64,000 nt of DNA from Bacteroidota bacterium (GTDB lineage Bacteria; Bacteroidota; Ignavibacteria; Ignavibacteriales; Melioribacteraceae). The translations under genes and the position numbers were made by a program. Under the pieces are notes generated by a model. It was given only the letters and a program-made list of their open reading frames with translations, ran no database searches and had not been told where the DNA came from. The DNA is taken from NCBI GenBank assembly GCA_018829205.1, contig JAHJUE010000006.1:248001-312000 (forward strand), in the 5' to 3' direction. Of the stretch, positions 1 through 64,000 are shown one piece after another (position 1 is the first letter of the stretch; each line of letters begins with the position of its first letter).

Positions 1-616
1 CGTCGCTGTCACGTATAAACAAGGTACGGAGTTTTGCCCGAATACTTTCTCCATCATTAATTTATATTTATCAATGTAATCAATTTTAATTAAGGCGAGG
101 ATTGTTCATGCAAAATCTCCGCAGTGTACTTTTGACGCGCCTTTCAATTTGTTATAAATAAGAAAATTTTTCTTTAACTTAAGAACTAAAGCAATTCCCT
201 GATGCCGGGAATCGTTTTTGGAATAAGCATTCGGCAGCGGCTTTACGGAAGAATTTCATACTTCGTTAATTTAAGAAATTATCAAAATTACCTTCTTTAA
301 TTGCAGGCAGTAAAGTATAAGCTCTTACAACTTCTAAAAAATGAAACGCCCTTAAAACCGCCCTGTCTCCCAAACTGTTTTGCAGATCTAATAAGTCTGC
401 TTAAAAAAGTTTTTTATTTATAAACCTCAATGTTTTTTTTACCGAAAAAACTCAATATCATATTATTATTTTCTGACGCTACAGAAAGACAATCCAAATG
501 AACAGCGATGATTTCCCGTTAATTCAATTTTGCCGGGACTTGAGAATAAATATTTTTTTTCAGATTGAAAATATAGATCATAAATATTTAGTAATGCTTT
601 TGCCCTGTTGTCATCA
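1..616 (-). pseudogene. galK: galactokinase (galK) pseudogene, decayed and cut by the window edge
   Basis: Reading the minus strand in shifting frames gives successive galactokinase pieces in the right order. FSSPGKIELTGNH at about 505-560 matches the N-terminal substrate signature. HLDCLSVASENNN follows near 450-490, then LGDRAVLRAFHFLEVV near 330-375. QGIALVL lies near 190-210, and GASKVHCGDFA followed by TILALIK near 75-150 matches the usual C-terminal GxxRVHGGGFAGTIQAF region. In-frame stops (for example TGA where the family has Gly in FAGTI) and at least two frameshifts interrupt it. The middle of the kinase is missing, because only about 600 nt hold pieces of a protein that normally needs about 1.2-1.3 kb. 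Galactokinase phosphorylates galactose in the Leloir pathway; this copy cannot work. It lies downstream of an intact SGLT-type sugar symporter, as expected for a former galactose operon. The family call is firm; exact ends are approximate. Confidence 0.85.
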
Positions 617-774
617 ATTATAATTAATATTTTCCTATAATATTGTTTAACGGAAATATAAATCGATATAATATTGTATCAATGTACGAATAAGCATTCC
701 TTCATTCTTTAAAACAAAAAACGTATTCTGAAAGATTTAAACTTGTAAAAGCAAACAGCCTTTTAATGTTAATC

Positions 775-2304
775 TTACCAGAATATTCCATATAAAATTA
801 ATGTAATAACTACAACTGCCGCGCCTGCCCATTTTACCGGAGTTGTGGCGGTCATATCAAAATCTTTTCTTATAGGTAATTCCTTAGGTTTATCAAGTGG
901 ATTTATAATAGTAATAATCGACATAACAATTATTACAAGTATAAAACTTATCGCCATTCTGTTTAGGAAGGCAATTTCTCCGAACCAAATTAATAATGCG
1001 GCGTAGATTAATAGATTTAACAATAACGCCGCAACGCCGGCAATTGGCGGAGCCTTTTTAACAATTAATCCGAATATAAACGCGGCTAAAACTCCGGGCG
1101 ATATAAATCCTTGAAATTCCTGAATATAGGTAAATATGCCTTGAAGTCTCGGATCATTTAAATTCGGTGCAATTATGCATGCAATTAATACAAAAACAAC
1201 CGTCGCTATTCTTCCTATTGTAACAAGGCTTTTGCCTTGCGGATTTCTTTTTACATACACATTATAAATATCCATTGTAAATATTGTTGATGCTGAATTA
1301 AGCATTGAAGCTAATGAGCTTATAACAGCACCGCTGAGCGCCGCGAAAATAAAACCTTTTATTCCTGCCGGAACAAGTTTCTTAATTAAAACAGGATATG
1401 CGGCGTCGCTGTTGGATAATAATTCCGGATAAAGCTGCGCTGCCATAATTCCGGGGAATACAATTATAAAAGGAATTATTAATTTTATAAATGCGGCGAA
1501 TATTATTCCCATCTGACCGTGTTTTAAACTTTTTGCCGCAAGTGTTCTTTGCGTTATGTATTGATTTAAACCCCAGTAATAAATATTAGGGATCCATAAT
1601 CCTATTACAAGCGCGGTCCAAGGAAGCACCGGATGATCAGCCGGCAGAATCATATGAAGTTTATCGGCATTAGTCTCCATAAAATTCGAAACGCCGATTT
1701 CTTTAAAACCCAGATACATTACAATTCCGCCACCAATTACTAATGCGGAACCTTGAAATAAATCGGCCCATGCAACGGCTTTTAATCCGCCCCATGTTGT
1801 ATAAAGGGCGGCTATAATTCCTATAATCCAGACCGATGTAATTAAATTCATTTCAAAAATTGTACTAAGCGCCAAAGCACCCGAGTAAAGTACGGCAGCA
1901 AGGGTAACCGCCACATAGGTAACCATCATAAATACAGCCATAATTGTTCTGGCGGTTTTATTGTATCTATATTCCAAAAATTCAGGAATAGTAAAGACGC
2001 CGCTTTTCAAAAATTTCGGCAAGAAAAAGAAAGCGGTAAAAACCAAGGTAATTGCCGCCATCCATTCATAGCTCGCAATTGCCAAACCTGTAATGCCCGC
2101 TCCCTGTCCCGCCATTCCGACAAATTGTTCTGTTGATATATTCGCTGCAATTAATGATATACCTATAAACGGCCATATTAAACCCCGTCCGGCAAGAAAA
2201 AAATCTTCCTCATTTTCTTCCTTGCGGCTTTTAAACATACTTATGCCAACTACTACGGCGAAAAAGACTAAAAAGATTGTAATATCGAGAAAGTTAAGGG
2301 CCAT
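775..2304 (-). CDS. SGLT-type sodium/sugar symporter (SSS family)
   Basis: A 509-residue inner-membrane protein with about 14 hydrophobic segments, expected to import a hexose with Na+. It resembles the Vibrio Na+/galactose transporter vSGLT closely along its whole length. It keeps AANISTEQF early on (Asn and Gln of the sugar site), NIYYWGLNQY (the gating Tyr) and QRTLAAKS, SSLASMLNSASTIFTMDIY, and YIQEFQG with the sugar-binding Gln. I start at the ATG at 2304, not the in-frame GTG nine bases upstream, because AGGTG sits six bases before this ATG. Remnants of galactokinase follow it and a GalT-like remnant precedes it, so it was probably a galactose transporter in a Leloir cluster. Whether galactose is still the substrate is unclear now that the pathway genes beside it are dead. 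The family is certain and the substrate inferred. Confidence 0.93.
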   Translation of the reverse strand: MALNFLDITIFLVFFAVVVGISMFKSRKEENEEDFFLAGRGLIWPFIGISLIAANISTEQFVGMAGQGAGITGLAIASYEWMAAITLVFTAFFFLPKFLKSGVFTIPEFLEYRYNKTARTIMAVFMMVTYVAVTLAAVLYSGALALSTIFEMNLITSVWIIGIIAALYTTWGGLKAVAWADLFQGSALVIGGGIVMYLGFKEIGVSNFMETNADKLHMILPADHPVLPWTALVIGLWIPNIYYWGLNQYITQRTLAAKSLKHGQMGIIFAAFIKLIIPFIIVFPGIMAAQLYPELLSNSDAAYPVLIKKLVPAGIKGFIFAALSGAVISSLASMLNSASTIFTMDIYNVYVKRNPQGKSLVTIGRIATVVFVLIACIIAPNLNDPRLQGIFTYIQEFQGFISPGVLAAFIFGLIVKKAPPIAGVAALLLNLLIYAALLIWFGEIAFLNRMAISFILVIIVMSIITIINPLDKPKELPIRKDFDMTATTPVKWAGAAVVVITLILYGIFW

Positions 2305-2365
2305 ATTCTTCACCTATAATTTTGGATTTATTGAGGTATAATGTAATAGAATTGTTTTATAATTA

Positions 2366-2620
2366 TTACTCGTTTTTAATTTTATAATGAATGCTTGAGG
2401 CATCTCTTTTTTTTGATAATGGTTCAAACTTCCCGAGCCATGGACAATTAGAGTTGTGCGCGGAAACAAAAATCCATTCCCCTGTCAAATCATTGAGTAT
2501 CCTGTGCGGATCTTCATTAATCATAACCATTGCTCACGGAACATTAGGAGTAATTTTATAAGAATATTTAATTGACTCTCCTCATTCAATAAGTTTAACA
2601 TCAAGAACTGATTTTTAATT
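2366..2620 (-). pseudogene. galT: probable galactose-1-phosphate uridylyltransferase (galT) remnant
   Basis: The minus strand reads DPHRILNDLTGEWIFVSAH and then CPWLGKFEPL. This fits the GalT N-terminal signature HPHRRxNPLTGEWVLVSPH followed by RPWxGxxE. The frame ends at a TAA near 2366, before the CxxC and HPH regions that a working enzyme needs, and two in-frame TGA codons lie just upstream. No start codon or remaining two thirds can be found. Upstream residues (GESIKYSYKITPNVP) are not recognisable as GalT and might be the tail of another decayed gene. A further 44-codon open frame at 2635-2769 on the same strand looks like debris. The decayed galK on the other side of the symporter supports the reading as part of a lost Leloir cluster. 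The match is short, so I am only moderately sure. Confidence 0.55.
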
Positions 2621-2867
2621 TAAAAGATCAATTACTATTTCTTATTTAAATCATTTATTTTTCTTTTAGGATTCTTGCGGATGCCGGGATTATTTATTAA
2701 TGCTCTTAAAACCGCAGAAACAAATATTCTAAATTTTGAAGTTATGTTTTTCATTTTAATTTGATTCATTTAAGAAATGATTCCCACAATCGTTTGCAAT
2801 ATTATAAAAGAATATTTCGGGCGCAAATGCTTTTGTAGTTATTTCATCATAAATTTATGTTAAAAAA

Positions 2868-3464
2868 ATGAAAAAGAATATTCTAACATTTATAATACTA
2901 TGGTTTTCTTTTATAACCTTTTTAAAAGCTCAAGATTCTAATATTAAATTATTCTTTAAAGGCGGAATATCAGAATACGGCTCGGTTCAAGGTATTAGAA
3001 TATCCGGCGGCGGTGGCCCCGGCCCTTGGTATGTAGGGCCAATGTTTGGTCCAGGTTTAGAATACGATTTAAATAGGAATTGGTTTTTACAAGGCACATT
3101 TGAATATTCTCAAAATATCTATGGTGGTTTAGTACCTATTACCGAAAAAATTGAAAGAGGGAAAAATACAGTTGTAGATATAATGAGTAATATAAAAAAG
3201 AGATGGGATTGGTTCTATCTGATAAGCGGTATTGGATTTTCATTTCAGCAAAGCACGGATTCTTTTATATCCGGAAATTATGAAGGAGAGGATTATCGCA
3301 GAAGAGTTTATCAAGGCGATTCAAATGTGGTATTAACCGGACTAATGGGATTTGGTTTAGAAGTGTATCCAATTGAATACCTTGGTATTTTTTTAGAAGG
3401 AAGCTGGCGTATTAGAGTTTATGTTACGCCGGTGGCTCAATTAGGAATAAATTATAAAATGTAG
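2868..3464 (+). CDS. outer-membrane beta-barrel-like protein, unknown function
   Basis: A 198-residue protein with a signal peptide (MKKN, then a hydrophobic stretch ending in KAQ at about residue 21). The rest alternates short amphipathic strands rich in Gly and aromatics with turns, ending in AQLGINYKM. This pattern is typical of small 8-stranded barrels of the Bacteroidota outer membrane (OmpW/OmpX-like size). An unusual Gly/Pro-rich patch, GGGGPGPWYVGPMFGP, lies near residues 47-62. There is no convincing Shine-Dalgarno before the ATG. It stands alone between decayed gal genes and a GntP permease, and I do not recognise a specific family. The call rests on composition and strand pattern only. 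Confidence 0.6.
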   Translation: MKKNILTFIILWFSFITFLKAQDSNIKLFFKGGISEYGSVQGIRISGGGGPGPWYVGPMFGPGLEYDLNRNWFLQGTFEYSQNIYGGLVPITEKIERGKNTVVDIMSNIKKRWDWFYLISGIGFSFQQSTDSFISGNYEGEDYRRRVYQGDSNVVLTGLMGFGLEVYPIEYLGIFLEGSWRIRVYVTPVAQLGINYKM

Positions 3465-3776
3465 TTTGTAAATAACCGGCAATTATAAAGCCGCTTTATT
3501 AAGTCGGTTTATTATTGCTGCTAACTTTCAAGTTTACTGCAAGTTGATAACAAAATATTTTTTTTAAGATTATTCTGTTACGCTTTTAATAAACCGGCTT
3601 CGGCTGACAAACGAACCTGAACATACAAATTTATTATAATAATATAATTCTAAACCGCGTTATTTTCCGCGATTGAATAATAGATATTTTTTATATTTAT
3701 ACATCTTGATTTAATTATTAAAAAAATTTTTGTTTGTGCAAATTAATTAATCAAATATCTGTCAACCGGGAAAAGC
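3465..3776. other. intergenic stretch, nothing recognised
   Basis: About 310 bases of AT-rich DNA lie between the barrel protein and the GntP permease. I see no open frame with coding character, no clear T-tailed terminator and no repeat shared with the rest of the window. It presumably holds the promoter of the permease gene. Confidence 0.5.
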
Positions 3777-5096
3777 ATGCCGACCTTAATATATCTGCTT
3801 ATTGTAATTGTACTTCTTGTAATAGCTACAGTCAAATTTAAGCTTCATCCTTTTTTATCATTAATTATCGCTTCGCTTTTAATCGGATTTGCGGTTGGGT
3901 TGGAGCCTGTCCGGCTTATAACAATTATTACAGACGGATTCGGTAATACACTTAAAAGCATAGGGTTCATAATCGCGTTTGGAACAATAATAGGAGTATA
4001 TCTTGAAAAAAGCGGCGGTGCGAAAACAATGGCAGAAACAGTTTTAAAATTAATAGGCGAGAAAAAATCAGCGCTTGCAATGAACTTAACCGGTTTTATT
4101 GTTTCAATTCCCGTCTTCTGCGATTCCGGATTTATAGTACTTTCTTCACTGAACAAAGCGTTAAGTAAAAAGACAGGAATTCCACTTGCAATTCTTGCTG
4201 TCGCTTTGGGAACCGGATTATACGCCACGCATGTATTTGTGCCTCCGACTCCCGGACCATTAGCTGCGGCGGCAACTCTTAACGCGGATATCGGACTTGT
4301 AATAATTTTCGGTTTATTCGTAGCTCTTATTTCAGCATTAGCCGGATTATTATGGGCAAAATATTCATGCAAAAATGTTGAAACAGTAATTGAAGATTTT
4401 CATTCGGATGAAAAAGAAAAGCAGCAGCCGAATAAAATTAATTCTTTTGCGCCGATTCTGATACCTATAATTCTTATCGCGTTTAAATCGATCGCGGATT
4501 ATCCTACCTTACCTTTTGGCAGCGGATTAATAAAAGACGTTATAAGTTTTTGCGGAAATCCAGTAATAGCTTTGTTTATCGGCGTCGGTTTAGCTTTTTT
4601 CTTAAAGAAAGGAAAAAAGAAGGAATCACATTTCGACTGGGTAAACGATGGATTAAAAAGCGCCGGGACCATAATACTAATTACAGGCGCGGGCGGCGCT
4701 TTTGGGAATGTATTAAGAGCTACTGACCTCGGTGAAACAATAGGTAATAGTTTATCGGCGTGGAATGTTGGAATTCTTCTTCCGTTTTTAATTGCAGCTT
4801 TATTAAAAACAGCGCAGGGTTCTTCTACAGTAGCAATTATAACAACGGCCGCAATAATATCACCGCTGCTGTCAGCTTTGGGTTTGGAAAGTGAAACCGC
4901 AAAAGCATTAACAGTACTTGCCATAGGAGCGGGTTCTATGACAGTATCTCATATAAACGACAGTTATTTTTGGGTTGTGTCGCAGTTTTCAGGATTGGAT
5001 ACATCTTCGGCGTTAAAGACTCATACTATTGCGACTCTGATGCAGGGATTGACGGCAATTATTGTAATTCTGATTTTAAAAACAATTCTTAACTGA
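3777..5096 (+). CDS. GntP-family gluconate-type permease
   Basis: A 439-residue inner-membrane protein with about 12 hydrophobic segments. It matches GntP-type gluconate:H+ symporters in length and in conserved stretches: an N-terminal LHPFLSLIIAS, IPVFCDSGFIVLSSL near residue 110, THVFVPPTPGPLAAA near 158-172, and SHINDSYFWVV near 395. Members import gluconate, D-glycerate, ketogluconate or related sugar acids. Nothing in the neighbourhood (no gluconate kinase or dehydratase) tells which substrate is used. The gene is monocistronic by spacing, with a weak GGGA before the ATG. A sugar-acid role is notable in a window that also carries a uronic-acid polymer locus, but that locus is 28 kb away and a link is speculation. 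Confidence 0.9.
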   Translation: MPTLIYLLIVIVLLVIATVKFKLHPFLSLIIASLLIGFAVGLEPVRLITIITDGFGNTLKSIGFIIAFGTIIGVYLEKSGGAKTMAETVLKLIGEKKSALAMNLTGFIVSIPVFCDSGFIVLSSLNKALSKKTGIPLAILAVALGTGLYATHVFVPPTPGPLAAAATLNADIGLVIIFGLFVALISALAGLLWAKYSCKNVETVIEDFHSDEKEKQQPNKINSFAPILIPIILIAFKSIADYPTLPFGSGLIKDVISFCGNPVIALFIGVGLAFFLKKGKKKESHFDWVNDGLKSAGTIILITGAGGAFGNVLRATDLGETIGNSLSAWNVGILLPFLIAALLKTAQGSSTVAIITTAAIISPLLSALGLESETAKALTVLAIGAGSMTVSHINDSYFWVVSQFSGLDTSSALKTHTIATLMQGLTAIIVILILKTILN

Positions 5097-5260
5097 TTTA
5101 ATTATTTTACGATTCAACAAAATTTATTGATAATATTCCCGTTCGTTAATAAAGTCGGGAATTCGAACATTTAATGCTCAAACTCCTTCAATTAAATAAT
5201 TAAGCACTTCCTGCCGATAATAACTTAATCATTTTTTATAATTTTTCTGAGCGAAATTAT

Positions 5261-6253
5261 ATGTTCCAAATTATCCTCGCCGTATTAGCGGTGCTTGAGT
5301 GTTTAGTTATAATTTATCTTCTTTTTATAAGAAAGAATAAGGTAATAAAGGAAGTAACATATGACTTTAATAATCAGATTAATTCTCTGAAACAGAGAAT
5401 CTCGGAACTTAAACTTCAAAAACATGAATCGAAAGAGCAGAACAAACAGCTTGAAAATAAGATTAAAAAACTGGAAGAAAAGATCGCGGTAATTGAAACG
5501 ATTAATAACGATCTTACAAAAAAGAAAAAAGAACTTGCCGAACAGAAATATAAACTGGAAATACTTCAGAAAAGAAAGGATGAATTATTCGCAATCGCGA
5601 TTCACGATATTAAAAATCCGCTTGCGGCAATTAAAAGCTACCTTGAACTGCTTGAATCTTATGACCTATCCGTGCAGCTTCAGTATGATATTATTCACAG
5701 TATGATGGAATCTTCGGATCAGATTTTCAGACTTACTCACGAAATCAGCGAAATTATGGCTCAAGATGAAGCCGAGTACACACTTAACCTGGAAGAGATA
5801 TCCCTTAAAAATATTATAGATTCCGTATGTAATCAAAATGCCGCTTACGCAAAATCCAAAAATGTTAAACTTATAAATAAAACATCGATGAATGTCCCTA
5901 AGGTTCTTGTCGATACAGATAAACTTAAAGAGGTTGTCGATAATCTCGTAAACAATGCCATTAAATACGGACCGGCGGGAACCAGCGTTCATATAATAAC
6001 ATTTTTCACAAACAAATCTGTCACGTGCGAAGTAAGCGACGACGGGGTTGGATTAAGCGAAGAAGATCAGAAAAGAGTTTTTATTAAAGGCGAAAAACTT
6101 ACGCCGAAACCGACGGGAAATGAATCCTCGACCGGACTTGGATTATGGATAGTAAAAACAATTATCGAAGAACATAAAGGGAAGGTATCCTGCATTAGTA
6201 AATTAGGAAGCGGAACTACATTCAGGTTTGAACTGCCTATTAGACCGGTATAA
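5261..6253 (+). CDS. membrane-anchored sensor histidine kinase
   Basis: A 330-residue kinase. One N-terminal transmembrane helix (residues 3-23) has essentially no periplasmic loop. A long Lys/Glu-rich coiled coil follows (30-108), then the HisKA dimerisation domain with the phospho-acceptor His115 in AIHDIKNPLAA. The ATPase domain has an N box around NLVNNAIKYG, the G1 box DDGVGL and the G2 box STGLGLWIVK. The absence of a sensor domain suggests that it reads a membrane or cytoplasmic cue, or works with a partner protein. No response regulator is adjacent. It converges on the next gene across a symmetrical terminator. The start is the first ATG and no strong Shine-Dalgarno is visible. Confidence 0.9.
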   Translation: MFQIILAVLAVLECLVIIYLLFIRKNKVIKEVTYDFNNQINSLKQRISELKLQKHESKEQNKQLENKIKKLEEKIAVIETINNDLTKKKKELAEQKYKLEILQKRKDELFAIAIHDIKNPLAAIKSYLELLESYDLSVQLQYDIIHSMMESSDQIFRLTHEISEIMAQDEAEYTLNLEEISLKNIIDSVCNQNAAYAKSKNVKLINKTSMNVPKVLVDTDKLKEVVDNLVNNAIKYGPAGTSVHIITFFTNKSVTCEVSDDGVGLSEEDQKRVFIKGEKLTPKPTGNESSTGLGLWIVKTIIEEHKGKVSCISKLGSGTTFRFELPIRPV

Positions 6254-6306
6254 ATTATTTTTACTTCAGCGCTCTCTCTCAAATTTTTTACAGCTCAGCC
6301 GAATAA

Positions 6307-6345
6307 AATTCAACCCCGGAATTAATTAAAACCCGGGGTTGAATT
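6307..6345. terminator. bidirectional hairpin terminator
   Basis: A perfect 13-bp inverted repeat (6307-6319 against 6333-6345, core CAACCCCGG/CCGGGGTTG) with a 13-base loop lies between two convergent genes. A/T-rich flanks on both sides fit termination of the kinase gene (+) and the barrel gene (-). Confidence 0.8.
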
Positions 6346-6368
6346 AAAATAATAATTATATCAAATAA

Positions 6369-7022
6369 TTATAACGCAATATTAATACCCGCAAGAAATG
6401 TTAAAAAAGTTAATGTGGAAGAACTCGATTCCGTTGTAACGGTACCTCCGTTTGAAGTTGTAGAACTTGTTCCAGCCTCGGAGCCGTTTCCGTTATATTT
6501 AGCCGCAACCTCAAGATCAATTTTATCCGATAATTTTAAATATGCTCCCGCGCCAATTGCCCATGCAGCTTTTGTTTCGGATGCTGATTCGGCAAAAACT
6601 AATTTCTGGCCGTTTATTGTAACTGCCGCTTCATCAATGCTCATTGAATGAATTCCAAGTTCAGCTGTTACATAAGGTTTAAGACTTCCTGTTGATAATA
6701 AATATTTTCCACCTACCATTACGGGAATAATGGAAATAGGGGCATCAATACTTATATCAATTCCGGAGCCGGCGGTTTTTTCCTGAAGTTTATCATTATC
6801 AATTTCCATTGTGAAATAACCGACTGATCCTGATAATAATATATTATCAGTCAATTGAAAAGTAAGAACACCGTTTCCTCCGAAACCGCTTTTGTAAATT
6901 TCACCGAAGTCTCCGTCAGGTGAAGCTAGTCCGCCGTTAAAACCTAAACTTAATTTGCCTTGCGCGTTTGTAATAACTGAAGCTAATAGAATAATAACGA
7001 AAAGTTTAATAGTTGTTTTCAT
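6369..7022 (-). CDS. outer-membrane beta-barrel protein with signal peptide
   Basis: A 217-residue protein with a cleavable signal peptide (MKTTIKLFVIILLASVITNAQ). The mature part begins with KLSLGFNGGLASPDGDF and runs through regular amphipathic strands to a C-terminal LTFLTFLAGINIAL. This is the standard look of 8-10-stranded outer-membrane barrels (OmpX/OmpA-barrel-like, outer membrane protein beta-barrel family) in the Bacteroidota. A Ser/Thr/Gly-rich segment near residues 178-202 is probably an external loop. AGAGGT precedes the ATG by a few bases, which supports the start. The function is unknown. The nearest genes give no pathway clue. Confidence 0.7.
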   Translation of the reverse strand: MKTTIKLFVIILLASVITNAQGKLSLGFNGGLASPDGDFGEIYKSGFGGNGVLTFQLTDNILLSGSVGYFTMEIDNDKLQEKTAGSGIDISIDAPISIIPVMVGGKYLLSTGSLKPYVTAELGIHSMSIDEAAVTINGQKLVFAESASETKAAWAIGAGAYLKLSDKIDLEVAAKYNGNGSEAGTSSTTSNGGTVTTESSSSTLTFLTFLAGINIAL

Positions 7023-7135
7023 CTGTACCTCTTATATTTTATGGATGAGAATATTCCGATAACACGAATATAAAATTACATTATATCCTGTTAAGTCTCA
7101 ATTATTAAATAATATTGTAGTTGATATGCAGTTAA

Positions 7136-7768
7136 TTACTCAAATGATTTTTTGAAATTATCGAACTCATCTTTTAAGTTATTATACATATCCTGAAGTG
7201 AATTTACTTTCTCCTCAAGCACGGCAATTCTTTCATCCAAACCTGGTTCTTTTACTTTTTCCGTCAGTCTTTCAGGTTCACCGCAGAATAAATGCGTATA
7301 TCTGTTTTCACGTCCGGATTCTTTGGAAAGTTTTATTACGAAAGGTCCGTTTGTTATGTTTATTAGTTCGTCAAGTGTCTGCTCTGTTTCAGCCAGATTT
7401 TCAAAATCATAAATTCTATAACTTCTGCTTCTTATTTCGCCTATTGTCTGCGCCCCTCTTAAAAATAATACACACATAACCGCACTTTGCTGTTTTGATA
7501 AATTATAAAATTGCGAGAAAACCTGCTGGTACTTAGGCACGCGCTGATCTGGACCCGTAACTTTCGATATAAGTTTTTTATCTCTCAATTTTGGGATTGT
7601 AAGTTCAACTAACATTTCGTCGTAACTAACAACCGGGTTTCTACTTGATTTCTGATTGCATGCGTTTGTTAATGAATTAATTGTAAGAGGGTAATATTCG
7701 GGTGTGGCGTATTCTTTTTCTATTAAAGAACCGATAATTCTTACTTCTTCAGGGGATAATATTTCCAT
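7136..7768 (-). CDS. YceH-family (DUF480) winged-helix protein
   Basis: A 210-residue cytoplasmic protein. The N-terminal half begins with LSPEEVRIIGSLIEKEYATPEYYPLTINSL and then NQKSSRNPVV, the signature of the YceH/DUF480 family with its two tandem winged helices. The second wing covers about 85-150 (VMCVLFLRGAQTIGEIRSR). The last 35 residues (VLEEKVNSLQDMYNNLKDEF) form a coiled coil that probably mediates dimerisation. The biochemical role of this widespread family is not settled, and its fold suggests DNA or protein binding. The gene stands alone, with GGTGAAAAC before the ATG as a weak ribosome site. Family membership is firm. Confidence 0.9.
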   Translation of the reverse strand: MEILSPEEVRIIGSLIEKEYATPEYYPLTINSLTNACNQKSSRNPVVSYDEMLVELTIPKLRDKKLISKVTGPDQRVPKYQQVFSQFYNLSKQQSAVMCVLFLRGAQTIGEIRSRSYRIYDFENLAETEQTLDELINITNGPFVIKLSKESGRENRYTHLFCGEPERLTEKVKEPGLDERIAVLEEKVNSLQDMYNNLKDEFDNFKKSFE

Positions 7769-7884
7769 AAGTTTTCACCGTTTGAAATTTTATACTGAAA
7801 AGATAATCCTATAGTCCGAGACATTCAAATCGCGGCTATTTGTTACATCTAATTTAATATTTACCTAAAGGAATATCGCGCTAT

Positions 7885-8262
7885 TCATTTTTTCTTTTTT
7901 TTCTTCTCAAGATTTTCTTTTACCCTGAACTTTACAATTTCCGAAATAAGTTTTAACGGCAGTTTTTTATCCAACGGAAATTGTACCGAGCCCTTGGCTC
8001 CTTCGTAAACGGATAATTCTTTTTTAAATGCTTCAATAGCCGATGGACCCGGATAAAATCCGATATGATTTTTAAACGCCGCGAAGTGCACAAGATTCCC
8101 GTTAAGTGTAAACGTTGGTATTTGATAATTTATTGTTTCATCCGCATCGGGCGCGGCTTTTCGGATTGTCTTTCTTAGGCTCTCAAGTTTATCCCGAACA
8201 TCTTCGGTTAACTCGTTTAAGTATTCATCTATGTCGGCGGCTTTTTTATTCCCGGATTTCAT
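7885..8262 (-). CDS. DUF1801-family (YdhG-like) protein
   Basis: A 125-residue cytoplasmic protein of the DUF1801/YdhG type, which has a frataxin-like compact alpha-beta fold. Visible family marks are DIDEYLNEL near the N-terminus, IRKAAPDADETINYQIPTF, HFAAFKNHIGFYPGPSAIEAF and FPLDKKLPLKLISEIVKFRV. It ends with a run of lysines. I start at the ATG at 8262. The longer reading begins with a TTG and adds 16 residues unlike the family. Some relatives are described as iron-chaperone-like, but no metal-binding set can be defended here. It is not obviously tied to its neighbours. Confidence 0.85.
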   Translation of the reverse strand: MKSGNKKAADIDEYLNELTEDVRDKLESLRKTIRKAAPDADETINYQIPTFTLNGNLVHFAAFKNHIGFYPGPSAIEAFKKELSVYEGAKGSVQFPLDKKLPLKLISEIVKFRVKENLEKKKKKK

Positions 8263-8347
8263 ATTTATTAATTCCCGAATTTTGTTGTTACTCAAATTAC
8301 AGGTTATCAATTAATTTAAAAGAGAAAACGAATTACGGTTTACAAAT

Positions 8348-9388
8348 CTATTCGGCATTATTAAAATGAGTTTTATTCAACTCTTTGATTTTTGCTTTTA
8401 CATATTTGCCTGAAACCGTAAGCTGTTCATCGCTCCAATTCCCTTTTCCCGAAGCGCCCGGTTTAAGCGCGGCGGACGTTTCATCTTTATCCGCGATTGA
8501 CCAATTGCAAGTGCTTAGATTATTTGTTTTGATAAAACTGTACCATCTATCAAGTTCCTGATAATCAATAATTCCCGTCCCGCTGGATTCGCAGGTTCCG
8601 AATTCACTAACAAATAAAGCCGCTCCTCTATTAAGAGCGGCTGCGGCTTTATTTCTTAATTCCTGCTTATGAGTAGCTGAATAAAAATGCAGACTGTAAG
8701 CTATATTATTATACAAAATAGGATCAGCCGCGGCTATATCTACATCCTGCGACCAGGTCGGCGAGCCAACAATTATCAGATTATCGGGGTCGACCGCCCT
8801 AATATTTTGTATTACCTCTTCGGCATAAGGTTTAACATCATTTTTCCATGACGAATGAATTGGTTCGTTATAAATTTCATAAATCAAATTTGGTTTATCG
8901 CCGTACTGAGTCGCTATTTCTTTAAAGAATGAAACAGCTTGTTCCCGATGCAGTTCCGCGTTATGATCATGCCAGTCGACAATAACATAAATACCAACCT
9001 TTATACAAGCGTCAATCACAGCTTTTACTTTAGCCATTTCAGCGGCGGGATTTGTTAAATATCCCCCTGCCTCAACAGCCATTGCCGCGCGAACGACCGT
9101 GCAGTTCCAATCTTCATAAAGCCATTTAACGCAGTCGGCGTTGTAATATTGCGGCATCCATTGACTCCAGAACAAACTCATTCCGTGCAGCGCTACTGTG
9201 TTTCCGTTTTTATCAACAATTTTATTTCCGTCGGTATGAATTACCCCGAATCTTTCAACAATTGTTTGTTTATTGCCTTCCGGATTTTCCGTAGGTGATG
9301 CTTTACAACTCACAAAAAAAAGACAGAGCAGAAGAATACTAATTAGTCCTGCAAATGATTTATTGTTTAAAAGAATCGAATTGAACAT
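8348..9388 (-). CDS. GH5 endoglucanase-type lipoprotein
   Basis: A 346-residue secreted lipoprotein. The signal peptide ends in the lipobox FVSC with Cys28, so the enzyme is probably held on the outer membrane or in the periplasm. The rest is one GH5 (cellulase) TIM barrel: VALHGMSLFWSQW near 65, VIVDWHDH near 135-142, IYNEP with the acid/base Glu175, SLHFYSATH near 232-240 and SEFGT with the nucleophile Glu262. The layout fits subfamily GH5_2-like endo-beta-1,4-glucanases, so cellulose or a mixed beta-glucan is the likely substrate. There is no binding module and no type IX tail. It is far from the pectin cluster and has no sugar genes beside it. Catalytic residues are complete, so it should be active. 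Confidence 0.92.
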   Translation of the reverse strand: MFNSILLNNKSFAGLISILLLCLFFVSCKASPTENPEGNKQTIVERFGVIHTDGNKIVDKNGNTVALHGMSLFWSQWMPQYYNADCVKWLYEDWNCTVVRAAMAVEAGGYLTNPAAEMAKVKAVIDACIKVGIYVIVDWHDHNAELHREQAVSFFKEIATQYGDKPNLIYEIYNEPIHSSWKNDVKPYAEEVIQNIRAVDPDNLIIVGSPTWSQDVDIAAADPILYNNIAYSLHFYSATHKQELRNKAAAALNRGAALFVSEFGTCESSGTGIIDYQELDRWYSFIKTNNLSTCNWSIADKDETSAALKPGASGKGNWSDEQLTVSGKYVKAKIKELNKTHFNNAE

Positions 9389-9668
9389 TATGTAATACCC
9401 GTTTTTATTATACCATATTTACTTTAGCGCACAAATTTATTTTAGAACAATCCCTTTTGAAAAATATTTAAATTAGAAATATTACGTTTCTTTCATCAAT
9501 ATAATTATTATAGTTTTATTAATATTTTCCCGACCGCATCCATAAAATCTTTATTAAATTATTAACTATGGCAGATTCAGATAATAAAAATTGTACTAAT
9601 CATTAAGTAATTAAAATATTATTAATCGGACTTACGAACAATAGATATTTCTAAAGGTGTGATTTAAA

Positions 9669-9703
9669 ATCCTGCCGTCCGTTGGGTTAAAGGACAGCAG
9701 GAT
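9669..9703 (-). terminator. hairpin terminator of the BNR-repeat gene
   Basis: A 12-bp stem (9669-9680 against 9692-9703) with one G-U pair and an 11-base loop lies just after the stop codon of the gene that ends at 9712. Read on the minus strand, it is followed by ATTTT, as expected of an intrinsic terminator. Confidence 0.75.
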
Positions 9704-9711
9704 ATAAAGTT

Positions 9712-11199
9712 TTATTTAATCAGCATAAGTTTTCTTACATCACTGAAATGCCCTGATAAAAATCTGCATAAATAAACACCGCTGGGCATATCGTTTCCGT
9801 TAAACTTAATTTCATAAATTCCGGCAGGTTTATATTCATTAATTAACTGAACAATCTCGTTTCCGAGCATATCATATATTTTGATTGAAACATTACCTGA
9901 AACAGGCATCTTATATGTTATTATTGTCGAGGGATTAAATGGGTTCGGATAGTTCTGCAATAATTCAAATTGGTCAGGAATAATATTTGAATTTTCATCA
10001 ATATCTGTAAGATTTATTGTCCCTTTCGCGAAACATATATTTTCATCTCCGGTCCTATTGTCTGTCCACGCTGCATAAAGAATATTAGAAGCGTCAACAC
10101 ATATTGAAAGATTTTTTGAATCGGCATTTTGATCATTAATAAAAACAGTAACGGGAAATGTAATTCCGTTATCAACCGACTTAGAACAGAATACACCGTT
10201 CTGGCTGCCAGAATATTGAGGATATGCGACATATAATTCACCCGTGGAATTAACTGTAAGAGCGGGAGAACCCCAGCCGCCCGATGCCATTTCAACTTCA
10301 TTTCCGAATGTGGCGCCACCGTCGGAAGATTTGGAATATAAAATTTTTCTATTGTTCCCTTGATTATCGTCTTCCTGCCGCCATACCGTATAAACGTTTG
10401 AACCGTGAACTCCAACTTTTGGCCCAGTTCTTCTTTTATCAGGACTTCCCAATATGTCGTTTACCATTACGCCTGCACTGAAGTTTGCTCCGTTATCGGT
10501 AGATTTAGCGAAATAAATATCTGTGCCAATCCCCGTTCTTCTGCCTTCGTTCCAAATACAATAAATGTTTCCGTCATTATCCAGACACATTGAATTTGGA
10601 GAGTCCCAGACAATATCATCCGCGGTTACAGAAGCTGAAGAACCCGATATTTCATATGGAACAGCGAATGTATTTCCCCCGTCAGTTGATCTTGTAAAAA
10701 AGTAGCCTACATGGTTATCATCCTTCATCATGCAAAAAAAGATATAAACATTATTACCGTGGACCGAGACCAGCGGAAATACTCCCGAGCCGGAGATTGT
10801 TAACGGACTGCTGAAAGTAGCAGCCTGGTCTGTTGACTTAGCGAAATAAACCCCGTTAATATTTTCTCCTTCAACCCCGTCCCATACGGCATAAATAATT
10901 CCGGCATCGTCAACGGTAATAGACCCGAACAAATGCGGATCGTTTCCGCCTACTTTTACTCCTTCACCGAATGTTGCGCCGCCGTCTATAGATTTGGAAA
11001 TATAAGAATAGAATGTGCTTCCGTAATCGCCCCATAATAAATAAACATTACTTCCAAATACCGCGATTGTATTTCCACCGTCGGTGTTTTGTGTCCCTTC
11101 CGTAATATTATTTACATTTACATTAGGGAATCCCTGCCCAATAACATAATTAAAACAAAACAGGGCTGCAGACATCAAAAAATAGAAAGTCTTTTTCAT
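9712..11199 (-). CDS. secreted BNR/Asp-box beta-propeller protein with type IX secretion tail
   Basis: A 495-residue exported protein. A signal peptide covers about 1-21 (ends VIGQ). Residues 25-400 hold six Asp-box motifs of the S-x-D-x-G-x-T-F kind (SIDGGATF, STDGGNTF, STDNGANF, SSDGGATF, SVDNGITF and a degenerate STDQAATF), the mark of a sialidase-fold propeller. The last 85 residues start with NYPNPFNPSTIITY and end in DVRKLMLIK, a classic type A sorting domain for type IX secretion, so the protein goes to the cell surface or medium. The sialidase Arg triad and the Tyr/Glu catalytic pair are not evident, so I do not call it a sialidase. It may bind or hydrolyse glycans, or be an adhesin. 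A hairpin terminator follows. Confidence 0.85.
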   Translation of the reverse strand: MKKTFYFLMSAALFCFNYVIGQGFPNVNVNNITEGTQNTDGGNTIAVFGSNVYLLWGDYGSTFYSYISKSIDGGATFGEGVKVGGNDPHLFGSITVDDAGIIYAVWDGVEGENINGVYFAKSTDQAATFSSPLTISGSGVFPLVSVHGNNVYIFFCMMKDDNHVGYFFTRSTDGGNTFAVPYEISGSSASVTADDIVWDSPNSMCLDNDGNIYCIWNEGRRTGIGTDIYFAKSTDNGANFSAGVMVNDILGSPDKRRTGPKVGVHGSNVYTVWRQEDDNQGNNRKILYSKSSDGGATFGNEVEMASGGWGSPALTVNSTGELYVAYPQYSGSQNGVFCSKSVDNGITFPVTVFINDQNADSKNLSICVDASNILYAAWTDNRTGDENICFAKGTINLTDIDENSNIIPDQFELLQNYPNPFNPSTIITYKMPVSGNVSIKIYDMLGNEIVQLINEYKPAGIYEIKFNGNDMPSGVYLCRFLSGHFSDVRKLMLIK

Positions 11200-11597
11200 A
11201 GTAAACCTGCGTAATAGTTTTAGAACAGTTAATTGAAAGAATAATTAAAAATGCCGCTGCCTTAAAGTAGTTTTTTAAGGCTGGATATTTATCATCTCAG
11301 CGGTTTTATATTAGAATGTGAAACAGTAATTCCAACTTTTTAGGGAAGTAATGAAAAGTAGACAATGAAATATAATTTGTTTTAATTTTAATATCTATAT
11401 CATATATAAAATTTAATTTAGAGAGTTTGGTTAAACAACTTCATTCTATTTGATTTATTGGGGGAAAGAGATATGATGTCTTACTTTCCAGAGAAGAAGT
11501 ATTAATTGATTTAGAAAAAATATTAAACCTGCCAGTTTAGAGTGAGATATTTTACGAGGTATCCCATAAATCATTCTTCCGGTTGGAAATTTGGGAT
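11200..11597. other. intergenic stretch with a possible unrecognised gene remnant
   Basis: About 400 bases without a full gene. On the plus strand, 11460-11590 reads GGKRYDVLLSREEVLIDLEK, then an in-frame TAG, then SEIFYEVSHKSFFRLEIWD. It has the texture of coding sequence but is interrupted and not recognisable. It may be debris of a small gene. No terminator or repeat was seen. Confidence 0.35.
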
Positions 11598-13103
11598 TTA
11601 TTTAATGAGACTATTATTTATCGATAAATAAAAAATATTGCCCTGAGGAGTATTAGGTTTTACGCCCACTGCTGCATTATGCGAATCGGCAATTCTTTTT
11701 GCTATAGCAAGTCCAAGTCCCCTTCCTTCATTGCCACTGTTAAGCTGCACATTACGTTCAAAAATAATTTCTCTGTGAATTTCTGCAATTGTATTTCCAA
11801 AATCGGCGAATTCTATAACAGTTTCATTTTCATTACGGCGCGTTGAGATAATCAGCTTTTTCCCTTCGGAGGCATATTTTAAAGCATTATTCAAATAGTT
11901 TTTAAAGATCTCGACAATTATCGGGTTAGCATTTACAAAAAGATCATCGGTGAAATTATTTACTAATTCAATCCCGTTTTTTTCGAACGACATTTTATAC
12001 TCTTTAACCGCTTCTAACATAAGGTGTTTTAGATTCAACACTTTTTTATCAATTTCTTCGCCGCCCGCTACAATTGAAAGCGTTGCCGCATTATCAATTA
12101 CCGACATTAAATTTCCCACGCTTTCGTCAACCATTTCAACCATAGAATCTTTAGGGTATTCTTCTTTAAGCATAACGGCAATACCTTTTATTACTCCCGC
12201 CGGATTTTTAAGATCATGTGTTATTACATCAAGGAGCAGTTCTTTTAATTTATTTTCTTTACCGAGCTGTTCGGAAAGAGATCTGTGTTTCTCAAGTGAT
12301 CCGCGTATGGCATTTTCAACTTCTTTCTGTCTTTCTAATTCTTCTTTTACTTTTGTAAGTTCAAGCTTAATTTCACTTACCTGTTTTAATATTGAGAATA
12401 CGGGACGGGCTTCAGATTCGATACCGTGAATCGAGTTCTGCCAATAAATATATATCAGCAAAAAAGGAAAAGCGAATAATGAAACAATAAACCTTGTAAT
12501 AAGCGTACCCTGAAGAATATCGAGATAATAAGGAGATCCTAAAAAAGCTCCCGTATTAAATAAAATTACATCTATCCACATAACGCCGAGAAGAGTAAGG
12601 TAGGATCTAAGCCAGAGTTTCATTTTAAATTTTGTGCTTCCGAAAAATTCCCATGTAACGGCAAGAAATATCAAGTCGACAGCGGTAGTTATCACGGACG
12701 CGGAATTTATTCTTAAACTCGGCATTGGAATCTTGGCCAAAGGCATACTATCTGACAAACTCATTTGCAAATTAAGAATTACCGAAATTACAGGCACCAG
12801 CACCGAAACGGCAATTATTGTAGAAATAGCAATTCTGGTTGCTCTGGGGCCGTCAAAAACATATATGACAAAAACAGACAGCAGAAGCGCGGTGTAAAAA
12901 ACAGTAGAGCCAATCATAAAAGAAATGCCGAAAGCTTCAACCCTAACTCCCGCGTCCGTAATCCAGGACATTACCGCGGTTACTCCGCCGATTAACGCAT
13001 AGAAATGATACAAGCCGAATTTATGGCGTAATGAATGTGCAAGCAGCACAATAAAATAAACTGCCATCGCTTCGGTAATAAGTATGAAGAGGTTCGCATT
13101 CAT
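11598..13103 (-). CDS. multi-TM sensor histidine kinase with a VUT-like membrane domain
   Basis: A 501-residue kinase. The first 225 residues form about seven transmembrane helices. Features such as YVFDGPRATR (81-90) and IDVILFNTGAFLG (177-189) recall the VUT/YhhQ family of vitamin and queuosine-precursor uptake proteins. A coiled coil (240-285) leads to HisKA with His296 in VITHDLKNPAG. The ATPase domain shows NYLNNALKYA and a G2 box GRGLGLAIAKRIAD; the G1 box is weak (FADFGNTIAE where D-x-G-x-G is expected). A transporter-like sensor domain could detect a small hydrophobic metabolite, but that is inference. No regulator gene is adjacent; the nearest is a lone receiver on the other strand at 13989. 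It starts at the first ATG. Confidence 0.85.
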   Translation of the reverse strand: MNANLFILITEAMAVYFIVLLAHSLRHKFGLYHFYALIGGVTAVMSWITDAGVRVEAFGISFMIGSTVFYTALLLSVFVIYVFDGPRATRIAISTIIAVSVLVPVISVILNLQMSLSDSMPLAKIPMPSLRINSASVITTAVDLIFLAVTWEFFGSTKFKMKLWLRSYLTLLGVMWIDVILFNTGAFLGSPYYLDILQGTLITRFIVSLFAFPFLLIYIYWQNSIHGIESEARPVFSILKQVSEIKLELTKVKEELERQKEVENAIRGSLEKHRSLSEQLGKENKLKELLLDVITHDLKNPAGVIKGIAVMLKEEYPKDSMVEMVDESVGNLMSVIDNAATLSIVAGGEEIDKKVLNLKHLMLEAVKEYKMSFEKNGIELVNNFTDDLFVNANPIIVEIFKNYLNNALKYASEGKKLIISTRRNENETVIEFADFGNTIAEIHREIIFERNVQLNSGNEGRGLGLAIAKRIADSHNAAVGVKPNTPQGNIFYLSINNSLIK

Positions 13104-13145
13104 TTAATGACTCATTGATTATAAGTATTGCCGTTTATTAACAAA

Positions 13146-13613
13146 TTAATACATAATTTTTTTCGGGTTGGATTTCCAGTTTTCAAATATTTCAAGCCCT
13201 TCATTCCGCATAGCCTGTACTAACTTAATTTTCTTATTTTCTTCGGGAAGAATAAACTCGTCATAAATAACATTATCGTCAAACCCAATTTCGGCAGCAT
13301 CGTGCCTATCGCATGCATAAAAAACCTTTTCAATTCTTGCCCAATAAATTGCCGCCAGGCACATGGGACATGGTTCGCAGCTCGTATAAATTTCGGCGTT
13401 CTGAAGTTCGTGAGAGTTAATATTCTTACACGCGTTTCTTATCGCGACAACTTCGGCATGTGCGGAGGGATCTTTGGACGCTACTACCTGATTCCATCCT
13501 TCCCCTATTATTTTATTATCTAAAACAACAACAGCTCCAAACGGACCTTTATCTCCCGTGAAAGAATGTTCCTTTGCCAGTTCTATGGCTCTTTGTAAAA
13601 ATGAATTATTCAT
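13146..13613 (-). CDS. guaD: guanine deaminase (cytidine deaminase fold)
   Basis: A 155-residue cytoplasmic zinc deaminase. It has the H-A-E motif at 52-54 (His ligand and catalytic Glu) and P-C-P-M-C at 81-85 (two Cys ligands). Outside the motifs it matches the Bacillus guanine deaminase very closely: GPFGAVVV, SAHAEVVAIRNACK, YTSCEPCPMCLAAIYWARI, DAAEIGFDD and a C-terminal tail ending in Tyr, which in that enzyme reaches into the partner's active site. It should convert guanine to xanthine in purine salvage. The length is typical. No other purine genes are nearby. tRNA adenosine deaminase TadA is the main alternative, but DAAEIGFDD and the C-terminal tail favour GuaD. Confidence 0.88.
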   Translation of the reverse strand: MNNSFLQRAIELAKEHSFTGDKGPFGAVVVLDNKIIGEGWNQVVASKDPSAHAEVVAIRNACKNINSHELQNAEIYTSCEPCPMCLAAIYWARIEKVFYACDRHDAAEIGFDDNVIYDEFILPEENKKIKLVQAMRNEGLEIFENWKSNPKKIMY

Positions 13614-13744
13614 ATTTTTTTTTGTAATAATAAATTAAAATTAATTAAAAGGTTTTTTCATTTTTATAAACATCATCTTATTAAATCAATTACAACAGTT
13701 TCCGCAAAAATAACCATAATACTATCGGAATAATTTCATAATAA

Positions 13745-13772
13745 TTGACAAAAAATTCCGCTGTGTTATAAA
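13745..13772 (+). promoter_or_regulatory. possible sigma70-like promoter
   Basis: TTGACA at 13745-13750 and TATAAA at 13767-13772 are 16 bases apart in the 375-base gap before the receiver gene at 13989. The elements match the general bacterial consensus, but nothing else supports them and the leader would be about 210 bases. The rest of the gap (13614-13988) is AT-rich with no recognisable content. Confidence 0.35.
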
Positions 13773-13988
13773 TCTATAAAAATGATTTATTACGAAGTAT
13801 TAATGTTCATTTATATAAATAAAGATTAATTAAATAATAATAGACCGCATATCTTTTTAAGCTAAACTGCAGAAATTTTTTTTCGAATATAAATAGCGAA
13901 TTAAAATAATAAAATGCTAATTATTTTGTTTTTATTCATAACTGAATCGATAGGTTACATTAAAAATTAATAGTTGGTTTAGAAATAA

Positions 13989-14369
13989 ATGGAAACTGTA
14001 AAAAAGATTAAAATTATATATGCCGAGGACAGCAGATCATTATCTCATTTGGTTATATCAAAACTATCCGCCGAAAATTTCGACGTTATGCATTTTAAAA
14101 GCGGGAAAGGAGTTGTTGATGCAGTAATTAGTAATCAGCCTTCAGTTGTAATTCTTGATAATGAGATGCCTGAAATAAACGGCATGACAATTCTAGAAGA
14201 ATTAAAAAACACAGACTCGACAAAGAACATTCCCGTAATATTTTTCACTACAATTAAGGATCAGGAAAGCGTAATAAAATGTCTGAAGCTTGGGGTAACG
14301 GATTATATCGTTAAAGACTCACTGGCACTTTCAAATTTAATTCCCCGTATTAAAAAATACATTTCATAA
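13989..14369 (+). CDS. single-domain response regulator (CheY-like)
   Basis: A 126-residue protein made of one receiver domain only. The acidic pocket is Glu13-Asp14 (YAED), the phospho-acceptor is Asp57 in VVILDNEMPEINGM, the switch Thr is in FFTT (87/88) and the Lys is in YIVKDS (109). All key residues are present, so it should be phosphorylated. Without an output domain it probably acts by protein contact or as a phosphate shuttle. No kinase is immediately adjacent on the same strand. The multi-TM kinase at 11598-13103 is the closest candidate partner, but it is divergently placed two genes away. Confidence 0.9.
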   Translation: METVKKIKIIYAEDSRSLSHLVISKLSAENFDVMHFKSGKGVVDAVISNQPSVVILDNEMPEINGMTILEELKNTDSTKNIPVIFFTTIKDQESVIKCLKLGVTDYIVKDSLALSNLIPRIKKYIS

Positions 14370-14408
14370 ACCAGGAATATGATTTTAAAACATAACGGTA
14401 CAATCAGT

Positions 14409-14990
14409 TTAATTAATTTTGTTAATCTGAATATCATCGAACCATACAGTTGAGCCATGGTTATTATAACTTGTTAAGCCGGCTCTTATTATTATTTTCT
14501 CCGTTCCTTTAGGAACAAAAAAAATTGTTTCAATTCGCTGCCAGTCAACGGTTCCAAATACCGAATAATTATCCGAAGTAGAAGCTTTGCCAAGTAATTT
14601 TTCATTGTCCCGGCATTCAATTTCAACAAAGGGGGAATTAATTATGCTGACAGTTTTTACCCAAACACACAGTTCTAATTTATCCCCTTCCTTAAAATCC
14701 TCAAACCTCCTAATCCAGTTATAAATTATTTTTTCTGGAGGATGCTCTTTTGAAATGGAAATAAATACTGACTTGCCGCCGGTGCGCGATATCGAATTAT
14801 CCGCAGCCATTTTATAATATTTTTTGTATCTGGACGGTTGATTATGATACCACCCGTCGGGTAAATAACCGCCCGGTGAATTATCCTCAAAACTTCCGTT
14901 GATTAAATTTTCACCGCCGAATGTACCGCATGAATTTAAAAACAGCATGGCAATAAAAATAAATATTAACATTAATCTTATTATTATCAT
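14409..14990 (-). CDS. lipoprotein with a carbohydrate-binding-module-like jelly roll
   Basis: A 193-residue lipoprotein. A hydrophobic signal ends at the lipobox FLNSC (Cys21). The mature part begins NLINGSFEDNSPGGYLPDGW, with the ordering N-G-S-F-E-(10-15)-P-D-G-W. It continues with a KSVFIS strand, WVKT, and ends VWFDDIQI. This is the pattern of galactose-binding-like and CBM4/9/22-type jelly rolls, often attached to glycosidases, but no catalytic domain is present. It may bind a polysaccharide at the cell surface. The neighbours are a receiver protein (convergent) and a barrel protein, which tell nothing about the ligand. The domain call rests on edge motifs only. Confidence 0.65.
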   Translation of the reverse strand: MIIIRLMLIFIFIAMLFLNSCGTFGGENLINGSFEDNSPGGYLPDGWYHNQPSRYKKYYKMAADNSISRTGGKSVFISISKEHPPEKIIYNWIRRFEDFKEGDKLELCVWVKTVSIINSPFVEIECRDNEKLLGKASTSDNYSVFGTVDWQRIETIFFVPKGTEKIIIRAGLTSYNNHGSTVWFDDIQINKIN

Positions 14991-15041
14991 AGCTGCCGCA
15001 CCTGAAGAAATGGGAAATATTGATTTATTATTTAATATTCT

Positions 15042-15530
15042 TTAAAAGAAAAATCTTGCTCCAATACCGGCATCGACTCCAAATCCGGTTGAATTAATAA
15101 ATAAAAGCGTAGGAACAAATTCCACGAAAACGTCCAGCGGAGTATTATCCGGCAGCCAGACTATACCGATTATTCCCCTGGCGCCGACTGTACCGCCATA
15201 TTCAATACCCGTGTCAATCCTTCCTCCGACACCGTAAAACAAAGGGAAGCGCGCATTTATCGCGTCGAATGAATGCCATAAATAATCTACATGAATATGC
15301 GTTCTGGTTATTCTATTATAATCGGGCTCAAAGCTGTTGAATCTGTTCCCCTTGTTTGACCAGCTTAATCCGAACGCGACAGCGTTTTTATTGTTTAGCC
15401 ATAATTTTGCGCTTAAGCCTGTCGGCTCGCCTATAACCAGACCTAAACCGAATCCGTCCTTTTGAGCTTGAACAGAATTAAAACTTAATAGTAAGAAAAT
15501 TAAAAAGTATAAAGACGTTAGTATTTTCAT
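15042..15530 (-). CDS. outer-membrane protein of unknown function
   Basis: A 162-residue protein with a signal peptide (about 1-22, ends VQA). The mature start, GFGLGLVIGEPTGLSAKLWL, is a motif I recognise from a set of small conserved secreted or outer-membrane proteins in Bacteroidota and Ignavibacteria. The rest alternates Gly/aromatic strands and ends in GIGARFFF with the terminal Phe typical of outer-membrane barrels. GAGGAAAC six bases before the ATG gives a good ribosome site. No function is known. It is transcribed in the same direction as the lipoprotein genes on either side, but a terminator lies between it and the upstream one. Confidence 0.65.
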   Translation of the reverse strand: MKILTSLYFLIFLLLSFNSVQAQKDGFGLGLVIGEPTGLSAKLWLNNKNAVAFGLSWSNKGNRFNSFEPDYNRITRTHIHVDYLWHSFDAINARFPLFYGVGGRIDTGIEYGGTVGARGIIGIVWLPDNTPLDVFVEFVPTLLFINSTGFGVDAGIGARFFF

Positions 15531-15562
15531 TGTTTCCTCAACTATAATCCAAAAATAATATT

Positions 15563-15601
15563 TTTAAGGAGGGGAAGCTTTGCTTACTTTCCCTCCTTAA
15601 A
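15563..15601 (-). terminator. hairpin after the Ala/Ser-rich lipoprotein gene
   Basis: Arms TTTAAGGAGGG (15563-15573) and CCCTCCTTAAA (15591-15601) pair perfectly over 11 bp around a 17-base loop. It lies 90 bases after the stop of the gene ending at 15691 and before the start of the next gene. The tail is AT-rich but not a clean T run. Confidence 0.55.
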
Positions 15602-15690
15602 TAACAACAATTGGCTTCACCTATATTAAATAAATAATTCCCCCCATATTAAAAGGCTATAACCGGCATAGAATTATAATATTGATTTTA

Positions 15691-17022
15691 CTAGTTCATA
15701 TTTGCCATAATTAATATTTGCGTTGCGGCTTTAACCTGCGCCGACGAAGCGCCGACCATAGCGGCTTCGGTTTCGGATTTAACAGAGTTATAAAATGTTA
15801 CATAAGCATTTACAATTGTATTTAAAGAAACTGTGCCGGTAAGCGAAATATCGAGAATTGCTTTCGCGGAAGAGGCAGAATTAATTTGTACGTCAACAGT
15901 TTCGATTATATCGGCATAAGCCGAAAGAGCAAGTTTCAGCTGTGCTTTAATTGACGAATGATATTGAACAAAAGCGTCATTAATCTGATTCATATCCGAG
16001 GAAGATTTAATAGACGCATATAAAGTAGAACCCGCGGAAGCCGCTGCATTTATCTGCGATTCCGAAGCGCCTGCGGCCTGGAATTCTTGCTTCATTGCGT
16101 AATTAAGTACGAATGAATATCTTTTATAAAATGTTTTTGAAATTGCCAGTCTTGCATCTGCGTCCATTGAAGCCGAAACATTTAAATATGATGTACCTGC
16201 AATTCTCATCATTTCAGCATAAATATTTGCGTCAATATTATTGCCTGTATAAATTGAAGCGCATGATTCTTCATATCTTTTAACATCATCGTCAACTTCT
16301 TCATCAGAATCGCTTGAGTTGTTATATAAATCCGCATCCAGCTGTGCTTTGGCTTCGGCTCTGGCGTTTAATACCGCTTGAATTTGGCTGCTTGTTAATC
16401 CGAAATATGCGTTGCCTGCCGCCTGCGCCGAAGCGTTATATCTTGCGTTTAACGCGCTTATAAATTCAGCTTCATAATTATTATTGCTTTTAATATAAGC
16501 GGCGCTTTCGGCATCAATTAGAATTTTCAAATCAGTCGCATCAACAACCTCGGCATTACCCTGACTTACCAGTTTTACATATATATTTGTTTCGGCAGTC
16601 GATTCTTCGTTTAGCGGAGGAGCATAAACTGTAGTTCCGCTTTCTACGGCCGCAGATACAATTGCTTTTAATTGCGCTGATCCTTGAGTAGCAACAACTA
16701 CGAGATTGCTTGTTCCGCTTAGTTCGGTTTCAACAACAAATTTGCCTTCGGCATTTGTCTGCACGCTTTGCGTCGAGACTGTTTTTAATGATCCGTCTGC
16801 CTGAACCTGCGCGAGAATAACTTCCGCTGCTTGTATGCCTGAAATTTTAGCAAGTGAATTTGTACTTCCGCCGGAACTTGAAATTCTACCCGCGACTTTT
16901 GCTGTATTGCCGTTTGAATCAACGGGATTATCATCGGACGAACACGCGGCTGTTAATAAGAATATTGAAAGTACAGCCGGCAGCAAAATGTTTTTAGTTA
17001 TTGATTTATTATTATAGATCAT
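15691..17022 (-). CDS. Ala/Ser-rich helical lipoprotein, unknown function
   Basis: A 443-residue lipoprotein. I start at the ATG at 17022 because GGAGG lies six bases before it; another ATG 12 bases upstream would place this ribosome site inside the gene. The signal peptide ends at LTAAC (lipobox), followed by SSDDNPVDSNGN, a typical flexible linker of Bacteroidota lipoproteins. Residues about 40-115 look like a small carboxypeptidase-regulatory-like beta domain (KVAGRISS, AEGKFVVETEL). From about 160 on it is strongly Ala, Ser and Gln rich and helical, with many short A-S-A-x-A-L stretches and no recognisable motif. It may be a surface or periplasmic structural protein. No enzyme features are seen. 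Confidence 0.65.
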   Translation of the reverse strand: MIYNNKSITKNILLPAVLSIFLLTAACSSDDNPVDSNGNTAKVAGRISSSGGSTNSLAKISGIQAAEVILAQVQADGSLKTVSTQSVQTNAEGKFVVETELSGTSNLVVVATQGSAQLKAIVSAAVESGTTVYAPPLNEESTAETNIYVKLVSQGNAEVVDATDLKILIDAESAAYIKSNNNYEAEFISALNARYNASAQAAGNAYFGLTSSQIQAVLNARAEAKAQLDADLYNNSSDSDEEVDDDVKRYEESCASIYTGNNIDANIYAEMMRIAGTSYLNVSASMDADARLAISKTFYKRYSFVLNYAMKQEFQAAGASESQINAAASAGSTLYASIKSSSDMNQINDAFVQYHSSIKAQLKLALSAYADIIETVDVQINSASSAKAILDISLTGTVSLNTIVNAYVTFYNSVKSETEAAMVGASSAQVKAATQILIMANMN

Positions 17023-17039
17023 TTGATCCTCCATTTTTG

Positions 17040-17589
17040 TTGCTTTGATATTGATTAGGTTTCTGTTTATTCCGGAATTAAAAGAATTATTTATTATTGT
17101 TTAATACTCCTAAATCTTGAGAGTCAAATTAAAATCTTTTTGTATAGCGGTATGCAGTAATAGTATATAAAGTAGTGTGGTCGTTTTTTTGGCAATAAAT
17201 ATAGGCTGTTTTGGGGTGTTTTATTGTCTTTTGCAAATTCATATGTGATTCTAATCATTTTAGAATAAGATTTAATTTTAAGTAAACGTTTTATATAAAT
17301 AATTTTCAGATCCGCGGTTAAGATTTTTTTCTTAATCATTTTTTACTTTAGCGATAACCGCTATGATTTTAGATTTTTTTTAATTAGTTATAACATTGAA
17401 AGTATTTTACTATAAAAAGTGTATGAGTTTATATCAGCAATAAAGCATCATTACTTTTTGTTTTGTGAATCATTTACCCTAATATATTTACTATCAGTTT
17501 TTGTCACATTTTATTTGGTATAAGGAAATAATAAAAAATGGATATTAAAATTTACTTATGAAGTTTTTCATAATTTGTATTCAATTAGA
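17040..17589. other. intergenic stretch, nothing recognised
   Basis: About 550 AT-rich bases. A 71-codon open frame on the minus strand (17124-17339) is Lys/Ile/Tyr-rich, has no family look and no ribosome site, and is probably chance. No hairpin with a T tail and no repeats were found. Confidence 0.5.
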
Positions 17590-17961
17590 TTACTTTTGTT
17601 TTGAAATTGTTATTCCGTTAAGGAAAAGTTTAAGTTTCTTCAACTCGGTATTTTTGTCGAAAAAATATACAAGCCCGGATTTTTCATAATCTTTGCCGTA
17701 ATACAATCTTTTAAAACTTGTCAAAAATATTAATACCGGATTTTTTCCGGCTGAGTTTATTTTTGATATTAGACTGTTTAATTTCCCGCCTGCCAGTTCT
17801 TCTTCTATTACGATAACGTCAACATTATTATCATTCAGGATTCCTATGGCTTCTGAAATATCATCAGCCCTGAAAATTGATCCGTGCATGTCTTCAATTC
17901 CCAAATAATTAATTATTTTTTCTCTTAGGACTAATTTGTTGTCAACGTATAAAATTTTCAT
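17590..17961 (-). CDS. receiver-like protein lacking the phospho-acceptor Asp
   Basis: A 123-residue protein with the fold pattern of a response-regulator receiver: KILYVDN at the start, VDVIVIEEELAGGK in the middle, VLIFLTS (Thr81) and YFFDKNTEL with Lys103. The position of the phosphorylated Asp is Glu53 (VIVIE), and the acidic pocket has only Asp7 (VDNK). It therefore cannot be phosphorylated in the normal way, and Glu may mimic the active state. Pseudo-receivers act as protein-binding switches. It lies 145 bases downstream of a NarL-type regulator and its kinase on the same strand, so it may belong to that signalling unit. Family assignment is by pattern and is fairly firm. Confidence 0.75.
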   Translation of the reverse strand: MKILYVDNKLVLREKIINYLGIEDMHGSIFRADDISEAIGILNDNNVDVIVIEEELAGGKLNSLISKINSAGKNPVLIFLTSFKRLYYGKDYEKSGLVYFFDKNTELKKLKLFLNGITISKQK

Positions 17962-18106
17962 TTTCTTAAATGCGGTAAAAACAAATTTAATTTACAAACC
18001 GTTCGTTTAAACAATTGCAAAGCATCTATGGTTTTAAATGCGGCAGATTATAGAAAAATAATGTGGTAGTTTTTACTACAGTTTAATGAGTTAATTAAAC
18101 CGGTAT

Positions 18107-18730
18107 TTATATAAGCTGGTTTTCCAAAGTATATTTTATTAAAGCGGCTGTAGAATTTAGATTCAGTTTTTCCTGAATTCGTGATTTATAAGAAGCGACA
18201 GTGTTAACGCTTAAATTTAACTGTTCGGCAATAACGGTTAATTTATATCCATGTCCAATTAATCTTAAAACTTCAAATTCCCTGTCGGAAAGTTTTTCAT
18301 GAGGTAGAGAGTTTAACGGATCGGTACCGCTTAGCAGGAGATCTTCAAGCACTTCCTGCTTAAGATATTTACCTCCTTTATAAATTTTATTTATTGCCGA
18401 GAATATTTCATTTGGTTCGGCGTTCTTGCTAAGATATCCGTCCGCTCCCATTGCAAGCGCGCGGTGCCCAAATTTTTCATCGGGGTAAATACTGAACATT
18501 AATATTTTTACATCCTTGGATTTTATTTTAATATCCTTAATTGCATCGAGTCCGCTTTTGTCGGGCAGAGAAATATCCAAGGTAATTAAATCCGGGATTT
18601 CGTTATCAATCATCGTCAAAAGTTCGCTGATAGATGCAGCTTCACCTATAATTTCCACGTCGCTGTTAATAAAAATTTTTTTGAGTCCTTCGCGGACAAC
18701 TTTATGATCGTCGGCTATAATTATTTTCAT
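18107..18730 (-). CDS. NarL/FixJ-type response regulator
   Basis: A 207-residue transcription regulator. The receiver covers 1-120 with Asp7-Asp8, phospho-acceptor Asp52 in ITLDISLPDKSG, Ser80 at the switch position and Lys102 in YLSKNAEP. A LuxR-type helix-turn-helix covers about 145-205 (LSDREFEVLRLIGHG, LSVNTVASYKSRIQEKL). Its ATG overlaps the stop of the histidine kinase gene upstream by four bases (ATGA), so the two are translationally coupled and form a cognate pair. The kinase is of the HisKA_3 class that normally partners NarL-type regulators. Targets cannot be told from the sequence. Confidence 0.95.
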   Translation of the reverse strand: MKIIIADDHKVVREGLKKIFINSDVEIIGEAASISELLTMIDNEIPDLITLDISLPDKSGLDAIKDIKIKSKDVKILMFSIYPDEKFGHRALAMGADGYLSKNAEPNEIFSAINKIYKGGKYLKQEVLEDLLLSGTDPLNSLPHEKLSDREFEVLRLIGHGYKLTVIAEQLNLSVNTVASYKSRIQEKLNLNSTAALIKYTLENQLI

Positions 18731-21717
18731 AAATCATTTCCGTTATTTATTAATTTTTTAAGCGGTATTGAAATCTTAACAATAGTCCCGGTCTCATTTC
18801 CGTTCTTGTTGGTAATTGATAAATTCCCGTTAAGACTCATAGTCCGTTCCTTCATTCCCAAAATACCGAAAGTTTTATTTTTTGATTGCGGATTAATTTT
18901 AAATCCAATCCCGTTATCTTCAATTGTTAAATCAAAATATTCGTTTGAAGTAATAAAGGATAGTTTAATTTCCGAAGCTCTTGAATGACGCATTACGTTT
19001 GTTAAAGCTTCTTGAATAATTCTGTATAAAGAAATTTTCTTCTCTTCAGAAATGATTAAATCGTTGGCATTAGATGTTATAATACATTTGATATTACTTA
19101 CACGCTGAAACTCCTTGCAATATTCTTCAACGGCAGGAATCAAACCGAGGTGTTCAAGTACATAAGAGCGCAATCCTTCGGCAATATCTCTTACCGATTG
19201 AATCCCTTTATCAACTAATTTTTTTACATCAAGAATTTCATTTAGAATACTCTCCTTGTCGTAATTAATATTTTGCTCAAGCGCGTCCCTCAATACTAAA
19301 ATGTTTAGGTTTATCCCTGTAAAAATCTGGCCTAGTTCATCGTGAATTTCACGAGCTATATGATGCCTTTCTATCTCTCTGGCATTCTGCAGCTGAGCCG
19401 CAAGCTGCCTTAATTCCGATTCGGAATCCCGCAGCTGCAGTTCAGTTTTTCTAAGCCGTTCAATTGAAAGTGATTTGGTAAGCGAGATGGACGCGTTATG
19501 AGCCAATGATTTTAACAGGTTCAGTTCAGACTCATTAAAATCGGCGCCATTTTTTTTGTTATGAATTTGAAAAAAACCGTTCATTTCCCCGTCCGACCCG
19601 AATAACGGAATAGCAACCGAATGTTTAACGCTATACTTATTAAATACTTCGGAACTTGGATTTAAATCGATAAAGTTATTTTCGGTTAAATATCCTTCAG
19701 TATTTGATTTCAGCGTACTGCAGAATTCGGAATTCTTTTTCCAGTTTAACTTCAGATACTCCCAATGATCTTTATTATAATATCTCCTGGTTATGAATTC
19801 GTCATTTTCCAGTACTGCAGCAAAACCGCTTTCGGCTTTGACTAGATTAATGCTTTCGTTAACTAAGGCATCAAGTATTTGATCAATTTCCAGAGAAGAG
19901 TATAACTTTTCGCTGATTCTTAAAAGCAGGTTAATGGTTTCTTCATATTTTTTTCTGTCGTCAATTTCAAAACATGAGCCCAAATACCCGGACAGTTCGC
20001 CGTCAATATTATAAAACGGGATTCCATAATCAATCAGCCATTTGTATTCATTTTTGTAATTCTTTATTCTATATTCAATCACAAACTTGTTTTTATTAAT
20101 TACGGCTTCTTTAAAAACATTATAGGTTTGTATGCGGTCATCGGGATGAACATTCTGCAGCCAGCCGTCGCCAATTTCATCTTCCAGTTTTCTTCCAGTA
20201 AGATCCAGCCAAGCTTTATTAAAATAATCGCATTTCCCGTCCTTTCCCGAACGCCAAACCGGATTCGGAAAATCTGAAAATAATTTTAAGTGAAAATCCC
20301 TGGAACTGATAATACTTTTTTCAAGGTTTCTTTTTTCGGTCATATCCCGCGTCAGTTTTAGAAATCCATAAACTTTACCGTCGTTATCTTTAAGAGCGGA
20401 AATAACAACGTTAGACCAAAATTTTGATCCGTCTTTTTTTAATCTCCAGCCTTCCTCGGCGTAACTTCCTTTTTCTTCTGCAGAGGCCAATGCTTTGGAA
20501 GGTTTATCCATTTCAATATCTTCCTGAGGATAAAATATTGAAAAATGCCTGCCTATAATTTCTTCCTCTTTATATCCTTTTATTTTTTCGGCTCCCGAGT
20601 TCCAGCTTAAAATAACTCCGTTTGCGTCAAGAATAAAAATGGCGTATTCTTTAACACCTTTCACTAAGGTTTCAAAACGAACCTCCGATTTTACTCTTTC
20701 AATCTCAGCTCCTTGTGCTTTTTTGAAATTGACCGCTATGCTTTTCTTCCATATAAGAAACAGAATCAGAGCGAACAACAGATCCGCAAAAATTAATGTA
20801 CCAATAACAATTTTCGCAAGTTCATTTATGGGTTTATTAAATTCTTCCTTATCCATTTTGGAAATTAATACCCAGAAAGTCTGTGGCACGCTTTGAACAT
20901 ATGCTATTACTTCATTGTTATTATTGTCAAAGGCTTCTACAAAACCTTCATGGCCTTTTATAATTTTCCCTTTTAACAAAACAATTTCACTATTTGTATT
21001 TTTTGTATCTTTAGTTGTATCCGAACTAAATAGATAAACAATTTCGTCTTCGAGAGATTTTACAATTTCAAACTCCAAAGATTTTATTTTATATACATAC
21101 GCTTTTAATAATCGCTTAAATACGGAATCCGCGTTTACAGTAAATATTAATACCATTGCTTTGTTTTGAGAAATATTTTCTGAGTTATTAAGCGGGACAT
21201 AAAATTTAATTTTATCTTTTCCCGCAAATTCAGAATCCGAATCGGAAAATTTTACGGAATTTGAAGTAAGTGCAATTCTGCATAAAGCGGAATCGGCGGC
21301 GTTCAACCGGAAGTTTGCTGTCGAATGATTTTTTATAATATTGTCTGATAAGCTGACAAGAATTATTTCTTCATATTGATACTGTCTTTTTAATGCGTCA
21401 AACCAATTAATAAGGTCATCAGGAATATAAGCTGGGTAAATTAGATTAGTAATTTTTTCCGCTACCGGCGTATTAGCTTTTAATACCTCCAGATGATTGT
21501 TTCTTTCATCCAGCCAGGCGGTAATAAGAGATTGTTTATAGTCAGAAAGTACGGCTAAAAAATCGAACCTTTCGTTTAACAGAATTTCTTTTTCATAATT
21601 ATAATACCTGTATCCCATTATGAAAAAAAGCGCGCTGATTAAAACAAACAAGGAATATAAAATTAAGAATGGTTTTTTTGAAAACTTATGAAGATAATTT
21701 TTTAGTAACGGTTTCAT
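18727..21717 (-). CDS. PAS/GAF sensor histidine kinase (HisKA_3 type)
   Basis: A 996-residue membrane kinase. I start at the ATG at 21717; a TTG 75 bases upstream would add an unlikely polar leader. A transmembrane helix near 16-38 and another near 295-315 enclose a periplasmic sensor of about 260 residues. Then follow two PAS domains with PAC motifs (VKEYAIFILDANGVILSWNSG; later NPVWRSGKDGKCDYFN), a GAF domain, a short coiled coil and HisKA_3 with the phospho-His near 792 in AREIHDELGQ. The ATPase domain has EALTNVMRHS and DNGIGF. The gene overlaps the NarL-type regulator downstream by four bases, making a two-component operon. A cytoplasmic or membrane redox or small-molecule signal is likely but unknown. 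Confidence 0.93.
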   Translation of the reverse strand: MKPLLKNYLHKFSKKPFLILYSLFVLISALFFIMGYRYYNYEKEILLNERFDFLAVLSDYKQSLITAWLDERNNHLEVLKANTPVAEKITNLIYPAYIPDDLINWFDALKRQYQYEEIILVSLSDNIIKNHSTANFRLNAADSALCRIALTSNSVKFSDSDSEFAGKDKIKFYVPLNNSENISQNKAMVLIFTVNADSVFKRLLKAYVYKIKSLEFEIVKSLEDEIVYLFSSDTTKDTKNTNSEIVLLKGKIIKGHEGFVEAFDNNNNEVIAYVQSVPQTFWVLISKMDKEEFNKPINELAKIVIGTLIFADLLFALILFLIWKKSIAVNFKKAQGAEIERVKSEVRFETLVKGVKEYAIFILDANGVILSWNSGAEKIKGYKEEEIIGRHFSIFYPQEDIEMDKPSKALASAEEKGSYAEEGWRLKKDGSKFWSNVVISALKDNDGKVYGFLKLTRDMTEKRNLEKSIISSRDFHLKLFSDFPNPVWRSGKDGKCDYFNKAWLDLTGRKLEDEIGDGWLQNVHPDDRIQTYNVFKEAVINKNKFVIEYRIKNYKNEYKWLIDYGIPFYNIDGELSGYLGSCFEIDDRKKYEETINLLLRISEKLYSSLEIDQILDALVNESINLVKAESGFAAVLENDEFITRRYYNKDHWEYLKLNWKKNSEFCSTLKSNTEGYLTENNFIDLNPSSEVFNKYSVKHSVAIPLFGSDGEMNGFFQIHNKKNGADFNESELNLLKSLAHNASISLTKSLSIERLRKTELQLRDSESELRQLAAQLQNAREIERHHIAREIHDELGQIFTGINLNILVLRDALEQNINYDKESILNEILDVKKLVDKGIQSVRDIAEGLRSYVLEHLGLIPAVEEYCKEFQRVSNIKCIITSNANDLIISEEKKISLYRIIQEALTNVMRHSRASEIKLSFITSNEYFDLTIEDNGIGFKINPQSKNKTFGILGMKERTMSLNGNLSITNKNGNETGTIVKISIPLKKLINNGNDL

Positions 21718-21914
21718 TACTAATCTTTCATTTTTTTTCAAATATATTAAAATCGGAATATTTGTCCTAATATAGATTTTAGAATGTGACAAAAAACATT
21801 AGTTCAAAAATTATTAAAATTGAACAATTATTAAATCAATTTTATTGCCGGCAGTTCAATACAGTATGCTAAATTAAACATTGATACCATTCAATAAATT
21901 TATTCAGTAATAGA

Positions 21915-22610
21915 TTATTTGCTTAAATCAAATCCAACCGCCGAAGTAAACGAACAATAATACATATTATTTTTTTTATCAAAAGCCGCGGCGGCAGAAT
22001 ATATTATAATGTTTTTAAAAATATCCTTATTTATTCCGGCGGTTTTTAGCATGAATTTCTTTTTATTTGAGAATATATCCGCATGCATAATAAAATGTTC
22101 AATATCAAAATAAATATGTTTTTTAATTTTCGGTTTATAATAGAGCACTACAAATATTAAGTAATAATCATAATTACGAGAAGGAAAATTATGCCAATCA
22201 ATATTTATAAATTTACCGGTAATGTTTCCCCTGTTAAAATCAATTTCGTTTATTATAGGCTCTATCAAAAATTTATTTGATTGAGGCGGAGGAGTTATAA
22301 TATTCTGCAATGTAGGAGTTCTTTTTCCCGAAGTTGAAATATTAAAACTTTCCATTTTGTTAAAAATATTTGAGCAGCGGGGAAAAATCTGCCTCCAGAT
22401 AAGTTTTAACAGTTGTATTGAATTTAAGTATTTGCAAAACTTTACCGCGACTTTAAATTTATTTCTTGCCAGCGCGGCTTTTTTGCTTTTGGTTTTATTA
22501 TAGGTTAGTGGTCTTACGGAAATAACTGTTTTTCCGTTTAATGTTCGGGCAACTAAATTGCCTATCTTTCCTTTTATGTCCCCCAACGGTCCTTTCTTTA
22601 AAGTCGCCAT
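21915..22610 (-). CDS. DUF6266-like protein
   Basis: A 231-residue protein without signal peptide. The start MATLKKGPLGDIKGKIGNLVAR followed by ARNKFKVAVKF about 45 residues in is the pattern of the DUF6266 family, small proteins common in Bacteroidota genomes and sometimes near phage genes. The first 60 residues are very basic, which suggests nucleic-acid binding. The remainder has beta-strand character (YDYYLIFVVLYY) and no recognisable motif. It stands alone with a 580-base gap on its upstream side. There are no other phage genes in the window, so a prophage origin is only a possibility. Confidence 0.6.
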   Translation of the reverse strand: MATLKKGPLGDIKGKIGNLVARTLNGKTVISVRPLTYNKTKSKKAALARNKFKVAVKFCKYLNSIQLLKLIWRQIFPRCSNIFNKMESFNISTSGKRTPTLQNIITPPPQSNKFLIEPIINEIDFNRGNITGKFINIDWHNFPSRNYDYYLIFVVLYYKPKIKKHIYFDIEHFIMHADIFSNKKKFMLKTAGINKDIFKNIIIYSAAAAFDKKNNMYYCSFTSAVGFDLSK

Positions 22611-23194
22611 AAATACTCCTATTTATTTGAATTGGATAGGAAAACTATGGGATACTTAAAATACCTCACTTGATTAAAATTAATATAATTAAATTTATAT
22701 TATATTAAAACGGTTTCTTATATACCTTTATTATGTTTGTTTCGGATCAATATAGTATTTATATAGGATTTGTCTCGGAGTTAGAGGGTTTTCACCTTAT
22801 GTCAATCTCGGATTTGATGGGTTTTCACAGGGTTTTCACAGGGTATTCATATTATAGGTAAGAAGCGGAAAAAATCTTTTTGTATTGCAGGAAATATGTT
22901 AAAAATCCAGTAATCATTTACTTAATAATTTATAAATAAATTAGAAATTGTAAAGAAATATTTTAAAAATTTTTCATGTTTGTTTCTATCCGGCTGCATT
23001 TTTTATTAATTCATCCCTTAGTAAAATCATTAAATAATTTGTTTTACGGCGTGATTAGCATTTAAGCTAACTTAACCAATCGATAAAAAATAAAGACCGT
23101 ATCTCACACCTAATTAACATCGCTTATCACAGAATGTAATCACTTGTCACTTTTGGGTAAATATGCTCGCTAAGCGTGCCGATTATGTTTGTGT
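22611..23194. other. intergenic stretch with direct repeats
   Basis: About 580 AT-rich bases between divergent genes. The only structure I see is the set of direct repeats at 22773-22850, listed separately. The remaining DNA should hold the promoters of both flanking genes, but none is clear enough to place. Confidence 0.5.
22773..22850. repeat. 33-bp-spaced direct repeat with an 11-bp tandem unit
   Basis: TCTCGG(A)...GGGTTTTCAC occurs at 22773 and again at 22806, exactly 33 bases apart. The second copy runs into tandem units of GGGTTTTCACA at 22819 and 22830 and a degenerate third at 22841. It could be a decayed repeat array or a set of binding sites between the divergent DUF6266 and receiver genes. 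Confidence 0.6.
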
Positions 23195-23620
23195 ATGAAG
23201 AATAAAAATATAAAAATATTGTTTGTTGACGACGATAAAGAATTAAGAACTGAAATTAGGGATTTGCTCTTTTCGGAAGGATATGATGTTTCATTAGCCG
23301 AAAATGGGAAAGAAGCGATCGAAATCCTGAATCTTGAAAATATTGATTTGATTATTTCCGATATAATGATGCCTGTAAAAAACGGTTATGAATTTTACTC
23401 GGACATTAAAAAAAATGAAGCATTTGCCGCTTTGCCGTTTCTTTTCCTTACCGCTAAAGCATCTTATAACGAATTCAGAATAGGAATGGACCTAGGAGCG
23501 GATGATTATATAACAAAACCCTTTGATCCTGTTGAATTGCTGAAAGCCATAAAAACCAGGCTTACAAAATGGAACAAACAATTAAGATATTTCTCGCGGA
23601 AAACAAAAATTTACAATTAA
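23195..23620 (+). CDS. single-domain response regulator
   Basis: A 141-residue receiver protein. I take the ATG at 23195; a TTG two codons upstream opens the same frame. Key residues are Asp12-Asp14, phospho-acceptor Asp56 in IISDIMMPVKNG, Thr86 in FLFLTAK, and Lys108 in ITKPFDP. This is a fully functional receiver of the OmpR/PilH type without an output domain. The C-terminus continues about 20 basic residues beyond the domain (WNKQLRYFSRKTK). It is followed after 76 bases by CheW and an MCP on the same strand. It therefore probably works in that chemosensory module, as a CheY- or PilH-like output. No CheA is present here. Confidence 0.88.
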   Translation: MKNKNIKILFVDDDKELRTEIRDLLFSEGYDVSLAENGKEAIEILNLENIDLIISDIMMPVKNGYEFYSDIKKNEAFAALPFLFLTAKASYNEFRIGMDLGADDYITKPFDPVELLKAIKTRLTKWNKQLRYFSRKTKIYN

Positions 23621-23635
23621 TAAAATAATAAATGC

Positions 23636-23669
23636 GGGGGGCGCATATACAATTACGGCGCGCCTCCCC
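23636..23669 (+). promoter_or_regulatory. GC-rich hairpin between receiver and cheW
   Basis: GGGGGGCGC (23636-23644) can pair with GCGCCTCCCC (23660-23669) with one bulge, around a 15-base loop. It is a strong island of GC in AT-rich DNA, 28 bases before cheW. There is no T run, so it may act as an attenuator or an mRNA-stability element, not a complete terminator. Confidence 0.4.
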
Positions 23670-23696
23670 TCCCTGTAAATTTATTAGGAGACTAAA

Positions 23697-24185
23697 ATGA
23701 AAACAGAAATCCACAATAATCACGATTCAACAAAACTGCTGCAGCTTGTTAGTTTTAAAATCGGAGATGAGGAATTCGGCGTGGATATTTTAAGCGTGCA
23801 GGAAATTAACAGAATGCTTCAGATAACACGGGTGCCTAATTCACCGAATTTTGTCGAAGGAGTAATTAATCTTAGAGGCAAGGTTATTCCCGTAATTGAT
23901 CTAAGAATTAAGTTAAATATGGAAAGGACAGAATACAGCCCGGATACAAGAATTATTGTAGTTGAGATTAATAACCAGACAGTTGGATTTATTGTCGACT
24001 CGGTAAAAGAGGTATTAAGGATTCCCGAAAGCATAATGGAAGCGCCGCCTGAATTAGCCGCGGGTGTCGATTCAAGGTATATCACGGCGGTAGGTAAACT
24101 TGAAGACAGGTTATTAATACTTCTTGATTTGGAAAAAGTTTTATTAGATGAAGAACATGTTGAATTGGAAGAACTAATTAAATAA
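23697..24185 (+). CDS. cheW: chemotaxis coupling protein CheW
   Basis: A 162-residue CheW-like SH3-type coupling protein that links a chemoreceptor to CheA kinase at the membrane. Family marks are [22 protein letters not shown] at the N-terminus, then [26 protein letters not shown] (the CheA/receptor contact region, about 45-70), then [13 protein letters not shown] and [12 protein letters not shown] strong AGGAG lies eight bases before the ATG. It is followed after 20 bases by the MCP gene and is clearly in one transcript with it. The CheA partner must be encoded elsewhere. Confidence 0.95.
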
Positions 24186-24205
24186 ATCAAACTTTGGAGG
24201 AAAAT

Positions 24206-26263
24206 ATGTTAAACAATTTAAAAATCGGCGTTAGGTTAGGTTTAGCTTTTGCGGTTTTAGGAATCGCCCTAATTATAATCGGATTTACAGCATTAGTAAA
24301 CTTATCCTCTGTTGCCGATGAGGTCGAAATTCTCGCACATGAACAGTTTCCTAAAACGGTTCTTGCGAATGAAATTGTAGAGGCTATTAATGAAAATGCA
24401 CGCGTTCTGAGAAATTTATTGCTTGTCGATAATCAGTCGGATTTTCAGAAAGAATTTGCAAGACTTGAAAAACTTGCGACAATTGTTGATGATAACTACA
24501 ATGAATTATTGGAAAAGGTCACTACAGAAAAAGGAAAAGAATTATTAAAAAATATGGATGATATTAGACGCAATGAATTTTATGATGTTCGTACAGATTA
24601 TATGAACGCTCTAAATAATCAAGATATTGAAGGAGCGAAACAAATACTTTTCGGTGATTTCAGAAGAGCACAGGATAAATATTTTGAATCTGTAAATGAC
24701 ATTATTCATTATCAAAACGAATTGGTTGCTGAATCGGCAGATAAAGTAGACAGCGTAGAAAGTTCGGCAGTTACAATGCTTATAATAATCGGTTCGGTTT
24801 TATTAATTTTTGTTGTTGTTATAAGCATAATTATTACAAAAAGCATACTAACTCCGGTTAAATTAGTAGTTGAAAGAGTTCAGCAGCTTCAAAGTGTTTG
24901 TATTACAAACCTTGGCAACGGTTTAGTTTCAATGGCTAAAGGTGATCTTTCAGCGAAAGTTGAAAAAGCTACCAAACCTATGCTGATGACACAGAAGGAT
25001 GAAATCGGGGAAATGTCGCGCACGGTTGACGAAATGATCTATAAAGCTCAAGGCGGAATTGACGCATACGAATTAGTAAGAGATAAAATAATGGATCTTA
25101 ATAAGGAAACCGTTAAACTTATTAATGATTCAAAAGAAGGTCTGCTCGATAATAGAGGCGACATAACCAAATTTGAAGGCGCGTATAAAGATATAGTTAA
25201 AGGCGTTAACGATATGCTTGACGCGGTAATTCTTCCTGTTCAGGACGGAGCCAAAGCTCTTGAGGTTATGTCAACCGGTGATCTTACGGTAAGAGTCACG
25301 GCAGATTATAAAGGACAGCACAGGAAAATTAAAGACAGCATAAACCAGCTAGGCGATTCACTTGAAAGAGTTATACGCGATGTAACTGAAGCTGTGCAGG
25401 CTACAGCAAGCGCGAGCACTCAAATATCATCAAGTTCGGAAGAGATGGCGGCGGGAGCGCAGGAACAAAGCGCGCAGGCCACCGAAGTAGCGGGAGCCGT
25501 TGAACAAATGACTTCTACAATAATTCAAACCACTAAAAACGCTTCAAGCGCGGCCGAATCGGCCAAGAACGCCGGTAAAATCGCTCAGGAAGGCGGCAGC
25601 GTAGTTTATAAAACAGTAGAAGGAATGAATAGAATAGCTGAAGTAGTTTCGAAAGCGGCAGTGACCGTTCAAGAACTCGGAAAGAGCAGCGATCAAATCG
25701 GAGAAATTGTTCAGGTAATTGACGATATAGCCGATCAGACAAACCTGCTTGCATTAAACGCGGCAATTGAAGCGGCGAGAGCCGGTGAGCAAGGGCGCGG
25801 ATTTGCCGTAGTAGCAGATGAAGTAAGAAAACTTGCCGAAAGAACTACAAAGGCAACTAAAGAAATAGCCGATATGATTAAAACTATTCAGAAAGATACA
25901 GGCGAAGCCGTTAATTCAATGCAGGAAGGAACAGAAGAAGTAGATAAAGGAAAAGCGCTCGCTAATCAGGCAGGTAATTCTCTTAAAGAAATAATTTCAG
26001 CTTCGGATGATGTGCTGGATATAATTTCTCAAGTAGCGTCGGCAAGCGAAGAGCAGTCGGCGGCAGCGGAACAAATCAGCAAGAATATTGAATCAATCAG
26101 CAGCGTAACTCATGAATCGGCAGCCGGAGTGCAGCAGATAGCCCGCGCTTCCGAAGATCTGAATCAGCTTACCGAAAATCTGCAGCGCTTAATTAGTCAG
26201 TTCAAAATTGACAGAAGCGAAAACTATGTTGTAAGCGGAAACGGAAGACTTCTTTCTCATTAA
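24206..26263 (+). CDS. methyl-accepting chemotaxis protein
   Basis: A 685-residue chemoreceptor. I start at the ATG at 24206, preceded by GGAGG. It has transmembrane helices near 8-30 and near 188-210 and a four-helix-bundle periplasmic sensor between them. A HAMP domain follows, then an extra cytoplasmic linker with a second HAMP-like unit ([22 protein letters not shown], about 355-410). The signalling domain contains the invariant hairpin [20 protein letters not shown] and [16 protein letters not shown]. There is no C-terminal NWETF-type pentapeptide for CheR docking. The ligand is unknown. It forms an operon with cheW and a receiver gene and is closed by a strong terminator. Confidence 0.95.
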
Positions 26264-26289
26264 AATAAATTCTTATTTATAAAATTATA

Positions 26290-26317
26290 ATGGGCTCTTG
26301 ATGAGCCCATTTTTTTA
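26290..26317 (+). terminator. Rho-independent terminator of the cheW-MCP operon
   Basis: ATGGGCTC and GAGCCCAT (26290-26297 and 26303-26310) form a perfect 8-bp stem with a 5-base loop, followed directly by eight T residues. It lies 27 bases after the MCP stop codon. Confidence 0.92.
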
Positions 26318-26674
26318 TTAATCTAGCGCCTCTATTTTAATTTTGCTTCATGAGTAAACAAATCCCTTTAAATAAAAAGATATCTATCATTTTATAGTTT
26401 TTGGACGAATCCTTTTACTACCGGAATGTTACGGGATTACTAAAATTAATATTTCTATTAGTTAATAAAACTTAAACCCGGCTTTTAATATATTGGCTTA
26501 CGGCGGTTAAAGCATATTATTTGGAAATGGTTTTTACTCATTTTAGAAGACGTCAAATTATAACAACGTAGATATAAGTATTTACGGGAAAAATTATTTC
26601 AAACATACACTTGATATTTTACAGATAAATATGTATCCTAATTAAGAATTATTCCTATTTAGTAATTATTATCT
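26318..26674. other. intergenic stretch, nothing recognised
   Basis: About 360 bases before the PerR-like gene. It is AT-rich with no open frame of note and no repeats. It should contain the promoter of the regulator, but I cannot place a defended operator. Confidence 0.5.
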
Positions 26675-27100
26675 ATGAAAAAAGAAAACCACAATATTAA
26701 CCTAAAGAACAGCAACCTAAAAGTTACGCCTCAAAGGATGGCTGTTCTTGAAGCATTAAACAATCTGAAGAATCACCCCACTACGGAAAATATCAAAGAA
26801 TATGTGGTTAAAAATCACCCAAATATTGCTGTAGGTACAATTTATAAAACCCTGGAAACATTCGTTGAAAAAGGACTGGTTAAAAAGGTTAAAACGGAAA
26901 AAGATGTAATGCGGTATGACGCGATAATTGAAAACCATCATCATTTGTATTGCGAAGATTCCGAACGTATTGAAGATTTTTTTGACGACGAGCTTAATAA
27001 TATGCTTGAGATATATTTTAAGAAAAAGAAAATCCCAAATTTCAAAGTAAAAGATATTAAGCTTCAGATAATCGGTACTTTTAAAGGTAATAAATCATAA
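26675..27100 (+). CDS. perR: PerR-like Fur-family regulator without structural zinc site
   Basis: A 141-residue repressor of the Fur superfamily, expected to sense peroxide through metal-catalysed His oxidation. The winged helix covers 15-80 (VTPQRMAVLEALN, VGTIYKTLETFVEKGLV). All five regulatory-metal ligands of Bacillus PerR are present at a constant offset of three: His34, Asp82, His88, His90 and Asp101. Of the four Cys that hold structural zinc in that protein only one remains (Cys93); the second is Ser96 and the C-terminal pair is gone. Catalase-peroxidase KatG is encoded 170 bases downstream on the same strand, which strongly suggests that it is the target. The start is the first ATG; no good ribosome site is visible. 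Confidence 0.85.
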   Translation: MKKENHNINLKNSNLKVTPQRMAVLEALNNLKNHPTTENIKEYVVKNHPNIAVGTIYKTLETFVEKGLVKKVKTEKDVMRYDAIIENHHHLYCEDSERIEDFFDDELNNMLEIYFKKKKIPNFKVKDIKLQIIGTFKGNKS

Positions 27101-27120
27101 CCGTTTTTATTTTTAATATT

Positions 27121-27142
27121 ATTTGTGTAAATGCGCACAAAT
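27121..27142. promoter_or_regulatory. inverted repeat between perR and katG
   Basis: ATTTGTG and CACAAAT (27121-27127 and 27136-27142) face each other across 8 bases, 20 bases after the perR stop. It could be a weak terminator of perR or an operator for katG. It does not match the known Bacillus Per box, so the role is open. Confidence 0.35.
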
Positions 27143-27257
27143 ATTTTCTATGAATAACCGGGAATTTAGTTATTTAAAAAAATGTTTTAGCAACAATACT
27201 ATGAATGTAATATTCCAAGCTTTGATCTAGACAGGAGAAAATTTTTAAACTTATTAA

Positions 27258-29459
<2,202 letters not shown>

Positions 29460-29469
29460 TATGTATTAT

Positions 29470-29498
29470 ACCTCCGGGGTCTTCTAGACCTCGGAGGT
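29470..29498. repeat. palindromic repeat, copy 1 (may also terminate katG)
   Basis: Two 13-base arms (29470-29482 and 29486-29498, ACCTCCG-G/A-GGTCT type) pair with one G-U across a 3-base loop. There is no T run. The right arm recurs as 18 of 19 bases at 31977-31995, and a related palindrome lies at 29637, so this looks like an interspersed REP-type element. Confidence 0.7.
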
Positions 29499-29570
29499 AG
29501 GTTGTAAAATTTGATGATGTTGAAAAAATAATTTCGTCTCTTTTTGGGCTATTACTTTTTCTGAAACTTA

Positions 29571-29604
29571 GTGTCTTGGTGGCAAAATATAGCCACGAAG
29601 GCAC
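29571..29604. repeat. imperfect palindrome, GTGTCTTGGTGGC / GCCACGAAGGCAC
   Basis: Arms at 29571-29583 and 29592-29604 pair at 11 of 13 positions around an 8-base loop. The words resemble a short dispersed repeat (CCACGAAGGCACAAAG-like) that I associate with many environmental Bacteroidota-type genomes. It lies between two other palindromes in the 300-base gap after katG. Confidence 0.5.
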
Positions 29605-29636
29605 AAAGGTTCTACTATAGAAAAACGACAAGCAGT

Positions 29637-29665
29637 GACCTTCGAGGTCTTCGAGGCTTCGGAGA
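29637..29665. repeat. palindromic repeat, related to copy 1
   Basis: GACCTTCGAGGTC (29637-29649) is a perfect inverted repeat of 5-bp arms with a 3-base loop, followed by TTCGAGGCTTCGGAG. The words GAGGTCTTC and CGGAG are shared with the hairpin at 29470, so the two appear to be members of one family. The gap 29461-29758 holds nothing but these repeats. Confidence 0.5.
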
Positions 29666-29758
29666 TTTTTTAAAAGAATCGGAATTTCGTAATTAAACAT
29701 ATTTTCCTTTTTTTAGTTATTTTCATTTTTGATGATAATACCCTAAAAGGGAAACTTT

Positions 29759-31945
29759 ATGAAATCATTACGAATTAAAAATATTCTTTTTCCTATTGTA
29801 TTTTCTTTTGCATTCATATCATGCGGTGAGCCGATTAAAAACCGTTCAGTTATTTCACTAAACGGAACCTGGGAAATTACCGAATCAGTTGATACACTTC
29901 TTCCCAATACTTATGGAAGTAAAATAGAAGTGCCGGGTTTAGTGAATATGGCAGAGCCTCAATTCGACAGTACAGGCACACCGAACAGCAAAAGGAAATA
30001 TTTTTGGTATAGGAAATATGTTGAAACAAATTACGATAAAAATGAATTCACCTATCTTAAAATACACAAAGCAAAATTTGGACAAGCAGTTTATGTTAAC
30101 GGCAGCTTTGTCGGGGAATATAACTACTGTTTCACACCGTCATTTTTTGAAATTGGAAAATATTTAATCTCCGGTTCGTCAAATGAAATTGTGATTAGAA
30201 TCGGCGCTTCTTATAAAGCTCTCCCCGATACAATTCCATTCGGCTATGATGTAGAAAAATCAATTTATTATCCGGGCATTTATGATAATGTAGAAATCTT
30301 CAGCGGAAGTTATCCTTATATAAAAAACGTGCAGATTGTGCCCGACATTAATAGAAGTAAAATAAAATCAATTGTATACCTTGAAAATGGTATTTACGAA
30401 AACAATTCAGAACTAAATTATATAATTAAAGAAAAGAAAAGCGGTGAAAATATTGCGCAAGGATCAATTCCCGGAAATCAATTATCTCCTAATCAAAAAG
30501 ATACAGTTACTTTTGAAGCTCAAATACCGGGATGTAAATTGTGGTCGCCGGAAGAACCATTCCTTTATGAACTAATAGTTAACTCAAACGGCGATACAAA
30601 AAAATCTGTTTTTGGAATGCGGGAATTTACATTTGATCCACAAACTAAATTAGCAATGCTAAACGGGAAACCTTATTATTTGCGCGGGACAAACATAGCG
30701 CTTCACAGATTTTTTGAAGACTCACAACGCGGTAATCTTCCGTGGGATAAGAGCTGGGTTGACAAAGTACACTATGAATTCAAAGATATGCATTGGAACA
30801 CTTACCGCTTTCATGTTGGATTCGCGCCTGAACAATGGTACGAAGCATCGGATGAAATAGGTTTTCTTGTGCAGGACGAATACGCTATATGGGGGATTTG
30901 GTCTGACAGCGAAAAGAAAAGACACAAAGCTTCTGTAATAGCAAAAGAATATGAAGCATGGATAGAGGAAAGATGGAATCATCCTTCGGTTGTAATTTGG
31001 GACGCTCAGAATGAAACTGTTTCAAAAGAAACCGGGAAAGCAATCGGCATGGTCAGGCATCTTGATTTATCGAATAGGCCTTGGGAAAACGGCTATTCGG
31101 CTCCGGAAAATATAAATGATGTTATAGAATCGCATCCGTATATGTTTGTAAAAGAAAATCAAAACACCTTTGCAATTCAGCCTCCCTGGCGTTTTGATTC
31201 ATCAAAAGTAAAAGAAGCATTACCTGAAGGCGGTTGGCTTAAAAACGAATTAAGTATTTCACCTGAGCTTTTTAACGACGCAAATGATAAAGATCCTTCT
31301 CCTAATGGGAAAGATTACCCCAATCCGTATTTAATTAATGAATATGGATGGATCTGGCTTTACAGAAATGGAGACCCGGCCTGGGTAGCCGAAGAAGTTT
31401 GGAAATATTATCCCCAATTTAATACGCCGGAAAAAAGATTCGAGTGGAGAGCAAGAGTAATAGCCGCAAAAACCGAATACTGGCGAAGCAGGAGAGATAT
31501 TTCCGGAGTACTTCATTTTTGCTCAATAACCTGCGACAGACCATTTGGTATTCGCAGTCAAGTTTCTGATGATTTACTGAATGTAAAAGATTTTGAGTTA
31601 CAGCCGGCATTTAAGAAATATGTAAAACCGGCCTTTGCTCCTATCGGAATTATGATAAAAAAATGGGATGCAAAATTTAAGCGCGGAGAAAAAATTAAAG
31701 TACCTATAGTTCTTTATAATGATCTTTATAAAAATTGGGAGGGAAAAGTTACTTTAAAAATAATTTCCGGGGGAAATATAATTACTTCCAAAACTAAAAG
31801 TGCAAAAGTAGAAAGTCTTAAATCTTGCGAAATAGTTTTTAATGAAACTATTCCAAATAAATTGGGTAATTATGAAATGATCGCTGAATTTATATTAAAC
31901 AACGAAACTGTATTCAGCAGCAGGTTATTTGAAGTTACAAAGTAA
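29759..31945 (+). CDS. GH2-family glycosidase lipoprotein (beta-galactosidase/glucuronidase type)
   Basis: A 728-residue secreted lipoprotein with lipobox FISC (Cys22). The order of domains is that of GH2: a sugar-binding jelly roll (30-185), an immunoglobulin-like domain (190-290) and a TIM barrel (295-610), with a further beta domain at the C-terminus. The barrel carries the acid/base Glu419 in WDAQNET and the nucleophile Glu528 in LINEYGWIW. Members remove terminal beta-galactose, beta-glucuronic acid, beta-mannose or similar units, and the exact sugar cannot be told. It is the only plus-strand gene beside the pectin cluster and is flanked by related palindromic repeats. A tRNA 3' remnant separates it from the cluster, so it may not belong to the same unit. 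It is probably active. Confidence 0.9.
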   Translation: MKSLRIKNILFPIVFSFAFISCGEPIKNRSVISLNGTWEITESVDTLLPNTYGSKIEVPGLVNMAEPQFDSTGTPNSKRKYFWYRKYVETNYDKNEFTYLKIHKAKFGQAVYVNGSFVGEYNYCFTPSFFEIGKYLISGSSNEIVIRIGASYKALPDTIPFGYDVEKSIYYPGIYDNVEIFSGSYPYIKNVQIVPDINRSKIKSIVYLENGIYENNSELNYIIKEKKSGENIAQGSIPGNQLSPNQKDTVTFEAQIPGCKLWSPEEPFLYELIVNSNGDTKKSVFGMREFTFDPQTKLAMLNGKPYYLRGTNIALHRFFEDSQRGNLPWDKSWVDKVHYEFKDMHWNTYRFHVGFAPEQWYEASDEIGFLVQDEYAIWGIWSDSEKKRHKASVIAKEYEAWIEERWNHPSVVIWDAQNETVSKETGKAIGMVRHLDLSNRPWENGYSAPENINDVIESHPYMFVKENQNTFAIQPPWRFDSSKVKEALPEGGWLKNELSISPELFNDANDKDPSPNGKDYPNPYLINEYGWIWLYRNGDPAWVAEEVWKYYPQFNTPEKRFEWRARVIAAKTEYWRSRRDISGVLHFCSITCDRPFGIRSQVSDDLLNVKDFELQPAFKKYVKPAFAPIGIMIKKWDAKFKRGEKIKVPIVLYNDLYKNWEGKVTLKIISGGNIITSKTKSAKVESLKSCEIVFNETIPNKLGNYEMIAEFILNNETVFSSRLFEVTK

Positions 31946-31976
31946 ATATATTATCCAATCTTTAAAACTTTTTAGT

Positions 31977-31995
31977 TCTTCTAGACATCGGAGGT
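31977..31995. repeat. half-palindrome repeat, copy 3
   Basis: TCTTCTAGACATCGGAGGT differs at one base from 29480-29498. It lies just after the GH2 gene, so related repeats bracket that gene. Confidence 0.65.
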
Positions 31996-32023
31996 TTATT
32001 GCTGATTCATAATATTTAAAAAC

Positions 32024-32058
32024 AAAAAGTCCGAATGCATTATGTCTTCGGACTTTTT
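32024..32058. terminator. strong symmetrical hairpin terminator
   Basis: AAAAAGTCCGAA (32024-32035) and TTCGGACTTTTT (32047-32058) form a perfect 12-bp stem with an 11-base loop and A/T tracts on both sides. It can stop transcription of the GH2 gene (+). On the minus strand it lies eight bases after a tRNA-Ser 3' fragment, the usual place of a tRNA terminator. Confidence 0.85.
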
Positions 32059-32066
32059 AATACTTG

Positions 32067-32085
32067 CGGAGAGTCAGGGATTTGA
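32067..32085 (-). other. tRNA-Ser 3'-end remnant (possible attachment site)
   Basis: Read on the minus strand, this is TCAAATCCCTGACTCTCCG, followed by CA. It fits the 3' end of a tRNA exactly: most of the T loop (TCAAAT), T-stem strand CCCTG, acceptor strand ACTCTCC and discriminator G73. An ACTCTCC/GGAGAGT acceptor with G73 is characteristic of tRNA-Ser. The rest of the tRNA is absent upstream (32086-32160), and a strong terminator follows at normal distance. Displaced tRNA 3' ends of this length are typical right ends of integrated islands. No integrase gene is in the window. The alternative is a chance decayed tRNA. Confidence 0.6.
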
Positions 32086-32217
32086 TGCATACTTAATAAT
32101 GCTTTAATTATGCACTTTATTCACTACTTTTTGAAAAGTTGTGTCTATTTTGGTTCCAATATATTTTTTTAGACTGGATGAGTTGATATACTATTAAAAT
32201 AGGCGTTCTCTGTTAAA

Positions 32218-33543
32218 TTATTTCCCTGCCCCACAGCATTTTTTTAATTTTTTCCCGCTACCACAGGGACAAGGGTCATTTCTTCCTACATTAAAGTTAT
32301 TAAAACCATTATCTTTTTCATTGGCCCAAAGCATAACATTTGCGGGAGCAGATTTATTTTTCAATTCATTTGCCATAAACTTCATATAAGGGTCAATATG
32401 ATTGAAAAATTTCCTATATCCAGCACATAAATAATTAAGTCCTTTTTCACCGTCTGGTGTATTAATAAATCTATGCTTTGGACACTCACCGTTACAAGCA
32501 AATCTTACTTCACATTGAAGGCAATAGTTGGGAAGTGTATCTTCTTTATCATTTCCAAATTTTATTTGTTGTGATGAGCTTATAAGTTTTTCTAAATTCT
32601 CCTCTAAAATATTGCCGAGTTTATTTTCTGGATAAACATAATGATCGCATGAGAACAAATCGCCGTTATGCTCAATTGCCATAGCATCACCGCATGTTTT
32701 TCTAAACACGCATAAGCTCGGTTCTCTACCAAACCACGCCTCAAGTGTTACGTCGAACATTTGCACAAAATATTTCCCCACATCATTCCTAACCCATTCA
32801 TCAAATATTTTAATAAGAAAATTACCGTATGCCTCCGGCTTAACAGACCATTCAGTAACTTCAGCCTGCTCTTTATAGTCCGGAGATACAAGTGATAACC
32901 CATAAACATTTTGATTGTTTGATGATCTTTCAACAATTGGTATAAACTGCATAAATCCACTGCCTATCTCTTTCAGAAAACGATAAATTTCGAGCGGATG
33001 TTGTGAATTATGATCTTGAACTACGGTCAGCGTATTGAATTCAACATTATGTTTTTTAAGTATGTCCAATCCATTAATTACTTGATCGAATGTAGGTTTT
33101 TCTCCTTTGGTAACCCGGTATTTATCATGAAATTCTCGTGGACCGTCAATTGATAATCCGATTAAAAAATTATTCTTTGAAAAGAATTCGCCCCAACTAT
33201 CGTCAAGCAAAACACCGTTTGTTTGAAAAGCGTTTTCAATTCTTTTACCGTCAGCATATTTTTTTTGAAGACCAACAACCCTCTCAAAATATTCAACACC
33301 AAGCAGAGTCGGCTCTCCCCCCTGCCATGCAAAATTTACAATAGGTGTTTTATGTGCTTCAATTTTTTGTTTTATAAACGCTTCAAGTACTTTATCTGTC
33401 ATCCTAAAATTCGATTTAGGATAAAGATTTTCCTTTTCCAGGTAGAAACAATATTTACAATCAAGATTGCATAATGGTCCTATTGGTTTTGCCATTACAT
33501 GGAAACCATGCAAACCTTTATCTATTTGTAAAGCTTCCGCCAA
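32218..33543 (-). CDS. anaerobic sulfatase-maturating radical SAM enzyme with SEC-C tail
   Basis: A 441-residue cytoplasmic enzyme that turns the active-site Cys or Ser of sulfatases into formylglycine. The radical SAM cluster motif is C25-x3-C29-x2-C32 in LCNLDCKYCFY. The SPASM/auxiliary cluster Cys lie in CGDAMAIEHNGDLFSC and CLQCEVRFACNGECP. The C-terminal 25 residues, GRNDPCPCGSGKKLKKCC, are a SEC-C zinc motif not needed in classical maturases. The start is a TTG at 33543 with AAGGA in front; no suitable ATG precedes the cluster motif except Met17. It is the last gene of the minus-strand cluster and serves the two sulfatases encoded 8-11 kb upstream in the same run. Confidence 0.93.
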   Translation of the reverse strand: MAEALQIDKGLHGFHVMAKPIGPLCNLDCKYCFYLEKENLYPKSNFRMTDKVLEAFIKQKIEAHKTPIVNFAWQGGEPTLLGVEYFERVVGLQKKYADGKRIENAFQTNGVLLDDSWGEFFSKNNFLIGLSIDGPREFHDKYRVTKGEKPTFDQVINGLDILKKHNVEFNTLTVVQDHNSQHPLEIYRFLKEIGSGFMQFIPIVERSSNNQNVYGLSLVSPDYKEQAEVTEWSVKPEAYGNFLIKIFDEWVRNDVGKYFVQMFDVTLEAWFGREPSLCVFRKTCGDAMAIEHNGDLFSCDHYVYPENKLGNILEENLEKLISSSQQIKFGNDKEDTLPNYCLQCEVRFACNGECPKHRFINTPDGEKGLNYLCAGYRKFFNHIDPYMKFMANELKNKSAPANVMLWANEKDNGFNNFNVGRNDPCPCGSGKKLKKCCGAGK

Positions 33544-33609
33544 AATATTTCCTTTTATTCTATAATAGAATTTAATGATACAATTTTTGTTTCTATATAT
33601 AAACTAAAT

Positions 33610-34869
33610 TTATTCCTGTATAAGAATATAAACGTTCCCGTTTCCATCACCATCGGAATTAAATATTACGTTGTTAGTCCCAGCTATAAATGTATTATGA
33701 ACATCCCTACATTCGGGACCCGGGAAAGTTGCGCCATGATCAAATACTCTTTCTCCCACAATTTTATTCCCTTCAATTCTCCAAAATTTTAGACAAGGAT
33801 CAGCATGATTGCCTGTACCTACAAACAAAGAAGCATCATAATTAGCACTCATATCCGCGTCCCATTCTTTTTCGTACTCAAAATTCATTTTCTTATCAAG
33901 ATCATAAAATCCCAACCAGTATTTAGGGTTATCCCCTCTTTCCTTTTTTAGGTAACAAGCTTTTGATCCATCTGGGACCCAGAACGGATGTGAGACTCCC
34001 TCTTTTCTTCCCACGGCTTCAATAATTTTTTTTTCTTCTCTGTCTTTTAAAGACATGTAAAAAAACATTTTCGCATCTTCAATTTCTTTTCTAGCATAAA
34101 TTACACCTGGTTCTTTCCAAGCAGTGCTCAAATTAACATGACTTAGCTGCTGTCCCGGTCTTTCAATTTCTTCAACACCACTTCCGTCAACATTAATAAA
34201 AATCATTTTACTCGATTCAACATCCCCTTTTTCACCTTTTATTGCAGTGAGGGCAATTATTGAACCGTCAGCACTAGCAGTTAAAGAATTTCCTTTCTTG
34301 AAACCCTCCGGTAGTCTATAAAGAAAAGTATCTTCAAATGTTTTTAAATTAATTTTACGTAATGTAGCTTCAGGTTTGTAATAATAAATTACTTCGTTTG
34401 TTTTATTAGAACAAATATTACCATGCCCGTCATCTTTTATTTTTTCAGGGAAATCCGTAACCTGTGTTATTTCGCCAGTAGATAAATCACAGTAAAACAG
34501 ATTCCATGTACCAGTTCTGTTAGAAACAAATGCAACTACATTCATTTCCGGAAAATATGAATCTGTTGTAAGATAAAATTTTGAATCCTCTGCCGGACTT
34601 GTTGTTATCTGAATTACTTTAAAACCGTCTATAAGAGCCGGATGTTCTTTCCATTCAGCAGGATATTTCTTACCAATATATCCCTTAACATAATTTACAG
34701 GAGGATTCATTTCGAGTAATTCTTCCAATGTTTTCTTTCCACCATCGCCTTTTTTAGTTAACGATTTATCCGAGCAACTATATAAAGAACCAGCTAAAAG
34801 AAGAATGAATAGTAAAACTGCTAAACTATTCAATGTTTTCTTAACAAAGATTGCAATTATATTTTTCAT
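33610..34869 (-). CDS. PL22-like (oligogalacturonate lyase type) beta-propeller lipoprotein
   Basis: A 419-residue lipoprotein (lipobox LYSC near residue 32) with a WD/PD40-like seven-bladed propeller. VSHPFWVPDGSKACY corresponds to the THEFWIPDGS stretch of oligogalacturonate lyases, which carries the proposed base His, and MSANYDASLFVGTG to their MSNFDGSLMVGDG. The metal site looks altered: the second-motif His is absent, and the HPHP motif reads RDVHNTF, so only one His of the pair is kept. Family enzymes split unsaturated digalacturonate to monomers. Here the activity is an inference, and a binding role is possible. It lies within the pectin gene run, three bases after the next propeller gene. 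Confidence 0.7.
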   Translation of the reverse strand: MKNIIAIFVKKTLNSLAVLLFILLLAGSLYSCSDKSLTKKGDGGKKTLEELLEMNPPVNYVKGYIGKKYPAEWKEHPALIDGFKVIQITTSPAEDSKFYLTTDSYFPEMNVVAFVSNRTGTWNLFYCDLSTGEITQVTDFPEKIKDDGHGNICSNKTNEVIYYYKPEATLRKINLKTFEDTFLYRLPEGFKKGNSLTASADGSIIALTAIKGEKGDVESSKMIFINVDGSGVEEIERPGQQLSHVNLSTAWKEPGVIYARKEIEDAKMFFYMSLKDREEKKIIEAVGRKEGVSHPFWVPDGSKACYLKKERGDNPKYWLGFYDLDKKMNFEYEKEWDADMSANYDASLFVGTGNHADPCLKFWRIEGNKIVGERVFDHGATFPGPECRDVHNTFIAGTNNVIFNSDGDGNGNVYILIQE

Positions 34870-34872
34870 TAT

Positions 34873-36168
34873 CTATTTATCCTTATTCAATATTTTTATT
34901 TCAAATAACTGTCTTGTTCCGTCTTCTGTTATATTAGGTACTAGCAGTGCATCGCTTGTTCTGTTCCATCTGGGAGCAGGATCCACTCTAAGCTCTCCCT
35001 CGTTATTCTCCCAAGTATTCAATGGAGGCGTGTGTACGTAGGCCATATCGGAACGACGGAAAATTATATAGCGGCTTTGCGCAAGCTCATCGTTTTTCCA
35101 GCTAACTGCAAGCCATTTACCGTCGGGTGAAAGAGCGGTATCTCCACCGGTTTTTGGAAGTATTTCCGGATTACCTACCTTTCCTACAATCTTTTTTAAT
35201 GGAATGCTGTAAATAATTTGATCTTTTTTAGTACTGCCTATAATTTGATCATTTTCAATCCACTCAGGGTGTCCTCCATAATATTGATGAACTGTTAATT
35301 CTGTTCCATCGGGTTTAATAGTGCAAGGTGTGTTTACATTTTTTTCACGAGTTAAATAACCGGCTCTTACATAAAAATAAATTAGATCATCTTCGCGGTT
35401 CCACAAGGTGTGATTTATGAACAGCTCATATTTTGTTGCATCTTCATCATAAGGCTCAATTGCTTTAGCAAGTTGCTCGAATGATACCAACAGTTTCTTT
35501 TTTCCTGTATTAACATCAATAATAAAAACCCCGTCATTTGCCGGATGTAAAACTCCCGGTGCCCAGTCATAAGCTTCGGGATAACCGGTGACGGGACGAA
35601 GTCGGGCAATTCTGCCGTAATTTATTGCAAGAAATTTTCCTCCGTTTTGTGCAACCCCCGAATTGCCGACAGGGGTATCATCGTATTTATATTCTTTTAC
35701 TCTTTCTCTTTTTTCAATATCATAAAGCACTGCAAAAACTTTATTTGTTTCTGGATCTCTATCATTGAAAAAGAATTGTGTTTCCGGAGCTTCCGGGTTC
35801 CAGTAAAACATTGTCCCTTGCTGAAAATTCCACGCATGAGTTTTCTCGATTGGAATAATTTTATTGTCATTCTCAGTATCAATAAGAATTATTGTAGCCG
35901 CCTCGGTCGGCTTCGGCATATGATCTGTAAAATCAATCTCCATTGCTACAATATATTTTCCTGATTCATTCCACGGTATTGTTTTTACATGACCGATATA
36001 CCCGAAGAAATGGTTTTTCGGTCCTTTTGTTATCTGTTTTATTTCTACATCAAAATCCTGAGCATTTAATGGTAAAACAAAAAAGCATACCACCATACTC
36101 AGCATGAAAAAAGTTATCAAGTTTTCAATCCAAGTTTTTAACAAATTGTTTGTTTTATCATATCGCAT
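34873..36168 (-). CDS. PL22-like beta-propeller protein, metal site degenerate
   Basis: A 431-residue secreted protein. I start at the ATG at 36168 with AGGAG in front; an upstream ATG would add nine residues. The signal peptide ends at LNAQ (about residue 37). The propeller has AWNFQQGTMFYWNP, which matches GFQTGTNVQWG in the two Tat-type propellers of this locus, so they form one family. Of the His-bearing motifs of oligogalacturonate lyase only GGHPEW is kept. The second reads GDTALSPDG, and the HPHP motif reads VDPAPRW. Mn2+ binding as in known lyases therefore seems unlikely. It may be a carbohydrate-binding or remodelled enzyme. It overlaps closely with its neighbours in one transcript. 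Confidence 0.65.
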   Translation of the reverse strand: MRYDKTNNLLKTWIENLITFFMLSMVVCFFVLPLNAQDFDVEIKQITKGPKNHFFGYIGHVKTIPWNESGKYIVAMEIDFTDHMPKPTEAATIILIDTENDNKIIPIEKTHAWNFQQGTMFYWNPEAPETQFFFNDRDPETNKVFAVLYDIEKRERVKEYKYDDTPVGNSGVAQNGGKFLAINYGRIARLRPVTGYPEAYDWAPGVLHPANDGVFIIDVNTGKKKLLVSFEQLAKAIEPYDEDATKYELFINHTLWNREDDLIYFYVRAGYLTREKNVNTPCTIKPDGTELTVHQYYGGHPEWIENDQIIGSTKKDQIIYSIPLKKIVGKVGNPEILPKTGGDTALSPDGKWLAVSWKNDELAQSRYIIFRRSDMAYVHTPPLNTWENNEGELRVDPAPRWNRTSDALLVPNITEDGTRQLFEIKILNKDK

Positions 36169-36227
36169 AACAGCTCCTAAGAGAATAAAGAACATTCTGA
36201 TTAATGGTTAAAAAATATTGTTAAATT

Positions 36228-37556
36228 TTAGTCATACTTTGGGACAACTGGTTTACTTTGAATACCGGAGAATTCCTTAGCAACAATTTGGTATCCTTTT
36301 ATATTATCATCAATAATTTCAGAAAATGATGTAATCTCTATATCTAATGTTGTAGCCAGATCTAAATTACCGTCTTTATATTTCCTGAAAACCAAATAAC
36401 CTTCAATTTCTAATCCATTTGATTTTGACCACGATAATTCAACATTTCCATCAGACTTAATCATTTTTGCATTCTTAACTTGTTCCGGCAGCCGGACTAA
36501 GGAGACAAATACATGAGGATGTTTTATTCCGTACCTAGAAGAATTATAAATAACCTTTGTTGCATCGGGAGATAATTGCGGAAGAGGTAGACCGGTCGAG
36601 TTCTTTTCTCCACTTTCAGTAAGGTAATCTGATTGATATTTTACAATTTTACTAATCTCACCGGTTTCATAATCAACGACACAAATCCAACCTCCATAAG
36701 GATCATCTTTTTTTTCTTTTACATCTGTAACAATATATTTACCATCAATGGACCATCCGAGAGTGTGATTTTTCAGTTCCGGAAAATTCTTAACAATATC
36801 GCCTTCGGTATTTAAAATAAGCAAACTGCGTATCCCTTCTTTATTGTCTCCGTAAAAGCAAAAGTTTTCTCCGCCAGGCCGCCAGCTTGGGCTTGTGGAT
36901 TTACCCTGGTAAATCTGTGTTTTCTTTTTGGTGTTAATATTAACAAGCCAAGAAGTTTTAGGATCTTCAGAACGGTTTACGAAAATTGTTAGATCTGGAG
37001 ATTTTGTAAATCTTATTCTGTGCATTGGCACATCTATCGGTATTTTAATACTCTCATCTTTACTTATAGAATAAACTTCTAAAACAGATTCTTCCTTATC
37101 CTTCGCCCCAAGTAAAAGATGATCTCCATCCGGATGAGGAGGTGAAATTTCCGATATATAGTTTTCGGTTTTATATATTATTTCTGCATTACCAGAATTT
37201 ATATTAAAACTCCAGACATATGAGAAAAATTTATCACTTGTTAAGTAGTACAGAATCTCAGGACGCTTAAAATCCCATTCAACTTTACCTTTCGGTTTTC
37301 CTTTAATATTCAGTTTTTCCGGAGAGGAAGTTAAGCTTCTGCTTATATAGCAATTCCCCACTCTATCCCGGAATAAACCCATCGATCCATTAGCGTTATA
37401 AAACGGAACATCCATAAACTGATGATTTGCGAAATCCATTCCTTTAGATACCTGCCAGGTAGTACCCACGGTATCAACTTCTGCAAGTTGGCAATAGTAT
37501 TTATTCAAAATAGATGTAATCAGAAACAACAATACTAAGCGTACAAATGAATGCAT
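36228..37556 (-). CDS. PL22-like beta-propeller with C-terminal FN3, HxH lost
   Basis: A 442-residue secreted protein (signal peptide 1-22). Residues 25-360 form the propeller and about 365-440 a fibronectin-III-like domain (VELSWSKSNGLEIEGYLVFRKY is its core strand region). It is a close paralog of the next gene upstream (37777-39135), with long identical stretches even at DNA level. NHTLGWSIDG keeps one metal-type His, but the pair that reads HPHPQLSPD in the paralog is LPLPQLSPD here, so both His are changed to Leu. It has probably lost lyase activity or changed role. It sits in tandem with the paralog, 220 bases away. Confidence 0.7.
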   Translation of the reverse strand: MHSFVRLVLLFLITSILNKYYCQLAEVDTVGTTWQVSKGMDFANHQFMDVPFYNANGSMGLFRDRVGNCYISRSLTSSPEKLNIKGKPKGKVEWDFKRPEILYYLTSDKFFSYVWSFNINSGNAEIIYKTENYISEISPPHPDGDHLLLGAKDKEESVLEVYSISKDESIKIPIDVPMHRIRFTKSPDLTIFVNRSEDPKTSWLVNINTKKKTQIYQGKSTSPSWRPGGENFCFYGDNKEGIRSLLILNTEGDIVKNFPELKNHTLGWSIDGKYIVTDVKEKKDDPYGGWICVVDYETGEISKIVKYQSDYLTESGEKNSTGLPLPQLSPDATKVIYNSSRYGIKHPHVFVSLVRLPEQVKNAKMIKSDGNVELSWSKSNGLEIEGYLVFRKYKDGNLDLATTLDIEITSFSEIIDDNIKGYQIVAKEFSGIQSKPVVPKYD

Positions 37557-37776
37557 AAGTTTTATCCTTTTGTAAAATAAATTTCGAACAATCTCAAACT
37601 TAATATTCTGAATTAGTAGTTTTACTTTTTTTATAAATCTTCAGCTGATTGAGAAATTCATACAGTTGAAATTCACAGGATATATGGCATACCGATGCTG
37701 CAGTGCTATCCTTGTAAAATATCCTCGTCGGTAACTTCCACTGTTTTATGCATTATAGAATTTCTTAATATTTCAA

Positions 37777-39135
37777 TCATTCTTTATTAAGAACAACCGG
37801 TTTACTTTCCAAACCCGAATATTCTTTGGAAACAATATAATAGCTATCTAAATCCTTATTATCTTTTTCGATGAATGAGGTAATATCTTTTTCAAGTGTT
37901 GCTACCAATTTTGTATTTCCGTCTTTATATTTTCTGTAAACAAGATAATTCTCTATTTCCAATCCACTTGCTTTTGTCCAACTCAATTCAATATTTTCTC
38001 CCGCTTTTTTAATACTCGTATCTTTAACATGTTCAGGTAAACGCACTAATGAGACAAATACATGCGGATAATCTATCCCATAGCGGGATGAATTGTAAAC
38101 AACTTTTGTAGCATCGGGAGACAATTGTGGATGTGGATGACCTGATGAATTTTTATCTCCATCGTCTTCATCGAAATCGGATTGATGTTTTACAACTCTT
38201 TGTATTTCCCCGGTTTCAAAATTTATAACACAGATCCAGCCGACATAAAGACCTTCTTTTTTTTCTTCAACATCAGTTACAATAAACTTACCGTCAATAG
38301 ACCACCCCAAATGATGGTTAGTTAGCCCAGGAAATACTTTGATAATTTCACCATCTGTATTTAATACAAGCAATTTACGTTCACCATCCACATCGTTACC
38401 ATAAAAACAGAAGTTTTTTCCGCCTAGGCGCCAGCTTGGGCTTGTAGATTTCCCCTGAAAAATCTGTGTTTTTTCTTTAGTATTTACATCCACCAACCAG
38501 GAGGTTTTCGGTTCTGCCGAACGGTTAATGAAAATTGTAAGATCTGGAGATTTTGTAAATCTTATTCTGTGCATTGGCACATCAATAGGTATTTTAATAC
38601 TCTCATCTTCACTTATAGAATAAACTTCTAAAACCGATTCATCCTTATCCTTTGCCCCAAGTAAAAGATGATCTCCATCCGGATGAGCGGGTGATATTTC
38701 AGAAATATGGTTTTCCGTTTTATATATCATTTCCGCGTTACTTGTTTTAACGTTGAAGCTCCAGAGATACCAAAAAGATTTATCTTTAGTTAGATAGTAA
38801 AGTATGTTTGGGCGTTTAAAATCCCACTCAACTTTACCTAACGGTTTTTCTTTAAAATTAACTTTCTCTGGGTAAGAAGTCAGCCCTTTGCTTATATAGT
38901 AAATACCTTTTTTATCTTTGAAAAGAGCCATTGATCCGTTAGCGTTATAAACCGGGACATCTGTGTACTGATGATTTGCAATATCCAAACCTCTAGATAT
39001 TTGCCAAGTTGTACCTACAGTATCAACTTTTTCAATTTGACTGTAAGATTTATTTTCAATAGCCGAAAGCAATAACAGCAAAGTAAAAACAATTAAAGTA
39101 TTTAAATGGTGCTTGCTTTTATTAAATGATCTCAT
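37777..39135 (-). CDS. PL22-like beta-propeller with C-terminal FN3, HxH intact
   Basis: A 452-residue secreted protein with a signal peptide (about 15-33). The propeller spans 35-370 and an FN3-like domain (GENIELSWTKASGLEIENYL) ends it. NHHLGWSIDG and GHPHPQLSPD supply the His ligands that hold Mn2+ in oligogalacturonate lyases. The base-bearing THEFW motif is replaced by TSPSWRLGG, so the catalytic base would have to differ. It is the better preserved member of the tandem pair. In the locus it would act on short oligo-uronides in the periplasm or outside. AGAGGAATT precedes the ATG. Family placement is by motif comparison from memory. Confidence 0.7.
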   Translation of the reverse strand: MRSFNKSKHHLNTLIVFTLLLLLSAIENKSYSQIEKVDTVGTTWQISRGLDIANHQYTDVPVYNANGSMALFKDKKGIYYISKGLTSYPEKVNFKEKPLGKVEWDFKRPNILYYLTKDKSFWYLWSFNVKTSNAEMIYKTENHISEISPAHPDGDHLLLGAKDKDESVLEVYSISEDESIKIPIDVPMHRIRFTKSPDLTIFINRSAEPKTSWLVDVNTKEKTQIFQGKSTSPSWRLGGKNFCFYGNDVDGERKLLVLNTDGEIIKVFPGLTNHHLGWSIDGKFIVTDVEEKKEGLYVGWICVINFETGEIQRVVKHQSDFDEDDGDKNSSGHPHPQLSPDATKVVYNSSRYGIDYPHVFVSLVRLPEHVKDTSIKKAGENIELSWTKASGLEIENYLVYRKYKDGNTKLVATLEKDITSFIEKDNKDLDSYYIVSKEYSGLESKPVVLNKE

Positions 39136-39163
39136 AATTCCTCTTTCTGTTTATGTGTTAATA

Positions 39164-40000
39164 TTATTTCTTATTTAAGGCTGTTACTTTAAGATTATTG
39201 TACTCTCCGATTAATGGCGCCATCTGCCTAAAACCGATTTTTCCTCCGACGAGAACCGGTCCATATTTTTCGCCGTCATCAAACCATTCGAATATTTGGA
39301 GATCGTTTATATATAGTTCTACTGTGGGTCCGTACTTTACAACTCTAATATTATAGGGAGGCTTCGCAAATTCTACACATGGTATAGGGTCGGGACCTTG
39401 AATAACCATGTTATGTCCGTAACTTTTACGTAAATTACAAAGTTGAAAATCTCTTATTTTTTTATTTCTTCTGAAATAGGAAACATGTAGTGCGTTTATA
39501 TCTCCATGATGATATTGTTTGTAATCACCACTTCGTTTATTTAAGGAAGCAGAGAATAAGTCTTCTCCGTTTTTCCCTTTTGCCGAAAAGAAAAGGATAC
39601 ATAAACCGGGTTCTTTTATTGGATAAAAATCCCAGCTGATTGCGACATTATCAGGGAAATCCTCAGGGCACCAGTAAACAAGATTTGCTTTTTGTTTTAG
39701 AGAAGCATCGAGCGAATTTTCTATTCTTAATCTGTCGTTCGGGAAAGAAATATCGGCAACACCTTCCAGGACAAAACCTTCGACATCAGATTGACTGCTT
39801 AATGAATTTTCATAAATTGTTTTCACTTCGTCATATTTTTTATAAAAGACTTTTTCAATCAAAACGTCTTTTTTACTACCCTCTTCATCGTTTGAAAATT
39901 TTAATCCCGAAGCAAATCCTAATCTGCTCATTCCTGCAGCACCAGCGATTAGTGCTGCGGATTTCATCCAATTTCTTCTATTAAACTTGTTGTCGAACAT
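39164..40000 (-). CDS. DUF1961 (YesU-like) protein with Tat-like signal
   Basis: A 278-residue exported protein. The N-terminus NRRNWMKSAALIAGAAG resembles a twin-arginine signal. The mature part is a concanavalin/LamG-like sandwich with DUF1961 marks: LVYWCPEDFPDNVAISWDFYP, LCILFFSAKG, ALHVSYFRRN, and LYINDLQIFEWFDDG with GGKIGFRQM. YesU of the Bacillus rhamnogalacturonan cluster belongs to this family, whose activity is not established to my knowledge. Here too it sits directly beside the GH105 gene (13 bases), which supports a role with unsaturated rhamnogalacturonan oligosaccharides. AGGAG precedes the ATG. Confidence 0.85.
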   Translation of the reverse strand: MFDNKFNRRNWMKSAALIAGAAGMSRLGFASGLKFSNDEEGSKKDVLIEKVFYKKYDEVKTIYENSLSSQSDVEGFVLEGVADISFPNDRLRIENSLDASLKQKANLVYWCPEDFPDNVAISWDFYPIKEPGLCILFFSAKGKNGEDLFSASLNKRSGDYKQYHHGDINALHVSYFRRNKKIRDFQLCNLRKSYGHNMVIQGPDPIPCVEFAKPPYNIRVVKYGPTVELYINDLQIFEWFDDGEKYGPVLVGGKIGFRQMAPLIGEYNNLKVTALNKK

Positions 40001-40013
40001 ATTTACTCCTTTA

Positions 40014-41384
40014 TTATTCCTCGGACGGTTTTACAAATATTGCTTTGTTAAGCTTACAGTCAAATTGCTTATTATTAATAAACTTTATCATTTCTCCTCC
40101 GGCAAGCAGCACCGGTCCATATCCGTGCATTGCATGAACACTAGTCGGGCGATTAAAATAATAGACATTATCGTTTGCGAAAGTTGTCCCAACACAAATT
40201 CCGTCAACTTGTCCGTTTGGCAATATGTTAGAGGCAATAGCATTCCACCCGGCAATTGCAACAGGGGCATAAGTATAATCTATCCATCCATTATTTATAC
40301 CGCGTGTAATTGCGTATGAGAACATAGCTGTACCGGATGTTTCCAAATAAGTACTTTCTTTATCGAGCATATTGTGCCAAAAACCAGTTCCATCCTGAAC
40401 CTCGGCTAGCCCGCGTGTATTGGCCCTAAGAATTTTTATTACTTCATCTCTTCCCTCATAATTTTCGGGAAGTACAGATAGAAGTTCAACCATTGCCATC
40501 ATTGCCCACCCGTTTGCACGAGACCAGAAAAATTTCGGATCATCCGGATTGTGAGCATTCCAACCATGATCGAAAAGTCCCTTTTCCCAAACAAATAAAC
40601 GTTCCGACATTTGTATTACCTGCTTTACAGCATCATCATAATATGAGTTATCGCCGGTCAGTTTACCCATTTGTGCGAGGAATGGAATAGACATATAAAA
40701 ATCATCGGTCCAAAGCGATTTTGGTTCAGGCCTTTGTCTTGCGAGGGTTCCGTCTTCAAGCCTGAATTGCTTATGACTGATATACTCTGCAACAGTATCT
40801 ATCATATCACGGTATCTTTGGTCGCTATGCCTATTATAGATTTTAATTAATGCAGCGCCTATGGATCCGCAATGATCAAGAGCAGACATGCTAATTATTC
40901 TATCCAGCTGTCTTTTATTCGTTCCGAATTTTGCATCAACCATCCTGAAATACGGAAGGTTATCGAAAATGAAATCATAATTCTTTATCGCATAATCTAA
41001 ATAAGATTTATCCCCGGTAACTTCAAAAACAAGATCCATTCCTGCATAAACTACTCCCATTGTATACGTCCATGTATTAAACTCTCCGGTTCGTACATCA
41101 ATTTCAGCATCTTTATTAGGGGATGAAAAATCCGTTATCTCTTTGAAAGTATCTTTGTTGATTATTTTATAGGGAGTAGAAGCTACAAAATAATTCTTCT
41201 CTCTATCCAATACGTTTTTAATACTTTCTATACTTGGAATATTGTAATTAACCGGGTATTTTATGTCTTGATCAGCATCAAGGACATAGTTACCCTGTCC
41301 GTTTGTTTGCGAATAGATATCAGTAGCAAATAAAAATAAAAGAGCTGCTGTTAATAAATTTAAGAATAGCCTCCATCGTTTCAT
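40014..41384 (-). CDS. GH105 unsaturated rhamnogalacturonyl hydrolase
   Basis: A 456-residue secreted enzyme (signal peptide 1-25, ends IYSQ). It has the alpha/alpha barrel of GH105/GH88: IISMSALDHCGSIGAAL, then SLWTDDFYMSIPFLAQMG with the catalytic Asp at 227 or 228, then FFWSRANGWAMMAMVELL and YLETSGTAMFSYAI. These enzymes hydrate the 4,5-unsaturated uronic acid at the end of oligosaccharides made by pectin or rhamnogalacturonan lyases and release it. It is therefore a downstream partner of the lyases in this locus. GGAG precedes the ATG at good distance. The family is certain; preference for rhamnogalacturonan over homogalacturonan is inferred from the DUF1961 neighbour. Confidence 0.93.
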   Translation of the reverse strand: MKRWRLFLNLLTAALLFLFATDIYSQTNGQGNYVLDADQDIKYPVNYNIPSIESIKNVLDREKNYFVASTPYKIINKDTFKEITDFSSPNKDAEIDVRTGEFNTWTYTMGVVYAGMDLVFEVTGDKSYLDYAIKNYDFIFDNLPYFRMVDAKFGTNKRQLDRIISMSALDHCGSIGAALIKIYNRHSDQRYRDMIDTVAEYISHKQFRLEDGTLARQRPEPKSLWTDDFYMSIPFLAQMGKLTGDNSYYDDAVKQVIQMSERLFVWEKGLFDHGWNAHNPDDPKFFWSRANGWAMMAMVELLSVLPENYEGRDEVIKILRANTRGLAEVQDGTGFWHNMLDKESTYLETSGTAMFSYAITRGINNGWIDYTYAPVAIAGWNAIASNILPNGQVDGICVGTTFANDNVYYFNRPTSVHAMHGYGPVLLAGGEMIKFINNKQFDCKLNKAIFVKPSEE

Positions 41385-41498
41385 TTAGTAACTCCTATTA
41401 TATTAGACTTTTTAATTTTTTTGTCTTTCATTTTGCGATCTATTTATATTGTAATAATTTTCTAGAGTTAGAAACTTCCCTCTGCACCGATTTCCTAA

Positions 41499-42953
41499 TT
41501 ATTCCGATTCTATTTCATCATCATCCCGTATCTTATCACCAGGCCAAACTATTATTTCAGAGTCGGCAGCGTCATATTCCGGCAACCATTTCTTAAGTTC
41601 CTCTTTTACACTGATATATTTTTGGTCGTCTGCGAGATTTTTCCATTCCATTTCATCATTCCGATGGTCGTAAAGTTCTTCCGTTCCATCATGATAGCGG
41701 ATGTATCTCCAATCCTCCGTTTTAACCGAATGATTTCCATGCAAGTAAGTTGTAACGGCAGGATATCTCCATGAAGAAGAAGGATTTTTAAGAAGTGATA
41801 CAAAACTGTGACCTTCATTATCAATTTTTCTTTGAACTCCACAGAGTTCAACAATAGTCGGATAAATATCTAAAAAGCTGATAGTTCGTTTACACCTTGC
41901 ACCTTTTGGAGTTAAACCCGGAACTGAAATCATTAAAGGAGCTCTTGTGGCTTCTTCCCATAATGTGCTTTTTTTCCAGTGAAGTTTTTCGGTAAGGTGC
42001 CATCCATGGTCACCCAAAAACACTATTATTGTATTATCTGCATAATCACTTTTATCTAATGCGTCAATCATCTTACCAACCATCGCATCAGCAAAACTAA
42101 CTGCAGCTAGATAAGCTTTAACAAATTCTCTTTCTTTCCCTTCTCCTTTAATATCATAGTAAGTTTTTGTTTTGGCAATTTTCTTGCCTTCCTTGGGCAC
42201 ATCATCAAGATCATCTTCTCGCATCTTGGGCATTATCAATTTACCGGAGTCGAATTTATCGAAATACTTTTGCGGAACATCCCAATCCAAATGCGGTTTT
42301 CTTATTCCGCAGGCAAGGAAGAAAGGTTTATCATGCTTTTTGTTCAGTTGCTTGATACAGTATTCAACGGTCTTAAAATCACCCATTTCGGAATCATTAA
42401 CCTGCAAAGGAGCATATTTCAGTCCGGCAACTTCAACCGAATTCTCTTTCGAAGGTTTAGGATCCGGGGTTGTTTGGTCATCTAAAGCAGGATAAAATTT
42501 ATCCCAAGAATCAGGATCAGGAAATTTTCCGTGGTAGATTTTTCCCGCACCTGCTGCAAAGTATCCGTTTTTCCTCAAGTGCTGAGTTAATGTAAATGCA
42601 TTCTTTCCCTTAGCTGATAATCTAAACGGCTGGCGATTTCCATAAACTCCCGTTGTCGAGGGACGTAAACCTGTCATCAAACTTGCTCTTGAAGGGTTGC
42701 ATATAGGTGCAGTACAGTAAGCTTTTTCAAAAACGACACACCGCTGGGCAAGCTTATCAATGTTCGGTGTTAATGTGTCATTATTTCCGCCAAGTGCCCC
42801 AATCCAGTCGTTTAAATCATCACAAACAACAAATAGAACATTCGGCTTTTCAGTATCATTTATTGCAAATGAGCCAAACGATGGCAGAACAGCAGCTGCC
42901 GTGCCTAATGCAAGTGTTTTAATAAACTGCTCGCGTGTAATATTTTCACTCAA
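41499..42953 (-). CDS. type I sulfatase (CxPSR)
   Basis: A 484-residue exported sulfatase. The formylglycine motif is C85-N-P-S-R89 followed by ASLMTG. Asp45-Asp46 in VCDDLNDW and the late GDHGWHL supply metal and substrate ligands. The overall sequence (TPNIDKLAQRCVVFEKAYC; DDLDDVPKEG) recalls iduronate-2-sulfatase-like subfamilies. The N-terminus ITREQFIKTLALGTAAAVLPSFG is a Tat-like signal. The start is a TTG at 42953 with AAGGTG four bases before; no in-frame ATG precedes the catalytic motif. It is matured by the radical SAM enzyme encoded in the same run. The sulfated substrate is unknown but should occur with pectic sugars. Confidence 0.9.
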   Translation of the reverse strand: MSENITREQFIKTLALGTAAAVLPSFGSFAINDTEKPNVLFVVCDDLNDWIGALGGNNDTLTPNIDKLAQRCVVFEKAYCTAPICNPSRASLMTGLRPSTTGVYGNRQPFRLSAKGKNAFTLTQHLRKNGYFAAGAGKIYHGKFPDPDSWDKFYPALDDQTTPDPKPSKENSVEVAGLKYAPLQVNDSEMGDFKTVEYCIKQLNKKHDKPFFLACGIRKPHLDWDVPQKYFDKFDSGKLIMPKMREDDLDDVPKEGKKIAKTKTYYDIKGEGKEREFVKAYLAAVSFADAMVGKMIDALDKSDYADNTIIVFLGDHGWHLTEKLHWKKSTLWEEATRAPLMISVPGLTPKGARCKRTISFLDIYPTIVELCGVQRKIDNEGHSFVSLLKNPSSSWRYPAVTTYLHGNHSVKTEDWRYIRYHDGTEELYDHRNDEMEWKNLADDQKYISVKEELKKWLPEYDAADSEIIVWPGDKIRDDDEIESE

Positions 42954-43079
42954 TTTACACCTTAATATTTTGATTATTGAATACTTGCTTTCAAAAAAAA
43001 CACTTCCCTTTTAAGTACATCAAGATCTAGTTAAGCTTGGGAAACAACAATTATTATAGCGCAAATATCGCCGCATTGT

Positions 43080-44501
43080 TCAACCAGTTACATTTCCGAA
43101 TTTATATCCTGGTTCATATTCGGGATTTTTTTGCATCATCTGCGCATTAACTTCAGAGCGCCAGTTTTCCATTTTATTAAAAAGCTCTTTTACTAATTCA
43201 GGTTTTTCATTAACAAGATTTCTTTGTTCGCTGATATCACTTTTCAAATCGTATAGTTCAAATGCGCCGTCTGATTCTACGCCATCAATACTTTCTTCAA
43301 ACCATTCTATGAGTTTATAATTACCAGATCTTAATGCGCCAGATGGGGCAATCCCGCCAGGATGATAATGCGGATAATGCCAATAGAGAGCATCACGAGA
43401 AATATTCCCTGAACCTTTTAGCAGCGGCAGAATATCTAATCCGTCTTTCTGATATTTATTATTTATACCTGCAGCGGACAAAAACGTAGGGAAGAAATCG
43501 ATACTTGACACAGGCTCGCTGCAAGTTGAACCGGCTTCAACAAATCCAGGCCAGCGTACAATCATCGGTTCTCTGATTCCACCTTCATAAAGCTGCGCCT
43601 TCCCGCCGCGCAATGGTTTTAAATATTCTTTCGCACTTGAGCATCCGTTATCGGAGAAATAAACTACTATCGTATCATCGACTAAGTTCAATTCATCCAG
43701 TTTATCCATTATTTTCCCGATGCTTTCATCAAGTGTTTCAACCATCGCCCCAATCTTCGGAATGTTCATATCAATTTCTGAACCTTCTTTTGTTTCATAC
43801 TTTTCTATCAATTCTTTTCTCTCCATTTTGGGACTATGAATTGAATGATGAGCAACATAACAGAAGAAAGGTTTTGATTTATTTTTTTCTATAAATGAAA
43901 TTGCCCGTAATGTAATTGCTTCAACATGATGGGGATCTTTGTACGGATCATCTGATGATTTTGGTTTTACAGTAGTATACACTTCATCAAACCCCTGAGA
44001 AGCAGGATCGCCCGGTCGATTCGGAGAATAATTTTTGTCAATATTCAAATGCCATTTACCGAAATGTCCCGTAATATATCCTGCTTCTTTTAGTGCTTCG
44101 GCAATAGTTATTTCATCAAGTTTTAACTGCTGAGTCCAGTCAGGAAGCAACAATTTCTCTTTGCCACTTACTTTTGCTCCAGGTATGTAATCAGTTAAAT
44201 TTAGCCGAGCTGGATATTTGCCCGTCATAATGCTTGCACGCGTCGGAGAACAAACCGGACAAGCTGCATATGCATCGGTGAAAAGCATTCCTTCATTCGC
44301 TAGTTTGTCTATATTCGGTGATTCGTAATATTTATTTCCGTAGCAGCTCATTTCATGCACACCAAGATCATCGGCTAAAATAAATACTATATTCGGCGGC
44401 TGTTTAACAGCTATACCTTTCCCGAATAACAACGGCTGAAATGAGGCTGCGGCTGTTAATGCTCCTAATGTCTTTAAAAATTCCCTTCTTGTTTTATCCA
44501 T
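43080..44501 (-). CDS. type I sulfatase (CxPTR), arylsulfatase-A-like
   Basis: A 473-residue exported sulfatase with a clear twin-arginine signal (TRREFLKTLGALTAAAS). The formylglycine motif is C84-S-P-T-R88, then ASIMTGKYPARL. Asp44-Asp45 in ILADDLGVHE and YFSDNGCSS provide metal ligands, and HYPHYHPG near 370 is typical of the arylsulfatase A-like subfamilies. It is a different subfamily from the other sulfatase, so the two probably remove sulfate from different positions or sugars. Tat export implies folding in the cytoplasm, which fits cytoplasmic maturation by the radical SAM enzyme before export. Confidence 0.92.
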   Translation of the reverse strand: MDKTRREFLKTLGALTAAASFQPLLFGKGIAVKQPPNIVFILADDLGVHEMSCYGNKYYESPNIDKLANEGMLFTDAYAACPVCSPTRASIMTGKYPARLNLTDYIPGAKVSGKEKLLLPDWTQQLKLDEITIAEALKEAGYITGHFGKWHLNIDKNYSPNRPGDPASQGFDEVYTTVKPKSSDDPYKDPHHVEAITLRAISFIEKNKSKPFFCYVAHHSIHSPKMERKELIEKYETKEGSEIDMNIPKIGAMVETLDESIGKIMDKLDELNLVDDTIVVYFSDNGCSSAKEYLKPLRGGKAQLYEGGIREPMIVRWPGFVEAGSTCSEPVSSIDFFPTFLSAAGINNKYQKDGLDILPLLKGSGNISRDALYWHYPHYHPGGIAPSGALRSGNYKLIEWFEESIDGVESDGAFELYDLKSDISEQRNLVNEKPELVKELFNKMENWRSEVNAQMMQKNPEYEPGYKFGNVTG

Positions 44502-44547
44502 TTTTATTTCCGATTATAGATTTAATCTTCGCAAAGTGTCAATCTCT

Positions 44548-45948
44548 CTAATCCAATTTCTCCAATTCACTACATACTCTTATATAATCGCAAAGAACAC
44601 TAATATTATCATTGAATACCGCACTGCTTATTCTGTCTTTAATGATATACTCACCGTTCCATTTTTTATTAGGGACTGCTTTTTTGTATTTATCATTTTG
44701 GGTTATCCATCTTCCCTTTTCATCTTGAGAAGAAATTATTTTATTCACTGACTCTTCTAATTCACTTTTTTGCTTTAGTAATTCTTCCCTGGTAGGTTTA
44801 CTCATTAAAGAAGAATTATTTATATTTTCTTTACCAGAAATATTTTTAAAGCGTTCAGTCGCTTTACTCAACAAATCGCTCAAATCCCTTTCATAACCAT
44901 ACCCAGTAGATCTCTCAGGACTTAAGTTCCTGAAATTGTCAACTCTTATTCTACCTCGATTATAATACATTGGTTTATTCGTATATAATTCAACAAACCG
45001 CGGCCATTTACCATTCGTGAGTTTTACACTCTCAACCCAAATCAAGGCATCTGTAATTGGTAACAGAAATTCATCATCTCCGGTTAATTCATAAATATCC
45101 ATAAGGGTATTAACATTGTTTAATGTAACTGCAGGACAAACACTGGGTGGTTCAAAAGCTCTTGCCCAAGCCGGTTGAAGAAACTCATTATACTGCTGAC
45201 CCCATCCCGGTTGAGGCGGCGGAAGCTGTGAGATATAAATATAGTTGCCGGCTTTTACAACACTTTCATAAAATTCTGTTTGCTTATAAAATTTATGTGC
45301 ATCTATCATAACATCGACACATTTATTAATACCGCCATCATTAAAAGTAGCATAGTCATGGTAGTTCCCTTGTTGGGGATATTTATGCGGCCATCCGCCC
45401 TGTTCCAATTGAGTTTTTAACATCATATCCAATGCTTTCATTACAGACTGATGCAATGCGCCATCCTTCATTTCTTGATCTAGTGCCATTAGAAAACGTA
45501 CAGCACTTTGCGTTTGATTATCGTCAAAACTTACAACGGTTTTTTTCAGTTTCCTTTCGAAATAAATTCTATGATCCCAACCGCCGTATTCATTCTGACC
45601 TATAATCAATGCTTGGCCGGCTTCCCTTGCGTATCGTAGGAATGTATTATCTCCCGTAACTTTAAATGCATTTAGAAATGCGAATCCAACTGCAGGTGTT
45701 CCCGGGGGTTGAACTTCAATCGTATAATCATCAGTCGAAACTTCACCCCATTTTTCTTTCAAATCTGTCGTATAGTAATAAACGTATCCACCGTTAATAT
45801 TAATAGAATGAAAATATTCTATCCCCTTCTTCATTGATTGTAAGGATTCTTTTAAAAGGTCATTTTCCCCAAACCCATACAAAATTATGTTGATATGGAA
45901 AAAAGAAGCGATCAATAAAATCAATAAGTAATAATTACTCTTCCGCAT
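44548..45948 (-). CDS. PL10-type pectate lyase
   Basis: A 466-residue secreted enzyme. I use the ATG at 45948, with AAGG seven bases before; an earlier ATG overlaps the upstream gene. The signal peptide covers about 1-25. The fold is the alpha/alpha toroid of PL10: GGWDHRIYF and FDDNQTQSAVRFLMAL early, GGWPHKYPQQGNYHDYATFNDG in the middle (the Asp and Asn hold Ca2+), then QPGWGQQYNEF, WARAFEPPS and NNVNTLMDIYEL. PL10 lyases split polygalacturonate by beta-elimination. An extra C-terminal helical and Lys/Glu-rich segment of about 90 residues follows the core. It is next to a GH28-like gene and the sulfatases. Confidence 0.85.
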   Translation of the reverse strand: MRKSNYYLLILLIASFFHINIILYGFGENDLLKESLQSMKKGIEYFHSININGGYVYYYTTDLKEKWGEVSTDDYTIEVQPPGTPAVGFAFLNAFKVTGDNTFLRYAREAGQALIIGQNEYGGWDHRIYFERKLKKTVVSFDDNQTQSAVRFLMALDQEMKDGALHQSVMKALDMMLKTQLEQGGWPHKYPQQGNYHDYATFNDGGINKCVDVMIDAHKFYKQTEFYESVVKAGNYIYISQLPPPQPGWGQQYNEFLQPAWARAFEPPSVCPAVTLNNVNTLMDIYELTGDDEFLLPITDALIWVESVKLTNGKWPRFVELYTNKPMYYNRGRIRVDNFRNLSPERSTGYGYERDLSDLLSKATERFKNISGKENINNSSLMSKPTREELLKQKSELEESVNKIISSQDEKGRWITQNDKYKKAVPNKKWNGEYIIKDRISSAVFNDNISVLCDYIRVCSELEKLD

Positions 45949-45980
45949 TGAATAACCTTTTGATATAAATAAATATTGTA

Positions 45981-47582
45981 TCATTTAGTATTGACACCAA
46001 ACGTTACATCATCAACAAAATTATTAATTTTTATATGTGCATCATTTAAACTAATTCTAGATTTTCCGTTAATTTTAAAATTTATGAATTGAACGCCTGA
46101 GATTTTATGTTCATTATTCAAGCCTGACATTGTCGATTCCTTAGGCCAAAAGCCTGCGGCAGTACAATTTTTAATGATTACATTCTTAATTTGTCCGGCT
46201 TTTTTCACATAACTCTTAGCATCGCTAATACTTCTGAAGTTAACATCAAAATCAAGTAATCTTTGTCTGTTGTCCTCAAACAACTTTTCAAAATGATTGT
46301 TTATGTAAAAAATGTTTTCAAATGTTGCCCCGTCTCTTGAATAAAGAGACATCCCTCTGTCTGACTCAACTATTTCATTGTTTTCAAAAGTAACATTTGA
46401 GATATTTCTTCTTGTTTCCGTACCGAGTTTCATTGCTGATTTTTTGGTCAGGAAAACACAGTTCTTTACAACAATATTATGGGAATCTTGCAGCAAATTG
46501 GAATTGCCTGACGTTTTAATGGCGATATTATCATCGCTGCAGTACATAAAACAGTTATCAACGGTTACATTTGTTGCTCCGTCAGGATCAATACCGTCTG
46601 TATTATAAACCTTTCGGTCGTTTATCATTTTAATATCCCGGAAAGCAACATTATCTGAAGCAAGTATATGTGTATTCCATGCAGCCGGGTCACGCAGCAT
46701 TATTCCCTCAACAACTACATTTTTAGAATCCCTAACGCGGATTAAGTTAGCAGGTTTACCCTGCTGACGAACAATGGCGCCCTGTCCGTCGATTATTCCT
46801 CTTCCCCATATTTTCACATTTTCCGCCTCGCCAATTAATATCAGGCGGCTATATGTCATCTTCCAGCCTTTATTAGTATAGTTTTCAGGATCATTTACCT
46901 GATCTGCTTCCTGAAACCCTTCATCCTGAGGGTAATCTTTTCTATCCGTTGAACCGAGAATTACTGCACCGGGGGCAAGGTAAATTTGAGAGTTTGTCTT
47001 TAATTCCAAAGTTCCGGTCAAATAAACTCCAGCAGGGAAATAAAGTATTTTTCTCTCAACGGCTGTTTCATTGATTGCATTCTGAATTTTTAAAGTTTCA
47101 ATTTGCTTTCCTTGCACATCAACTAGATAGTTATTAATACTTACAACTTTGTTATCCACAGTGTCCGGAGTTTCATTCAAAATTTGGTTTGCAAAAATAA
47201 ACAGTCTTTCAAGCTCATTTACATATACAACAAGTTTTTTGGGTACTTTTAATTTCAGTTTGATTTCGTTTCCTTCACATTCAGATTCAATTTTGTAACG
47301 AACCGGACTAATTGAGTAGGACTTAACCTTATTAGGTAAGGTTATTTTTATTTCGGTTTCACCTTTCATCCCGAAGTTTGTATAATGTATATCTTTATAA
47401 TGCTCAACAAACACATCACTGCCGTTAACATTAATATCGAAGACTTCACTTTTTTCAGCTTTGTACAGAACCGGATATTTTTCAATATAATTTTCATATG
47501 AGCCGTAGAATACCAAACTGATTATTATCACCGGTAAAAGGGATAAAACAATTCCTTGAGTTATTTTTGAACGAGTTTTCAT
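45981..47582 (-). CDS. GH28-like beta-helix hydrolase with N-terminal membrane anchor
   Basis: A 533-residue protein. I start at the ATG at 47582; the open frame runs further upstream but into the preceding gene. A single hydrophobic segment (about 7-27) may anchor it or act as an uncleaved signal. A beta-sandwich domain (about 45-130) precedes the right-handed helix. The catalytic Asp set is N-T-D329-G and S-D350-D351 (CSDDNIAIK), as in GH28. The G-H-G His loop of polygalacturonases is replaced by KKSAMKLG, and the RIK motif is absent. The N-terminal sandwich recalls GH49-type enzymes. It may be an exo-acting uronidase or rhamnosidase-type hydrolase. Confidence 0.75.
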   Translation of the reverse strand: MKTRSKITQGIVLSLLPVIIISLVFYGSYENYIEKYPVLYKAEKSEVFDINVNGSDVFVEHYKDIHYTNFGMKGETEIKITLPNKVKSYSISPVRYKIESECEGNEIKLKLKVPKKLVVYVNELERLFIFANQILNETPDTVDNKVVSINNYLVDVQGKQIETLKIQNAINETAVERKILYFPAGVYLTGTLELKTNSQIYLAPGAVILGSTDRKDYPQDEGFQEADQVNDPENYTNKGWKMTYSRLILIGEAENVKIWGRGIIDGQGAIVRQQGKPANLIRVRDSKNVVVEGIMLRDPAAWNTHILASDNVAFRDIKMINDRKVYNTDGIDPDGATNVTVDNCFMYCSDDNIAIKTSGNSNLLQDSHNIVVKNCVFLTKKSAMKLGTETRRNISNVTFENNEIVESDRGMSLYSRDGATFENIFYINNHFEKLFEDNRQRLLDFDVNFRSISDAKSYVKKAGQIKNVIIKNCTAAGFWPKESTMSGLNNEHKISGVQFINFKINGKSRISLNDAHIKINNFVDDVTFGVNTK

Positions 47583-47589
47583 AATCAAC

Positions 47590-49638
47590 CTATTTTTCCG
47601 TCCAACCCGGCAAAGAGACAGTTGCCTGGTAATTTGAATAATTGTATAAATCATTTCTTACAGGCTTATAAAGGTCCCCTTTTTTAGGATTATCGCTCTG
47701 TGTATACACCCAAATTTCGTATGGATCCCAAACAACGATTTCATCTCTTGCATCTCCGTAAATATCTAACACTGCATTGCATAAATAAGGATGTCCGTCG
47801 CCGGGGAAAGTCATTACTCTTCTGCCTTTGCCATCGTAAACTCCACCTTCATCTACATCCGGAGATAACACAAAATATTCAACACCGTTGCCTGTCCAAT
47901 TCAAAGGTAGCATCATACTTCCTTGCTGCACGGGTTCAATCTGATTATAGATATTCCCTTCGGAATCGTAGAAAGTTATTATTCCCTGGTTGCCGTGAAA
48001 ATTAACTGATACCGTTTCCAGCCCAGGTAAATCTTCCCTGAAATTTGCTACAGAGGGATTCTGTACATGACCTACGTAATGATGCTGAGATATATTACCA
48101 TTAAGATCGGTTCTAAAATATCCTTCATCGCTTGCCGCATACATCATTTGGAGTCCTTTTTGTTTGTTAGGGTTAAAATCCACTATCGCTACTCCATCAG
48201 CATGTTGCTCTATCCCTTCAAGACTCCAAAGTTTTTTCCCATCGTTATCGTATAACGAATAGTCAATAGCCAGTTCATCTTTGCCGTCATTGTCAATATC
48301 AAATGCATAGGGATAATGTCCTGTATTTGTTTGGGCCTCCCAAATTAGTTCTAGATTGTTATTGTAAATCCAGAAGTGATTATATCTATTCTTTATTAGT
48401 ATATCGCCGTCAAATCCATTTCCACTTATATCACAAAAGAACAGACAATCACCTAAAATATTTTGTCCTTCTTTTCCATCAATTATATCATGGGGAGTAT
48501 CAATTTCGTTTATTTTTTCCCCGGTTGCGCCATCAACTACAATCAGTTTTCGATTCATACAATAAACAACTTCAGTCTTTCCATTATTGTCTATATCATG
48601 TATCTGAAACGGAACATCTGTGGTCTGGAAAAATTTAAAAAGGTCCGGCTTTCCAATCTGCCAAAGCCTTTTACCATCGAATGTCATAGCGGTTAAGCAT
48701 GAAAGCTCATTATTATCCCCTCTAGGACCGTAGCTCATTATTTGTCCCATCAAAACATCAATCTGACCATCATTATTGAGATCGCCAAAACGGAGATTAC
48801 GGCCTACACCGAAACCGGGAGTTTCTATCTTTTTCCATAATACCATTTCGGGATTGCTATTCTGAAGCCTACGTTCCTCTTTTTTTCTTAATTTTCTTTT
48901 TTCCACATATTTTGAATAAGCTTCCTCAGTAGTTGTAACTAATACAGATTCATACTTAGTAGGGATATCCGACATTAAACCAATTTTACCTGAAGGATAG
49001 TTAGAATCTTCAGCGTTCAACGTTGGTCCGTCCATTATAGAAGCAGTTATTTTATCGCCCTTTACACTTACGTTAAGAGTTATATATGTTCCTGTTTCAT
49101 AAATGTAACTTTTTTCATCCAGTATTTTTTCGTAAGGTTTGTGGAATGCGGTTGCATTCTTTACCATTTTTAATATTGCTTTATCATTATTAATACCGAA
49201 AAAATAATAGCATCGATCGTTCTGATATCTGAACAATATACCGCTTTGTTTTTCCGTCGATTCGGGCTGCATTGAAACGGTTAACGTATAGTCAGTCCAA
49301 AGTGAATCACCTGTGATTATCGTTGGGTGAGTAAAATTCTCGGGATTATTATAGGTCTGAACTAAAATCTTTTTCTTGTTCTCTTTATATATCCACCATG
49401 CTCTTTGGCTTCCAACAGCTTCATTCTGAGCAGAAACCGACCAACCGAATTTTGATGCTGCCTCTTGAACAAAATGATATTCAGCATATGCTTTAACAAA
49501 GCTGGACACCATTCTGACTGGAAATTTTTTAAAGTTTTCCTTTAATAAAAATTTCTCTTCGCTATTATTATCTTGAGCATAAGACACACAAGTAATCATT
49601 ACAAGTAATAGAAAGAACAATTTCCCATCAAATTTCAT
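47590..49638 (-). CDS. LamG plus FG-GAP propeller protein 1 (PL11-like, unassigned)
   Basis: A 682-residue secreted protein (signal peptide 1-21, ends SYAQ). Residues about 28-240 form a concanavalin-like domain (SGILFRYQNDRCYYFFGI; KIGLMSDIPTKY). A short charged linker leads to a propeller (265-680) with Ca2+-binding FG-GAP-like repeats: GDLNNDGQIDVLMGQ, DIDNNGKTEVVYC, DIDNDGKDELAID, and HADGVAIVDFNP. The tail has DIYGDARDEIVVWDPYEIWVYTQ and YNYSNYQAT. The blade order and the H-A-D-G and late R-D-E-V motifs resemble PL11 rhamnogalacturonan lyases (HGDAxHVxD; GDWREEV), but similarity is distant. It is probably a polysaccharide lyase or pectin-binding protein. It has two paralogs in this locus. 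Confidence 0.65.
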   Translation of the reverse strand: MKFDGKLFFLLLVMITCVSYAQDNNSEEKFLLKENFKKFPVRMVSSFVKAYAEYHFVQEAASKFGWSVSAQNEAVGSQRAWWIYKENKKKILVQTYNNPENFTHPTIITGDSLWTDYTLTVSMQPESTEKQSGILFRYQNDRCYYFFGINNDKAILKMVKNATAFHKPYEKILDEKSYIYETGTYITLNVSVKGDKITASIMDGPTLNAEDSNYPSGKIGLMSDIPTKYESVLVTTTEEAYSKYVEKRKLRKKEERRLQNSNPEMVLWKKIETPGFGVGRNLRFGDLNNDGQIDVLMGQIMSYGPRGDNNELSCLTAMTFDGKRLWQIGKPDLFKFFQTTDVPFQIHDIDNNGKTEVVYCMNRKLIVVDGATGEKINEIDTPHDIIDGKEGQNILGDCLFFCDISGNGFDGDILIKNRYNHFWIYNNNLELIWEAQTNTGHYPYAFDIDNDGKDELAIDYSLYDNDGKKLWSLEGIEQHADGVAIVDFNPNKQKGLQMMYAASDEGYFRTDLNGNISQHHYVGHVQNPSVANFREDLPGLETVSVNFHGNQGIITFYDSEGNIYNQIEPVQQGSMMLPLNWTGNGVEYFVLSPDVDEGGVYDGKGRRVMTFPGDGHPYLCNAVLDIYGDARDEIVVWDPYEIWVYTQSDNPKKGDLYKPVRNDLYNYSNYQATVSLPGWTEK

Positions 49639-49711
49639 TTTACTCTCCCATTGCGCTTATTTATAATTAGCACTTTAAATTCCTTAAGAATGTACCTTGA
49701 CGCATCACCAA

Positions 49712-51772
49712 TCATTTTGTCCAGCCCGGTGATGAGAAAGTTGCCTGGTAATTCGAATAATTGTATAATTCATTCCTTGTAGGTTTATAGAGCTTACCCG
49801 TTTTAGGATTGTCATCTTGAGTATAAACCCAAATTTCATAAGGGTCCCAAACAACTACTTCATCTCGGGAATCACCTGTTATATCGAGCGTAGCATTGCA
49901 CATTACAGGATGTCCGTCCCCTGGAAAAGCAACCACACGTCTTCCCCAGCCGTCATATATTCCGCCTTCCATAACATCCGGAGATAGTACAAAGTATTCT
50001 TCACCGTCTCCTTTCCAATTTAGAGGCAGCATCATACTTCCATGCTGGACAGGTTCAAATTGTTTATAAATATTTCCCTCACTGTCGAAATAAGTGACAA
50101 TACCCTGATTACCATGAAAGTTTATCGATACAGTTTCTAATCCTGGAAGATCATCTCTATAATTTGCACTAGAAGGGTTTTGTACGTGGCCGATGAAATG
50201 ATGCTTTAATATATCACCTTGCAAATTGAGCATAAGAGCTCCTTCATCACTTCCTGCCCAAAATATTTTTGGTTCGCTATCTATGCCTGGATTAAAATTT
50301 AGAATTGCTATACCATCTGCATGCTGTTTTAATTCGTTATGGCTCCAAAGTTTGGTGCCGTCGTCATCATACATAGCGTAACCGATCGCGAGTTCATCTT
50401 TGCGGTCATTATCTATATCATATGCAAAAGGATAATGCCCGATTTGATTATCTTTTGTACCGGTAACTTCCCAAACAACATCAAGCTGATCATTCAAAAC
50501 CCAAAAGTTTGTTTGTCGATCTTTAATAACTATGTCACTGTCATATCCCTTCCCTGAGAGATCACAAAAGAAAAGGCAGTCGCCCAAAATATTTTCGTAA
50601 CGCGTTGCAGGAGGTTTAGCTAATGGTGTTGGTTTTTTGTATTTGGTTTTTCCGGTCGCACCGTCTGCTACAATTATTTCGGAGGATTTACAATATATAA
50701 CTTCATTTTTCCCATCATTATCTATATCGTGTATTTGAAAAGGAAGGTCGGTTGTAAGAAAATATTTAATTATATCCGGTTTACCAATTTGCCACAACTC
50801 TTCACCATCAAAGGTCATAGCTGTAAGACAATAAAGTTCGTTATAATCCCCTTTCGGTCCGTGGTTTTCCACTTGACCAATTAATACATCTATTTGACCG
50901 TCGTTGTTCAAATCACCGAAGCGGAGATTTCTTCCGACGCCAAATCCGGGCGTTTCAATTTTCTTCCATAATTTTAACTTAGGATTTGCGGCTTGTAAAC
51001 GGAGTTCTTCTTCATCTCGTAGTTTTTCTTGCTTAGTAATCTTTTCATATTCATCTTTAGAGGTAGTAACCAGCACGGAATAAAATTTTGTAGGAACATC
51101 GGACATTAATCCGATTTTCCCTTTGGGAAAGTTTTCATCCGTAGCTTTTAACTCAGGTCCATTTTCAAACGAAGCAGTAATATCTGAACCATTAACATGT
51201 ACAACAGCAGTAAGAATTTCACCAGGAGGTGCTTTGTAATCTTTCTCGGCTAAAATTTTAACTGTAGATTTTCTGAATGCATAACCGTGTTTTGCCATCT
51301 TCAACACAGCTTTGTTTCCTTCAACCCCGAAGAAATAAAAACATCTATCGTTTTCATATCTAAATAGAATACCGCTTTGCTTTTCGGTAGATGATGGTTT
51401 GAACTTAACTGTGAGAGTATAGTCAGTCCATAATGGGTCACCAGCAATAACAATTGGATGAGTATAATCATCCGGGTTATCAAAAGTTTGAGCCATCAGA
51501 TTTTGGCCGCCCTCGTTAAATATCCACCATGCACGCTGACTGCCGACCGCACCTTCGTGAGTTGAGGAAACCCAGTTTCCTTTAGGTGCAACTTCCGGTA
51601 AATAGTGATATTCGGCAAAAGCTTTTACGAAAGCCGAAAACATCCCTACTCTCTGGCTGCTAAAATCGTCTTGCAATAAAATTGCTTCATCCAAATTAAC
51701 TTTACTGCCAAACAATAGAATTGGGGTATAAAGAATTAATGTGAACAGAATTTTTTTATTTATAATCTTCAT
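49712..51772 (-). CDS. LamG plus FG-GAP propeller protein 2 (PL11-like, unassigned)
   Basis: A 686-residue secreted paralog of the protein encoded just downstream, similar along the whole length. The signal peptide covers about 1-22. The concanavalin-like domain (30-245) contains SGILFRYENDRCFYFFGV. The propeller contains FGVGRNLRFGDLNNDGQIDVLIG, DIDNDGKNEVIYC, DIDNDRKDELAIGYAMYDDDG, HADGIAILNFNPG, GNQGIVTYFDSEG and SRDEVVVWDPYEIW. Every motif conserved between the two is also present in the third copy at 59719-61779, apart from substitutions in the fourth blade. That points to selection on a shared active or binding site. It lies between GH28 polygalacturonase and its own paralog. Confidence 0.65.
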   Translation of the reverse strand: MKIINKKILFTLILYTPILLFGSKVNLDEAILLQDDFSSQRVGMFSAFVKAFAEYHYLPEVAPKGNWVSSTHEGAVGSQRAWWIFNEGGQNLMAQTFDNPDDYTHPIVIAGDPLWTDYTLTVKFKPSSTEKQSGILFRYENDRCFYFFGVEGNKAVLKMAKHGYAFRKSTVKILAEKDYKAPPGEILTAVVHVNGSDITASFENGPELKATDENFPKGKIGLMSDVPTKFYSVLVTTSKDEYEKITKQEKLRDEEELRLQAANPKLKLWKKIETPGFGVGRNLRFGDLNNDGQIDVLIGQVENHGPKGDYNELYCLTAMTFDGEELWQIGKPDIIKYFLTTDLPFQIHDIDNDGKNEVIYCKSSEIIVADGATGKTKYKKPTPLAKPPATRYENILGDCLFFCDLSGKGYDSDIVIKDRQTNFWVLNDQLDVVWEVTGTKDNQIGHYPFAYDIDNDRKDELAIGYAMYDDDGTKLWSHNELKQHADGIAILNFNPGIDSEPKIFWAGSDEGALMLNLQGDILKHHFIGHVQNPSSANYRDDLPGLETVSINFHGNQGIVTYFDSEGNIYKQFEPVQHGSMMLPLNWKGDGEEYFVLSPDVMEGGIYDGWGRRVVAFPGDGHPVMCNATLDITGDSRDEVVVWDPYEIWVYTQDDNPKTGKLYKPTRNELYNYSNYQATFSSPGWTK

Positions 51773-51787
51773 CTGATTTCCCTATTA

Positions 51788-53404
51788 TTATTTAATAATT
51801 GCTCCAGCAGGTAAATCATCAACTTCTTTTACAACTTCTTTAACATGAATTAAGTTGTTACTTCCGATTACTATATCTTTTGTATCGGTGCCGCCGACTT
51901 TTAGAAATTGTTCTGTCCCCGGCAGAGGATTGCAGTTATAGATATATGAATTAATTACATTCTCTAGTTCGATTAAAGGAACTCCAGATAACGGCTTTAA
52001 AGTTTTGATTCCTTCCAATTCAAGATTTTCGACTATAGCTGCTTTAACGACCGGACCTTTTTCAACATCAATAGTAATGTTGTGAAGTTCAATATTTTTT
52101 GATCTTTCAATTTCAAATCCGGTTTTTGCAGACATGTTGATATCGTTAAAAGTAACGTTATCAATCCATCTCTCTTCTAACCCGATAAGCGCAACAGCTC
52201 TGTTTACTTCCGTTGCAGTAATATTGCTGAAATGAATGTTTCTGAATTGAGGAGTTCTTTCGGATAAAGGTTCTTCTTCCGATTTCTTGTATTTCATATT
52301 AAGCTTTATCGCCTCTAGACGGATATCTTTCATCACTATATTATCAACTCGTATTTCTTCTACTATTCCGCCTCTTCCTCTCATTGTTTTAATTCTTATT
52401 CCTCTATCAGTGCCATCAAAAACGCAATTGGATATTGTTACTTTTCTAACATCGCCCGACATCTCGCTTCCGATAACTACACCGCCGTGCCCAGAAAGCA
52501 TAGTGCAGTTTGTAATTGTTATATTTTGACACGCTTTACCCCAATCTCTCCCGTCTCTGTCTCTTCCTGATTTAATTGTAATACAGTCATCACCAACACT
52601 AATATGGCAGTCTGAAATATGAACATAACTGCATGAGGTTGGGTTAATACCATCAGTATTCGGCGAATCCGGTGGATTAGTAATAGTAATACCTGTTATA
52701 GTTACATTTTCGCAGAAGGCCGGGTTGATAGTCCAGAAAGGGGGATTTTGGATGGAGACACCTTCAATTAATATATTTTTAGATTCAAAAGCCTGGAACA
52801 TCGGCGGTCTTAAAAAGTGACCGCTCTGCCATTGATCAGTATCAGGCGCCTTTACATCTTTATTCAAATCTTTGTGCATCTGCTGGTACTTTGTCCAAGG
52901 AACCTCTTTACCATTTTTTGAAGCATCTCTAACAATGTTATTATAATCCCACCATTTTTTACCTTGTCCTTCTATCAAACCTCTACCGCGAATAGCAATA
53001 TTTTCAACACGATATGCATATAACTGCGGTGAAAAATTCATTCCTACAGTCCCTTCCCAGCGATATTTAATCATAGGCAGGTAATCATCGTAGTCATCGG
53101 TAAACTTTAAAATTGAGCCTGCTTCAAGATAAATTGTAATATTACTCTTGAAGTGAATAGGACCTGTTAGGTATTCACCCGCCGGGAAATAAATAGTACC
53201 GCCACCGGCTTCCGAGGCGTCATCAATTGCTTTTTTTATAAGATCGGTAACTTTTTCTTTACCTGTATTATCTGCTTTATAATCCAGTATATTTAAGAAA
53301 GTACTGCTGCTGTTGTTTGTTTTAGATTGAGCATGCGAAGGACCTGCAGTAATTAAGAGAATTATAATGATGAGTAAATTAAAAATCTTATTAATCTTGA
53401 ACAT
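51788..53404 (-). CDS. GH28 polygalacturonase
   Basis: A 538-residue secreted enzyme (signal peptide 1-26, ends SHAQ). It is a right-handed beta-helix with the full GH28 set: N249-T-D251-G, G-D272-D273-C, G-H306-G and R337-I-K339. This set defines active polygalacturonases that hydrolyse alpha-1,4-galacturonan, here probably exo-acting or acting on short or rhamnogalacturonan-linked chains because of the long insertion with YQQMHKDLNKDV near 173-184. AAGGAG lies before the ATG. It is the best preserved hydrolase in the locus and follows the DUF4861 gene closely. Confidence 0.95.
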   Translation of the reverse strand: MFKINKIFNLLIIIILLITAGPSHAQSKTNNSSSTFLNILDYKADNTGKEKVTDLIKKAIDDASEAGGGTIYFPAGEYLTGPIHFKSNITIYLEAGSILKFTDDYDDYLPMIKYRWEGTVGMNFSPQLYAYRVENIAIRGRGLIEGQGKKWWDYNNIVRDASKNGKEVPWTKYQQMHKDLNKDVKAPDTDQWQSGHFLRPPMFQAFESKNILIEGVSIQNPPFWTINPAFCENVTITGITITNPPDSPNTDGINPTSCSYVHISDCHISVGDDCITIKSGRDRDGRDWGKACQNITITNCTMLSGHGGVVIGSEMSGDVRKVTISNCVFDGTDRGIRIKTMRGRGGIVEEIRVDNIVMKDIRLEAIKLNMKYKKSEEEPLSERTPQFRNIHFSNITATEVNRAVALIGLEERWIDNVTFNDINMSAKTGFEIERSKNIELHNITIDVEKGPVVKAAIVENLELEGIKTLKPLSGVPLIELENVINSYIYNCNPLPGTEQFLKVGGTDTKDIVIGSNNLIHVKEVVKEVDDLPAGAIIK

Positions 53405-53469
53405 GTATGGTCTCCTTAAAATGAAGTTGTAAATTTTTGTCTGTCACTAAATTCAAAAGTGTTTTACTT

Positions 53470-54717
53470 TTATTTCAACAAAATCAATTTTATTATAACG
53501 GGTTCGCCTATTTCATCAGATACATTGAGCAGATAATTTGCCCACTGTTTCGGGGAAGTAACACCGCCATCCTTTTCCCAAGCGCCTGCAAAACCGTATT
53601 TTAGTTCAAGTGTACCTTTGGGAAATAGGAAGCCGTAGTTCGGACCGTTATTGGGAATATCTATTAACGTAGTATCATTTTTGATATAAATTTCTTCTGT
53701 ATCATATTTATTTGTTATTACTATTCCTCTCGCAATAAGATGATTTAGAATACCTGCTTCATAAACATCTTGAGCAATTGCCATCATATATTCCGGCTTT
53801 TTTTTATATACGAAGTCCTCATAAATTTGTCTCATACCGGCACCGAAACGTATATCCCTTTTATTCCCGGGGTACTTAGTCATTTTCAATTCAACTGTGG
53901 TATATCTTTTTAGGGAAGCGATCGAATAAACAATTTCAAATTCGTATGTGCCGAGATCTGTTCGCCAATCTGTTACTTTTGTTTTTACTATTGCGCGTAA
54001 CGGGCCGTCTGCTAAAATTTTCGAATCATATTTAGCATCTCTCTCAATTTTCTTTGAAATTGAGTAAGCGTTAGTTGTCCAAGGTCGTGCAATATTTCCG
54101 TTTGCCTCTTGAATAAAAATAGAATGGAGCGACATTGTATTTGCTGTCAGAAGAAAATCATGTCCGAATTCTGCAGAAAAGGTATGCTGTGGATGTTTTA
54201 CTTCACCATAGAAATAATCGAGAGATAATCTCGGAATTGTTTTTCCGATCACGTCAATTTGTGTAGCACCGTAAGTGAGATAAGTCATAATTTCCGATTC
54301 CCACAAAGGTTTATATACTGTCCATGGATCGCGGGGACGGTCATCTATAACTGCATTTACCCTCTTCAAAAATTTATTTGCTTTATTTTTGTCTTCACCA
54401 AAATTTATTTCAACATCAATAATTTGTTTACTTTCAAAATCGATTTGAAAGAATAATTCATCCCATTTTCCATTTTTATCCAGATCATCCAGCTGAAAAG
54501 GTATTTCCCAAGTATTTTTATCCTTCACCGTGGTTATTGAAATAACGGATTTTCCCTCAGGGATATTTAATTCTGTCCTGTTTATCACAACAGGTGCGTC
54601 CGGGAATGGATTCTTTAATGAATTTTCAACTGTTACAATGGCTTTATTCTGCGCGACGGCATCATTTAAGAAGGACATTAAAAATATTGTTATTAGAAGT
54701 AATATTTTATTTTGCAT
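53470..54717 (-). CDS. DUF4861-family secreted protein
   Basis: A 415-residue exported protein (signal peptide 1-22, ends AVAQ). The beta-rich sequence carries DUF4861 marks: PFQLDDLDKNGKWDELFFQIDF, RPRDPWTVYKPLWESE, GYTLTYGATQ-like (here MTYLTYGATQIDVIGK), and NYGFLFPKG. The family occurs next to GH105 and pectin genes in many Bacteroidota but has no established activity to my knowledge. The fold looks like the galactose-mutarotase/lyase beta-sandwich class. Its place between a phosphatase and a polygalacturonase supports action on uronic-acid oligosaccharides. AGGTAAATT precedes the ATG. Confidence 0.8.
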   Translation of the reverse strand: MQNKILLLITIFLMSFLNDAVAQNKAIVTVENSLKNPFPDAPVVINRTELNIPEGKSVISITTVKDKNTWEIPFQLDDLDKNGKWDELFFQIDFESKQIIDVEINFGEDKNKANKFLKRVNAVIDDRPRDPWTVYKPLWESEIMTYLTYGATQIDVIGKTIPRLSLDYFYGEVKHPQHTFSAEFGHDFLLTANTMSLHSIFIQEANGNIARPWTTNAYSISKKIERDAKYDSKILADGPLRAIVKTKVTDWRTDLGTYEFEIVYSIASLKRYTTVELKMTKYPGNKRDIRFGAGMRQIYEDFVYKKKPEYMMAIAQDVYEAGILNHLIARGIVITNKYDTEEIYIKNDTTLIDIPNNGPNYGFLFPKGTLELKYGFAGAWEKDGGVTSPKQWANYLLNVSDEIGEPVIIKLILLK

Positions 54718-54724
54718 AATTTAC

Positions 54725-55939
54725 CTACTCTTTTATTAATTCAAATGAATCAAATAATTCACCTGTTGCAGTGTATGATTTATAGTCAAGTAAATTCCCG
54801 TCAACGGATATTACCTGAAATAATTGCAGACCATTTCCGGTCTTTACCATAAGGTTTTTATATTTATCATTCAGAGAATAAACCTTGGGACCGCTTACTG
54901 AAACAACATAAACGGTTCCTTTTTCATTGTTACCGACTATCTGTCCGTTTTTAAGCTTATAAGTTCGTCCGTAAGCATGATCGTGTCCTTGCAGCACCAG
55001 GTCAACTCCATAATTATCATACAGAGGAAGAAGCTTTTCTTGATACTCCCTGCTATCTCTATTTTTACCTGTTGAATACAAAGGCTGATGAATTGATACT
55101 ATAGTCCATTTACACTTATTGTTTTCAAGCTTTTCCTCTAGCCATGGAAGCTGTGCATTTAAATCTTCACTGCCGTTTAAAACAATAAACCGGACATCCT
55201 GATAATCGAAATAATAATTTGTCTCCAATAAATCATCCACGCCATTTGCAGGAAGCGTAAAATGGGGTCGCCAAAGAGGAGTAAGGATTTTTCTCTTATT
55301 ATCTTCAACCGGATAATATATTAACCCTCTGTATTCATGATTTCCGGCAGCTGGCATAAGAGGAGTCATCCGGGTAATAAAACCTGCAGCATAAAAGAAT
55401 TCGCCCCACAACTCATCACGGGAAGGATCTGTTATTAAGTCGCCGGCTATGAGCCAGAATGCTGCTTGGGGTGCCTCCGAATAAGCCGCTCGGAAAATTC
55501 TCGATACAAACGACTTTAGATAATTTTGCGGATCTCCAAAATAAATAAATCGGAAAGGAGAAGGTTTGTTTGATGCAGTTTTAAATTGGCTCCACTCACT
55601 CCATACCGAATCGTGACCAACTTTATAAGTATATAGCGTTTGGGGATTCAAATCGGTCAATGTTGATGAATAATGGTAAACGATATCACCGGTGTTTAGG
55701 AGAACTTCCTCAATTTTTACCGGAAAGGATTTTACATTATCAACAAAGCTTGTGTCAGCAGTAGCTTCAGCAACACTTACTTCAGAGTTTATATACATAT
55801 CCACCGTTCTCCAAGTAACTGAAATACTTTCTGCCGGCTTTTCAGTTAAATTCAAAACTATTCTTTGGGGTGTCCCTTCTTCCTGACCGAAAGCAGAAGA
55901 AAATGTTATTAATATTATATAAAGAAAAAACTTCATCAT
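54725..55939 (-). CDS. purple-acid-phosphatase-like metallophosphoesterase
   Basis: A 404-residue secreted enzyme (signal peptide 1-18). Residues 22-122 form the N-terminal FN3-like domain of purple acid phosphatases. The catalytic domain has all dinuclear metal motifs: FGD136 in YFGDPQ, AGD167, G-N200-H201-E, H284 in SIHQP and G-H319-D-H321. The extra Tyr of Fe(III) purple enzymes is replaced by Pro-Gln-Asn-Tyr (Tyr140), at a plausible distance. It removes phosphate from esters outside the cell or in the periplasm. A phosphatase in a pectin locus is unusual, because known pectins are not phosphorylated. It may scavenge phosphate or act on a modified oligosaccharide. Spacing of seven bases to the next gene implies one transcript. 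Confidence 0.88.
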   Translation of the reverse strand: MMKFFLYIILITFSSAFGQEEGTPQRIVLNLTEKPAESISVTWRTVDMYINSEVSVAEATADTSFVDNVKSFPVKIEEVLLNTGDIVYHYSSTLTDLNPQTLYTYKVGHDSVWSEWSQFKTASNKPSPFRFIYFGDPQNYLKSFVSRIFRAAYSEAPQAAFWLIAGDLITDPSRDELWGEFFYAAGFITRMTPLMPAAGNHEYRGLIYYPVEDNKRKILTPLWRPHFTLPANGVDDLLETNYYFDYQDVRFIVLNGSEDLNAQLPWLEEKLENNKCKWTIVSIHQPLYSTGKNRDSREYQEKLLPLYDNYGVDLVLQGHDHAYGRTYKLKNGQIVGNNEKGTVYVVSVSGPKVYSLNDKYKNLMVKTGNGLQLFQVISVDGNLLDYKSYTATGELFDSFELIKE

Positions 55940-55948
55940 TTTTTCAAC

Positions 55949-57265
55949 CTATAATAACTTAGAAAGATCAACTACAAATAGTTGACGCTTTCCTTCATGA
56001 GAGGCTTGCAAGCTGACCTTTTTGTAATCTCTACTCCATGCCGGATGCCCGTCAAGACGAAAAACATTATCATCGCCTAGATCACGCCAATTGACAGTTG
56101 GCAAAGTACAGACTACTTCCTCTTTCTCAGCCTTTAAATCAATGAGCCTGAGAAATACAAACTCATTTTTTCCTTCTTTAAATTCATCGTCGGTAATAAT
56201 GTATCTACCGCTAGGCTCAATACTGGGATGTCCTGTAGCTTTAATTTTATCTGAGAGTATTAAAAATTCAGAACCGTCATATTTGAACATCACGAACCTC
56301 TCGGTTCCCCCAATATCGAGATGCCTAATTAAATATTCTCCGTTTGGATGCCAGTTTGGATGACCCCCGCCGCTACCCCATACCGGGTAATCAGGTGTTG
56401 TATAAAATATTTCTGAACCGTCAGGTTTAAAAGTTATATTAACCGGATTACGTTGTTTCTGATTACCGTTCATTATACAGCGCAGTACTTGGTAAATTCT
56501 TGTGCCCTGCTTATTATACTTGCTATGCCAGAAATAGAAAGTATAATCATCTGTTGGTGGATTTTCAGGGAGTACTGCAGCCGCATCATAAAGGCTTACA
56601 ATTAATTCTTTTTTGTTTGTCCTCAGATCGGTTTTCCAAATACCTTCGGTTTTTGATGCTCCTTTCGGCAGCTGTTTGTAATTACCTAATTTTACAGGAG
56701 GGCAGCCGTAACCAAGCTGTGTATAATCAAAAAGTTCGAGGGGAAAACTAACAACATGTGATTCATCCGGAGCAATGGTATACATTGGACCGACAAAAGC
56801 TTTTGTTTCACCAGTTTCAATATTTATTCTTACGGCAACAGCTTGACCGTTAATAACGTCATTGCAGTAAACATGCTCATCTGTAGCACCCCATTGAACA
56901 TTTGTTCCTGTTTGAAACCCCCAGCATGTTGTTTTATAGAGTGACAGATAAGTTTCTTCTTCCAGATCAATAATTATAACTTCTGCATGATCGCCTTGAA
57001 TAGGCATATGATCTTGAAATGGAAGTTTTGACACAGCCATATATCTTTGAGATGGACTAAACGGAGTAACATCAAAATAAGTATGATTATACAAACCATC
57101 ATCGGGTGTAACCTTTAATACCGGAGCCAGAAACTTATCGTCTTTTATCCTTAAAAACTTCATCTGTTTCTTTTGAGGTTTAGGTGTTGAGATATTCCAA
57201 ACACCGGGAACAACGGCTAAAGCAATAAAACCCGCACTAGTCCTAAGAAAATCTTTCCGCTTCAT
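55949..57265 (-). CDS. PL22-like beta-propeller with Tat-like signal, copy A
   Basis: A 438-residue exported propeller. I start at the ATG at 57265 with GGAG in front. The N-terminus MKRKDFLRTSAGF is a variant twin-arginine signal. All three His-bearing regions of oligogalacturonate lyases have a counterpart: GGHPNWHPNG, TGHPSIEPSG and LDGHPAWSRD. In the last, only the second His of HPHP is kept. Blade motifs GFQTGTNVQWG and NDVINGQAVAVRI match the other propellers here. It is therefore one of the two most lyase-like members of the set. Probable role: cleavage of short oligo-uronides. It is a clear paralog of the next gene upstream. Confidence 0.75.
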   Translation of the reverse strand: MKRKDFLRTSAGFIALAVVPGVWNISTPKPQKKQMKFLRIKDDKFLAPVLKVTPDDGLYNHTYFDVTPFSPSQRYMAVSKLPFQDHMPIQGDHAEVIIIDLEEETYLSLYKTTCWGFQTGTNVQWGATDEHVYCNDVINGQAVAVRINIETGETKAFVGPMYTIAPDESHVVSFPLELFDYTQLGYGCPPVKLGNYKQLPKGASKTEGIWKTDLRTNKKELIVSLYDAAAVLPENPPTDDYTFYFWHSKYNKQGTRIYQVLRCIMNGNQKQRNPVNITFKPDGSEIFYTTPDYPVWGSGGGHPNWHPNGEYLIRHLDIGGTERFVMFKYDGSEFLILSDKIKATGHPSIEPSGRYIITDDEFKEGKNEFVFLRLIDLKAEKEEVVCTLPTVNWRDLGDDNVFRLDGHPAWSRDYKKVSLQASHEGKRQLFVVDLSKLL

Positions 57266-57284
57266 AATTTCTCCGTTTATTAAA

Positions 57285-58616
57285 TCAGATTTTATTTGAT
57301 AAATCGACAACAAATAGCTGTCTTGCGCCTTCGGGAGCAGCCTGAATGCATACCTTTTTATAATCACGGCTCCAGACCGGGTGACCGTCTAGCCTAAACA
57401 CATTATCATCGTGTCTTTCCGCCCAATTTATTGACGGAAGCTCACATATAATTTCTTCTTCATCGGCAATAAGATCTACCAGATGAAGCTGCGTAAATTT
57501 TCCGTTTCCCTTTTGAGGGTTCGAATCGGTTATTAAATATTTTTCTCTTTCTTCAATCGTAGGATGTCCGCCTGCTTTAACATTTTTGCAAAGCTGTTTG
57601 AAATCTGAGCCGTCATACTTGAACGTTGCGAAATAGTTTTCACCATCTTCAAATTTCAATACTCGCACCATGTAATCTCCATTAGGCAGCCAATTGGGGT
57701 GACCGCCTCCATTTCCCCAAATTGGTCTAAAATCCGGGAGACAGAAATTGATATTTGAACCGTCTGAATCAAAAGATATTGTTAAAGGATTTCTATCAGT
57801 TCCCTCATGATTAAAATCGGGGAAAATGCAACGGAGAACCTGGCAGACTCTTGTGCCTTGTCTATTGAATTTTGAGTGCCAGAAATAATAAGTATAACCG
57901 GGTACCGGAGGTTCCTCAGGTACTACCGCAGCGGCATCGGCTAGAGTTACAAGCAATTTTTTTGTATTTGTTTTAAGATCGGTTCGCCAAATGCCCTCAT
58001 CATCCGCAGCCCCGGGAGGAAGTGTCTTAATCTTAGAATAATCTTTAGGCGGCGTTCCAAGTCCTAATTGTGTAGCGCTCCATAATTCCTGAGGGAAACT
58101 GATAACGCAACTGTCATCGGGAGCTACATGATACATTGGGCCAATAAAAGCTTTTACCTCTTTAGTTTGAATATCTACACGAACGCATACCGTTTCATCG
58201 TTAATCGAATCATTTAAATAAAGGTATCTATCGGTTCCTCCCCAGTTTACATTTGCAGCTGTCTGAAAACCCCAGCTTTTCGTGCTGTAAACAGTTTCAA
58301 TAGTTTCCTTTTCCATATCAATAACACAAATATCCGCTGTGTCGCCATATACAGGGAGTTTATGTTGAAATGGAACTTTAGTTACTACAAAATATTTTTG
58401 TGATGGACTCCATGGACAAACATCATAATAAGTATGCAGATAGTATCCGTCATCCGGGGTTATCTTCATAATTGGCACCAATGATTTTTTATCTTTATAA
58501 GGAGTAAAAGAAAATTTCTTTTCTCCCATCTGAGGAACATTAATTGAGAAGATCCCGGGCATTAACGCCAACGCCGAAAATCCGGCTGATGTTCTTAAAA
58601 ATACTCTTCTTTTCAT
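57285..58616 (-). CDS. PL22-like beta-propeller with Tat signal, copy B
   Basis: A 443-residue exported propeller with a true twin-arginine signal (MKRRVFLRTSAGFSALALMPG). It resembles its neighbour copy A along the full length. The His motifs are GGHPNWLPNG, GGHPTIEERE and LDGHPVWSRD, so the putative base and two metal His are present as in copy A. A C-terminal run, RQLFVVDLSNKI, closes the propeller. AAGGTTAC precedes the ATG. Tat export is interesting because a metal-loaded enzyme would fold in the cytoplasm. Together with copy A and the pectin methylesterase upstream it looks like a module for processing de-esterified oligogalacturonate. Confidence 0.75.
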   Translation of the reverse strand: MKRRVFLRTSAGFSALALMPGIFSINVPQMGEKKFSFTPYKDKKSLVPIMKITPDDGYYLHTYYDVCPWSPSQKYFVVTKVPFQHKLPVYGDTADICVIDMEKETIETVYSTKSWGFQTAANVNWGGTDRYLYLNDSINDETVCVRVDIQTKEVKAFIGPMYHVAPDDSCVISFPQELWSATQLGLGTPPKDYSKIKTLPPGAADDEGIWRTDLKTNTKKLLVTLADAAAVVPEEPPVPGYTYYFWHSKFNRQGTRVCQVLRCIFPDFNHEGTDRNPLTISFDSDGSNINFCLPDFRPIWGNGGGHPNWLPNGDYMVRVLKFEDGENYFATFKYDGSDFKQLCKNVKAGGHPTIEEREKYLITDSNPQKGNGKFTQLHLVDLIADEEEIICELPSINWAERHDDNVFRLDGHPVWSRDYKKVCIQAAPEGARQLFVVDLSNKI

Positions 58617-58646
58617 ATGTAACCTTTATAGTTTACTTAATTGGCA

Positions 58647-59729
58647 TTAGTTGTAATGCAAGAGCAAATTATTATCCTTAATAAATTTTTCGGGATCCCA
58701 TTTCCCGCCAAAAATATTAATTGGCGTTAAGGATGAAGGATCTAACTTAAGGTTATCATTCATCCACGAATAATTGCCTTCGTCTCTTGAACAGTTGTAA
58801 TAAAAAATTCTATGCCCCCAGAAAACATCTGGCTTTGCTTGATAAATGTTTTTGTCGGCTATGTTAGAACCGAAAGTTGAATTCAATATTATTATTTGAG
58901 CATCGTGTGTATATCTTCCGAGTTTAAAATCATCAACACCTTCAAATCGCGAATTATTAATAACAAATTTGTTATTTGTTGAATTACTACCATCATGCCA
59001 AAGTGTAGCGCTACCACCTTTTGTGAAAAATTTTGAGTCTGTTATATAACAATCTCCTCTCGGGCAGACATAGTCTGTATAACCTTCGAAGTAAGTATCT
59101 TTTATATAATACATTCCCGTTTCTTTATTCCAAGGGCAGAAGGTATCGGCACCAGCAGCAATAATATTGCAATTAAGTACGATTAATCTTGTAGCATTCC
59201 CTTTAAGAAGAAAAGTATATTGATGGCCATTTGGTTTTACTCTTCCTTCATAATTTTCGATGTTGCATTCGAGTTCGGGGAGAGGTTTATCGTAATAGAG
59301 ATCACCGTAATTATTTTTGATTGTCATATTCATTATTATGCAGTCATTCCCGGTAACATTTACTACCGCAGGCAAAGGATCGGAAGGATCATTTTTACAT
59401 TGCCAAACCCATTTCTGTTCGGCATAAATAATTTTTGTGTTTTCTCTACTTTCACCCATTAAAAGAACAAAATCTTTATCAATTAAAATTTTTTCTTTGT
59501 ACAAGCCATTTTTTATCAGAATAATAAACAAGGAAGAATTATCCTCCGGAACAGAAGCAAGTGCATTTTTAATAGTTGAATAATCACCACTGCCGTCCTT
59601 TGCAACAATGATATCAGGCGTTAATGTTTCTGAAGTACTTCCCTCAGTTTCTGCATAACCTCTAACAGAATTAGCCATTAACATTGTACAGATAAGTGAA
59701 AGCAATATGATTTTGGGTTTATTTTTCAT
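58647..59729 (-). CDS. pectin methylesterase (CE8)
   Basis: A 360-residue secreted beta-helix enzyme. The start is the ATG at 59729, which overlaps the end of the upstream gene by 11 bases; the frame is open further upstream only by chance. A signal peptide covers 1-24. CE8 marks are IIVAKDGSGDYSTIKNALASVP at the mature start, FLLKGNATRL, YIKDTYFEGYTDYVCPRGDCY (the family's Asp in GxxDF) and LGRYTHDAQ, where plant and Dickeya enzymes have LGRPW. The second Asp region is divergent. It removes methyl groups from pectin so that lyases and polygalacturonases can attack it. Tight coupling to the LamG-propeller gene suggests joint action. Confidence 0.88.
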   Translation of the reverse strand: MKNKPKIILLSLICTMLMANSVRGYAETEGSTSETLTPDIIVAKDGSGDYSTIKNALASVPEDNSSLFIILIKNGLYKEKILIDKDFVLLMGESRENTKIIYAEQKWVWQCKNDPSDPLPAVVNVTGNDCIIMNMTIKNNYGDLYYDKPLPELECNIENYEGRVKPNGHQYTFLLKGNATRLIVLNCNIIAAGADTFCPWNKETGMYYIKDTYFEGYTDYVCPRGDCYITDSKFFTKGGSATLWHDGSNSTNNKFVINNSRFEGVDDFKLGRYTHDAQIIILNSTFGSNIADKNIYQAKPDVFWGHRIFYYNCSRDEGNYSWMNDNLKLDPSSLTPINIFGGKWDPEKFIKDNNLLLHYN

Positions 59730-61779
59730 CCGAATATCCGGGCAATGATACAGCCGTTGAATAATTAGAAAAATTATAAAGCGGATCTCTCCTTGGCTTG
59801 TAAATTCTTCCTTTCTTTGGATTATCATCTTGAGTGTAAATCCATATTTCCTGTGTATCCCAAACAACTACTTCATCTCTGCAATCCCCCGTCATATCAA
59901 GCACAGCGTAACACATATCGGGATGCCCATCAGGTGGAAACATTACAACTATTCTACCCCAGCCGTCTATCATTCCACCATAATTTGGATCGGATGAGAG
60001 AACACAAAATTCTTCTTCATTTCCTGTCCAATTAATTGGGCGCATCGGACTTCCTTGCTGAAATGGTTCGAATTCCTTATAAATTTCCATATCAGAATTG
60101 AACATATGTACGATACCCTGATTACCCCAGAAGTTAACGGTAACAGCTTCAAGTCCGGGTATATCATTTCTAAGATTTGCTACTGCAGGGTTCTGCACGT
60201 GACCGATATACTCATGTTTTAAAATATTTCCTTTCATATCATAAAAAACAATTCCTTCATCGCTGGCAGCATTCATAATAACATATGGAAGGTCTTCTCT
60301 AAATTTAATTATCGATACTCCATCTGCGTGATCTTTTATTTTATTTTCGAGCGTAAACAACTGTTTTCCATCGTCATCATAAAGAGAATAACCGATTGCA
60401 ATTTCATCCTTACCGTCTTCATCGTAATCCCATACGTAAGGATAGTGCCCGGTATTACAAGCACTTTTCCAAAGCAGTTCAAGCTTATCATTGTATATGT
60501 AAAAATGTTCATATCGATCTTTAAGAAGTATATCTTGTGGTTCATTTAATCCCCTCACGTTGCAAATAGAAATTGCATCTCCAAGAATTCTTGGAGTTAA
60601 ATTCCTGGGAGGAGATGATTCGTTTATAGGAGTTTGGATTTTATATTTTGTTTCACCTGTTGCTCCATCAGCAACTCTTAGTTCCATATCTTTACAATAG
60701 ATAACTTCATTCCGTCCATCTTGATCAATATCATAAATTTGAAAAGCGACGTCGGAAGTGACCTTATCGCTCCATAAATCTGCTCTACCTACTTGCCACA
60801 ACTCTTTTCCATCAACTGTTAATGCAGTTAAACATCCAACTTCACTATTTCTATCTTTTGGTCCATGGTTTAGTACCTGTCCGATGAGAATATCCATCTG
60901 TCCGTCCATATCAAGATCACCGAACCTTAAACTTCTTGGAGCACCAAAACCTTCGGTATTAAATTTTTTCCAAAGCACCGGTTTAGGGTTTTCAGCCCTA
61001 AGTTTATTGACTTCATCATCATACTTTTTTCTTTCAACAGAATATTCATCGAATGAATTATCATCTGTTGTTACCTTTACGCTGTAATATTTTGTTGGGA
61101 CGTCAGACATTAAACCAATCTTACCTTTTTGAAATTCATCTTCATTGGCTTCGAGAGTAACACCCTTTATTTCTCCCTTAATATGACTTCCATTCACGGT
61201 AATTTCTGCTTTTAATTTTTCACCAGCTTTATAATCAATTTCTTTTTCGGCAAGAATAGTTTGGTTCGAAGTTCTATAAGAATCAGCATTTTTTACTTTC
61301 TTTATAATTGCTTTTCCATTAATAACTCCAAAGAAATAATAACAGCGATCATTTTGATACCTAAACATTAAGCCGCTCTGTTCCTCAACACTTTCGGGCA
61401 TAAATTCAACTTCAGCGGTATAATCTTTCCATAGTTCATCGCCGGCAATAATCATCGGATGTGTATATTTTACTTCCCTTTCGGTTGAGGCATAGGTCTG
61501 ATGCATAATATGCTTATCTTCTTCAACAATTATTCGCCAAGCTCTTTGTGAGGGGTCACTGCGGAAAGATGAGACAATCCAATTCCCTTTTGGCTGAGTT
61601 GCTGATATGTTATGGTATTCGGATAATGCGCCGACAACATCGCCGGAAATCATCTGCGGTTTCAGTTCACTGAAGTCGTCATATAATATTACTTTTTCAC
61701 CGCCGCTGCATCCTGAAGAGAGGAGTATTATAAAAATAATAATTGCTTTTCTTATGAAGAGATGAATTCTCTGTATCAT
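59719..61779 (-). CDS. LamG plus FG-GAP propeller lipoprotein 3 (PL11-like, unassigned)
   Basis: A 686-residue paralog of the two proteins encoded at 47590-51772. Unlike them it has a lipobox (LLSSGC near residue 24), so it is lipid-anchored. The concanavalin-like domain (about 30-250) has SGLMFRYQNDRCYYFFGV. The propeller has RSLRFGDLDMDGQMDILIGQ, DIDQDGRNEVIYC, DEDGKDEIAIGYSLYDDDG, HADGVSIIKF, FWGNQGIVHMF and CRDEVVVWDTQEIWIYTQ. The shared H-A-D-G and R-D-E-V-V-V-W-D motifs mark the conserved face. Function is inferred from distant PL11 likeness and from the company of CE8, PL1 and GH28 genes. The CE8 start codon lies inside its last codons. Confidence 0.65.
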   Translation of the reverse strand: MIQRIHLFIRKAIIIFIILLSSGCSGGEKVILYDDFSELKPQMISGDVVGALSEYHNISATQPKGNWIVSSFRSDPSQRAWRIIVEEDKHIMHQTYASTEREVKYTHPMIIAGDELWKDYTAEVEFMPESVEEQSGLMFRYQNDRCYYFFGVINGKAIIKKVKNADSYRTSNQTILAEKEIDYKAGEKLKAEITVNGSHIKGEIKGVTLEANEDEFQKGKIGLMSDVPTKYYSVKVTTDDNSFDEYSVERKKYDDEVNKLRAENPKPVLWKKFNTEGFGAPRSLRFGDLDMDGQMDILIGQVLNHGPKDRNSEVGCLTALTVDGKELWQVGRADLWSDKVTSDVAFQIYDIDQDGRNEVIYCKDMELRVADGATGETKYKIQTPINESSPPRNLTPRILGDAISICNVRGLNEPQDILLKDRYEHFYIYNDKLELLWKSACNTGHYPYVWDYDEDGKDEIAIGYSLYDDDGKQLFTLENKIKDHADGVSIIKFREDLPYVIMNAASDEGIVFYDMKGNILKHEYIGHVQNPAVANLRNDIPGLEAVTVNFWGNQGIVHMFNSDMEIYKEFEPFQQGSPMRPINWTGNEEEFCVLSSDPNYGGMIDGWGRIVVMFPPDGHPDMCYAVLDMTGDCRDEVVVWDTQEIWIYTQDDNPKKGRIYKPRRDPLYNFSNYSTAVSLPGYSDEK

Positions 61780-61794
61780 AATCTTATACCTTTC

Positions 61795-63810
61795 TTATTT
61801 TAATAAAGCCATTTTAGTCGACAAGGATTTACCGTTCAGATTAAGCCGACAAATGTATGTACCGCTTGCAACTTTAACGCCTATACTATTTTTTGCATTC
61901 CAAGTAAGAGTATATTCTCCGACAGTCTGAAATTCACTTACAAGAGTTGTTACTTTCGACCCAAGCACTTCGAATATTTCAAGTGAAACAAATCCGGGTT
62001 CGTCAATACTATATTTTATTTGTGTTGTTGGATTGAAAGGATTTGGGAAATTCTCCTTTAACTCAAAAGTTGAAGGAATCAAATTTGTTTTTTTTTCAAT
62101 TCCGGTTGTATTTTGGGGATCGTTTATAACTACTAAAGTTTGAGACGGGCATCCAATATTATAGTTGTTCTCTAACCTGTCAAGCGTAACAATTACTTTT
62201 TCGTCTCCTTCATTAATATTGTCTTCTATTGGAGTAATTTCTACTTCCTTAAAAGTCTCTCCAGCTTCAATTGTACATGCACCAGATAACAATTTATAGT
62301 CTTCTTCATTAACTGCCTCACCACTCAAAGTATACTTTATTGTTAAAGATTGTTGAACACCCGATGTTCTATATATTCTAAATGAGCCATTTTTTGTCCC
62401 ATCTTCAGTTACCCGTGATCTATACGCACCGACATAAACAATCGGTGTTAGCGAATCTGTTGGATCAGTATTATTAATGTAATGCTCAATATTTGTGTAT
62501 CCGCCGGAAGATAAAGTCATATTGTCTGCTGCATTACTTTTATCTAACCCAAATTGATCTTCCCAAAAATCAGGCATGCCGTCCTCATCCAAATCATCGG
62601 GATAAGGAAGCGAATAATATTCACCCCACGGATTTTCACCCAGATCACTTTCATATTCGATCATTATACCAGATCCGTTTGCAACATCATCGGCAATTCT
62701 CATGTCATTAAAATCTCTCGAAGGCAAAATTGCACCTCCAAAATTCAATACATTCTTGTATGCATCTTCAGCAGATTCGGTAGTTACAGATGACGTTAAA
62801 AATGGCGTATTAACTTTCGACACTTGCTCGGATGCTCCATCCTTATACGTCATTGATTTCCAATTATCGGTGCTAAACTCAGGGTTTTCGAAAATATAAC
62901 TCCCATTTGCATACATGCGTATATACTTGCCACGGATATTGAAGAGATTATACTTGATATCATTTGGAGTGTTGGGACCGTACTTCAGGTAGTTATTTAT
63001 ATAGTTTGTATTAACAGAATCTGCAGGATTATTCAGTCCAGTTTGATTATAACAATCATAAATTACGTTATTTCTAAAGTCAACTAGATTTCGGTTTCCA
63101 TCCCTGCTGGCAAACCGAGGAGCTCTCTGCTCGTGATGTGCATAAAGGTTATGATGAAAATTAACTTCCGATTCAAGATCGCTGCCTATAATTGATCCGA
63201 AACCATGCTGGTTCGGCGAGTTATTAGGATCGTAATAGTTCAATCCTTCTGCGATAAAACAATTTTGTACTGTTACATTTTTTGTATCATTTGCATGAGT
63301 GAGATTTTCATCCGAAGCCCAGGATACCGAAATATGATCCGCAATAATATTCTCACCACCGTCTATATCAATGCTGAAACCATCTCGATGTTGAGGTTTT
63401 CCATCACTTTCAATGTACCCTACTCTGCTTCGCAAATGACGCACAATCACGTCTTTTCCACCCAGACGAACACAAGTTCCTTTAAAACAGATACCATTCC
63501 CTGGTGCGGTTTGCCCTGCAATAGTTAGATTGTCTTTATTTATATAAAACGTTTCATTTTTATAATCGATTATACCCGAAACCGTAAAAATGATTATCCT
63601 GTTTGGTTGACTAACAGCATCATGAAAACTTCCGGGTCCGCTGGTATTTAGATTGGTTACGCGGTAAACGGAACCGTATCTTCCACCAAGAGCAAAAGCA
63701 CCGGAACCTTCAGCTCCCGGGAATGCTTTTATACTATCAATCTGAGCAACAACTATATTTCCAAAAAGAATTAGAAGTTGTAATGCTGTTATTATAAAAT
63801 TCGTTTTCAT
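61795..63810 (-). CDS. PL1-type pectate lyase with Calx-beta domain and type IX tail
   Basis: A 671-residue secreted enzyme. The signal peptide covers 1-23. The beta-helix of PL1 spans about 28-400: FPGAEGSGAFALGGRYG, ADHISVSWASDEN (Asp for Ca2+), and NLYAHHEQRAPRF with the catalytic Arg at 229 or 232. A Ca2+-type D-x-D-x-D-G stretch (DDLDEDGMPDFWEDQFGLD, about 405-423) follows. Next come a Calx-beta-like domain (about 455-570, ending in VVINDPQ) and a type A sorting domain beginning NFPNPFNPTTQIKY. The enzyme is thus released or held on the surface by the type IX system and makes the first cuts in galacturonan. A second lyase gene lies directly upstream. Confidence 0.9.
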   Translation of the reverse strand: MKTNFIITALQLLILFGNIVVAQIDSIKAFPGAEGSGAFALGGRYGSVYRVTNLNTSGPGSFHDAVSQPNRIIIFTVSGIIDYKNETFYINKDNLTIAGQTAPGNGICFKGTCVRLGGKDVIVRHLRSRVGYIESDGKPQHRDGFSIDIDGGENIIADHISVSWASDENLTHANDTKNVTVQNCFIAEGLNYYDPNNSPNQHGFGSIIGSDLESEVNFHHNLYAHHEQRAPRFASRDGNRNLVDFRNNVIYDCYNQTGLNNPADSVNTNYINNYLKYGPNTPNDIKYNLFNIRGKYIRMYANGSYIFENPEFSTDNWKSMTYKDGASEQVSKVNTPFLTSSVTTESAEDAYKNVLNFGGAILPSRDFNDMRIADDVANGSGIMIEYESDLGENPWGEYYSLPYPDDLDEDGMPDFWEDQFGLDKSNAADNMTLSSGGYTNIEHYINNTDPTDSLTPIVYVGAYRSRVTEDGTKNGSFRIYRTSGVQQSLTIKYTLSGEAVNEEDYKLLSGACTIEAGETFKEVEITPIEDNINEGDEKVIVTLDRLENNYNIGCPSQTLVVINDPQNTTGIEKKTNLIPSTFELKENFPNPFNPTTQIKYSIDEPGFVSLEIFEVLGSKVTTLVSEFQTVGEYTLTWNAKNSIGVKVASGTYICRLNLNGKSLSTKMALLK

Positions 63811-63844
63811 TTCTGCATTTACTCTACTATCGAATTTTGGTTTA

Positions 63845-64000
63845 TTAATATATACCGGGGACTAAACTTTGAAGGTACTCTTCAAGGTTTGTATAGCCAT
63901 CCATATCTCTATCATCATTTCTATCTTCAGCGTTCCCTGGATTTAAATTATTTTTCTTTTCCCATTCGTCCGGCATTCCATCGCGATCGGTATCAATAGG
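63845..64000 (-). CDS. C-terminal end of another PL1-type pectate lyase (partial)
   Basis: Only the last 51 codons are in the window. They read DTDRDGMPDEWEKKNNLNP, then GYTNLEEYLQSLVPGIY and a TAA at 63845. This is the D-x-D-x-D-G-M-P-D-x-W-E unit plus NLEEYL ending seen at the C-terminus of many PL1-type pectate lyases of Bacteroidota, and it matches the corresponding region of the complete lyase downstream (DDLDEDGMPDFWED). It lacks a type IX sorting tail. The gene continues beyond the right edge, 34 bases from the next gene, so it is part of the same transcript. Confidence 0.75.
   Translation of the reverse strand, partial: PIDTDRDGMPDEWEKKNNLNPGNAEDRNDDRDMDGYTNLEEYLQSLVPGIY

Follow-up and report, generated by a model that had tools for sequence, protein, structure and literature searches.

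Three proteins joining a CBM66-like domain to a PL11-related propeller as putative metal-dependent lyases in a Melioribacteraceae pectin locus

The window, a 64,000-nucleotide stretch of contig JAHJUE010000006.1 from a Melioribacteraceae bacterium, carries three paralogous genes, LFG1, LFG2 and LFG3, set among genes for pectin-type enzymes. Their open reading frames of 682, 686 and 686 aa, all on the minus strand, lie exactly where an earlier note on this DNA had placed them. The genes, domains and codons considered here are as follows.

40014..41384, minus strand: GH105/88 unsaturated uronyl hydrolase (Pfam PF07470)
44548..45984, minus strand: PL10 pectate lyase (Pfam PF09492)
45981..47654, minus strand: second GH28, adjoining LFG1; ORF start probably over-extended (PF00295)
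47590..49638, minus strand: LFG1, 682 aa, CBM66-like N-domain and PL11-like FG-GAP propeller
48850..49563, minus strand: LFG1 N-domain
49712..51772, minus strand: LFG2, 686 aa, architecture as LFG1; reference for residue numbers
49715..50980, minus strand: LFG2 propeller, residues 265-686
50177..50179, minus strand: N532 codon, aligned to the substrate-carboxylate Arg of PL11; codon checked
50315..50323, minus strand: H484-A-D486 codons (HADG), aligned to the PL11 motif HGD, which holds a Ca2+-ligand His and Asp; codons checked
50435..50437, minus strand: H446 codon (GHYP), aligned to the first Ca2+-ligand His of PL11; codon checked
50981..51694, minus strand: LFG2 N-domain, residues 27-264, CBM66-like concanavalin sandwich and linking helix
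51788..53404, minus strand: GH28, adjoining LFG2 (Pfam PF00295)
58647..59867, minus strand: CE8 pectin methylesterase, adjoining LFG3; ORF start probably over-extended (PF01095)
59719..61779, minus strand: LFG3, 686 aa, architecture as LFG1
60985..61704, minus strand: LFG3 N-domain
61795..63810, minus strand: PelZ-like pectate lyase with a T9SS sorting tail, adjoining LFG3; below the NCBIfam cut-off

LFG2 shares 62% identity with LFG1 and 52% with LFG3, and the three proteins are the sole matches in the genome at E-values up to 0.01. Judged from their sequences, they are probably exported, two-domain proteins; the hydrophobic N-terminus of LFG1 is read as a putative signal peptide. In the tree, LFG3 forms a separate, older lineage whose sister is a gene of the Melioribacter locus L006 (L006:6218-8281). 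No LFG relative was found in a scan of viral contigs, and no description of the family was found in the open-access literature.

The neighbours had been described as CE8, PL1, PL10, GH28 and GH105 genes. Pfam recovers CE8, PL10, two GH28 and GH105, whereas the gene labelled PL1 (61795-63810) has no Pfam PL1 match and corresponds to the NCBIfam PelZ pectate lyase model (E = 2.4e-35, 122 bits, against a model cut-off of 840). A "PL22-like" label for the genes at 34873, 55949, 57285, 36228 and 37777 was rejected because none has a BLAST match to the PL22 protein at 33610; BLAST groups 34873 with 55949 and 57285 and, separately, 36228 with 37777, the only one of the five with a Pfam PL22 match, a weak one. 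The genome shows no canonical PL11 and no PF19501 of PL26, its seven matches to PL4 (PF14686) all fall short of the cut-off, and no PcRGLX model was found in the genome or, by Pfam, in the LFG proteins. If active, LFG could explain how rhamnogalacturonan-type pectin is handled in a genome that shows no PL11, PF19501 or above-cut-off PL4.

At the N-terminus of LFG1-3, Pfam returns concanavalin-type matches, all below cut-off. The domain folded alone is a β-sandwich closest to CBM66, which bears out the concanavalin-like assignment of the earlier note. It aligns with the CBM66 of B. subtilis levanase (4b1m, 4azz) at Z 19.0 over 152 residues and 2.1 Å, a score that ties with the C-terminal domain of galactocerebrosidase, and matches CBM66 by profile (E = 4.7e-8) at an identity of only about 13%; sandwich fold and sequence similarity both place the domain with CBM66. 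CBM66 modules bind terminal fructosides. The 3-keto-disaccharide hydrolase domain PF06439 matches 9 of 14 LFG N-domains at E-values up to 0.01 (best, 2.6e-7), with the LFG2 N-domain at 21.7 bits, under the cut-off of 26.8. The sandwich probably anchors the protein on polysaccharide. Toxin receptor-binding domains also occur among the sandwich neighbours in the fold lists.

The C-terminal domain had been called a propeller with Ca2+-type repeats, and both features are recovered: FG-GAP_3 scores 39.8, 45.8 and 46.4 bits in LFG1, LFG2 and LFG3, which contain two, two and three strict D-x-[DN]-x-D-G loops, respectively. The motifs HADG and RDE(V/I)VVWD are present in all three proteins, and their supposed resemblance to PL11 holds, with HADG aligning with the PL11 Ca2+ motif HGD and GD-x-RDE with PL11 GDWREE. 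Both the FG-GAP propeller and a GD-x-R-[DE]-E motif near the C-terminus are common to LFG and PL11 (YesW 2z8r, YesX 2zuy, B. licheniformis 4cag). With the AlphaFold2 model of LFG2 (pLDDT 86.4, pTM 0.84) as query, the four best Foldseek matches in the PDB all belong to PL11 (2z8r, 2zux, 2zuy and 4cag; E = 6e-17 to 5e-14), followed in fifth place by Bap1 (E = 1e-9); the PL11 alignments cover both LFG2 domains with a poor overall fit (TM-score 0.43-0.45 by query, rmsd 22-23 Å). A PL11-type propeller fold is thus singled out by Foldseek, whereas VIA-align separates PL11 neither from Bap1 nor from BamB (YesX, Z 24.1, 396 aligned, 3.8 Å; Bap1, Z 25.1, 362 aligned). No seven-bladed propeller of GH145, PL42, PL24 or PL25 appears among the 50 matches listed by Foldseek or the 50 listed by VIA-align. 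A profile of 14 family proteins searched against the PDB places YesW (E = 1.9e-12), the B. licheniformis PL11 (2.4e-12) and YesX (8.9e-12) as its top three; a single-sequence PDB search returned no PL11 and nothing useful, and NCBIfam gave no meaningful match for LFG1-3. Remote homology between the C-terminal propeller of LFG and the catalytic propeller of PL11 is well supported.

The kinship with PL11 is itself no novelty, since the existing Pfam model RGL11_C reaches its cut-off of 27 bits in all three window proteins. Together with an Arg retained by 12 of 32 LFG proteins at a PL11 substrate position, this would fit ordinary PL11 enzymes, divergent RG-I lyases with substrate and mechanism unchanged. 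However, the RGL11_C matches are partial rather than full-length stretches of 35.5, 31.1 and 37 bits in LFG1, LFG2 and LFG3, compared with 508.7 bits in a true PL11 and 630-838 for 26 near-full-length matches in the phylum. The N-terminal RG-I lyase β domain (PF18370), present in the B. finegoldii PL11 and scoring 59.1 bits in a true PL11, is unlisted in LFG1-3 at E-values up to 10, a range in which the HMMER filters drop most matches above 0.1; LFG has the CBM66-like domain in its stead. PL11 also stands apart from LFG in the tree (100/100 support, branch of 2.74), which is midpoint-rooted and includes long branches (L093, L087, L019) and the joining of L095 and L097 to PL11, joins of a kind that may be false. 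An unchanged PL11 is, on these grounds, highly improbable. The earlier note is largely right, but its candidate new family is an offshoot, diverged from ordinary PL11, within a superfamily that was already known.

Within the propeller, HMMER and a joint MAFFT alignment place H446, H484 and D486 on positions occupied by H, H and D in 27/27 PL11 sequences. These are the Ca2+-ligand His, His and Asp of PL11, whose residue types are named in PMC8787155. Conservation extends to 30, 30 and 31 of 32 LFG proteins, the three window copies included, and to 8, 8 and 10 of 10 propeller-only relatives; both sets leave out fragments and weaker or one-domain matches (L020-L024, L040, L094, L096, L098, L099, L101, L102) as well as duplicate gene copies. 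PL11 rows were trimmed to 520 residues before alignment, which truncated a few. No other His is found among the propeller positions that both groups conserve. Exactly four of 42 sequences (L012, L089, L095, L097) lack these two His, and in each of them both are missing, never one alone (Fisher p = 8.9e-6 with kinship ignored, two of the four being sisters). Their joint loss and the conservation of His/His/Asp across several phyla suggest a chemical site. The correspondence is not recovered by hhalign of LFG against PL11 (E = 1e-22), which puts neither H446 nor H484 on a PL11 His and was therefore unused for residue matching; hhalign of the propeller-only group against PL11 reproduces the His register. 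The pattern H-x(34,41)-H-x-D matches 30/32 LFG, 7/10 propeller-only and 27/27 PL11 sequences, and its count was discarded as evidence because ~27% of shuffled LFG sequences match too and some matches are misplaced.

Around this core, the PL11 contacts are altered. The column of the fourth ligand, a Glu in PL11, is a gap in 32/32 LFG proteins in the joint alignment, with acidic residues 509/510 nearby. Where PL11 has its substrate-carboxylate Arg, 14 of the 32 LFG proteins have Asn, LFG1-3 included, and six of the ten propeller-only relatives have His; the position of the PL11 Lys, which also binds the substrate carboxylate, is Pro in 28 of 32 LFG proteins, again including the window copies. 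With both contacts replaced, LFG probably differs from classical PL11 in its substrate or in where it cleaves.

The same replacements would suit non-catalytic glycan binders, in which a Ca2+/sugar face and the CBM66-like domain capture pectin fragments at the cell surface. FG-GAP propellers often serve as binding scaffolds, and Bap1 is equally close to LFG2 by VIA-align Z. The four proteins lacking both His indicate that a site-less form persists, and LFG3 has, by eye, a candidate lipoprotein Cys in SSGC with an imperfect lipobox. Against pure binding stand the near-invariant His/His/Asp across phyla, with His lost only jointly, and the fusion protein L011, a single 1101-aa LFG protein with a C-terminal PL10 domain (306 bits), though binding fits a fusion to a catalytic domain too. 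We regard a purely binding role as rather unlikely.

Gene settings vary among the relatives. In the Melioribacter locus, a GH28 that is 70% identical to the LFG2-adjacent GH28 lies between the two LFG genes. LFG3 and LFG1/2 represent two old paralogue lineages, and their co-location both here and in Melioribacter suggests two complementary specificities. The propeller-only relatives, profile homologues of LFG (hhalign E = 3.1e-84) that, unlike LFG, have no N-domain, adjoin PL26, GH105/88 and DUF1961 in Paenibacillus (L042:14881-16221) and a rhamnogalacturonan acetylesterase in Halomontanus (L041:14962-16251). A third (L124) has as neighbours a rhamnogalacturonan acetylesterase, a GH43 match and a true PL11; with this PL11 present, the propeller-only protein is no replacement for it, at least there.

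Pectin genes were expected around distant relatives, and 25 pectin-type reference proteins served as tblastn queries against their flanks, with controls from five genomes and many target contigs short. Seven of 27 stretches matched, three of them (L104, L105, L111) through the LFG gene itself, hit directly by one true PL11 query (E = 1e-7 to 2e-10). Pectin-type neighbours thus flank 4/27 relatives, two of them weakly, and 0/10 controls; they are PL10 and PL1-like genes in L106, the L124 genes named above, GH29 in L113 (23%, weak) and PL22 in L129 (22%, weak). An ORF-based comparison is confounded in GC-rich stretches by spurious long ORFs that mask genes, the family gene itself being unlisted in L107, L115, L118 and L125. 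The pectin role proposed earlier agrees with the PL10 fusion and with the RG-I/pectin setting of some relatives, but across the wider LFG family most of the flanks examined show no link to pectin. Some distant loci contain SGNH hydrolases, sulfatases and unassigned β-helix proteins, which would accord with an enzyme that is not a lyase and uses its metal site for, e.g., hydrolysis or ester removal. The absence of the PL11 Arg and Lys points the same way, as does the precedent of GH145 and PL42, described in PMC8377490 as related β-propellers with different chemistry. The neighbours in the window group and the PL10 fusion indicate uronide breakdown, and we judge non-lyase catalysis improbable.

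Our preferred reading, to which we give somewhat better than even credence, is that LFG1-3 are putative metal-dependent, PL11-like lyases for pectic uronides equipped with a CBM66-like module. As the alignment predicts, H446, H484 and D486, together with acidic residue 509/510, would hold a divalent metal, probably Ca2+, on one propeller face. The metal may help neutralise the uronate carboxylate and so enable β-elimination, as proposed for PL11, and the 4,5-unsaturated product could be processed by the GH105 and PL22 enzymes encoded in this cluster. The most likely substrate is a variant of RG-I, the boundary between RG-I and HG, or a pectic uronide with decorations (e.g., sulfate). Bolder, and advanced only tentatively, is the possibility that LFG is a new PL family in the PL11 superfamily, with the same metal core, a carboxylate site re-tuned by Asn, Arg or His where PL11 has its fixed Arg, and a CBM66-like module. 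It would supply a lyase otherwise missing from loci for pectin, perhaps sulfated pectin, in Melioribacter-type bacteria and Planctomycetota, some members being metal-free binders. If active, the family would add a new branch to the pectin-cleaving propeller enzymes, make the metal residues H446, H484 and D486 directly testable predictions, with position 532 possibly setting substrate choice, and offer its natural His-less members as negative controls.

One relative, L082, is a 955-aa ORF whose N-terminal extension was trimmed before alignment, as was the fusion part of L011; the extension has no Pfam match, as examined on the same gene in L111, and is probably an over-extended start.

The three LFG proteins, each joining an N-terminal domain to an FG-GAP propeller, were confirmed as the open reading frames claimed for this cluster in the earlier note:

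47590-49638, minus strand: LFG1, ORF of 682 residues
49712-51772, minus strand: LFG2, ORF of 686 residues
59719-61779, minus strand: LFG3, ORF of 686 residues

LFG2 shares 62% identity with LFG1 and 52% with LFG3, and a search of the 4.59 Mb genome at E values up to 0.01 returned nothing beyond these three. Export is assumed from their hydrophobic N-termini. They lie within a minus-strand gene run (32218-63810) containing, by Pfam, two GH28, PL10, GH105/88, CE8, two sulfatases and a PL22 protein, along with DUF4861, DUF1961 and a purple-acid-phosphatase-like protein; a PelZ-like pectate lyase adjoins LFG3. Within this genome, no match to the Pfam PL11 model RGL11_C falls outside the LFG genes, PF19501 (PL26) was not found and PF14686 (PL4) gave no match above cut-off.

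An AlphaFold2 model of LFG2 was built from 14 aligned sequences (pLDDT 86.4, pTM 0.84), and residues 27-264, the N-domain, were also modelled separately (pLDDT 85.7). This N-domain model superimposes on the levanase CBM66 of B. subtilis (Z 19.0, 152 aligned, 2.1 Å), tied with the galactocerebrosidase C-terminal domain, which ranks first in Foldseek; a profile of 14 N-domains places CBM66 top in the PDB (E 4.7e-8). For whole LFG2, Foldseek ranks four PL11 entries first, 2z8r, 2zux, 2zuy and 4cag (E 6e-17 to 5e-14), with alignments covering both domains at 22-23 Å rmsd, followed by Bap1 (E 1e-9). VIA-align of the predicted model does not separate Bap1 (Z 25.1, 362 aligned, 3.4 Å), BamB (Z 24.5, 307 aligned, 3.4 Å) and YesX (Z 24.1, 396 aligned, 3.8 Å, 20% identity).

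A 14-row LFG profile searched against the PDB retrieves the PL11 lyases YesW (1.9e-12), the B. licheniformis enzyme (2.4e-12) and YesX (8.9e-12) as its top three, and Bap1 at 9.6e-5; a single-sequence search found none of these four. LFG1-3 exceed the RGL11_C cut-off of 27 bits in partial stretches (35.5, 31.1 and 37 bits); hmmscan gives the PL11 of B. finegoldii a score of 508.7. A phylum survey (E up to 1e-5, at most three candidates scored per genome) found RGL11_C in 23 of 395 genomes. Of these matches, 26 are near full length, at 630-838 bits, and one is partial (66.2); the window genome and a relative each contributed a single stretch of ~26 bits. A propeller tree of 69 rows separates 27 PL11 rows (support 100/100, branch 2.74) from 32 LFG rows and 10 rows of propeller-only relatives, the latter lacking the N-domain; the LFG group itself has support of just 90/58, and the program warned of long branches meeting. 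That LFG proteins are ordinary PL11 enzymes, the family heading both the Foldseek and profile searches, is very improbable, and LFG1-3 should be named PL11-like, not PL11.

The most likely function of LFG1-3, held with moderate confidence, would be to cleave a pectic uronide in a metal-dependent way, through substrate contacts that differ from those of PL11. According to PMC8787155, Bo3128 and Bo4416, two PL11 enzymes whose models are based on YesW, bind Ca2+ through His, His, Asp and Glu, contact the substrate carboxylate through Arg and Lys, and have a stacking Tyr. The Bo3128 residues given there are His376, His412, Asp414, Glu435, Arg467, Lys549 and Tyr610; the first three are therefore spaced by 36 and 2, agreeing with our PL11 rows. 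H446, H484 and D486 of LFG2 fall on the PL11 His, His and Asp by HMMER and joint alignment; an hhalign comparison of LFG with PL11 failed to place them there, missing both His. In the joint alignment the three are kept in 30, 30 and 31 of 32 LFG sequences, window copies included, in 8, 8 and 10 of 10 propeller-only relatives, and each in 27/27 PL11 rows. Both His are absent from four members, and in no sequence is just one of them missing (Fisher p 8.9e-6, uncorrected for kinship, two of the four, L095 and L097, being sisters). Having lost both His of the putative metal site, these four would be natural negative controls or binding-only forms:

L012:2924-5002: family member that has lost both His
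L089:1489-3501: family member that has lost both His
L095:1450-2889: family member that has lost both His
L097:1318-2784: family member that has lost both His

Position 532, aligned with the PL11 Arg (25/27; two rows have no residue there), is N in 14/32 and R in 12/32 LFG sequences and H in 6/10 propeller-only relatives. Position 622, aligned with the PL11 Lys (25/27), is P in 28/32 LFG; the Glu column is a gap in LFG rows, and the stacking Tyr has an ambiguous counterpart. H621 (23/32), R281 (30/32), R284 (32/32) and Y675 (26/32) are conserved in LFG and might compensate. The main rival, that LFG proteins bind without cleaving, is a distinctly smaller possibility; the replacements speak for it, the retained His, His and Asp against it.

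Pectin-type neighbours of relatives are as follows:

L006 (LFG): GH28, GH127, also GH29
L009 (LFG): GH105/88, GH35
L011 (LFG): PL10 within the same protein
L106 (LFG): PL10, PL1-like
Paenibacillus (propeller-only): PL26-type PcRGLX, DUF1961, GH105/88
Halomontanus (propeller-only): RG acetylesterase, GH43
L124 (propeller-only): true PL11, RG acetylesterase, GH43

Around mostly planctomycete members, 4 of 27 stretches carry a pectin-type neighbour, weak in two cases, against 0/10 controls. The putative lyase activity proposed in the earlier note is plausible. Our confidence in it was lowered slightly because hhalign missed both His and the context link from locus L007 was lost, while L106 and L124 were gained as context; the ordinary-PL11 reading became marginally more probable. 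In L124, the propeller-only gene (9899-11317) and the true PL11 (13267-15015; 37% identity, E 1e-100) lie ~2 kb apart, and therefore do not simply replace each other. Proteins that match beta-lactamase and DUF5060 occur near LFG genes in two different genomes (L010:7022-9793, L106:15392-18325).

A scan of genome contigs gave 11 loci, ten with full-length relatives and one (L016) matching over just 36 residues; the full-length loci include Melioribacter, Gemmatimonadales, Glassbacteria, three Planctomycetota (one as Planctomycetaceae) and three labelled Bacteroidota, Bacteroidetes or Bacteroidales. Among genomes of relatives, 2/97 match at E up to 1e-20, one being the window genome. Profile searches matched 8/395 phylum genomes (E up to 1e-15; the window genome is counted, at most two candidates were scored per genome, and several matched through one domain alone) and 26/294 genomes sampled around a planctomycete (E up to 1e-20; the central genome is counted, and some matched by propeller alone).

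Other proteins of the pectin cluster, or related to it, also drew attention. In the same bacterial family, L022:1477-3228 (plus strand) encodes a 583-residue protein with an LFG-N-domain-like part (99-210, E 2.6e-6) and a phosphoesterase (290-583) resembling the cluster's purple-acid-phosphatase-like protein at window 54725-55939 (28% identity, E 6e-26); a CBM66-like module therefore seems common to LFG and that phosphoesterase type. Proteins at 34873-36195, 55949-57367 and 57285-58616 are related (24-56% identity), have no Pfam match and, by sequence, form a candidate family without assignment; L007 carries a 56% identical relative of the second, adjoining LFG. Those at 36228-37556 and 37777-39135 share 69% identity, one with a weak, sub-cut-off PL22 match. 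DUF1961 occurs at 39164-40000 and in the Paenibacillus PL26/GH105/propeller locus (L042:13083-13868; 303 and 300 bits), a candidate pectin-related protein of unassigned function. DUF4861 (53470-54717, 119.6 bits) is weakly related to the BT3233 family; an open-access literature search found no paper with both DUF4861 and pectin. Two sulfatases and a radical-SAM/SPASM protein, a possible sulfatase maturase, are also present (32218-33543, 41499-44501), possibly reflecting a sulfated pectic substrate.
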